DNA of 64,000 bases from Corallococcus sp. NCRR (lineage in GTDB: Bacteria > Myxococcota > Myxococcia > Myxococcales > Myxococcaceae). Below are positions 1 through 64,000 of this stretch, piece after piece; position 1 is the stretch's first letter, and each line of letters opens with the position of its first letter. Where the stretch lies: the NCBI RefSeq assembly GCF_026965535.1, contig NZ_CP114039.1:5146001-5210000 (forward strand), read 5' to 3'. A program made the translations under genes and the position numbers. The notes under the pieces were generated by a model. It made no database searches, was not told where the DNA came from, and worked only from the letters and a program-made list of their open reading frames with translations.

Positions 1-724
1 CCCGCGAGCGCCTTGAGCGCACGGGAGACGTTCCCAGGGATGCGAACGTCCACCGTGGCACCCCGGTGGGACTGCACGGGCGGACGCGGCCGGTCCGTGG
101 GCAGCTCCAACGCCGCGGGCGCCCCGGAGAGCTGCTGCTTCCAGTAGCGGATCTGCGCCTCCAGGGCCTCCCCCTGGAGCCAGTTCCGCTGCCACGCCGC
201 GAAGTCCGCGTACTGCACGGGCAGCGGCGTGAGGTCGGGCTCCTTGCCGTCATGGAACGCGGCGTACAGCGAGATGAGCTCCCGGACGAGCACGCCCATG
301 GACCAGCCGTCGGAGACGATGTGGTGCATCGTCACCAGCAGCAGGTGCTCATTCTCCTCCAGGCGCACCAGGGCACTGCGCAGCAGGGGACCCGTGGCGA
401 GGCGGAAGGGACGCCGGGCCTCCTCGTCGGCCAGCTTCCGAGCCGCCTTCTTCCGCTCATCCTCGGGCAGCGAAGAGAGGTCCATGAGCGGCAGCGTCCA
501 TGCCGCCGGAGCCTGGATCCGCTGCGTGGGCTGACCCTGATGCTCGTGGAAGGTGGTGCGCAGGGCCTCGTGACGGGCGACGAGTGCCTCGAAGGCACGG
601 CGCAGGGCTTCGACGTCCACTTGCCCCGAGAGCTGAAGTGCAACCGGGAGGTTGTAGGACGCGTCCTCCGGCTGGAGTTGATCCAGGAGCCACAGCCGCT
701 GCTGAGCGAAGGACAACGGCAGCG
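1..724 (-). other. NRPS-B module 7: partial C domain at window edge
   Basis: Residues about 6333-6573. Begins at PLSFAQQRLWLLDQLQP, has HHIVSDGWSMGVL near 299-330 and is still open at position 1 in the segment GATVDVRIPGNVSRALKALAG. It shows that at least a seventh extension step exists. The partner A domain and any release domain lie outside the window. Confidence 0.9.
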
Positions 725-3700
725 GGCCGTCATGCGAGACGCGGGTGAGCTTTTGGGCGTGCGACGACGCGCTCCCGTGCAGCCGCGCGGCCAGGGCTTC
801 CACCGTGGGGGACTCGAAGAGCGCTCGTAGGGGCAGTTCGACACCCAGCTCCGCGCGCACGCGCGACACCACCTGGGTGGCCAGCAGTGAGTGCCCACCC
901 AGTTCGAAGAAGGAGTCCTTCACGCCCACCTGGGGCAGACGGAGGACCTCGGCCCAGATGGAGGCCAGCTTCGCTTCGGCTTCTGTCCGAGGCGCTTCGT
1001 AGGTGTTACCGGACTGGGGTGCCTCCGGCTCCGGCAGGGCCTTGCGGTCCACCTTGCCGTTGGCATTGAGGGGCAGTGCGTCCAGCACCACGAACGCGGT
1101 GGGCACCATGTACTCGGGCAGCCCCTGACGCAGATGGGCCTTGAGGGCTTCCACTTCCAGGGAGGCCCTGGGCGTGACGTAGGCGACGAGGCGCTTGTCA
1201 GCGGCTTCACCCCTGGCAACGACAACGGCGTCCTTGAGGCCCGGAGCGCGGCGGAGGGCCGCTTCGATTTCACCCAGCTCGATGCGGAAACCACGCACCT
1301 TCACCTGGAAGTCGACGCGGCCCAGGTACTCCAGGCGCCCGTCGGGGCGATACCGGACGCGGTCGCCCGTGCGGTACATGCGGCCGCCCGGAGGACCGTA
1401 GGGCTCCGGCACGAAGCGCTCCGCGGTGAGTTCCGGACGCATCAGGTAGCCGCGCGCCTGGCCTTCGCCGGCGAGGTACAGCTCGCCCGCCACGCCCAAG
1501 GGCACAGGCTGCAACGCGGCATCCAGCACATAGGCCCGCGTCGCGGGTAGGGGCCTGCCGATGAGAGGCACTTCGTTACGGCCGACGAGAGAGGCCGTGG
1601 AGTAGGTGGTGTCCTCGGACGGGCCGTAGAGGTTGTAGAGCTTCTGCACCGTCGGGACGGCGTAGACCTGCTTGGCCAACGTCTCGGGCAGGGCTTCGCC
1701 CGCGAGGTTGATGACTCGCACGGAGGGCGGCACCGCGCCCAGGCGCAGGAGTTGCGCCATGGCGGAGGGCACGGTGTTGACGAGCGTGACGTGGGCCGCC
1801 GTAGGCAGCTCCGCCAGATGCAGGGCGTTCTTCGCCACCACCACCGCACCACCACTGGAGAGAGGCGCGAAGAGTTCGAAGACGGAGAGGTCGAAGTTGA
1901 GGCTCGTCGCCGCAAGCGTTCCCTTCAGCTCCTCTGGGGCGAAGGTGGAGAGAGCCCAGTGGAGGAAGGAGACCGCGTTGCCGTGGGAGATGGCGACGCC
2001 CTTGGGGCGGCCGGTGCTGCCGGAGGTGTAGATGAGGTAGGCGAGGTGTCCCGGGTGGATATCCACCTTCGGAGCCGTCGTGGGCTGCTTCGCCAACTCC
2101 ACGTCCGAGTCGAGGCACACCGGCATCGCAGACGTCTCGGGCAGTGCAGAGAGCAGGTGCAAATGCGCCACGAGGGCCGGGCCCTGGGCATCTTCCAGCA
2201 GCCAACTCAGGCGCTCACGCGGGTAGCTGGGATCCAGGGGCACGTAGGCGCCACCGGCCTTGAGGATGCCGAGGGCTCCGATGACGAGGTCTTCAGTGCG
2301 TTCAACGCAGAGGCCGACGCGGACTTCGGGTCCGACACCCAGACCGCGCAGCCGGTGGGCGAGCTGGTTCGCCTTCACGTCCAGCTCCCGGTACGTCAGT
2401 TGCCGCTCGGGGGTGATGATGGCCATCGCGTCCGGCGTGAGACGCACCTGCGCCTCCACCATCGCGGGGATGCTGGGCTCACGAATCGCCAGTGCCGCTT
2501 CCGGATTCCACTCAACGAGGAGCTGTCGGCGCTCCTCATCCGTAATCAGCGGCAGGTCGCCAAGCCTCGTGTCCGGCTTCTTCGCGATGGCCTCCAGCAG
2601 CACGCCGAAGTGGCCCGCCATGCGCTGGATGGTCGCCGCGTCGAACAGGTCCGTTGCGTACTCCAGCGTGCCGACCAGCCCTGCTTGAACCTCCTGCAGG
2701 GCAAGCGAAAGGTCGAACTTGGCGAAGTGGGCTTCCAGCGGCAGGGCCTGGAAGGACAGGCCCGGCAGGCGCAGTGGCTCGGTGGGCGTGTTCTGCAGGA
2801 CGAACATGGCCTGGAAGAGCGGGCTGCGGCTCATGTCACGTGCGGGCTGCACGGCTTCGACGAGCTTCTCGAACGGCAGATGCTGGTGCTCGTACGCCGC
2901 GAAGGTCGTGCCTCGCACCTGGGCCAACAGCTCCCGGAACGTCGCGCGCGGATTCACCTGGGCGCGCAGGACCAGGGTGTTGACGAAGAAGCCGATGAGG
3001 CCTTCGGTCTCCGCCTGGGTGCGGCCCGCGATGGGCGAACCCACGCTCACGTCGTCTTGTGCGGAGTAGCGGGACAGCAGCACCTGGAATGCCGCCAGCA
3101 GCGTCATGAACGCAGTGGCGCCTTCTCGTTGCGCCAGGGCCTTGAGCGCGCTGGCGACGGGCTCGGGGATGCGCACCTCCACCATGGCGCCACGGTGGGA
3201 CGGCACGGGTGGGCGCGGCCGGTCGGTGGGCAGCTCCAACGCCGCGGGCGCTCCGGAGAGCTGCTGCTTCCAGTAGCGGATCTGCGCCTCCAGGGCCTCT
3301 CCCTGGAGCCAATTCCGCTGCAACGTCGCGAAGTCCGCGTACTGCACGGGCAGCGGCGCGAGCGTCGGCGTGCTGCCCGTGGAGAAGGCCTCGTAGAAGG
3401 CCACCATCTCCCGGACGAGGACGCCCATGGACCAGCCGTCGGAGACGATGTGGTGCATCGTCAATAGCAGCAGGTGCGAGTCGCCGCCCATTCGCACCAG
3501 GGTGCTGCGCAGCAGCGGCCCCGTGGCAAGGTCGAACGGCCGTCGCGCTTCTTCATTGGCCAGCCTTCGAGCCTCATTCCGCCGCTCATCTTCGGGCAAC
3601 GAAGAGAGGTCCACGAGCGGCAGCGTCCATGCAGCCGGAGCCTGGACTCGCTGCGTGGGCTGACCCTGATGTTCGTGGAAGGTGGTGCGCAGGGCCTCGT

Positions 3701-6700
3701 GGCGATGGACGAGTGATTCGAAGGCACGGCGCAGGGACTCCGCGTCCAGGTGCCCGGAGAGCTGGAGCGCGGCCGGGAGGTTGTAGGACGCGTCCCCGGG
3801 GTGGAGTTGATCCAACAGCCACAGGCGCTGCTGCGCGAAGGACACAGGCCGCAGGCCGTCAGGCGAGAGACGGGTGAGCTTCATCGCCTGGGAGGTCGCG
3901 CTCCCTTGCAGCCGCCCGGCGAGCGCCTCCACCGTGGAGGACTCGAAGAGCGCGCGCAGGGGCAGCTCCACGCCGAACTCCGCGCGCACGCGCGACACCA
4001 CCTGCGTGGCCAGCAGCGAGTGCCCGCCCAGTTCGAAGAAGGAGTCCTTCACGCCCACCTGCGGCAGACGGAGGACCTCGGCCCAGATGGAGGCCAGCTT
4101 CGCTTCGGCTTCCGTGCGAGGCGCTTCGTAGGTGTTGCCAGACTGCGGCGCCTCCGGCTCTGGCAGGGCCTTGCGGTCCACCTTGCCGTTGGAGTTGAGC
4201 GGCAGCGCCTCAAGCACCACGAAGGTGGCAGGCACCATGTACTCGGGGAGTCCCTGACGCAGATGCGCCTTGAGGGCTTCCACCTCCAGCGAGGCACTTG
4301 CCTTGGGAGAGACGTAGGCGACGAGGCGTTTCTCGGCGGCCTCACCCTTCGCGACGACGACCGCGTCCTTGAGGCCCGGAGCGCGGCGGAGAGCGGCTTC
4401 GATTTCGCCCAGCTCGATGCGGAAGCCGCGCACCTTCACCTGGAAGTCGACGCGGCCGAGGTACTCCAGGCGCCCGTCGAGTCGGTACCGGACGCGGTCG
4501 CCCGTGCGGTACATGCGGCCACCGGGAGGACCGTAGGGCTCCGGCAGGAAGCGCTCTGCCGTGAGCTCCGGACGCAGCAGGTATCCACGCGCCTGGCCTT
4601 CGCCCGCGAGGTACAGCTCACCGGCGACACCGACAGGCACCGGCTGGAGTGAAGCGTCCAGCACGTAGGCACGCGTCGCGGGCAGGGGACGGCCAATGAG
4701 GGGCACTTCGTCACGGCCGACGAGAGAGGCCGTGGAGTAGGTGGTGTCTTCGGACGGGCCGTAGAGGTTGTAGAGCTTCTGCACCGTCGGGACGGCGTAG
4801 ACCTGCTTCGCCAACGTCTCCGGCAGGGCCTCACCGGCGAGGTTGATGACACGCACGGAGGGCGGCACCGCACCCAGGCGCAGCAGTTGCGCCATGGCGG
4901 AGGGCACCGTGTTGACGAGCGTGACGTGGGACGCCGTAGGCAGCTCGGCCAGGTGCAGGGCGTTCCGTGCCACCACCACCGCGCCACCGCTGCTCAACGG
5001 GGCGAAGAGTTCGAAGACGGAGAGGTCGAAGTTGAGGCTCGTCGCGGCGAGCGTTCCCTTCAGTTCCTCCGGGGAGAACGTCTCCAGAGCCCAGTGGAGG
5101 AAGGAGACAGCGTTGCCATGGGAGATGGCGACGCCCTTGGGGCGGCCGGTGCTGCCGGAGGTGTAGATGAGGTAGGCGAGGTGGCCGGGGTGGATGTCCA
5201 CCACGGGCGCCGTCGTCGGCTGCTTCGCCAGCTCCACGTCCGAGTCGAGACACACCGGCGTGGCGGTGGTCTCCGGTAGGGCCGAGAGCAGATGCGAATG
5301 CGCCACGAGGGCCGGGCCCTGAGCATCCTCCAGCAGCCAGCCCAGGCGCTCACGCGGGTAGCTGGGGTCCAGGGGCACGTAGGCGCCACCGGCCTTGAGG
5401 ATGCCGAGCGCTCCGATGATGAGGTCTTCAGTACGTTCAACGCAGAGACCGACACGGACTTCGGGGCCGACGCCCAGGCTTCGCAGCCGGTGGGCGAGCT
5501 GGTTGGCCTTCGTATCCAGCTCCCGGTACGTCATCTGCCGCTCCGGTGTAATGACGGCCAGCGCGTCCGGCGTGCGACGCACCTGGGCTTCCACCATCGC
5601 GGGGATGCTGGGCTCACGCGGCGCCTGCGATGCCGGGGGATTCCACTCGACGAGGAGTTGCTGCCGCTCCGTGTCGGTGAGCAGCGGCAGGTCGCCAAGC
5701 TTCATGTCCGGCTTCTTGGCAATGGCCTCCAGCAAGACGCCGAAGTGCCCAGCCATGCGCTGAATGGTCGCCGCGTCGAACAGGTCCGTCGCGTACTCCA
5801 ACGTGCCCGTCATTCCCGTGGGGGCCTCTCTCAGTCCCAGGGAGAGATCGAACTTCGCGAAGCGCGTTTCCAACGGCAGCGTCCGCATGGACAAGCCCGG
5901 CAGGCGCAGCTCTTCACCCGGCATGTTCTGCAGGACGAACATCGCCTGGAACAACGGATTGCGGCTCAGGTCGCGCGTGGGCTGCACAGCCTCCACGAGC
6001 TTCTCGAAGGGCAGGTGCTGGTGCTCGTACGCCGTGAGCGTCGTGCCCCTCACCTGGACCAGCAACTCACGGAACGTCGCTCGCGGATCCACCTGGGCGC
6101 GCAGGACCAGGGTGTTGACGAAGAAGCCGATGAGGCCCTCGGTCTCCGCCTGCGTGCGGCCCGCGATGGGCGAACCCACGCTGATGTCATCCTGCGCCGA
6201 GTAGCGCGACAGGAGCACCTGGAACGCCGCGAGGAACACCATGAAGGGCGTGGCGCCTTCCCTCTGGGCAAGGGCCTTGAGTGCCTCCACCAGGTGGGCC
6301 GGAATCCGCACGTCCACCGTGGCCCCCCGGTGCGACTGCACGGGCGGACGCGGCCGGTCCGTGGGCAGCTCCAGCGCCGCCGGTGCTCCAGCCAACCGCT
6401 GCTTCCAGTAGTCCAGCTGCGCCTCCAGGACCTCGCCCTGGAGCCAGTCGCGCTGCCACGTCGCGAAGTCCGCGTACTGCACCGGCAGCGGCGGGAGGGC
6501 CGGCGTGCTGCCCGTGCTCAAGGCTTCGTAGAAGGCCGCCATCTCGCGAACGAGGACGCCCATGGACCAGCCGTCGGAGACGACGTGATGCATGGTCACC
6601 AGCAGCAGGTGCTCCTCCTCTTCCAGGCGCACCAGCAGCCCGCGCAGCAGCGGTCCCGTCGCGAGCCGGAACGGACGGCGGGCCTCCTCGGCCACGATGC

Positions 6701-9700
6701 GATGGGCTTCTTCCTCGCGCTGCTCCCGGGGCAGCGCGCTCAGGTCGACGACGGGCAGTTCCCATGCCGCTGCCGCGTGGACTCGCTGCGACGGCGCCTC
6801 CTGGGACGCGGCGAGCGTGGTGCGCAGGGATTCGTGGCGGGCGATCAGCGCTTCGAAGGCGCCTCGCAGCGCGTCCGCGTCCACCCGGCCCGTCAGCCGC
6901 AGCGCCGTGGGGATGTTGTACGACGCATCACCGGGCTGGAGTTGATCCAGCAGCCAGAGGCGCTGCTGCGCGAAGGAGAGCGGAATGTCCCCTTCGCGGG
7001 CCGCGGGCCGCAGCGGCGGAGCACGAAGCGCGGAGGACGGGGCCTTCTCGAGCAGCGGCGCGAGGGCTTCGACCGTGGGCGCTCCGAATAGGGCCCGTAG
7101 CGGCAACTCCACGCCGAACGCGGCGCGCACGCGCGAGACGAGCTGGGTGGCCAGCAGGGAGTGCCCACCCAGCGCGAAGAAGTCGTCCTGGAGTCCCACG
7201 CGCTCCACGCGGAGGACTTCAGCGAAGAGGGTCGCGAGCTGGGTCTCGGTGGCGGTGCGCGGCGCGACGTAGGAGGCCGCGCGCGGTGCGTCTCCCGGTT
7301 CGGGCAGGGCCTTGCGGTCCACCTTGCCGTTGGCGTTGAGGGGCAGCGCGTCCAGCACCAGGATCGATGCGGGCACCATGTACTCTGGCAGCCGCTGCCG
7401 CAGGTGGACCCGCAGCGCCTCCATGTCCAACGCGTGCCCTTCGTGCGCGGTGAGGTAGCCGATGAGGCGCTTGTCCGCGTCCGCGCCCCGGGCCACGACG
7501 ACGGCCTCGTTGACGCCCGGGAAGGCGCGCAGGGCGGATTCGATTTCGCCCAGCTCGATGCGGAAGCCGCGCACCTTCACCTGGAAGTCGACGCGGCCCA
7601 GGAAGTCGAGCGTGCCGTCCTCCAGCCAGCGGGCCTTGTCACCCGTGCGGTAGAGACGCTCGCCCGGAGTGGTGGCGAAGGGGTGGGGGACGAAGCGCTC
7701 CGCGGTCAGGTCCGGGCGGTGCAGGTAGCCCCACGCGAGGCCCGGGCCACCGACGTACACCTCGCCCGCGACGCCCACGGGGACCGGGTGCAGGTGCGCG
7801 TCGAACACATAGGCCGTGGCGTTCGGGATGGGCCGGCCGATGGGGACCGGCCCGTCCACGCGCGTGTCGCGGTGCAACGGCAGCGTGGTGGAGAACGTCG
7901 TGTTCTCCGTCGGTCCGTAGGCGTGGAACAGCGTCGCGCCCTCGGCGAGGCGGGGGAGGTGGTCGCGCAGTCGCGACCAGGGCATCAGGTCTCCACCCGT
8001 GAGGACCTGGCGCACGTTCGCAAGGGCTTCGCCCTGGTGGAGGACCATCTGCTCGAACAGCGCGGTCGTGATGAACAGCGCCGTCACGCGGTGGCGACGC
8101 AGTTGATCCGCCAGTTCTTCCAGCGACAGGGCATGGGGCGGCGCGAGGACGAGCTTCCCGCCGTGCAGCAGCGCGCCCCAGAGCTCCAGGGTGGAGGCAT
8201 CGAAGGCGATGGGCGCGATCTGCAGCCACACCTCGTCGGGCCCGAAATGCATGAAGGTGCTGCCGAGCACCAGGCGGGTGATGCCGCGGTGGGGAACGCT
8301 GACGCCCTTGGGGCGGCCCGTGGAGCCCGAGGTGAACATCACGTAGGCCAGGGACTCGCCCTCCACGGAGACGTCGGGCGCGTGCGTGGGCAGCCCGGCC
8401 AGGGCGTCCTGCTGCGTGTCCAGCCAGACGCGGGTGCCGGAGGCCGGCAGCCTGGATGCGAAGGGCTGGTGCGTGACCACCACGTCCACGTCCGCGTCCT
8501 CCAGCAACATCGCGATGCGCTCCACGGGCGCATTGCGGTCCACGGGGACGAAGGCCGCGCCCGCCTTGAGGATGGCGAGGAGCGCCGTCACCATCTCGAA
8601 GGAGCGCTCGAGGGCCAGGCCGACGCGCGCGCCGGGAACAATGCCCAGGGCGCGCAGGTGATGGGCGAGCTGGTTGGCGCGGGCTTCGAGCCGGGCGTAC
8701 GTCAGCGTCGCCTCCCCCAGCACCAGGGCCACCGCGTCGGGCGTGCGCTGTGCCTGCTGGGAGAAGTGAACGTGGACCGGGACGTCCATGGGGCTGGCGA
8801 CGGTGGTGTCGTTCCAGTCCACGAGGATGCGCTGGCGCTCCTCGCGGGAGAGCAGCGGCAGCTCGGACAGGGCCCGTTCGGGCTGAGCGGCCACGGCCTC
8901 CAGCAGCGTGCGCAGATGGTGGATCATCCGCTCAACGGTGCTCCGCTCGAAGAGCGCGGTGCTGTACTCCAGCCAGCCCACGAAACCCTGGCCCGAATCC
9001 TGAAGCGTCAGGGTGAGGTCGAACTTGGCGGAGCGCGCGTTGGACGCCACCTGCTGGAAGGTGAGGCCGGGGACTCGCAGGTCCTCGGTGGGCGCGTTCT
9101 GCAGGGCGAACATCACCTGGAAGAGCGGGCTGCGGCTCGTGTCCCGGACGGGCTGGAGGACCTCCACCAGCTTCTCGAAGGGCACGTGCTGATGCTCGTA
9201 GGCCGCGAGCGTCGTGCCCCGCACCTGCGCGAGCAGCTCTCGGAAGGTGGCCTTCGGTTCGACCTGGGCGCGCAGGACGAGCGTGTTGACGAAGAAGCCG
9301 ATGAGGCCTTCGGTCTCTGCCTGCGTGCGGCCCGCGATGGGCGTGCCCACGCTGATGTCGTCCTGGCCCGCGTAGCGCGACAGGAGGAGCTGGAAGCCCG
9401 CGAGCAGCGCCATGAAGGGCGTGGCCCCTTCACGCCTGGCCAGCGCCTTGAGCGCCTGGGAGGTCTCGGGCGGAAGCTGGACGGAGAGGGCCGCGCCCGC
9501 GTGGGATTGAACGGACGGACGCGGATGATCCGTCAGCACCTCCAGCGCGGCGGGCGCTCCAGAGAGCTTCTGCTTCCAGTACCCCAGCTGCGCGTCGAGT
9601 GTTTCGCCCTGGAGCCACTGGCGCTGCCACGCCGCGAAGTCCGCGTACTGCAGCGGCAGGGGGCTGAGGGCCGGCGCGGTGCCCTGGGTGAAGGCCGCGT

Positions 9701-12700
9701 AGAACGTCACGAGCTCGCGCACGAGGACGCCCATGGACCAGCCGTCGGAGACGATGTGATGCATCGTCACCAGCAGCAGGTGCTCCTCCTCACCCAGTCG
9801 CACGAGGGCCGTGCGCAGGAGCGGTCCGCGCTCCAGGTGGAACGGCTGCCGGGCATCCTCCGCGACCCGGCGCTGGGCCTCGGACTCGCGCTGTGCTTCC
9901 GGCAGGCTGGACACGTCGATGAGCGGCAGGGCCCAGGCTCCGGGCGCGTGGATCCGCTGGGTGGCCTGGCCCTGATTTTCCCGGAAGGTGGTGCGCAGGA
10001 CTTCGTGGCGGGCGACCAGCGCTTCGAAGGCGCGGCGCAGGGACTCCACGTCCACGTGGCCCGTCAGCCGCAGCGCCGTGGGGATGTTGTACGACGCGTC
10101 ACCCGGGGTGAGCTGAGCCAGGAACCAGAGCCGCTGCTGCGCGAACGAGAGCGGCAGGTCGCCCTCATTCGAGGAAGGCCGCAGTGGCGGCAGGCGGTGC
10201 TCGGAGCGCTGAGCGCCGACGAGCTTCGTCGCGAGCGCCTCCACGGTGGGCGCTTCGAAGAACACCCGCAGCGGCATTTCCAGGCTGAAGGTCGCGCGCA
10301 CGCGCGAGACGAGTTGCGTGGCCAGCAGGGAGTGGCCGCCGAGGGCGAAGAAGTCGTCCCGGATGCCCACGCGCTCCACGCGGAGGACTTCGGCGAAGAG
10401 GGCTGCGAGCTGCTCCTCGGTGTCGGTCCGTGGCGCGATGAAGTCGGACGAGCGCGCGAGGTTTCCCAGCTCGGGCAGGGCCTTGCGGTCGACCTTGCCG
10501 TTGGAGTTGAGGGGCAGGGCGTCGAGGACGAGGACCGCTGAGGGGACCATGTACTCGGGCAGCTGCTGCCGGAGGTGGGCCTTGAGTGCCTCGGAGTCGA
10601 GTGAGTGGCCCTCGCGAGCAGTGACGTAAGTGACGAGGCGCTTGTCGGCGGCTTCACCCCTGGCGACGACGACCGCGTCCTTGAGGCCCGGAGCGCGGCG
10701 GAGAGCGGCTTCGATTTCGCCCAGCTCGATGCGGAAGCCGCGCACCTTCACCTGGAAGTCGATGCGGCCGAGGTACTCCAGGCGCCCGTCGAGGCGGTAC
10801 CGGACGCGGTCGCCCGTGCGGTACATGCGGCCACCGGGAGGACCGTAGGGCTCCGGCAGGAAGCGCTCCGCCGTGAGCTCCGGACGCAGCAGGTATCCAC
10901 GCGCCTGGCCTTCACCCGCGAGGTACAGTTCGCCTGCCACGCCCACAGGCACCGGTTGCAGCGAAGCGTCCAGCACGTAGGCGCGCGTTGCGGGCAGGGG
11001 CCTGCCGATGAGAGGCACCTCGTCACGGCCGACGAGGGAGGCCGTGGAGTAGGTGGTGTCCTCGGACGGGCCGTAGAGGTTGAAGAGCTTCTCAACCGTC
11101 GGCACCGCATAGACCTGCTTCGCGAGTGTCTCCGGCAGGGCTTCGCCCGCGAGGTTGATGACACGCACGGAGGGCGGCACCGCGCCCAGGCGCAGAAGCT
11201 GCGCCATGGCGGAGGGCACCGTGTTGACCAGGGTGACGTGAGACGCCGTAGGCAGCTCCGCCAGGTGCAAGGCGTTCCGTGCCATCACCACCGCGCCACC
11301 GCTGCTCAACGGGGCGAAGAGCTCGAAGACGGAGAGGTCGAAGTTGAGGCTCGTCGCGGCGAGCGTTCCCTTCAACTCCTCTGGGGCGAAGGTGGAGAGA
11401 GCCCAGTGGAGGAAGGAGACAGCGTTGCCGTGGGCGATGGCGACGCCCTTGGGACGGCCCGTGGAGCCCGAGGTGTAGATGAGGTAGGCGAGATGACCGG
11501 GGTGGATGTCCACCACGGGCGCCGTCGTCGGCTGCTTGGCCAGCTCCACGTCCGAGTCGAGGCACACCGGCGTGGCGGTGGTTTCGGGCAGCGCCGAAAG
11601 CAGATGCGAGTGGGCGACAAGGGCCGGGCCCTGCGCGTCCTCCAGCAGCCAACCCAGGCGCTCACGCGGGTAGCTGGGATCCAGCGGCACGTAGGCGCCA
11701 CCGGCCTTGAGGATGCCGAGCGCTCCGATGATGAGGTCTTCAGTACGTTCAACGCAGAGACCGACACGGACTTCGGGGCCGACGCCCAGGCCTCGCAGCC
11801 GGTGGGCGAGCTGGTTGGCCTTCGCGTCCAGCTCCCGGTACGTCAACTGCCGCTCGGGCGTGATGATGGCCAGCGCGTCCGGCGTGCGACGCACCTGGGC
11901 TTCCACCATCGCGGGGATGCTGGGCTCGTGTTGCACCTGCGAGGCAGGCGGATGCCACTCGACGAGGAGTTGCTGACGCTCGGCATCCGTGAGCAGCGGC
12001 AGGCCTCCGAGCCGTGACTCGGGCTTCGTCGCGATGGTTTTCAGCAGGACTCCGAAGTGCCCGGCCATGCGCTGAATGGTCGCCGCGTCGAACAGGTCCG
12101 TCGCGTACTCCAGCGTGCCGACCAGTCCCTCCTGGACCTCCTGCAAGGAGAGCGTGAGATCGAACTTCGCGAAGTGTGTCTCCAGGGGCAGGGGCCGCAG
12201 GGAGAGGCCCGGGAGCTGGAGCGCCTCGGTGGGCGTGTTCTGCAGGACGAACATCACCTGGAAGAGCGGACTGCGGCTCGTGTCCCTGACGGGCTGGAGG
12301 ACCTCCACCAGCTTCTCGAACGGCACGTGCTGGTGCTCGTAGGCCGTGAGCGTCGTGCCTCGTAGCTGGGCGAGCAGCTCGCGGAAGGTCGCCTTCGGTT
12401 CGACGTGGGCCCGCAGGACGAGCGTGTTGACGAAGAAGCCGATGAGGCCCTCGGTCTCCGCCTGCGTGCGGCCCGCGATGGGCGTTCCCACGCTGACGTC
12501 GTCCTGCGCGGCGTAGCGCGAGAGGAGCACCTGGAAGGCGGCCAGCAGCACCATGAACGGCGTGGCGCCCTCGCGTCCCGCCAGTGCCTTGAGCCGTTGG
12601 GCGATCTCCGAAGGGATGCGCACGTCCACCGTGGCGCCCCGGTGGGACTGCACGGGCGGGCGCGGGCGGTCCGTGGGCAGCTCCAGCGCGACCGGTGCAC

Positions 12701-15700
12701 CCACGAGCTGCTGCTTCCAGTACCCGAGGTGCGTCTCCAACGTCTCGCCCTGGAGCCACTGGCGCTGCCAGGTCGAGAAGTCCGCGTACTGCATCGGCAG
12801 TGGCGCGAGCGAGGGGCCGCGGCCCGCATGGAAGGCTTCGTAGAAGGCCACCAGCTCACGGACGAGGACGCCCATGGACCAGCCGTCGGAGACGATGTGA
12901 TGCATCGTCACCAGCAGCAGGTGCTCGTCCGCGCCCAGGCGCACGAGGGCGGTGCGAAGGAGCGGCCCGTCCTCCAGTTGGAATGGATGGCGGGCGTCCT
13001 CGGTGACGAGGCGTCGCGCTTCGGCTTCGCGCTGCGCCGCCGGCAGGGCGGACACGTCATGCAGCGGCAGGGTCCACGCGACTGGAGGGTGGATGGATTG
13101 GAGGGCCTGACCCTCGTGCTCGCGGAAGGTGGTGCGCAGGGCTTCGTGACGGGCGACGAGTGCCTCGAAGGCCCGGCGCAGGGACTCCACATCCACGTGG
13201 CCCTTCAAGCTCAGCGCGCTGAAGATGTTGTAGGACGCATCTCCCGGGGTGAGCTGATCCAGGAACCAGAGTCGCTGCTGCGCGAAGGAGAGGGGTGCGG
13301 TGGTGGCGCGCACCCTGGGAATGCTCGGAGGCGGCTGCACCGCGGAGGCGTGGGCGGCGTCGATGCGCAGGGCAAGGCCCGCCACGGTGGGGGCCTCGAA
13401 CAGCGCGCGCACGGGCAGCTCGCGCCGGAAGGTGGCGCGGACCCGGGACATGAGCTGGGTGGCCAACAGCGAGTGGCCACCGAGAGAGAAGAAGTCGTCG
13501 TGGATGCCCACGCGCTCCACGCGCAGGACCTGGGCGAAGACGTCCGCGAGCTTCTCCTCGGTGGGATTGCGCGGGCCGACGAAGTCCGCGAGCGGCGAGG
13601 CGTCCGGGACGGGAAGGGCCTTGCGGTCCACCTTCCCGTTGGAAGTCAGGGGCAGTGCCGCCAGGGGGACGAAGGCGGAGGGCACCATGTACTCGGGCAG
13701 CCGCTCCTTGATGAACGTGCGCACCGCCGAGGTGTCCCACTGCTGGCCCTGGGCGGGCACGACGTAGGCGACGAGCCGCTTGTCACCGGGGACGTCCTCA
13801 CGGGCGAGGACGACGGCCTCGTGCACGGAGGCGTGAGCGAGGAGGGAGGCTTCGATTTCGCCCAACTCGATGCGGAAGCCGCGCACCTTCACCTGGAAGT
13901 CGAGCCGCTGGAGGTAGTCCAACTGGCCATCCGCTCGCCAGCGCACGACGTCACCGGTGCGGTAGAGGCGGGCACCCGGCGTGGAGGAGAAGGGGTGCGG
14001 GATGAAGCGCTCGGCGCTCAGCGCCGGCTGGCCCAGGTATCCCCAGGCGAGGCCTTCACTGGCGAGGAAGAGCTCACCGGGGACGCCCACGGGCACCGGC
14101 TGGAGTCGAGCGTCGAGGACGTAGGTGCGGGTGTTGGCGATGGGGCGGCCGATGGGAGGCCGCGTACCGTCGTCGTGCACGACAGGGGTGAAGGTGGCGA
14201 CGACGGTGCTCTCGGTGGGGCCGTAGTGGTTGAAGAGGGTGGCGGGGACTGAGGGCGGCGGACCGTGGTGGAGGGCGTCTCCGCCCGTCAGCAGGGCACG
14301 CAGGGCCATGGGGCGGGGCCACTCTTCACGCAGCACGGCCTCGGCCAGAGGCGTGGGCATGAAGCAGGTGGTGATGGCTTCGCGGGCCAGCCACTGAAGC
14401 AGAAGGGAGGGCTCGGCACGCACGGCGTCGGGAGGGACGACGAGGCTGGCGCCGGAGGCCAGCGAGGGCCACACCTCCCAGGTGGAAGCGTCGAAGGCGA
14501 CGCCCGCGGTGAGGGCGGTGGAGTCCTGGGGCGTCAGCGAGTAGGTGCGCTGGTGCCAGGAGACGAGGTTCATCAACGCGCGGTGGTGGACGGCGACGCC
14601 CTTGGGACGGCCGGTGCTGCCGGAGGTGTAGATGACGTAGGCCAGGTCCTCCGGGCCCACGGACGTCACCGGCAGCGGCTGCCGCGTTGCACCCGTCTCC
14701 ACCTCAAGCGAGAGGACGCGCGAAGAGAGGGAGGGCAGCGAGTCGCGCAGGTGCTGCTGGGTAAGGAGGACCGAAGCGCCGCAGTCCTCCAGCATGAAGG
14801 CCAGTCGCTCCGGCGGAACACCGGGCGCAATGGGGACGTAGGCGGCGCCCACCTTGAGGGTGGCCAGGAGGCCCGCCACCAGCTCCGGAGAACGCTCCGC
14901 GAGGACGGCGACGCGGCTGCCCCGGGCGACACCGGCCGCGTGCAACTGGACGGCTAGGCCATGCGCCCAGGCATCGAGTCCTGCGTAGGTGACGCTTCGC
15001 TCCCCCATGCGCACGGCGACAGCGTCCGGAGCGCGACGGGCGTGCTCCGCGACGACATGGTGGATGCAGGTGTCGCGGGGGAAGGCGACGTCCGTCTCAT
15101 TCCACTCGACGAGGAGCTGCTTGCGCTCCTCCGCCGTCATCACCTCCAGCGAGGACACACGCGCATCCGGCTGGGCAGCGAGAGAGGAGAGGAGGACGCC
15201 GAAGTGGCCCATGAGGCGCTGGGCGGTGGAGGCGTCGAAGAGGTCGGAGCTGTACTCGAGGAAGCCGGTGAGGCCCTGGGGCACCTCGAAGAGGGTGAGG
15301 GCCAAATCAAAGCGGGAGGAGTTGCCCTCCAGAGGAATGGGCTGGAAGGCCAGGCCCGGCACGCGCAGCGCTTCGGCGGGTGCGTTCTGCAGGACGAGCA
15401 TGACTTGAAAGAGAGGGCTGCGGCTCAAGTCGCGCGAGGGCTGGAGGACCTCCACCAGCTTCTCGAAGGGGACGTGCTGGTGCTCGTAGGCGGCGAGGGT
15501 GGTGGCCTTCACCTGGGAGAGCAACTGGCGGAAGGAGTCCTCCGGGCGCACGTGGGCGCGCAGGACGAGCGTATTGACGAAGAAGCCGATGAGGCTTTCG
15601 GCTTCGGCGTGGGTGCGGCCGGCGATGGGAGAGCCGACGGAGATGTCGTCCTGGCCGGAGTAGCGCGAAAGCAGCAACTGGAAGGCGGAGAGCAGCAGCA

Positions 15701-18700
15701 TGAAGGGCGTGGCGCCTTCACGCTGGGCGAGGCTTCGCAGGGAGTCCGTCAGCTGCGAGGGGAAGTGCACGGGCACCGTGGCGCCGCGGCGGGACTGCAC
15801 GGCCGGACGCGGACGGTCGGTGGGCAGCTCCAGCGCGGCGGGGGCACCGGCCAACTGGCGCTTCCAGTAGCCGAGCTGGGACTCCAGCGCTTCGCCCTGG
15901 AGCCACTGCCGCTGCCACACGGCGAAGTCCGCGTACTGCACCGGCAGCGGCGGCAGCGAAGGAGCCCGGCCGCCACTGAAGGACTCATAGAGGCTCGCCA
16001 GTTCGCGGATGAGGACGCCCATGGACCAACCGTCGGAGACGATGTGGTGCATCGTCACGAGGAGGACGTGCGTCTCCTCGGCCAGCCGCAGGAGCGAGGT
16101 GCGCAGCAGTGGCCCACGGACGAGGTTGAAGGGCTGCCGGGCCTCTCGGGTGGCTCGCCGCAGCGTCTCGGCGTCACGCGCGGACTCGTCCACTCCCGAC
16201 AGATCCTCCATGGGAAGGACCCACTCGGCCGGAGGATGGATGCGCTGGAAGGGCTGGCCCTCCTCTTCGAAGAAGGTGGTGCGCAGGGCTTCATGGCGCG
16301 CCACGAGCGCCTCGAACGCGCGGCGTAGGGCTTCCACGTCCAGTCGGCCCAGGAGGCGTAGTGTGACGGGGAGGTTGTAGGAGGCGTCGTCCGGCGCCAG
16401 TTGGTCCAGGAACCAGAGACGCTGCTGGGCGAAGGAGAGCGGCTGCGGGCCTTCGGTGCGCGTGCGCGTCAGGGAGGGCAGGCGCGTGCCGGTCGCGGCG
16501 CGCTGGAGGCGTTCAGCCAGTGCGGCGATGGTGGGGGCTTCGAAGAGGGCGCGGAGCGGCAGCTCCATGTCGAGCGCCACGCGCACGCGGGCCACCAGTT
16601 GCGTGGCGAGCAGGGAGTGTCCACCCAGCTCAAAGAAGTTGTCGGTGCGGCCCACGGTGGGGACGCGAAGCACTTCGCTCCAGAGCGCCGCGAGCTTCTC
16701 CTCCAGCGGAGTGGCTGGGGCCTCGTAGGCGTGTGACGCGCGGAGTGAGCCCGCATCCGGAGCGGGAAGGGCCTTGCGGTCCACCTTGCCGTTGGAGGTG
16801 AGCGGCAGCGCCTCCAAGGAGACGAAGGCGGCGGGCACCATGTACTCGGGCAGGTGCTGCTTCAGGTGGGCGCGCAGGGCCGTGACGTCGAGGGCTTCGC
16901 CGACGACGTAGGCGACGAGGCGCTTGTCGCCCGGAGCATCCTCGCGGGCGAGCACGACGGCGTCCTTCACGGCAGGGGCGGCGCGCAGGGTGTTCTCAAC
17001 TTCGCCCAGCTCGATGCGGAAGCCGCGGACCTTTACCTGGGCATCGATGCGGCCAACGAAGTCCAACTGGCCATCCGCGCGCCAGCGCACCACGTCGCCC
17101 GTGCGGTAGAGACGGGCGCCCGGAGTGGTGGAGAACGCGTCAGGGATGAATCGCTCTGCGGTGAGGCCCGGCCGTCCCGCGTACCCGCGCGCGACGCCCA
17201 CGCCACCGATGTGCAACTCACCGCGCACACCCACGGGCACCGGCTGCCCGTGCGGGTCCAGCACGTAGACGCATGCGTTCGCCAGCGGCTTGCCGATGGA
17301 AGGCACTTCTCCATCCGCCACCACCTCACCAAAGGTGGCGATGACGGTGGCTTCGGTGGGGCCGTAGGTATTGAGCAGGCGCCGTCCCGGAGCCCAGCGC
17401 GCGACGACGTCCGCGGGCAGGGCTTCGCCGCCGGAGATGACGGTGCGTACCTTGGGCAGGCCCTCGGAGGACGTGGCCGCCAGGGCCGCGGGGGTGAGGC
17501 TGACGACGCTCAGCTCCTGCTCACGCAGCAGCACGGGCAGAGGCGCGCCCGGCATCAGCTTCTCCAACGGGGCCAGCACCAGCGTGGCGCCGTTGCAGAG
17601 GGTGGTGAAAATCTCCTCCACGGAGAGGTCGAAGCTGAGGCTCGCGAACTGAAGCACCCGGCTGCCGGGGCCGATGCCGTACGCCACCGCTTCGTGGGTG
17701 ACGAGGTTGGCGACGCTGCGGTGCTCCACCGCCGTGCCCTTGGGCGTCCCGGTGCTGCCCGAGGTGTAGAGCAGGTACGCCATGTTCGCGGGCGTCACGC
17801 CTGTCACTGGCGCATCCGTTGGCTCCTGCGCCAGGGACTGGCGCTCCGTATCCAGGCAGAGGACGCGGGCATGCAGTGCTTCCGGGAAGCGGTCCACCAG
17901 GGGCTGCTGGGTGACGAGCACCTGGGCCTCGCTGTCCTCCAGCATGAAGGCCAGGCGCTCGCGCGGCAGCAGCGGATCCACGGGCACCCAGGCGCCACCG
18001 GCTTTCAGGATGCCGAGCAGGCCGATGACGACGTCGAGGGAGCGCTCAACACTGAGGGCGACGCGGACCTCCGGGCCCACGCCACGGCGGCGCAGGGCAT
18101 GGGCAAGCTGATTGGCGCGCGCGTCCAGTTGCGCGTACGTCAGCTGGGCCCCCTCGAAGACCGCGGCCACCGCGTCCGGAGCGCGGCGCACCTGCGCCTC
18201 GAAGAGCGAGTGCATGCACGCCTCGGGGAACGGCGCCCGCGTGGCGTTCCACTCCACCAGCATCTGCTGGCGCTCATCCCCCGCGAGCAACTGCAGCGAC
18301 GACACGCGCTGATCCGGCTTCGCGACGGCTTCCTGCAGGAGCACGCGCAGGTGCTCGGCCATGCGAGCGGCGGTGGAGGCGGTGAAGATGTCGGTGGTGT
18401 ATTCGAGATAGCCCTTGAGGCCGGCATCCGTCTCCAGCACCTGGAGGGTGAGGTCGAACTTGGCGGAGAAGGTATCGAGCTCCAGGGCTTCCAGCTTGAC
18501 GCCCTCGACGGTGGCGGCGCCGCGGAAGGAGGCCTGGTAGGTGAGCATCACCTGGAAGAAGGGAGTGCGCCCCGGGATGCGCTCGGGCTTCAACTCCTCC
18601 ACGAGTCGCTCGATGGGAAGCTCCTGGTGCTCCTGGGCACCGAGCACCGTCTCCCGCACCTGACGCAGCAGGGTGCGGAATGAAGCCGTGCCAGTCACGC

Positions 18701-19721
18701 GGGTGCGAAGCACCTGGGCGTTGACGAAGAGGCCGATGAGGCCCTCCACCTCGCCGCGTGTGCGGCCCGCCATGGGAGAGCCGACGGTGACGTCCTCCTG
18801 GCCGGAGTAGCGGGCCATCAGCATCTGCCAGCCCGTCAGCAGCGCCATGTAGAGGGAGGCGCCTTCCTGCTGCGCCAGGGCCTTGAGTGCGTCCGTCAAC
18901 TCGCGCGGCAGCAGCACGTCATGCCGGGCGCCTCGGCCATCTCGCGTCGTGGGGCGGGGGAAGTCGGTGGGCAGCTCCAGCGCGGAAGGCACTTCAGCCA
19001 ACTGACGCTTCCAGTAGTCGAGCTGCTTCTCCAGCCGGGGGCCCTGCATCCACTCGCGCTGCCAGACGCCGAAGTCCGCGTACTGGATGCCCAGCGGCGG
19101 CAGGGGCGCTGCCTGGCCTCGCGCGAAGGCCCCGTAGAGGAGCGCCACCTCGCGCACCAGCAGCGTCATGGACCAGCCGTCGGAGATGATGTGGTGCACC
19201 ACCACGACGAGCAGATGCTCTGCCGGTGCCGACGTCAGTAGCAGCGCGCGCAGCAGCGGGCCCTTCGCGAGGTCGAAGGGCCGCGCGGCCTCCTCACGCG
19301 CCAGACGCCACACGTCCTCCGGCGGCGAGCCCGTGAGCGCCTTGCGCTCCAGGGTGAGCACGGGCTCAGGCGACACCACCTGCACGGGGCCGGACGCGTC
19401 CTCGCGGAAGGTGGTGCGCAGCACTTCATGACGGCGCACCACTTCGCGCAGCGCGCGCTCCAGCACGGCCACGTCGAGTGCACCCTCCAGGCGCACCGCC
19501 ATGGGCACGTTGAAGAGGGACGTGCCGGGCTGGAGCTGATCAATGAACCAGAGGCGCTGCTGGGCGAAGGACAGGGGCAAGGGCCGCGAGCGGTCCTGCA
19601 CCGGGATGAGGCTTTGGGCGGAGTTGCCCGCGCTGGCCTTCTGCGCGGCCACCTTCTTGAGCAACTCGGCGCGCTTCTCCGGTGACAGGTTGGCGATCCG
19701 CTTCGACAGCTCGTGGCTCAT
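1..19721 (-). CDS. NRPS-B: giant nonribosomal peptide synthetase, 3' end outside window
   Basis: Multimodular NRPS, at least 6573 codons in the window and still open at position 1. The order read from the minus strand is (C-A-PCP)x6 followed by most of a seventh C domain. The ATG at 19721 is preceded by GGAG with an 8-nt spacer, and the N-terminus MSHELSKRIANLSPEKRAEL matches the start of the upstream NRPS-A. Each C domain has an HHxxSDGWS catalytic motif, each A domain has TSGSTGxPKG and NGKVDRKALP, and each PCP has LGGHSLL with the phosphopantetheine serine. No E, MT, Cy or TE domain is seen in the visible part. It would activate amino acids as adenylates and condense them on tethered carriers in the cytoplasm. 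It lies 416 bp downstream of NRPS-A, whose TE suggests a separate product. Function class is certain; product and full length are not. Confidence 0.97.
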   Translation of the reverse strand, partial: MSHELSKRIANLSPEKRAELLKKVAAQKASAGNSAQSLIPVQDRSRPLPLSFAQQRLWFIDQLQPGTSLFNVPMAVRLEGALDVAVLERALREVVRRHEVLRTTFREDASGPVQVVSPEPVLTLERKALTGSPPEDVWRLAREEAARPFDLAKGPLLRALLLTSAPAEHLLVVVVHHIISDGWSMTLLVREVALLYGAFARGQAAPLPPLGIQYADFGVWQREWMQGPRLEKQLDYWKRQLAEVPSALELPTDFPRPTTRDGRGARHDVLLPRELTDALKALAQQEGASLYMALLTGWQMLMARYSGQEDVTVGSPMAGRTRGEVEGLIGLFVNAQVLRTRVTGTASFRTLLRQVRETVLGAQEHQELPIERLVEELKPERIPGRTPFFQVMLTYQASFRGAATVEGVKLEALELDTFSAKFDLTLQVLETDAGLKGYLEYTTDIFTASTAARMAEHLRVLLQEAVAKPDQRVSSLQLLAGDERQQMLVEWNATRAPFPEACMHSLFEAQVRRAPDAVAAVFEGAQLTYAQLDARANQLAHALRRRGVGPEVRVALSVERSLDVVIGLLGILKAGGAWVPVDPLLPRERLAFMLEDSEAQVLVTQQPLVDRFPEALHARVLCLDTERQSLAQEPTDAPVTGVTPANMAYLLYTSGSTGTPKGTAVEHRSVANLVTHEAVAYGIGPGSRVLQFASLSFDLSVEEIFTTLCNGATLVLAPLEKLMPGAPLPVLLREQELSVVSLTPAALAATSSEGLPKVRTVISGGEALPADVVARWAPGRRLLNTYGPTEATVIATFGEVVADGEVPSIGKPLANACVYVLDPHGQPVPVGVRGELHIGGVGVARGYAGRPGLTAERFIPDAFSTTPGARLYRTGDVVRWRADGQLDFVGRIDAQVKVRGFRIELGEVENTLRAAPAVKDAVVLAREDAPGDKRLVAYVVGEALDVTALRAHLKQHLPEYMVPAAFVSLEALPLTSNGKVDRKALPAPDAGSLRASHAYEAPATPLEEKLAALWSEVLRVPTVGRTDNFFELGGHSLLATQLVARVRVALDMELPLRALFEAPTIAALAERLQRAATGTRLPSLTRTRTEGPQPLSFAQQRLWFLDQLAPDDASYNLPVTLRLLGRLDVEALRRAFEALVARHEALRTTFFEEEGQPFQRIHPPAEWVLPMEDLSGVDESARDAETLRRATREARQPFNLVRGPLLRTSLLRLAEETHVLLVTMHHIVSDGWSMGVLIRELASLYESFSGGRAPSLPPLPVQYADFAVWQRQWLQGEALESQLGYWKRQLAGAPAALELPTDRPRPAVQSRRGATVPVHFPSQLTDSLRSLAQREGATPFMLLLSAFQLLLSRYSGQDDISVGSPIAGRTHAEAESLIGFFVNTLVLRAHVRPEDSFRQLLSQVKATTLAAYEHQHVPFEKLVEVLQPSRDLSRSPLFQVMLVLQNAPAEALRVPGLAFQPIPLEGNSSRFDLALTLFEVPQGLTGFLEYSSDLFDASTAQRLMGHFGVLLSSLAAQPDARVSSLEVMTAEERKQLLVEWNETDVAFPRDTCIHHVVAEHARRAPDAVAVRMGERSVTYAGLDAWAHGLAVQLHAAGVARGSRVAVLAERSPELVAGLLATLKVGAAYVPIAPGVPPERLAFMLEDCGASVLLTQQHLRDSLPSLSSRVLSLEVETGATRQPLPVTSVGPEDLAYVIYTSGSTGRPKGVAVHHRALMNLVSWHQRTYSLTPQDSTALTAGVAFDASTWEVWPSLASGASLVVPPDAVRAEPSLLLQWLAREAITTCFMPTPLAEAVLREEWPRPMALRALLTGGDALHHGPPPSVPATLFNHYGPTESTVVATFTPVVHDDGTRPPIGRPIANTRTYVLDARLQPVPVGVPGELFLASEGLAWGYLGQPALSAERFIPHPFSSTPGARLYRTGDVVRWRADGQLDYLQRLDFQVKVRGFRIELGEIEASLLAHASVHEAVVLAREDVPGDKRLVAYVVPAQGQQWDTSAVRTFIKERLPEYMVPSAFVPLAALPLTSNGKVDRKALPVPDASPLADFVGPRNPTEEKLADVFAQVLRVERVGIHDDFFSLGGHSLLATQLMSRVRATFRRELPVRALFEAPTVAGLALRIDAAHASAVQPPPSIPRVRATTAPLSFAQQRLWFLDQLTPGDASYNIFSALSLKGHVDVESLRRAFEALVARHEALRTTFREHEGQALQSIHPPVAWTLPLHDVSALPAAQREAEARRLVTEDARHPFQLEDGPLLRTALVRLGADEHLLLVTMHHIVSDGWSMGVLVRELVAFYEAFHAGRGPSLAPLPMQYADFSTWQRQWLQGETLETHLGYWKQQLVGAPVALELPTDRPRPPVQSHRGATVDVRIPSEIAQRLKALAGREGATPFMVLLAAFQVLLSRYAAQDDVSVGTPIAGRTQAETEGLIGFFVNTLVLRAHVEPKATFRELLAQLRGTTLTAYEHQHVPFEKLVEVLQPVRDTSRSPLFQVMFVLQNTPTEALQLPGLSLRPLPLETHFAKFDLTLSLQEVQEGLVGTLEYATDLFDAATIQRMAGHFGVLLKTIATKPESRLGGLPLLTDAERQQLLVEWHPPASQVQHEPSIPAMVEAQVRRTPDALAIITPERQLTYRELDAKANQLAHRLRGLGVGPEVRVGLCVERTEDLIIGALGILKAGGAYVPLDPSYPRERLGWLLEDAQGPALVAHSHLLSALPETTATPVCLDSDVELAKQPTTAPVVDIHPGHLAYLIYTSGSTGRPKGVAIAHGNAVSFLHWALSTFAPEELKGTLAATSLNFDLSVFELFAPLSSGGAVVMARNALHLAELPTASHVTLVNTVPSAMAQLLRLGAVPPSVRVINLAGEALPETLAKQVYAVPTVEKLFNLYGPSEDTTYSTASLVGRDEVPLIGRPLPATRAYVLDASLQPVPVGVAGELYLAGEGQARGYLLRPELTAERFLPEPYGPPGGRMYRTGDRVRYRLDGRLEYLGRIDFQVKVRGFRIELGEIEAALRRAPGLKDAVVVARGEAADKRLVTYVTAREGHSLDSEALKAHLRQQLPEYMVPSAVLVLDALPLNSNGKVDRKALPELGNLARSSDFIAPRTDTEEQLAALFAEVLRVERVGIRDDFFALGGHSLLATQLVSRVRATFSLEMPLRVFFEAPTVEALATKLVGAQRSEHRLPPLRPSSNEGDLPLSFAQQRLWFLAQLTPGDASYNIPTALRLTGHVDVESLRRAFEALVARHEVLRTTFRENQGQATQRIHAPGAWALPLIDVSSLPEAQRESEAQRRVAEDARQPFHLERGPLLRTALVRLGEEEHLLLVTMHHIVSDGWSMGVLVRELVTFYAAFTQGTAPALSPLPLQYADFAAWQRQWLQGETLDAQLGYWKQKLSGAPAALEVLTDHPRPSVQSHAGAALSVQLPPETSQALKALARREGATPFMALLAGFQLLLSRYAGQDDISVGTPIAGRTQAETEGLIGFFVNTLVLRAQVEPKATFRELLAQVRGTTLAAYEHQHVPFEKLVEVLQPVRDTSRSPLFQVMFALQNAPTEDLRVPGLTFQQVASNARSAKFDLTLTLQDSGQGFVGWLEYSTALFERSTVERMIHHLRTLLEAVAAQPERALSELPLLSREERQRILVDWNDTTVASPMDVPVHVHFSQQAQRTPDAVALVLGEATLTYARLEARANQLAHHLRALGIVPGARVGLALERSFEMVTALLAILKAGAAFVPVDRNAPVERIAMLLEDADVDVVVTHQPFASRLPASGTRVWLDTQQDALAGLPTHAPDVSVEGESLAYVMFTSGSTGRPKGVSVPHRGITRLVLGSTFMHFGPDEVWLQIAPIAFDASTLELWGALLHGGKLVLAPPHALSLEELADQLRRHRVTALFITTALFEQMVLHQGEALANVRQVLTGGDLMPWSRLRDHLPRLAEGATLFHAYGPTENTTFSTTLPLHRDTRVDGPVPIGRPIPNATAYVFDAHLHPVPVGVAGEVYVGGPGLAWGYLHRPDLTAERFVPHPFATTPGERLYRTGDKARWLEDGTLDFLGRVDFQVKVRGFRIELGEIESALRAFPGVNEAVVVARGADADKRLIGYLTAHEGHALDMEALRVHLRQRLPEYMVPASILVLDALPLNANGKVDRKALPEPGDAPRAASYVAPRTATETQLATLFAEVLRVERVGLQDDFFALGGHSLLATQLVSRVRAAFGVELPLRALFGAPTVEALAPLLEKAPSSALRAPPLRPAAREGDIPLSFAQQRLWLLDQLQPGDASYNIPTALRLTGRVDADALRGAFEALIARHESLRTTLAASQEAPSQRVHAAAAWELPVVDLSALPREQREEEAHRIVAEEARRPFRLATGPLLRGLLVRLEEEEHLLLVTMHHVVSDGWSMGVLVREMAAFYEALSTGSTPALPPLPVQYADFATWQRDWLQGEVLEAQLDYWKQRLAGAPAALELPTDRPRPPVQSHRGATVDVRIPAHLVEALKALAQREGATPFMVFLAAFQVLLSRYSAQDDISVGSPIAGRTQAETEGLIGFFVNTLVLRAQVDPRATFRELLVQVRGTTLTAYEHQHLPFEKLVEAVQPTRDLSRNPLFQAMFVLQNMPGEELRLPGLSMRTLPLETRFAKFDLSLGLREAPTGMTGTLEYATDLFDAATIQRMAGHFGVLLEAIAKKPDMKLGDLPLLTDTERQQLLVEWNPPASQAPREPSIPAMVEAQVRRTPDALAVITPERQMTYRELDTKANQLAHRLRSLGVGPEVRVGLCVERTEDLIIGALGILKAGGAYVPLDPSYPRERLGWLLEDAQGPALVAHSHLLSALPETTATPVCLDSDVELAKQPTTAPVVDIHPGHLAYLIYTSGSTGRPKGVAISHGNAVSFLHWALETFSPEELKGTLAATSLNFDLSVFELFAPLSSGGAVVVARNALHLAELPTASHVTLVNTVPSAMAQLLRLGAVPPSVRVINLAGEALPETLAKQVYAVPTVQKLYNLYGPSEDTTYSTASLVGRDEVPLIGRPLPATRAYVLDASLQPVPVGVAGELYLAGEGQARGYLLRPELTAERFLPEPYGPPGGRMYRTGDRVRYRLDGRLEYLGRVDFQVKVRGFRIELGEIEAALRRAPGLKDAVVVAKGEAAEKRLVAYVSPKASASLEVEALKAHLRQGLPEYMVPATFVVLEALPLNSNGKVDRKALPEPEAPQSGNTYEAPRTEAEAKLASIWAEVLRLPQVGVKDSFFELGGHSLLATQVVSRVRAEFGVELPLRALFESSTVEALAGRLQGSATSQAMKLTRLSPDGLRPVSFAQQRLWLLDQLHPGDASYNLPAALQLSGHLDAESLRRAFESLVHRHEALRTTFHEHQGQPTQRVQAPAAWTLPLVDLSSLPEDERRNEARRLANEEARRPFDLATGPLLRSTLVRMGGDSHLLLLTMHHIVSDGWSMGVLVREMVAFYEAFSTGSTPTLAPLPVQYADFATLQRNWLQGEALEAQIRYWKQQLSGAPAALELPTDRPRPPVPSHRGAMVEVRIPEPVASALKALAQREGATAFMTLLAAFQVLLSRYSAQDDVSVGSPIAGRTQAETEGLIGFFVNTLVLRAQVNPRATFRELLAQVRGTTFAAYEHQHLPFEKLVEAVQPARDMSRSPLFQAMFVLQNTPTEPLRLPGLSFQALPLEAHFAKFDLSLALQEVQAGLVGTLEYATDLFDAATIQRMAGHFGVLLEAIAKKPDTRLGDLPLITDEERRQLLVEWNPEAALAIREPSIPAMVEAQVRLTPDAMAIITPERQLTYRELDVKANQLAHRLRGLGVGPEVRVGLCVERTEDLVIGALGILKAGGAYVPLDPSYPRERLSWLLEDAQGPALVAHLHLLSALPETSAMPVCLDSDVELAKQPTTAPKVDIHPGHLAYLIYTSGSTGRPKGVAISHGNAVSFLHWALSTFAPEELKGTLAATSLNFDLSVFELFAPLSSGGAVVVAKNALHLAELPTAAHVTLVNTVPSAMAQLLRLGAVPPSVRVINLAGEALPETLAKQVYAVPTVQKLYNLYGPSEDTTYSTASLVGRNEVPLIGRPLPATRAYVLDAALQPVPLGVAGELYLAGEGQARGYLMRPELTAERFVPEPYGPPGGRMYRTGDRVRYRPDGRLEYLGRVDFQVKVRGFRIELGEIEAALRRAPGLKDAVVVARGEAADKRLVAYVTPRASLEVEALKAHLRQGLPEYMVPTAFVVLDALPLNANGKVDRKALPEPEAPQSGNTYEAPRTEAEAKLASIWAEVLRLPQVGVKDSFFELGGHSLLATQVVSRVRAELGVELPLRALFESPTVEALAARLHGSASSHAQKLTRVSHDGPLPLSFAQQRLWLLDQLQPEDASYNLPVALQLSGQVDVEALRRAFEALVARHEALRTTFHEHQGQPTQRIQAPAAWTLPLMDLSSLPEDERKKAARKLADEEARRPFRLATGPLLRSALVRLEENEHLLLVTMHHIVSDGWSMGVLVRELISLYAAFHDGKEPDLTPLPVQYADFAAWQRNWLQGEALEAQIRYWKQQLSGAPAALELPTDRPRPPVQSHRGATVDVRIPGNVSRALKALA
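725..3849 (-). other. NRPS-B module 6: C - A (DLFNNALTYK, Ala or Cys) - PCP
   Basis: Residues about 5291-6333. C motif near 3427-3460, PCP serine near 890. The A-domain pocket again reads D-L-F-N-N-A-L-T-Y-K, so it is predicted to load the same monomer as module 5. The PCP segment SFFELGGHSLLATQVVSRVR is intact. Confidence 0.85.
3850..6989 (-). other. NRPS-B module 5: C - A (DLFNNALTYK, Ala or Cys) - PCP
   Basis: Residues about 4244-5290. C motif (HHVVSDGWS) near 6563-6592, PCP serine near 4018. The A domain has the same pocket as modules 3 and 6 and reads KLYNLYGPSEDTTYST. The sequence is nearly interchangeable with the other four copies of this A domain, so expression and evolution of these units probably involve gene conversion. 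Confidence 0.85.
6990..10159 (-). other. NRPS-B module 4: C - A (DALFLGATFK, aliphatic) - PCP
   Basis: Residues about 3187-4244. C motif near 9735-9765, PCP serine near 7155. The pocket reads D-A-L-F-L-G-A-T-F-K from IAFDASTLELW, VTALFITTA, VLTGGD and FHAYGPTENTTFST. It is related to the Val/Ile-type codes and to module 8 of NRPS-A (DALWLGGTFK), so a branched aliphatic residue is likely; the exact residue is open. The A domain has FHAYGPTE where the other modules have FN(x)YGP. Confidence 0.82.
10160..13299 (-). other. NRPS-B module 3: C - A (DLFNNALTYK, Ala or Cys) - PCP
   Basis: Residues about 2141-3187. C motif near 12876-12906, PCP serine near 10330. The A domain has the segments LNFDLSVFELF, VTLVNTVPS, VINLAGEA and NLYGPSEDTTYST, giving code D-L-F-N-N-A-L-T-Y-K. 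As I recall the tables, DLYNNALTYK is a cysteine code and DLFNNAL(T/S)Y occurs in alanine-activating cyanobacterial domains. No cyclisation domain accompanies it, which fits alanine slightly better. This is one of five near-identical A domains in the window. Confidence 0.85.
13300..16446 (-). other. NRPS-B module 2: C - A (Leu) - PCP
   Basis: Residues about 1092-2140. C motif near 16021-16050, PCP serine near 13470. The A-domain pocket reads D-A-W-F-L-G-H-V-V-K, one residue away from the widely used leucine code DAWFLGNVVK, so leucine is predicted. The A-domain core is nearly identical to module 3 of NRPS-A. Its C-terminal subdomain just after the A8 region differs and is three codons longer (PAQGQQWDTSAVRTFIKERL versus GEALDVSVLRAHLKQHL), a sign of a local swap. 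Confidence 0.85.
13800..18303 (-). repeat. Block shared between NRPS-A and NRPS-B, NRPS-B copy
   Basis: Partner of 37232-41735. It covers A1-PCP1-C2 and most of A2 of NRPS-B. Just past its left end the offset becomes 23,441 bp, a three-codon difference in the A2 C-terminal subdomain. Confidence 0.85.
16447..19721 (-). other. NRPS-B module 1: starter-type C - A (DLESIGTVIK) - PCP
   Basis: Residues about 1-1092. The C domain (HHIISDGWS near 19170-19200) follows a ~45-residue leader and closely resembles C1 of NRPS-A, so it is probably the chain-initiating (possibly acyl-accepting) C domain. The A domain is nearly identical to that of module 2, not module 1, of NRPS-A. My pocket reading (D235 to K517 in GrsA numbering) is D-L-E-S-I-G-T-V-I-K. 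The glutamate at position 239 suggests a basic side chain, and it resembles a lysine code I recall (DAESIGSVCK), but this is a weak assignment. The PCP serine lies near 16615. Confidence 0.85.
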
Positions 19722-19757
19722 CTCGTGTACTCCGCACTGGGGGCCGCCACTGCGTAC

Positions 19758-19783
19758 GAGCACCACCAGGGACAGTGGCGCTC
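19758..19783 (-). promoter_or_regulatory. Leader hairpin before NRPS-B
   Basis: GAGC-a-CCAC pairs with GTGG-c-GCTC around an 8-nt loop, 37-62 nt upstream of the ATG. It sits in the same place as the longer hairpin before NRPS-A, with different bases in the stem. This supports a conserved RNA structure in the 5' leader. Confidence 0.45.
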
Positions 19784-19831
19784 ACCGAAACTCGGGCGTG
19801 TTGCTGGTGCCGGAATGACTCCCTGCGCCGC

Positions 19832-19863
19832 TCTTCCCGAAGAAGCGCGAGGGTGGGTCAAAT
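19832..19863 (-). promoter_or_regulatory. Dyad plus GGGTGGGTCAAAT block before NRPS-B
   Basis: Dyad TCTTC-cc-GAAGA (19832-19843) followed by GGGTGGGTCAAAT (19851-19863). On the coding strand the latter reads ATTTGACCCACCC and contains a TTGACC hexamer. The same arrangement occurs before NRPS-A with a different dyad sequence. Possible operator or promoter element; no good -10 hexamer follows TTGACC. Confidence 0.4.
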
Positions 19864-20022
19864 TCATATGGGTGAGATTATTCCGCCTACGCCGACCCTG
19901 TCATGAGGGCGGACAAATACCCACTCGAATGAATACAGGTATTTACTGGATTGTGTTGGTTCCTTGGAGTCCGGGAGGGAAGGACGTGAGATGTCCTCCA
20001 GGGTGAGACCTGCTCCCAGCAT

Positions 20023-20048
20023 CTCCTCCCTGCTCAGGGATGGAGGAG
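20023..20048 (-). terminator. Second inverted repeat downstream of NRPS-A
   Basis: CTCCTCC / GGAGGAG, a 7-bp stem with a 12-nt loop, between NRPS-A and the NRPS-B leader. It is absent from the NRPS-A upstream region, which suggests a termination rather than a promoter role. No T-tract. Confidence 0.3.
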
Positions 20049-20081
20049 GGGCCAGGCTTCGCGCCTCTGGGGGAGGGCGAG

Positions 20082-20109
20082 CCACCGTCGCGATGATCCA
20101 CGACGGTGG
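20082..20109 (-). terminator. Stem-loop downstream of NRPS-A
   Basis: Perfect 9-bp inverted repeat CCACCGTCG / CGACGGTGG with a 10-nt loop, 28 bp past the NRPS-A stop codon. There is no T-run after it on the minus strand, so intrinsic termination is only plausible; it could instead stabilise the mRNA 3' end. Confidence 0.5.
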
Positions 20110-20137
20110 GTCGCCTCACTTCACTCCAGCCCCGGCG

Positions 20138-46306
<26,169 letters not shown>

Positions 46307-46334
46307 CTCATGTACTCCGCGCTCGGGGACGCCA

Positions 46335-46368
46335 TCGCGAGCGCCACTCGGGGCAGTGGCGTTCGCGA
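46335..46368 (-). promoter_or_regulatory. Strong leader hairpin before NRPS-A
   Basis: A 14-bp stem (46335-46348 with 46355-46368, one G-T wobble) closes a 6-nt loop, 29-62 nt upstream of the NRPS-A ATG. The core arms are CGCCACT and AGTGGCG. A weaker version with compensating bases is at the same place before NRPS-B. It leaves the GGAG ribosome site free, so it may act as an mRNA stabiliser or regulator rather than by direct occlusion. Confidence 0.55.
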
Positions 46369-46414
46369 AAAGTCAGGCCTGCTGATGATTCTGGATTGCC
46401 CCCCTGCGCTGCTC

Positions 46415-46443
46415 TCTCGCGAGAAGCAGAGGGTGGGTCAAAT
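46415..46443 (-). promoter_or_regulatory. Dyad plus GGGTGGGTCAAAT block before NRPS-A
   Basis: Perfect palindrome TCTCGCGAGA (46415-46424) followed by GGGTGGGTCAAAT (46431-46443), which reads ATTTGACCCACCC on the coding strand. It is matched at the same distance upstream of NRPS-B. Candidate operator for a dimeric regulator, or part of the promoter. Confidence 0.4.
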
Positions 46444-46669
46444 CCACACTGGCCACAGTATTCCGTGGGCAGCCGAGCTGTCATGGGGGCGCTCACCCGG
46501 AAGTCCGAGTGAATTCGCGTATTTATGGGAAGAGTCGGGATCCCCGAACAGGCCACCGGAAGGACTCACGGTGTCGCTCAGAGGGGAACCGGCTCGCGGG
46601 GTCGTCCCCCCGCATGGAGGGGGAGCAGGCCAGAGGCTGGCCTGCCCGCCACCCGTCATCGACGGTGTT

Positions 46670-47500
46670 TCAGCCCGCCTTGGCTAGCGGCGGTGGGGCG
46701 GTCAGCAGCACCTGCGCGGGCACGGTGTAGCTCGCGGCCTGGAGGATCTCCGCGATGGCGTCGCCCACGTTGGCCTGCGTGTCGTTGTAATCGGTGGGCT
46801 TGCAGAAGATGCACACGGCCAGGACGGGGCCCTGGAGCGTGAACTCCGCGATCTCCACCTGCGGCACGGGCTTGTCCTGGACGCCCTTCACCGAGGCCAT
46901 GCGCTCCACCAGGGCCTGCTGAAGCACCCGCACGTCCACGCCGTGCATCAGCGGCACCTTCACCGTCATCTTGCGGTACGGGTGGTGGCTGTAGTTGATG
47001 ATGTTGTCGCTGAACATCTGGTTGTTGCCCACGGCGATCCGCACGTTGTCGGACGTGTCGAGCGTGGTGACGAACAGGCCGATCTCCTGGACGATGCCCA
47101 CGACGCCGCCGGCTTCAATCTCCTCGCCTACGCGGAAGGGGCGCAGCACCAGCAGGAAGATGCCCGCGGCGAAGTTGGCCAGCAGCCCGGACCAGGCCGC
47201 GCCAATGGCGATACCCGCGGCGGCGATCAACGCGGCGAAGGACGTGGTCTCCACGCCCATCACCCCCAGGATGCCGACGATGAGCATCAACGTGAGCGTG
47301 CCGGTGAACAGCGAACCGACGTAGCGGATCAGCGTGGCGTCCAGCTGCCGCCGCTGCAGGCCCATGTCCAGCACCTTGCGGAAGCCAGCGATGACCGTCC
47401 GCCCGATGAACCAGATGAACAGCGCCCCGATGACCTTGAGCAGCAGCGGGAGCGCCTCGGTCAGGGCCAGTGACTTCAATTGAACGATGACTTCATCCAT
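46670..47500 (-). CDS. MscS-family small-conductance mechanosensitive channel
   Basis: 276 aa from the ATG at 47500, which has AAGGGAG eight bases upstream. A longer open frame to 47779 is rejected because it would run through the divergent lipase start and reads as low-complexity basic sequence. Three N-terminal membrane segments are visible (LPLLLKVIGALFIWFIG; FTGTLTLMLIVGILGVMG; the pore helix FAALIAAAGIAIGAAWSGLLANFAAGIFLL), then the beta domain (RPFRVGEEIEAGGVVGIVQEI) and the NNQMFSDNIINYS segment. Length and order match E. coli MscS. It would open under membrane tension during osmotic downshock. It is transcribed toward the NRPS genes but has no visible functional link to them. Confidence 0.93.
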   Translation of the reverse strand: MDEVIVQLKSLALTEALPLLLKVIGALFIWFIGRTVIAGFRKVLDMGLQRRQLDATLIRYVGSLFTGTLTLMLIVGILGVMGVETTSFAALIAAAGIAIGAAWSGLLANFAAGIFLLVLRPFRVGEEIEAGGVVGIVQEIGLFVTTLDTSDNVRIAVGNNQMFSDNIINYSHHPYRKMTVKVPLMHGVDVRVLQQALVERMASVKGVQDKPVPQVEIAEFTLQGPVLAVCIFCKPTDYNDTQANVGDAIAEILQAASYTVPAQVLLTAPPPLAKAG

Positions 47501-47678
47501 GACTCGAACTCCCTTGACCGGGACCGCGTGTGCGCGGTGCCTTTTGCACGGGACCGGCCGGGACATGCAAGCCGGGTTGCTGTGAATCCACACCTGTCCG
47601 GGAGGGCAGTCCTGACCCGCCATGGGTCTTGGTGCCCGGGCCTTGCGTGGCGAGGCCTGCCGGCGGACGTTGCGGCCC
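47501..47678. promoter_or_regulatory. Divergent intergenic region mscS-like / lipase
   Basis: 178 bp between two divergently transcribed start codons. It must carry promoters for both genes. Apart from the AAGGGAG ribosome site of the channel gene I recognise no specific element. Confidence 0.4.
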
Positions 47679-48842
47679 ATGCGTCTCTTCCCGGTCACGG
47701 TCTCGTTGTTGTTGAGCGCCTGCACGGCCTCGCGCGTCGTGGTGCCTCCAGCCACGGGCGAGGAGGTGACGGTCTTCATCCATGGGTACCGCGGGTCGTT
47801 CCTCGCGACGGCGGACGGCGAGCGCGAGCGGGCCTGGGTGTCCGTGGGCGACGTGCTGACGCGCGGGGAGCGTTCGCTGGCGCTGCCGTTTCCCGGTCAG
47901 CGAGCGGCGCCGGGCTTCGGGCCCCTGGAGGTGGACGGACCGATGACGCGCTTCACGGTGCTGCCGTGGGTGGCGCGCTACGACATCTACAAGGGCTTCC
48001 TGGAGTTCGCGCGCGAGCGGTTGCCGGGCTTCGTCGTCTTCGACTACGACTGGCGGCAGGACAACCGCGTGACGGCGAAGCGGCTGTGCGCGCTGCTGGA
48101 TTCGCTCGCGGAGGCGCGCGGCGGCCGGGTGAAGGTGAACCTGGTGGCGCACAGCATGGGCGGGCTCGTCACGCTGCACTGTCTGCGCTACGGCACGGGT
48201 GACGACACGGGCGAGCCCACGTGGGCGGGCGCCCGGCACGTGAAGCGCGTGGTGTTCCTGGGCACGCCGTTCCGGGGCGCGCCGGGCATGTTCGACGACT
48301 TCACCCTGGGCACGCCGGTGGGGCGCAACCGGGCGCTGCTGTCACCGGAGGCGCTCTTCACCTTCGCGTCCGCGTTCCAGCTGCTGCCCGCGGAGAGCGA
48401 CTTCTTCGTCGACGCGAGCGGCCAGCCGGTGACGTTCGATGCCTACCGGCCGGACGCGTGGGTCGACGGCGGGTGGGGCGTGTTCCAGGACCCGGCGGTG
48501 CGGAAGCTGCCCGCGTATCGCCAGTGGCTGGAGCGCATGCTGGCGGCGCGCTCGGAGCTGGCGCGGGCGCTCTCCGAGAACGATGGGCCGCCGCCGCCCT
48601 TCCACACGCTGGCGGTGGTGGGCGTGGGGCATCCGTTGATCAAGTCGTTCCGGATCATCGACGGGAAGCCCACGTTCGAGGATCCGGTGCTCGCGGACGG
48701 AGATGGTTCCGTCTTGACGGCGCGGGCCCTGCCGCCGCAGCCGCTCCATGTGGACCGGCTGGAGACGCGGGCGGACCACGTGGGGATGATGGGCGACGAG
48801 GAGGTCCAGGAGGCCGTCGCGCGCTTCATCACCGGCGACTGA
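47679..48842 (+). CDS. Lipase-like alpha/beta-hydrolase lipoprotein (LCAT/PGAP1-like)
   Basis: 387 aa from the ATG at 47679, chosen because a lipoprotein signal follows at once: MRLFPVTVSLLLSAC with lipobox cysteine 15. An upstream in-frame ATG (47622) would add 19 basic residues in front of the signal. The fold is an alpha/beta hydrolase: FIHGYRGS (oxyanion region), nucleophile elbow AHSMGG (serine 159), GTPFRGAP, a DGDGSVLTARA acid loop and a terminal DHVGMM histidine. LCAT-like lipases and acyltransferases have the same layout. Likely an outer-membrane-anchored esterase or lipase; substrate unknown. It converges with the next gene (12-bp gap). Confidence 0.85.
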   Translation: MRLFPVTVSLLLSACTASRVVVPPATGEEVTVFIHGYRGSFLATADGERERAWVSVGDVLTRGERSLALPFPGQRAAPGFGPLEVDGPMTRFTVLPWVARYDIYKGFLEFARERLPGFVVFDYDWRQDNRVTAKRLCALLDSLAEARGGRVKVNLVAHSMGGLVTLHCLRYGTGDDTGEPTWAGARHVKRVVFLGTPFRGAPGMFDDFTLGTPVGRNRALLSPEALFTFASAFQLLPAESDFFVDASGQPVTFDAYRPDAWVDGGWGVFQDPAVRKLPAYRQWLERMLAARSELARALSENDGPPPPFHTLAVVGVGHPLIKSFRIIDGKPTFEDPVLADGDGSVLTARALPPQPLHVDRLETRADHVGMMGDEEVQEAVARFITGD

Positions 48843-48853
48843 AGCGGGGCGGC

Positions 48854-49492
48854 TCAGTCGCCCTGGATGGCGGCCTGCCAGTCGCCGTCCACGGAGATGC
48901 CCACGCGCATGCCGATGTAGCTCTTCTCCTTGCGCATGTCGGTGATCATCTCGTCCGGGTAGATGCCCTTGAGCAGCGCGAAGTCCGCGTCGGTGGCGCC
49001 CTCGCGGAAGGCGGTGGGCCACCAGTAGAGGTTGCCCTCCTGGTAGAAGGGGAGGTTGAGGACGTGGACCAGCCGCGCCAGCACCGGCTGCGGGCTGTCC
49101 TTCCACTCCTCCTGGATGCGCCAGGTGGTGGCCATGTCCTGATCGGGGTCGTAGGAGAAGCGCACGCTCTTGCCCTTCTCGTCCCCCAGCTTCTGGAGCC
49201 CCGCGTAGTCGCACGCCACGGCGGCCTTGATGATGCGCTCGCGCATGGACGCCACGGCCGGCGGCAGGGGCGTGGCGGTGGGCTTGGGGATGGGGCTCAG
49301 CCGGCTCGCCGAGCACGACGCCGCGGCCGGGGCGCTCGGCTTGGAGGCAGGCGGGGCAGGGGGAGGGGCGGGCTTGGGCGGGGTGGGCATGGTCGGGCTC
49401 GGGGCGGGGGACGCCGCGGGCGTCCGGGGTGACTCCGTGCAGGCCAGGCAGGCGGCGAGGAGACAGGCGGATAGCAGGGGAGCGCGGTTCAT
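48854..49492 (-). CDS. Hypothetical proline-rich lipoprotein
   Basis: 212 aa. The N-terminus MNRAPLLSACLLAACLAC is a lipoprotein signal, with cysteine 15 or 18 as candidate modified residue. It is followed by a long Pro/Ala/Ser spacer (residues 20-80) and a compact C-terminal domain rich in aromatic and acidic residues (WRIQEEWKDSP, LPFYQEGNLYWWP). I do not recognise the domain. The spacer suggests a globular domain held away from the membrane, common in myxobacterial envelope proteins. Convergent with the lipase-like gene and divergent from tRNA-Arg. Confidence 0.8.
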   Translation of the reverse strand: MNRAPLLSACLLAACLACTESPRTPAASPAPSPTMPTPPKPAPPPAPPASKPSAPAAASCSASRLSPIPKPTATPLPPAVASMRERIIKAAVACDYAGLQKLGDEKGKSVRFSYDPDQDMATTWRIQEEWKDSPQPVLARLVHVLNLPFYQEGNLYWWPTAFREGATDADFALLKGIYPDEMITDMRKEKSYIGMRVGISVDGDWQAAIQGD

Positions 49493-49531
49493 GTCCCCGG
49501 GTCTAGTCCATGGCAGGTCAGGATTGCGTGC

Positions 49532-49559
49532 TTGCGTCGTCTGGGGACTTCGGTTACTC
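49532..49559 (+). promoter_or_regulatory. Possible tRNA promoter
   Basis: TTGCGT (49532-49537), a 16-bp spacer and TTACTC (49554-49559) lie 24 bp before the tRNA. Both boxes match the sigma-70 consensus only partly. Confidence 0.25.
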
Positions 49560-49582
49560 CTCCCACACCGGAAAGCGGTTCT

Positions 49583-49656
<74 letters not shown>

Positions 49657-49663
49657 CAGACGT

Positions 49664-49708
49664 AAGGGCCCGGAATCACTGGGGAAATCCCAGAGGTTCC
49701 GGGCCTTT
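49664..49708. terminator. Bidirectional terminator after tRNA-Arg
   Basis: Stem 49664-49675 / 49697-49708 (core GGCCCGGAA/TTCCGGGCC) with an inner stem CTGGG-GAAAT-CCCAG. It ends in TTT on the plus strand. It serves the tRNA, and it overlaps the stop codon of the convergent DUF3626 gene, so it can also end that transcript. Confidence 0.8.
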
Positions 49709-50546
49709 ACCTTTCAGGTCCCTTCCAGCTCCGTCCGAAGCGGGCCAGGCAATGCCAGACCTTCTTGAGGGCCTGGGGATCGACCGACGCGTCCGCGCGT
49801 GCCCGTCCAAGAATGAACGGCGTGAGGCGTTCGTCGTCCGCGAGCTGCTCCGCGAGCCGGAGGATGTCGTCCCCCCGGTAGCTCGCGTGAGGCCGCAGTT
49901 CGTCCAGCGTGACGGCGTAGCCCGGATGCCATTCCACGCGGACGCCCAGCGCGCGCGCTTCGTCCTCGATGGGGGTCGCCTCGTAGCTGGGGTCCAGCAC
50001 CAGGGCCTCGATGTCCTCTGGTATCCGGAGGTCGCCATGGACGTGGGCCTCGATGTACCCGTCCAGCGGATCCTCGAACGGCGTGGCCTCCGCCAGGCCC
50101 ATCAGCGCCATCCGCTCGGAGGTCCCGAAGGACGTGGGCTCGAAGACGCTGTCCGGGAAGCAGAAGCTGGAGCGGTCCAGCGCTGCTTCCGTCAGCCGGA
50201 AGTAGCTGGAGCCGAAGCGGGGGGAGCCCCCATGCGCCTCTTCGCGGAAGTTCAGCGAGCCGTACTTGGGGCGCTCGCCGACATGGCGCGCATCGTAGTA
50301 GCCATTGAAGAGTCGGCTCTCCCAGCGCCAGCGGGCGCCGTCGGGGAACGCCGTGAGCCCGCCGTTGCTCGTGCGCGTCTCGAACTGGGAGCGGTACCGG
50401 CCGTCACGCCGCATCGCGGTCAGGATGCCGGCCCCCTCGAAGAGGACATCCGGGTGGAAGTGCAGGGTGATCCGGAGCCGGCGATCCATGGGGCCGCCCC
50501 GGGCCCGCGGGTGGACATGCTCCAGGGCGGGATGGCGCGAGCGCAT
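49707..50546 (-). CDS. DUF3626 family protein
   Basis: 279 aa. The pattern ITLHFHPD...ILTAMRRDGRYRSQFETRTSNGGLTAF...RWESRLFNGYYD...ERPKYGSLNF is the hallmark I associate with DUF3626, a family of unknown function. The family character continues through FGSSYFRLTEAALDRSSFC and YIEAHVHGDLRIPEDIEALVLDPSY. Several conserved His/Asp/Arg residues suggest an enzyme, but I know of no assigned reaction. The start at 50546 lies 7 bp after the upstream glycosyltransferase stop, so the two are probably co-transcribed; M20 (MDRRLRI) is an alternative start. Confidence 0.82.
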   Translation of the reverse strand: MRSRHPALEHVHPRARGGPMDRRLRITLHFHPDVLFEGAGILTAMRRDGRYRSQFETRTSNGGLTAFPDGARWRWESRLFNGYYDARHVGERPKYGSLNFREEAHGGSPRFGSSYFRLTEAALDRSSFCFPDSVFEPTSFGTSERMALMGLAEATPFEDPLDGYIEAHVHGDLRIPEDIEALVLDPSYEATPIEDEARALGVRVEWHPGYAVTLDELRPHASYRGDDILRLAEQLADDERLTPFILGRARADASVDPQALKKVWHCLARFGRSWKGPER

Positions 50547-50553
50547 GTCCCGC

Positions 50554-51651
50554 TCAGACGCCCGTCACCTGGCGGATGAACGCGAGCATCCGCGAGCACG
50601 TCGTGTCCAGGTCCATGTGCGCCTCGGCCATGCGGCGGGCCTCCAACCCCATGGCCTCCAGTGTAGCCGGGCGCTGCACCAGCGCGTCCAGCATGTGGGC
50701 CAGCGCCGTGTAGTCCCCCACCGGCACGATGCGCCCGTCCACGCCGTCGCGCACCAGCTCGCCCACGCCGCCCGCGGGCGTGGACACCACCGCCAGGCCC
50801 GCGGCCTTCGCCTCCGCGATGGCCCACGACGACATGTCCGCCATCGTCGGCAGCACGAAGAGGTCCGCCGCCTGCGCCAGGCCAACCAGCTCCGGTGAGT
50901 TCGGCTGTACGCCCACGTGGACGCGCACCCCGGGGGGCGCCTCGAAGGGCGTGGACGTCACCAGGTCCAGGTGCCAGCCCTTGCGCCGCGTCTCCCGCGC
51001 CCAGCGCAGGAGCAGCTGGCCGCCCTTGCGCCCCAGGTCGCCCCCCACGAAGAGCAACCGCACCACGCCGTCCCGGGGCTTCTTCTCCGGCGCCGGCCGC
51101 CACAGCGCCGTGTCCACGCTGGGCCACACGACGTGCACGTTCGTGCCGGGCACGCCGTACTCCTCGACCAGCGAACGTTTGGTGTACTCCGAGAAGGACA
51201 ACATCCCCTTCGCGATGGCGTACGTGCGCCGGTGCAGCACGTTCTTCGCGTGGCCCATCCAGCCCGCGTGCTGCGTGCGCAGGCCGTAGTAGCGCAGGTA
51301 TTCCTCCAGCCCGCTGGGCGTCGCGTCCGTGGAGATGACGCTCGGCACGCGGCGCATGAGGTCGTGCGACAGGTGCGCGATCCGCTGCGTGTGCACCACC
51401 GCGGCCCGCACCGGCTCCGTGGCGAAGGCCTGGTTCAGCGCGCTGCGCGCTCGCAGCCCTCCGCGCACCGACAGCCGCGAGCGCACCAGCGGCAGCTGCT
51501 CCCAGACGTCATCCACGTGCTCGTCGATGGGCAACCACACCGGCGTGACGTCGGTGCGACGCCCCATCGCCCGCTTGAGGTTGTCCAGGAACACCGCGTT
51601 GCCAAGCGTCGTCTCGATGATGAATGCGATGCGTGGGGCCGAGGACTGCAT
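50554..51651 (-). CDS. GT4-type glycosyltransferase, group 1
   Basis: 365 aa from ATG 51651 (MQSSAPRIAFIIETTLGNAVF). In-frame ATGs at 51696 and 51738 are possible but give non-conserved N-termini. The GT-B fold is evident: an N-terminal nucleotide-fold strand, then RLLFVGGDLGRKGGQLLLRW and the C-terminal donor-site region LFVLPTMADMSSWAIAEAKAAGLAVVSTPAGGVGELVRDGVDGRIVPVGD. The usual E-x7-E motif appears as a modified SSWAIAEAKAAG. It likely transfers a sugar to an envelope glycan or lipid. Acceptor unknown; downstream partner is the DUF3626 gene. Confidence 0.87.
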   Translation of the reverse strand: MQSSAPRIAFIIETTLGNAVFLDNLKRAMGRRTDVTPVWLPIDEHVDDVWEQLPLVRSRLSVRGGLRARSALNQAFATEPVRAAVVHTQRIAHLSHDLMRRVPSVISTDATPSGLEEYLRYYGLRTQHAGWMGHAKNVLHRRTYAIAKGMLSFSEYTKRSLVEEYGVPGTNVHVVWPSVDTALWRPAPEKKPRDGVVRLLFVGGDLGRKGGQLLLRWARETRRKGWHLDLVTSTPFEAPPGVRVHVGVQPNSPELVGLAQAADLFVLPTMADMSSWAIAEAKAAGLAVVSTPAGGVGELVRDGVDGRIVPVGDYTALAHMLDALVQRPATLEAMGLEARRMAEAHMDLDTTCSRMLAFIRQVTGV

Positions 51652-51772
51652 CCGCTGCGCGCGCCTCCCCAGGGCCGGGATGTCCCTCCCGGGCATATAG
51701 GTGCCCGGTGCGGGATCACCAACGGCCCCCCGGGGCACCCGTCCGGATTCGCACGAAGGAGAGGGGCCGCCC

Positions 51773-53107
51773 TCACGCCTCCGGCTGAACGGGCTGCTCC
51801 GGCAGGTGGAAGCGCACCTCGTGCACGCGGCGCGGTGTCGCCTCCAGCACCTCCAGCACCGTGCCGTCCGGCATGGACAGCTTCGCGCCCCGCTCCGGGA
51901 TGGCGCCTCCCGCGAGCGCGATGCAAAGGCCCGCGACGGTGGAGTAGTCCTCGCTCTCCTCCAGCTCCAGCCCCAGCGCGCGGTTCACCTCGCGCAGGCT
52001 CGCCTCGCCCCGCACCACCGCGACGGTGGGGCCCTCGCGCCGCACCAGCTCCTCCGGCGTCTCGGACTCGCTGAGGATGTCTCCCACGAGCTCCTCCACC
52101 AGGTCCTCCACCGTCACCAGCCCCACCACGCCGCCGTGCTCGTCCACCACCACGGCCAGCTGCATCCGCCGGCGCTGAAGCTCCTTCATCGCCGCGATGG
52201 CGCGCATGGACTCCACCAGGAACAGCGGCGGGCGCAGCACGTCCTCCAGCACGATGAGGTGCCCCTCCCAGGCCACGCCCAAGAGGTCCTTGGCCACGAT
52301 GTAGCCCACCACGTTGTCGATGGTGCCCTCGTACACCGGCATCCGCGAGTGCCCGTGCTCCAGCAGCACCTGGCGCATCTCCTCGTTGCTGGCGTGCCGG
52401 CGCAACGCGATGATGTGCTCGCGCGTCACCATCACCTCGCCCAGCGTCAAGTCCCCCAGCTCGAAGGCCCGCGAAGCAATCTCCCCCGCGCGCGGATCCA
52501 ACGTGCCCTGCTTCGACGCCTCCTCCACCAGCTGCATCAACTCGTCCGGTGACAGGCGCGACTCGGAGAAGTTCGTCTTGTCCCCGAAGAGCTTCAGCAC
52601 CACGTTGGAGCTCGCGGTGAGGAACCACACCAGGGGCCGCATCACCCACGACAACGCCTTGAGCGGCCGGCCCAGGGTCAGCGCGTATTGCTCGGAGAAG
52701 CGCAGCGCCAGGGACTTGGGCACCAGCTCCCCCAGCACCAGCGATAGGTACGACACCAGCGCGACCACCAGCGCGAACGCCACTTGGCTCGCCGTGGCCT
52801 CCGGCACGCCCAGCCCCGCCAGCACCCCGGAAAGCCGCTGCGCGATGCTCGCACCGCCGAAGGCCGCCGCCGTGGAGCCAATCACCGTGATGCCAATCTG
52901 CACCGTGGCGAGCAGCCGCTCCGGATCATCCCGCAGCGTCGCCACCGCCTTCGCGGACTTGCTGCCCTGCTCCAGCAGCTCCTTCAGCCGCGTCTTGCGC
53001 ACGGACAAGAGGCCCAGCTCGGCGCCCGCGAAGACGCCATTGGCCAGGACCAGCAAGAGGATGATGACGAGCTCCGTGACGATGGCGGACCTCCCGGCTG
53101 GACCCAC
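51773..53107 (-). CDS. HlyC/CorC family membrane protein with DUF21 and CBS domains
   Basis: 444 aa from a GTG at 53107. The N-terminal CNNM/DUF21 transmembrane region (residues 10-190: LVIILLLVLANGVFAGAELGLLSVRKTRL...GELVPKSLALRF) is followed by a CBS pair (residues ~215-335, VMVTREHIIAL...MPVYEGTIDNVVGYIVAKDLL...AVVVDEHGGVVGLVTVEDLVEELVGDI) and a C-terminal CorC_HlyC domain. The family is linked to magnesium/cobalt efflux or tolerance. The start codon abuts a perfect hairpin (53108-53126), unusual for an efficient initiation site; a start a few codons downstream is possible. Confidence 0.92.
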   Translation of the reverse strand: MGPAGRSAIVTELVIILLLVLANGVFAGAELGLLSVRKTRLKELLEQGSKSAKAVATLRDDPERLLATVQIGITVIGSTAAAFGGASIAQRLSGVLAGLGVPEATASQVAFALVVALVSYLSLVLGELVPKSLALRFSEQYALTLGRPLKALSWVMRPLVWFLTASSNVVLKLFGDKTNFSESRLSPDELMQLVEEASKQGTLDPRAGEIASRAFELGDLTLGEVMVTREHIIALRRHASNEEMRQVLLEHGHSRMPVYEGTIDNVVGYIVAKDLLGVAWEGHLIVLEDVLRPPLFLVESMRAIAAMKELQRRRMQLAVVVDEHGGVVGLVTVEDLVEELVGDILSESETPEELVRREGPTVAVVRGEASLREVNRALGLELEESEDYSTVAGLCIALAGGAIPERGAKLSMPDGTVLEVLEATPRRVHEVRFHLPEQPVQPEA

Positions 53108-53126
53108 CCCGCCTCGTGGAGGCGGG
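53108..53126 (-). terminator. Perfect hairpin between response regulator and corC-like gene
   Basis: CCCGCCTC / GAGGCGGG, 8-bp stem with a 3-nt loop, 14 bp after the response-regulator stop and directly against the GTG of the corC-like gene. It has no T-run. It may terminate the upstream transcript, or hide the AGGCGG ribosome site that lies in its arm. Confidence 0.5.
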
Positions 53127-53140
53127 TGACGCCTCCCGTC

Positions 53141-53524
53141 CTACACCCCCAGCGATTGCAGGAGGAGCGACAATTGGTCGCGACTGGCGCCCTTGGGCAG
53201 GTAGTAGTGGGGACCGGACATGAGTGCGCTACCCACATCCTGCGCCGCCGCGGAGGTGAGGAAGACGATGCGCGGGGTGGTGGCCGCGCGAGGCAGCTTC
53301 TCCACCACCTCCAGGCCGCTCATCCCCGGCATGTTCAGGTCCAGCAGCATGACCCCGAAGCGCTCGCCCCGCTTGAGCGAGTCGAGCGCCTCCTGTCCGT
53401 CCGCCGCCTCGGTCGTTTCGTAGCCGAGGTCCTCCAGGCTCACCCGGAGGAACTCCCTCCAGTCCGCGTCGTCGTCCACGACCAGGACCTTCCGAGCCCC
53501 ATCATCCAGCGCGAGTCTCCCCAA
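53141..53524 (-). CDS. Single-domain response regulator (CheY-like receiver)
   Basis: 127 aa from a TTG at 53524, chosen because AGGAGG lies 4 nt upstream; the ATG at 53569 has no ribosome site. Receiver motifs: acidic pocket VLVVDDDADW, phosphoacceptor aspartate in VMLLDLNMPGM, threonine switch in VFLTSA and conserved lysine in YYLPKG. There is no output domain, so it would act by protein-protein contact or as a phosphorelay intermediate, as in many myxobacterial pathways. No histidine kinase is adjacent. It precedes the corC-like gene on the same strand. Confidence 0.88.
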   Translation of the reverse strand: MGRLALDDGARKVLVVDDDADWREFLRVSLEDLGYETTEAADGQEALDSLKRGERFGVMLLDLNMPGMSGLEVVEKLPRAATTPRIVFLTSAAAQDVGSALMSGPHYYLPKGASRDQLSLLLQSLGV

Positions 53525-53619
53525 GCATCCTCCTGACCTGGGGAGAACCTTCCGGGGCCCCGCTGGCATTCGCGGGACATGGACTCAGGGGCAGTCTCCA
53601 GCAGGCAGCCGGGCAGGCC

Positions 53620-54471
53620 CTAGAACAGCGCCATGCCCAGCTGGCCCACCAGGTACTGGAGGGCGGGCCTGACGTTGTGGACCGCCGTGCGCGGCTTCGC
53701 CGGCTCCGACGCCTGGCACCACGCAGGATCGCCCACCAGCCGCCCGGCCATGTGGCTGAAGACGCGGAAGCGGCCCAGGTCCGTGCTGCTGCCCGAGTTG
53801 TAGACGCGCAAGCCGCGCTCGCCCGGGGTGCCCAGGTCCGCCTCGCTGGGGATGTGCCGGTGGCCATGCAGCACCAGGTCGGCCCGGCCACCCACGCGCT
53901 CCAGCAGTCGGCTTCCCAACGCGAGCTCCGACGCGTGGGGCAGTCCGAACTTCGTGGCGATCCACTCCGGGAAGCTCTCCAGCGGCAGCGGCATCACGTG
54001 GTGGTGCAGCAGCACCGCGACCAGCGCGTCCTTCGGCGCCTGCGCCAGCGCGCGGTCCACTTCGTCCACGACGCCTTCCGTCAGTTCGCCGTGGCTGTGG
54101 AAATAGTTGCGGTTGTGCTCACCGGTGGAGTCCACGCAGACCAGGAAGAGGCCCGCCTTCTCCACGGTGTGGACCTTGCGACCCTCCATGAAGCCGCTGC
54201 CCACATCCTCGCCGGGCCGGTCATGGTTGCCGGGGATGAAGGTGAGGCGTCCGGTCTCCATCCAGGGCGCGAAGTGTTCACGGAAGCGCTGGAACTCGGC
54301 GTGGGATCCGCGGTGCGTGAGGTCTCCCGTCACCACCACGTGATCCACCTCCTGCGCCGCCAGGGCCTTCACCAAGGACGACGCCGACGCGTCGCTCTCG
54401 CGGCTCATGTCCAGGTGAAGATCCGAAAGATGCGCCAGCTTCAGGGAGGGCATGCTGAAGGAGATAGGCAT
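53620..54471 (-). CDS. Calcineurin-like metallophosphoesterase
   Basis: 283 aa. The full metal-binding set is present: SDLHLD, VVTGDLTHRG, FIPGNHDRPG, LLHHHVMP and LVLHGHRH. This places it with 3',5'-cyclic nucleotide phosphodiesterase / Icc-like metallophosphoesterases that use two metal ions. Substrate is not predictable from sequence. M7 (MPSLKLAHLSDLH, 54453) is an equally good start. It is in the cytoplasm by lack of a signal peptide. Neighbours give no pathway hint. Confidence 0.88.
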   Translation of the reverse strand: MPISFSMPSLKLAHLSDLHLDMSRESDASASSLVKALAAQEVDHVVVTGDLTHRGSHAEFQRFREHFAPWMETGRLTFIPGNHDRPGEDVGSGFMEGRKVHTVEKAGLFLVCVDSTGEHNRNYFHSHGELTEGVVDEVDRALAQAPKDALVAVLLHHHVMPLPLESFPEWIATKFGLPHASELALGSRLLERVGGRADLVLHGHRHIPSEADLGTPGERGLRVYNSGSSTDLGRFRVFSHMAGRLVGDPAWCQASEPAKPRTAVHNVRPALQYLVGQLGMALF

Positions 54472-54532
54472 CGGTTCTTCGAGCGGCGAGGGTTGCTGTA
54501 CGAAGGTTCGTCAAAAGTTGGGCCAACGTCGT

Positions 54533-55720
54533 TCACCCCACCCCGTTGCTGGGGATCCACTCCGTCGCGGGAGTGCCACAGGCGCGCATCGGCACCAGGC
54601 GCGTGCCTGACACCACGCGCAACCGCGTACCGCGCCAGTCCACCGTGCGCCGGAACGCTCCGTGCCACCATGCGGCGAAGAGCAGCGCGTCCTTCACCAG
54701 CACCGCGGGCGCGGCGCGCCAGGACACCGGCTGGGGCCGCAGCGAGCGGAACACCGCCACGTCCACCCAGACCTTGCCCAGCGCCACCGCCAGCGCCGCC
54801 AGGCCCGTGAGCGCGGACGGGTGGATCAACGCGCCCAGCACCGCGAGCGGAACCGGGTTGAGGAGCGCCTGCGCCGCGTACGTCGAGGGCGATACCGCTG
54901 TGCGGTGAATGACGCTCCAGCGCAGGTAGCGCTGGAAGAACGCGTCCACGCTCTTGCGCAGGGACACGTTGAAGACAGGGGCGTGCGCCAGCACCACGCG
55001 CTTGCCCAGCTTGCGCGTCACCCACTGGCCGATGACGTAGTCCTCCGCCAGCACGTCCTTCACGGAGAAGAAGCCGCCCAGCGCCTCCACGTCCTCGCGG
55101 CGCAGCGCCATGGACTTGCCCACCACGATGTCCCGGTCCGCCACGTGCTTCGCGGCGATCATCCCCGCCGCCGCGCTGGAGGACAGGTGCAGGTTGTCCA
55201 GCAGCGAACCGAAGCTCCGCTCACCCAGTCCCGCCACCGGGTGCGTGACGCAGCCCACCGTGGGGTCCTCGAAGGCCGCGGCGATCTCCTCCAGGTAGTG
55301 GTCGCCCACGCGGGTGTTGCTGTCGCTCACCACCCACAGGTCGAACCGGGCCTCGGACGACAGCGTCACCAACTGGTTCACCTTGGGGTTGAGGCCGGGC
55401 TCGCCCTCCTGAAGCACCACGCGCATGACGTGGGGCCACCTCGCCTGCGCCGCCCGCGCCACGGCGTAGGCCGGGTCGCGCGCGTCCTTCACGCCCAGCA
55501 GCACCTCGTAGTGGGGGTAGGGGAGCTGGGCGAACCGGGCGAGGTTCGCCTCCAGGTCGTCATCCACGCCGCACAGCGGCTTGAGGATGGACAGGCCGGG
55601 CTGGTGCGTGGGGGCCTGGGGGACGGTGCGGCGGTGGCGGCGCACGAACAGCGCCTGGAGGAGGAGGGCGAACAGGCCCACTGCGGACGCGGCCAGGAGG
55701 AGGCTGGAGGCGATGAGCAT
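54533..55720 (-). CDS. Ceramide-glucosyltransferase-like GT (GT21/HpnI-type)
   Basis: 395 aa. An N-terminal membrane anchor (MLIASSLLLAASAVGLFALLLQALF) precedes a GT-A catalytic domain with LSILKPLCGVDDDLEANL, SDSN, a third aspartate in AEDYVIGQWV and the acceptor motif QRYLRW, then C-terminal hydrophobic segments (AAQALLNPVPLAVLGALI; ALTGLAALAVALGKVWVDV). The layout matches ceramide glucosyltransferases and hopanoid HpnI proteins. It likely glycosylates a lipid at the inner membrane, plausible in a sphingolipid-containing myxobacterium. It follows phoU by 87 bp on the same strand. Confidence 0.87.
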   Translation of the reverse strand: MLIASSLLLAASAVGLFALLLQALFVRRHRRTVPQAPTHQPGLSILKPLCGVDDDLEANLARFAQLPYPHYEVLLGVKDARDPAYAVARAAQARWPHVMRVVLQEGEPGLNPKVNQLVTLSSEARFDLWVVSDSNTRVGDHYLEEIAAAFEDPTVGCVTHPVAGLGERSFGSLLDNLHLSSSAAAGMIAAKHVADRDIVVGKSMALRREDVEALGGFFSVKDVLAEDYVIGQWVTRKLGKRVVLAHAPVFNVSLRKSVDAFFQRYLRWSVIHRTAVSPSTYAAQALLNPVPLAVLGALIHPSALTGLAALAVALGKVWVDVAVFRSLRPQPVSWRAAPAVLVKDALLFAAWWHGAFRRTVDWRGTRLRVVSGTRLVPMRACGTPATEWIPSNGVG

Positions 55721-55807
55721 GTCGCCACCCTAGAAGCCTCACAAGGCGGGACCGGGGCGGCGGGGCGGCGGGACGGCCAACTCGCCGTGACACCCCGGTG
55801 AAGCCGC

Positions 55808-56491
55808 CTACTCCAGGTCGCGGCTGCGCGGGTGGCGCACGTCCTTGCCGCGCACCATGTAGATGACCATCTCCGCCACGTTGAGCGCGTGGTCGCCAAT
55901 GCGCTCCAGGTGCTTCGCGATGAACATCAACGCCGTGGCCCGGCGGATGTTGCGCGAGTCCTCCATCATGTAGGCCAGCAGCTCGTTGAAGATTTTCAGG
56001 AAGAGGGCATCCAGCAGGTCGTCCCCCTTGAGGACGTCCTCCGCCTTGGCCGCGTCCCCGGACACGAACGCGTCCAGGGCCTTCTTCACCTGCTGCTGCG
56101 CCAATTCCGCCAGCTTCGGCGTGTCCACGTACGGCGCCAGCGGCGGCACCTGGTTCAGGTCCATGGCGCGCTCGGCGATGTTCACCGCCAGGTCGCCAAT
56201 GCGCTCCAGGTCGGTGACGATCTTCAGCGCGGTGGTGATGAGGCGCAGGTCGGACGCGGCCGGCTGGCGCAGCGCGAGGATGCGGCGGCACAGGTCGTCG
56301 ATGTCGACCTCCAGCCGGTTCACCTCGCGGTCGGCGCCCACCACCTGCTCCGCCAGCGCCGAGTCGCGGTCGGTGAGGGCGCGGGTGCTCTGCGCGATGA
56401 GGGCCTCCACCTTGGCCCCCATCGCGAGCAGCTTCTCGCGCAGGTTGCGCAGGTCCTGCTCGAATGCCTTGTCGGTGTGCGTGGCCGCCAT
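55808..56491 (-). CDS. phoU: Phosphate-uptake regulator PhoU
   Basis: 227 aa from the ATG at 56491 (MAATHTDKAFEQDLRNLREKLL), 26 bp after pstB; the open frame extends further but upstream residues are not PhoU-like. It has two PhoU three-helix repeats, each with its metal-binding signature: ITTALKIVTDLERIGDLAVNIAE and ALMFIAKHLERIGDHALNVAEMV. PhoU binds the Pst transporter and PhoR and keeps the Pho response off when phosphate is plentiful. Last gene of the phoB-pst operon. Confidence 0.96.
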   Translation of the reverse strand: MAATHTDKAFEQDLRNLREKLLAMGAKVEALIAQSTRALTDRDSALAEQVVGADREVNRLEVDIDDLCRRILALRQPAASDLRLITTALKIVTDLERIGDLAVNIAERAMDLNQVPPLAPYVDTPKLAELAQQQVKKALDAFVSGDAAKAEDVLKGDDLLDALFLKIFNELLAYMMEDSRNIRRATALMFIAKHLERIGDHALNVAEMVIYMVRGKDVRHPRSRDLE

Positions 56492-56517
56492 GTCGTCCTG
56501 TTCCGCCTTCCGGGGGC

Positions 56518-57294
56518 TCAGCCGAACTTCCCGGTGACGTAGTCCTCCGTGCGCTTCTCGTGGGGGTTGGTGAAGATCTGCTCCGTGGGGCCGCACTCCA
56601 CCAATTCGCCCATGTAGAAGAAAGCCGTCCGGTCGCTCACGCGCGCGGCCTGCTGCATGTTGTGGGTCACGATGGCGATGGTGTACGTGGCCTTGAGCTC
56701 GTGGATGAGCTCTTCGATCTTCGCCGTGGCGATGGGGTCCAACGCGGACGCGGGCTCGTCCATCAGCAGCACCTCCGGCTCCACCGCCAGGGCGCGCGCG
56801 ATGCACAGGCGCTGCTGCTGGCCGCCGGACAGGCCCAGGGCGCTCTCCTCCAGCCGGTCCTTCACCTCGTCCCACAGCGCGGCGCCGCGCAGGGACTTCT
56901 CCACGCGCGCGGCGAGCTTCGCCTTGTCCTTGAGACCGCCCACGCGCAGGCCGTAGGCGACGTTCTCGAAGATGGACTTGGGGAAGGGGTTGGACTTCTG
57001 GAACACCATGCCCACGCGGCGGCGGAGGTCCACCACGTCCAGGGCGCGGTCGTGGATGCTGCGGCCGTCCAGGAACACGCTGCCGTCGTGGCTGGCCCCC
57101 GGGATGAGGTCGTTCATCCGGTTGAGCGAGCGCAGGAAGGTGGACTTGCCGCAGCCGGACGGGCCGATGAGCGCCGTCACCTTGTGCTCGGGGATGGCCA
57201 GGCTCACCTGCTTGATGGCCACCTTGCTGCCGTAGCGCAGGGTGAGCTCGCGGGCTTCCATCTTGTTGCGCGGCGTGGCGGAGGAGAGGGGCAT
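56518..57294 (-). CDS. pstB: Phosphate ABC transporter ATP-binding protein PstB
   Basis: 258 aa. Walker [10 protein letters not shown] (residues 44-52), Q-loop in [22 protein letters not shown], signature LSGGQQQR, Walker [10 protein letters not shown] and switch histidine in VTHNMQQA. The phrase [11 protein letters not shown] is typical of PstB rather than other ABC ATPases. The start at 57294 lacks a clear ribosome site; M12 is possible. It powers PstC/PstA import of phosphate. Confidence 0.97.
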
Positions 57295-57307
57295 GGGATG
57301 AGGAGCG

Positions 57308-58219
57308 TCAGTGTCCGGCCGCGGCCTTGCGGCGCGTGCGCGCGCGGATGAGGACCGCGACCAGGTTCAGGGCGAAGGTGAGCAGCAGCAGCACCAGCAC
57401 CGTCGCGTACAGCAGCGGGCGGGTGGCCTCCACGTCCGGCGACTGCGTGGCCAGCACATAGGTGTGGTAGCCCAGGTGCATGAACTGCGAGTTCAGGCTC
57501 GTGGGCAGGTCCGGCAGGAAGTACGCCGCGCCGGTGAAGAGGATGGGGGCCACCTCCCCCGCGCCTCGGGAGACGGCCAGCACCGCGCCGGTGAGGATGC
57601 CCGGCAGCGCGCCCGGCAGCACCACCCGCGCCAGCGTCTGCGACTGGGTGGCCCCCAGCGCGAGGCTCGCGGTGCGCTGCTCCTGGGGCACGGCACGCAG
57701 GGCCTCTTCCGTGGACACGATGACGACGGGCAGGGTGAGCACCGCCAGCGTGAGCGACGCCCAGAGGATGCCCGGCTGGGCCCAGTGCAGCTCCTCGTAG
57801 CCCAGCGCGCGGTCCAGGCCCTTGCCCACGAAGAGGATGAAGAAGCCCAGGCCGAAGAGGCCGAACACGATGGACGGCACGCCCGCCAGGTTCGCCACCG
57901 CCACACGCACCGCGCGGGCCAGGAGGCTGGAGGGTGGCGCGTACTCGTGCAGGTACACCGCCGTCAGCACGCCCACCGGCATCACCGCCAGGGTCATCAA
58001 GAGCGTGAGCGCCGCGGTGCCGAAGAGGGCGGGGAAGATGCCGCCGCCCATCATCCCGTCCGTGGGCGCCTGGGAGAGGAACTGCCAGGACAGGTGGCTC
58101 CAGCCGCCCCGGACGACGTCCAGGAGGATGATGGCCAGCATGGCCACCATGATGAACGCGGCCAGCCCCGTGAGCGACACGAGCGACAGGCCCACGACCT
58201 TGCGCGTGGTGTGCTTCAC
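57308..58219 (-). CDS. pstA: Phosphate ABC transporter permease PstA
   Basis: 303 aa from a GTG at 58219, which has GGGAGG six bases upstream and overlaps the pstC stop (GTGA). An ATG at 58261 would lie inside pstC. It has about six membrane helices, with the EAA-type loop [38 protein letters not shown] that docks PstB. The N-terminal helix [21 protein letters not shown] is followed by the periplasmic [15 protein letters not shown] segment typical of PstA. Translationally coupled to pstC. Confidence 0.95.
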
Positions 58220-59232
58220 CCCGCACCTCCCTTGAGCCGCTGGATGACCTTCTTCGTCCACAGCCCGGCGAGCAGGTTGAGCACGAAGGTGAAGAGGAAC
58301 AGCTCCACGCCAATGAAGAAGAGCAGCGCGTAGTGCGGGCTGCCCACCACCACCTCGCCCATCTCCGCGGCGATGGTGGCGGACAGCGAGCGCACGGAGT
58401 CGCCCAGGTTCCAGGACACGATGGCCGCGTTGCCGGAGGCCATGAGGACGATCATCGTCTCACCGATGGCGCGCCCGAAGCCCAGCACGCACGCGGCGAG
58501 GATGCCGGGGGCCGCCGCCGGGAGCACCACCTTCCACGCCGTCTCCCAGGGCGTGGCCCCCAGCGCCAGGGAGGCCTCCCGGTAGCTGCGCGGCACGGCG
58601 GTGAGCGCGTCCTCCGTCACCGTGAAGATGACCGGCACGATGGCCAGCGCCAGGCCCAGCCCCGCCACCACGGCGTTGAGCCGGGAGGTGAAGCCGAACG
58701 TCTCCTGGAGGAAGGAGGCCATGACCATCAGGGCGAAGAAGCCCAGCACCACGGACGGGATGCCGGCGAGCAGCTCGATGGTGGGCTTGAGGATTTCACG
58801 CAGGCGGCGGGGGGCGAACTCCGCGGCGAACAGCGCGCCGAAGATGCCCAGGGGCACGGCCACCAGCATGGACACGGCCGTCGTCTTCAGCGTGCCGATG
58901 AAGAGCGGAATCATGCTGACCTTGGGCACGCCGGACACCGGCTGCCAAACGTAGGCCAGGGGCTTTCCCTTCCGCACCATCTGCGGGAGGAACATCTTGG
59001 AGAAGCTGGCCTCCTCGCGGGCCGCCGCGTCGGTCACGAGCGTCAGGGCCTCCTTCGCCACGAAGACGAGGATGAGCACCAGCGCGGCGATGCCCGTGAA
59101 GGCCACCGCGGTAATCAGCGCGGCGATGGCCTTCTCCTTCAGCTGGCGCCGGCGTGCCGCGGGCGACAGCATGGGCAGCGCCACGGGGGGCGCGAGGTCC
59201 TGCTCCTGCATGACGGCCTGTCTATCCAACAT
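58216..59232 (-). CDS. pstC: Phosphate ABC transporter permease PstC
   Basis: 338 aa. First membrane helix at residues 35-60 (AIAALITAVAFTGIAALVLILVF), then a ~55-residue periplasmic loop and the permease core with loop [38 protein letters not shown] and the motif GFGRAIGETMIVLM. It pairs with PstA to form the channel. It starts 37 bp after pstS. M8 is a possible alternative start. Confidence 0.96.
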   Translation of the reverse strand: MLDRQAVMQEQDLAPPVALPMLSPAARRRQLKEKAIAALITAVAFTGIAALVLILVFVAKEALTLVTDAAAREEASFSKMFLPQMVRKGKPLAYVWQPVSGVPKVSMIPLFIGTLKTTAVSMLVAVPLGIFGALFAAEFAPRRLREILKPTIELLAGIPSVVLGFFALMVMASFLQETFGFTSRLNAVVAGLGLALAIVPVIFTVTEDALTAVPRSYREASLALGATPWETAWKVVLPAAAPGILAACVLGFGRAIGETMIVLMASGNAAIVSWNLGDSVRSLSATIAAEMGEVVVGSPHYALLFFIGVELFLFTFVLNLLAGLWTKKVIQRLKGGAG

Positions 59233-59269
59233 GGGAACCCCGCGCCGGGTGACAATCGCGTGACGCCAA

Positions 59270-60094
59270 CTACTTCACAGGGAAGTAGCCGACCTGGGTG
59301 ACGATGGCCTGTCCCTCGGGGGACAGCGCGAAGTCGATGAAGGCCTTCACCTCGCCCGCGGGCGCCTTGCCCAGGTAGAAGAACAGGTCGCGCGACAGCG
59401 GGTACTTGCCGCTCTTCACGTTCTCCGCGCTGGGGGCGAAGGACTCGTTGCCCTTCTTCACCTTCAGCTCCTTGATGCCCTTGCCGTACGCGGCGCCGCC
59501 GTAGCCGATGCCGTTCTTCTCCTTGGCCACCGCGTTGACCACCGCGGCCGTGCCGGGGAGCGTCTGCGCCTCCGGGGCGAAGTCCTCGCCGCCCAGCACG
59601 TGGTCCTTCACGAAGACGTAGGTGCCGGAGGAGTTCTCACGCGAGTACGGGACGATGGGCGCGTCCTGCCCGCCCACGTCCTTCCAGTTCGTCGTGTCGC
59701 CCAGGTAGATGGCCTTGAGTTGCTCCGTGGAGAGCGCGTCCACCTTGTTGGTCTCGTTGACGTAGAAGGTGACGCCGTCCTTGGCCACTGACAGCGTGGT
59801 GGGCGGGGCCTTGTACTTGGCGCTCACCGCGTCCGACTCCGCCTTCTTGATTTCGCGGCTGGACATGGCGATGTCGGTGGTGCCGTTCTGCAGGGCCGCC
59901 AGGCCCGTGCCGGAGCCGCCGCCCGTCACCTGAATCTTCGTGGCGGGGTTCTTCTTCATGAACGCCTCCGCCCAGCGCTGGGCGAGGATGACCATGGTGT
60001 CCGAGCCCTTCACCGTCACCGTGCCTGCCTGGGCGGTCAACGGGAGGACGGCGAGCCCGAAGGCGACGAAGCTTGAGAGCAGAGTCTTCTTCAT
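59270..60094 (-). CDS. pstS: Periplasmic phosphate-binding protein PstS
   Basis: 274 aa, start ATG 60094 with a strong GGAGGAG seven bases upstream. Signal peptide MKKTLLSSFVAFGLAVLPLTAQA, then VTVKGSDTMVILAQRWAEAF, GGGSGTGLAALQNGTTDIAMSSREI and YSRENSSGTYVFVKDHVLG, the phosphate-binding loops of the PstS/SphX group. There is no lipobox, so it should be soluble in the periplasm. It delivers phosphate to PstC/PstA. Confidence 0.96.
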   Translation of the reverse strand: MKKTLLSSFVAFGLAVLPLTAQAGTVTVKGSDTMVILAQRWAEAFMKKNPATKIQVTGGGSGTGLAALQNGTTDIAMSSREIKKAESDAVSAKYKAPPTTLSVAKDGVTFYVNETNKVDALSTEQLKAIYLGDTTNWKDVGGQDAPIVPYSRENSSGTYVFVKDHVLGGEDFAPEAQTLPGTAAVVNAVAKEKNGIGYGGAAYGKGIKELKVKKGNESFAPSAENVKSGKYPLSRDLFFYLGKAPAGEVKAFIDFALSPEGQAIVTQVGYFPVK

Positions 60095-60169
60095 GAGGTG
60101 TCTCCTCCTCGAAGGGTCGAGGTCGCGTGACGATCTATGGAGCAGATGTGGCCGTTTGACGGCCCTTGC

Positions 60170-60187
60170 GTGACAAATGAGTAACGG
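60170..60187 (-). promoter_or_regulatory. Candidate Pho box upstream of pstS
   Basis: The minus strand reads CCGTTACTCATTTGTCAC, matching 12 of 18 positions of the PhoB consensus CTGTCATAWAWCTGTCAC with the second half-site almost perfect. It lies about 76 bp before the pstS start, in the 108-bp phoB-pstS gap. This fits PhoB control of the operon. A further GTCA lies just downstream (CGTCAAACGG). Confidence 0.5.
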
Positions 60188-60202
60188 AAAGGGGGCGCCT
60201 GG

Positions 60203-60892
60203 CTACCCGGCCGCCGGGTCCACGATGCGGTAGCCCACGCCGCGCACCGTCTCCAGGAGGGCGCGGGCAGGGCCCAGCTTGTCGCGCAGGCGCATCACGT
60301 GCGTGTCGATGGTGCGCGTCTCCAGCGCGCTGGACAGGCCCCAGACCTGCTCCAGCAGCTGCTCGCGGGTCTGCACCCGGCCCAGCCGGGCCATGAGGTA
60401 CTCCAGCAGCCGGAACTCCAGCGCGGTGAGGGGCGTCTCCTTCTCCTCCACGAAGAAGCGGTGCTGGGTGACGTCCAGGCGCAGGGGGCCCAGCGCCAGG
60501 GGCGGGGTGCCCTCTTGGGGTGACGACGTGCGCCGGAGGATGGCCTTGAGCCGCAGCACCAGCTCGCGCACGGAGAAGGGTTTGACGACATAGTCGTCCG
60601 CGCCGACCTCGAAGCCGCGGATGCGGTCCGCCTCCTCGCTCTTCGCGGTGAGCATGACGATGAGCACGTCACGCAGGCGGGGGTTGGCGCGCAGGTGACG
60701 GCAGACCTCGATGCCGGACAGGTCCGGCAGCATCAGGTCCAGCAGCACCACGTCCGGGGCCTGCTCGCGCGCGGCGGTGAGCGCCGCCTCCCCGGTGAAG
60801 GCCACGCGGGTGGTGAAGCCCGCGCCTCGCAGGTTGAAGTCGATGAGCTCCGCCAGGTCGCGCTCGTCGTCGACGATGAGTACGTGGGACAT
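60203..60892 (-). CDS. phoB: OmpR/PhoB-family response regulator, probably PhoB
   Basis: 229 aa from the ATG at 60892 (MSHVLIVDDERD). An upstream frame to 61093 runs through the terminator hairpin and is not conserved-looking. The receiver domain has phosphoacceptor aspartate 52 (VVLLDLMLPD), TAKSEEAD and lysine in DYVVKPF. The winged-helix output domain has LTALEFRLLEYLMARLGRVQTREQLLEQVWG and TIDTHVMRLRDKLG...VRGVGYRIVD. It lies directly upstream of pstS, so PhoB is the natural reading. No phoR kinase is next to it. Confidence 0.9.
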   Translation of the reverse strand: MSHVLIVDDERDLAELIDFNLRGAGFTTRVAFTGEAALTAAREQAPDVVLLDLMLPDLSGIEVCRHLRANPRLRDVLIVMLTAKSEEADRIRGFEVGADDYVVKPFSVRELVLRLKAILRRTSSPQEGTPPLALGPLRLDVTQHRFFVEEKETPLTALEFRLLEYLMARLGRVQTREQLLEQVWGLSSALETRTIDTHVMRLRDKLGPARALLETVRGVGYRIVDPAAG

Positions 60893-60978
60893 GTCGGGCA
60901 CGTACTGTGCGCGCATCGCTTCGCGCCCACGTGACGCGCCGGCAACAAGTGCGTCACGTCCGTCACGGGACGGTGTTC

Positions 60979-61038
60979 GCGAAAAACGACGGGCGCGGAC
61001 GGGCCCCCGGGAAGAAGGGGGACGGGGGCCGTCCGCGC
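60979..61038 (-). terminator. Intrinsic terminator upstream of phoB
   Basis: Arms 60993-61008 and 61024-61038 pair over 15 bp with a single bulged base. On the minus strand the stem is followed by CCGTCG and TTTTT. It would stop transcripts from the 61188-61658 gene before phoB. The remaining 60893-61187 gap shows nothing else recognisable and should hold the phoB promoter. Confidence 0.7.
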
Positions 61039-61187
61039 CGCTTGTCCTCGCCCGGGTTGCGCGAGGCCACCTTCGGCGTAAGGCCTGACGCATCCGCGCC
61101 GTGGCCGCCGCCAGTTCATTCGTTGGGCACAGCCCGCATCACGGCCGTCCACGCCGCGCGGCTCAGGGCGCGGGTGGACGGCGGACG

Positions 61188-61658
61188 TCAGACGGCGGCT
61201 GCTTCGTCCATGGCTCCGCGGCGCGGCAATTGTCCGCGGCGCAGCGCGATGCCTGCCTCGTCCGGAGCGTCAGGCGGGGCCATGGGGGCCACGGCGCGCA
61301 ACGCGGGGCGGAGCGAGGCGAGGAACGCGGCGAGGCCGCATTCGATGGGGGCCGGTTCGATGAACAGGCCGCCCGAACGGCGGTGCTTCTCCGCGAAGAC
61401 CTTGATGCCGGCATCGGCGCGGGGATGGTCTTCCTCGAAGGGGCCCTGATTGCCCTGTCCCTGGTTCATCGGGACGGTGGGCGTGAAGGGCTTCGCGGGC
61501 GCCATCACCCCGGGCAGCAACCCGAGGCCGATGACGAGCAGTGCCATCAGCTTCAGCTTCAGCAGGTGGCCCACGCGTGCCACGAACGACGCGCGCGCGT
61601 GCGCCAGGCCGTGTCCGGCACCGGGGACCGCGAGGGCTGTGGCCTGGGGGGCATGCAT
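61188..61658 (-). CDS. Hypothetical protein with one membrane segment
   Basis: 156 aa from ATG 61658; M50 of the longer frame (61679) is an alternative start. A hydrophobic helix (LKLKLMALLVIGLGLLPGVM, residues ~33-52) follows a basic N-terminus, then a Gln/Pro/Asn linker and a C-terminal half rich in Ala/Pro ending AMDEAAAV. I recognise no domain. The protein may be exported or membrane-anchored. A strong intrinsic terminator 150 bp downstream supports a real transcript. Confidence 0.55.
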   Translation of the reverse strand: MHAPQATALAVPGAGHGLAHARASFVARVGHLLKLKLMALLVIGLGLLPGVMAPAKPFTPTVPMNQGQGNQGPFEEDHPRADAGIKVFAEKHRRSGGLFIEPAPIECGLAAFLASLRPALRAVAPMAPPDAPDEAGIALRRGQLPRRGAMDEAAAV

Positions 61659-61749
61659 GATTCGCCGGAGCGCGAACATCCTAGTGCAACGGCTCTTCCG
61701 GCAGGCGACCAACCGCCGGAAAAACGCGCCCGTCCCCCGGGAGGGTGGC

Positions 61750-62229
61750 TCATGGGCGCCGCAGGGGCCGCCCCGGGGCCGCCATCCATTGCAGGGTGAA
61801 GGCGCGCCCTTCGGGGCGCAGGGCAACCGCGCAGCCCTTGCGGAGCTTGTCCGGCAGGGCCTGGCCCAGCGCGAGCGCGGCGGCGCGCTCCAGCGAGGGG
61901 TTGTGTCCCACCAGCGCCCAGCCCGGGCCCACGTCGCGCGCCAGCTTGAGCACGTTGCGGGCCGCGCCCTTCATGGGGACGAGCGCGGGGTGGACCTCCA
62001 CGTGGGACAGGCCGAGCGCGTCCGCGAGCAGCTCCGCGGTCTGCACCGCGCGCACCAGGGGGCTGGTGATGATGCCCATGAGCGGCGTGAGGCGCGCGAG
62101 CTTCTTCGCGTGCTGACGGAAGGCGGCGCGGCCCTGGGACGTGAGGGCGCGGGCCTCGTCGCCCAGGGCGTGGGAGTCCTCGGCCACGGCGTGGCGCACG
62201 AGGAGGAGGGGCAGGTCGCGTTCGGCCAT
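61750..62229 (-). CDS. SixA-like phosphohistidine phosphatase (histidine phosphatase superfamily)
   Basis: 159 aa from ATG 62229. LLLVRHAVAED carries the catalytic RH pair (R12, H13); the second arginine lies in ITSPLVRAVQTAELLADAL and the second histidine in WALVGHNPSLE. Size and motif order match SixA, which removes phosphate from histidine on HPt domains. It could equally act on small phosphoesters. It closes a three-gene run with the DUF1634 and TauE genes. Confidence 0.9.
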   Translation of the reverse strand: MAERDLPLLLVRHAVAEDSHALGDEARALTSQGRAAFRQHAKKLARLTPLMGIITSPLVRAVQTAELLADALGLSHVEVHPALVPMKGAARNVLKLARDVGPGWALVGHNPSLERAAALALGQALPDKLRKGCAVALRPEGRAFTLQWMAAPGRPLRRP

Positions 62230-62294
62230 GGGCGCGCGTTGTAGTGCGTTTCGCGCCCGCGCGGATGTGACGAACGGGTGGACTGCTGAGTGGA

Positions 62295-62735
62295 CTACTC
62301 CACACCGCCCAGCAGGAACGCGAGCAGCAGCAGCGCGAGCACGCCGGTGGTGATGGCGGCGAAGGTGCGGTCCTTCTGCGCGCGGAAGATGCCCAGGGAC
62401 AGGGCCACGCGCAGCACGGGCACGGTGATCATCACCAGCAGCCCCGCCATCACGAAGGACTGGCCGCGCACGGCCATGACGCCCTCGAAGACATCCGTCA
62501 GCTGGTGCGGCGCCTCGTCCGGCGAGGTGAGGCGCAGGAGCGCGTCCGAGGACGAGAAGTAGTCCGGGTGCCGCAAGAAGGTCATCACCATGCCGCACAT
62601 CACGAGCGACAGGCTGAGCAGCACGCCGCCGCGCAGCAGTTGGCTGATGAGCAGCTCCGGTGTGAGCGGCACCACCTCGTCCTGCGCGACGGCGGTGGTG
62701 GTCGTCTCTGGAGAAGACGAAGGTTCGGCGCTCAT
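62295..62735 (-). CDS. DUF1634 membrane protein
   Basis: 146 aa from ATG 62735, which overlaps the stop codon of the upstream TauE-like gene (ATGA). Three membrane segments: LLRGGVLLSLSLVMCGMVMTFL, SFVMAGLLVMITVPVLRVALSLGIF and FAAITTGVLALLLLAFLLGG. The linker carries the YFS...LTDVFEGVMAVRGQ motif I associate with DUF1634. These proteins are commonly found beside TauE/SafE permeases, as here, suggesting a shared transporter complex. Confidence 0.88.
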   Translation of the reverse strand: MSAEPSSSPETTTTAVAQDEVVPLTPELLISQLLRGGVLLSLSLVMCGMVMTFLRHPDYFSSSDALLRLTSPDEAPHQLTDVFEGVMAVRGQSFVMAGLLVMITVPVLRVALSLGIFRAQKDRTFAAITTGVLALLLLAFLLGGVE

Positions 62736-63595
62736 CCGCGTATCCCCTTGGACAGCATCTCGTAGGACACCCACAGCAGCACGGCCACGAAGAGCATGCG
62801 CAGGGAGCCGCTCTTGAGCTTCGTCAGGTAGCGCGAGCCCGCGAACGCGCCCAGCGTGACGCCCACGCAGACGGGGCCGGCGATGAACGGGTCGATGTCC
62901 CCGCGCGCGAAGTAGATGCCCGCGCTGGCCGCCGCCGTGACGCCAATCATGAAGTTGCTGGTGGCGGTGGAGACCTTGATGGGCAGCCCCATCGCCAGGT
63001 CCATGGCCGGGACCTTCAGCGCGCCGGAGCCGATGCCGAGCAGCCCGCTCACCGTGCCCGCGATGTACATGAGCCCCAGGCCCACGAGCGGCCGGTGCAC
63101 GCGGTACGTCACCTCGCCGCCGGTGGACACGTCGTAGTAGCTGCCGTGCAGCGCGAGCCGGTCCGCGAGGGCATCCGGAGGCGGCTCTTCACGGGGGCCG
63201 CCGTCCTCGCGCAGCTTGCGCAACATCGCGAGCGCCGAATAGGCCATCACCGCGCCGAAGAGGAAGTACAGCGCGCGGCCGCCCACCATGCCCGCGAGCA
63301 TCGCGCCCGTGACGGCGCCCGCCACGGTGGCCAGCTCCAGGAACATGGCCACGCGCATGTTGGCCAGGCCGTCGCGTACGTATGCCGCCGCCGCGCCGCT
63401 GGACGTGGCGATGACGGACACGATGGAGGCTCCCACCGCGTAGCGGATGTCCACCTTGAGCACGAGCGTGAGGACGGGGATGAGGATGAGGCCACCGCCC
63501 AGGCCCAGCAGCGAACCCAGCAGGCCCGCTCCAATGGAGACGCACAGCACGATGGCGACGAAGTTGAACGGAGTGGCGTCCAAGGCGATGGCCAT
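62732..63595 (-). CDS. TauE/SafE family sulfite/anion exporter
   Basis: 287 aa; AGGAGGAAG sits directly before the ATG. Eight or so hydrophobic helices in two related halves, with the family's glycine-rich repeats GSLLGLGGGLILIPVLTLVL near residue 35 and GTVSGLLGIGSGALKVPAMDL near 185. Family members export sulfite, sulfoacetate or other organosulfur anions; the substrate here is not predictable. Coupled by a 4-bp overlap to DUF1634. Confidence 0.92.
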   Translation of the reverse strand: MAIALDATPFNFVAIVLCVSIGAGLLGSLLGLGGGLILIPVLTLVLKVDIRYAVGASIVSVIATSSGAAAAYVRDGLANMRVAMFLELATVAGAVTGAMLAGMVGGRALYFLFGAVMAYSALAMLRKLREDGGPREEPPPDALADRLALHGSYYDVSTGGEVTYRVHRPLVGLGLMYIAGTVSGLLGIGSGALKVPAMDLAMGLPIKVSTATSNFMIGVTAAASAGIYFARGDIDPFIAGPVCVGVTLGAFAGSRYLTKLKSGSLRMLFVAVLLWVSYEMLSKGIRG

Positions 63596-63691
63596 CTTCC
63601 TCCTGGCCCTCCCGCATGCAAGCGCTTCACGCGGAGCCCGGCTGGTTGCCCGCTCCAGGCCATCCCCCGGGGGCGAGGTACGCGTCGACCC

Positions 63692-63952
63692 TCAACGTTG
63701 GCGGGACGCGTCGGACGGCTTCGTGTCGTGTGATGGGGGTGTATCCGGGGGCTGTGGCATGGGCCAGCCCTGGAAGAGCGGCCAACCCCGGTAGGGGTTG
63801 CCCCGGGTGGGCTCTTCTTCCGGGGGGCCAGGTGCTTCAGGGCGATGCGCACCGGGGCGGGGGGGCGTGCGCAGCAGCACCCACGTCAGCACGACGCACA
63901 GCAGGCTCATCACGACGATGCTCCACGCGCGCGTGCGGGGCTCCAGCTCCAT
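63692..63952 (-). CDS. Small hypothetical membrane protein
   Basis: 86 aa with one N-terminal helix (WSIVVMSLLCVVLTWVLL) and a Pro-rich tail (PPRPGAHRPEAPGPPEEEP). No recognisable domain. Its ATG follows the stop codon of the partial upstream gene without a gap, so the two are probably translationally coupled. Confidence 0.6.
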   Translation of the reverse strand: MELEPRTRAWSIVVMSLLCVVLTWVLLRTPPRPGAHRPEAPGPPEEEPTRGNPYRGWPLFQGWPMPQPPDTPPSHDTKPSDASRQR

Positions 63953-64000
63953 CTAGAAGCGCCCCCGCTTGAGCAGGTCGCCCTTGGACAGCGAACCCAG
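63953..64000 (-). CDS. C-terminal end of a gene entering from the right edge
   Basis: Fifteen codons and a TAG (LGSLSKGDLLKRGRF) in frame up to position 64000. The stop directly abuts the next ATG. Too short to identify; a coding end is inferred from the tight junction. Confidence 0.45.
   Translation of the reverse strand: MGSLSKGDLLKRGRF

Follow-up and report, generated by a model that had tools for sequence, protein, structure and literature searches.

Short leader ORFs that are translationally coupled to the gene behind them are a known system. Hairpins in leaders have also been described in two settings. Stem-loops of the E. coli ompA type, and those of recA in Acinetobacter baumannii and vacA in Helicobacter pylori, have been named as mRNA-protecting (PMC7509114), and in Bacillus velezensis the dfn and mln systems, the setting of LoaP, have a small leader hairpin ahead of very long biosynthetic operons (PMC12691694). 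We analyzed a 64,000-nucleotide stretch of Corallococcus sp. NCRR (the window) in which two giant NRPS genes, NRPS-A and NRPS-B, are each preceded by a hairpin that we call P2. Like the ompA-type stabilizers, P2 forms ahead of the ribosome site, in what is here a predicted 5' UTR; as in dfn and mln, a small leader hairpin precedes very long biosynthetic genes; and as in coupled leader ORFs, a candidate short frame overlaps the main start at ATGA. Stabilization by ompA-type hairpins has been proven by experiment, whereas for P2 it is a proposal from sequence, and the classic stabilizing hairpins lie at the 5' end of the transcript, whereas P2 lies about 80 nt inside the predicted one. Structured 5'-UTR hairpins are well known as a kind, and P2 of the NRPS leaders is a new, lineage-restricted instance. 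No Rfam family matches the leader at gathering score, and we found no description in the open-licence literature of a post-transcriptional control element for myxobacterial NRPS genes.

Table 1. Features of the two NRPS genes and their leaders (window coordinates).
Feature	Position	Strand	Remarks
NRPS-A	20138..46306	(-)	8722 aa; condensation domain first, thioesterase last; ATG at 46306
NRPS-B	1..19721	(-)	5' part within the window, remainder outside; thioesterase last; ATG at 19721
Sigma-70-like promoter, NRPS-A (predicted)	46457..46484	(-)	ATGACA-N16-AATACT; start expected near 46450
Sigma-70-like promoter, NRPS-B (predicted)	19877..19904	(-)	ATGACA-N16-AATAAT; start expected near 19870
P1 hairpin, NRPS-A leader	46406..46429	(-)	Alignment A6 and pair counts; weaker evidence
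P1 hairpin, NRPS-B leader	19825..19848	(-)	Alignment A6 and pair counts; weaker evidence
P2 hairpin, NRPS-A 5' UTR	46335..46368	(-)	mRNA strand: 6 + 7 bp flanking an A.C mismatch; loop GCCCCG
P2 hairpin, NRPS-B 5' UTR	19755..19786 (core 19758-19783)	(-)	Homologous to the A hairpin
Candidate 10-codon upstream ORF, NRPS-A	46303..46335	(-)	MASPSAEYMR*; TGA overlaps the NRPS-A ATG; first base is the last P2 base
Candidate 10-codon upstream ORF, NRPS-B	19718..19750	(-)	GTG start; TGA overlaps the NRPS-B ATG
Shine-Dalgarno GCGGAG, NRPS-A	46315..46320	(-)	GGAG invariant in the leader alignment
Shine-Dalgarno GCGGAG, NRPS-B	19730..19735	(-)	GGAG invariant in the leader alignment

The first-pass annotation had described a 14-bp stem ahead of NRPS-A. 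The inverted repeat, its 6-nt loop and its distance from the ATG (29-62 nt) are as described, but the unbroken 14-bp stem exists on the plus strand only, where it runs through a G-U; the mRNA strand has A.C at that place. The homologous repeat reported ahead of NRPS-B is also present, with a stem that is broken on the plus strand and continuous over 10 bp, including a G.U, on the mRNA strand. The P2 repeat folds on the opposite strand too. As RNA, the A hairpin folds at -22.9 kcal/mol (z -6.1) and the B hairpin at -16.4 kcal/mol (z -4.4), and the whole folded leader stretch is not clearly more stable than its shuffled versions (z of -1.5 in A and 0.1 in B). A single hairpin of this kind is by itself only mildly surprising, because shuffling the A intergenic region 400 times produced a near-14-bp stem 13 times and because, in a sample of 125 genes from this genome, all with a Shine-Dalgarno-supported start, 8.8% show a hairpin at least as stable as -18 kcal/mol at the same place. 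Of the NRPS leaders, 30 of 36 do.

An independent promoter scan found one sigma-70-like site ahead of each gene where 0.0-0.1 were expected. With a spacing of 15-16 nt (ATGACA-N15/16-AATAAT), the strict pattern occurs in 46 of 51 leaders, and the other five are near variants. The start predicted from this sequence gives a 5' UTR of 141-153 nt (about 145 nt) with P2 about 80-115 nt inside it, so that P2, lying below a conserved promoter, should be transcribed. Many NRPS leaders also have a conserved block like TAAATACCTGNATTCATTCG about 40-60 nt upstream of the -35 box (near 46525-46500 for A and 19945-19920 for B), which may be an activator site. Strong inverted repeats lie at about 20078-20113, after the NRPS-A stop, and at 46610-46650, after the stop of the upstream mechanosensitive-channel gene; transcripts may end at these repeats, which would fit separate transcription.

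To determine how widely the leader occurs, we used DNA search and a leader model, R1. By DNA search, 14 of 16 Corallococcus genomes carry the leader, in most cases ahead of three NRPS genes each, and two genomes in the genus of Citreicoccus inhibens have it at lower identity. R1 matched Corallococcus leaders over their full length (E 1e-16 to 1e-37) and the two Citreicoccus genomes, which had been left out of the model, at E of about 5e-8. In the window it scored 120.3 bits for the NRPS-A leader (46335-46453) and 120.4 bits for the NRPS-B leader (19754-19873), both of which were among the sequences used to build it. All leaders that carry the hairpin precede NRPS genes (36 Corallococcus leaders, plus Citreicoccus), and the proteins behind them share the N-terminus MSxELSKRIANLSPEKRAELLKK. 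The conserved position noted earlier holds throughout: P2 ends 27-33 nt from the ATG in all 36 distinct Corallococcus leaders and 34 nt from it in Citreicoccus, where a hairpin of different sequence, UCGCGGGGCC...GGCC(G/A)CCGCGA, occupies the equivalent place. The folding z score was below -2 in 32 of 38 hairpins, and P2 is weak in several leaders (L009, L023, L038). As judged from these matches, P2 is confined to Corallococcus and Citreicoccus, where it accompanies giant NRPS genes that are paralogues. The weak R1 matches that we inspected beyond these two (L134, L135, L137-L140) have no promoter, Shine-Dalgarno site or NRPS start, and we judged them to be chance.

The third leader copy of this genome lies ahead of a third NRPS gene just beyond the window (L040, L150). 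The three giant NRPS genes form a tandem array (window 1-46306 and G000:C1:5130000-5146100, L150), and every one has a promoter and leader of its own. NRPS-A and NRPS-B look like complete, separate assembly lines that arose by duplication, since in both a condensation domain comes first and a thioesterase last. A second type of NRPS leader in the same genus (T2; L042-L053, including L046 and L049; L116) is alike in its promoter, its GAGTGCGGAGT/Shine-Dalgarno context and its protein N-terminus, and has hairpins of its own that are different and longer. We did not count T2 (L042-L053) as a member: its promoter and Shine-Dalgarno context are alike, but its R1 match is not significant. Most copies of this second type have a palindrome, TGAAACA...TGTTTCA, upstream of the promoter, which is probably a regulator site.

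The first-pass annotation had argued for a selected RNA structure on the grounds that the A and B stems differ in bases on both arms. Compared in register, 6 of 13 pairs differ between the two leaders and none of the changes is compensating. Four differences are one-sided, from Watson-Crick to wobble (G-C to G.U twice, C-G to U.G and U-A to U.G); one mismatch in A is paired in B (A.C to G-C); and one pair is altered on both sides and broken (C-G to G.A). Moreover, the two leaders are paralogues, 74% identical over about 165 nt, and are not independent. As written, the argument for covariation between A and B fails.

Homologous leaders provide the comparison that these two do not. Because the 3' arm was misaligned at a 4-nt indel in a MAFFT alignment (A5), we used instead a subset alignment (A6) and P2 arms anchored on the conserved base of the stem, which allowed 13 pairs to be compared, gap-free except for a single-base deletion in five leaders. 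Across 32 leaders, standard pairs filled 369 of 411 cells, and both sides had changed in 20 cells against 8.5 expected from shuffles, a value reached in 1 of 5000. In A6 (23 sequences, P1 and P2), 91.2% of cells were paired and covariation was 0.216, compared with 0.157 +/- 0.010 after shuffling (0 of 500) and at most 0.114 for slid partners. Since the leaders are related, we also used a tree-based null, in which the tree was built from leaders and coding starts with P2 removed and column changes were placed randomly on its branches. For 36 leaders, 416 paired cells were observed against a null mean of 375 (reached in 2 of 2000 draws), and the observed covariation and number of double changes were reached in 17 and 38 of 2000 draws, respectively. 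The clearest signal came from P2 pair 2, which is G-C in 20 leaders, A-U in 7, G.U in 5 and never A.C. Among all possible consecutive-column helices in the leader, the P2 helices ranked top; this helix-level ranking is the informative one, as paralogue groups confound the ranking of single columns.

Strand preference was assessed from changes away from Watson-Crick parents. On the sense strand, such changes led to G.U 29 times and to A.C 11.5 times on average, an excess that favors RNA read in the direction of the gene over a DNA palindrome. The case for P1, which lies some 40 nt upstream of P2, is weaker: both sides have changed in two of its pairs, but its region mean z is only -1.2. These results show that, in 36 homologous leaders, pairing and compensating change in P2 exceed expectation and that pairing is kept through compensating changes, as in a structured cis-acting leader RNA. 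The earlier view of P2 as a selected RNA structure is thus supported by covariation among homologues and by the conserved upstream promoter, and not by the comparison of A with B. We put the probability that P2 is a selected hairpin of sense-strand RNA, at a conserved position in the NRPS 5' UTR and below a conserved promoter, at roughly 85%.

Two alternatives would do away with a selected RNA hairpin altogether. The leaders are paralogues and orthologues at about 74% identity or more, which makes the effective sample small, and a duplicated GC-rich leader could have carried a chance inverted repeat along by common descent only; however, the tree-based null was reached in only 0.1-2% of draws and the Citreicoccus hairpin stands at the same place despite its other sequence, and we regard this explanation as improbable. 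That the repeat is instead a DNA operator for a dimeric regulator would fit a GC-rich inverted repeat near the promoter of paralogous genes, one that also folds on the other strand. Yet the predicted start is 80-115 nt upstream of the repeat, the half-sites drift while pairing is kept, and the preference for G.U over A.C on the sense strand is not predicted for a DNA palindrome, which together leave an operator very improbable.

If P2 is a selected RNA hairpin, as we favor, it probably tunes translation or stability of a very long mRNA, and the earlier suggestion that it controls or protects the NRPS transcripts is a possible one. Our tentative proposal, to which we give somewhat less than even odds, is that P2 may serve as a 5'-UTR insulator or stabilizer positioned shortly before the ribosome site. 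Self-paired 27-34 nt ahead of the ATG, just beyond the ribosome footprint, P2 would prevent the Shine-Dalgarno site from being folded into the GC-rich leader and could impede decay entering at the 5' end, with the outcome that each 23-26 kb mRNA would be well translated from its own start. In folding predictions, the mean unpaired probability of the Shine-Dalgarno site was 0.42 in natural leaders; it fell to 0.34 when P2 was shuffled and to 0.38 when P2 was deleted, a small predicted effect in the direction that fits an insulator.

Other roles for the RNA can be weighed against this proposal, chief among them the gating of a short frame and the binding of a factor. P2 might gate a short upstream ORF, its opening and closing setting the number of ribosomes that enter this frame and then reinitiate at the NRPS gene. 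The 3' arm of P2 is immediately followed, in 30 of 36 Corallococcus leaders, by an NTG at -29 that starts the frame (M/V)ASPSAEY(T/M)R with its ATGA overlap. The frame begins 0-4 nt after P2, and no site changes faster than the first base of this NTG (10 changes), while the TG is nearly unchanged. However, changes inside the frame lack third-position bias (6/18/13), giving no sign of peptide selection; the ATGA overlap comes as a free by-product of an AGC second codon; the frame has no good Shine-Dalgarno; insertions or deletions destroy it in L010-L012, L025 and L039; and a start codon for it seems to be missing from the Citreicoccus leaders and from the second NRPS leader type. Unlike the coupled leader ORFs described elsewhere, then, this putative frame shows no sign of peptide selection and is absent from 6 of 36 leaders, and gating by P2 seems unlikely. 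A fuller version, in which promoter, two hairpins and coupled 10-codon ORF would form a duplicated, lineage-specific module and opening or closing of P2 would set translation of the NRPS array, is decidedly unlikely. About as unlikely as gating of the short frame is that P2 is a binding site for a protein or small RNA that jointly controls the array: the same leader stands ahead of all three array genes and the P2 loop is C-rich in most members, but the loop sequence varies and differs in Citreicoccus, no candidate factor was found, and no Rfam family matches. The known setting of LoaP, long biosynthetic operons with leader hairpins (PMC12691694), raises the idea that P2 recruits a NusG-like antiterminator of the LoaP or RfaH type, which would keep RNA polymerase processive through the full 23-26 kb. 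A single NusG-domain protein was found in the genome, the housekeeping one encoded between secE and rplK, and no LoaP above cut-off, which makes a dedicated antiterminator unlikely; unlike dfn and mln, the leader also has no UNCG tetraloop, and a consensus scan found no intrinsic terminator in it. Recruitment of such a factor is therefore the most improbable of these roles. We also rejected an intrinsic attenuator or terminator, as a GC hairpin followed by a U run was not found in the leader; the A sequence after P2 is TGGCGTCCCC.

Myxobacterial NRPS genes are major sources of natural products. A defined RNA element ahead of genes of 23-26 kb would offer a handle by which their expression could be raised or lowered.
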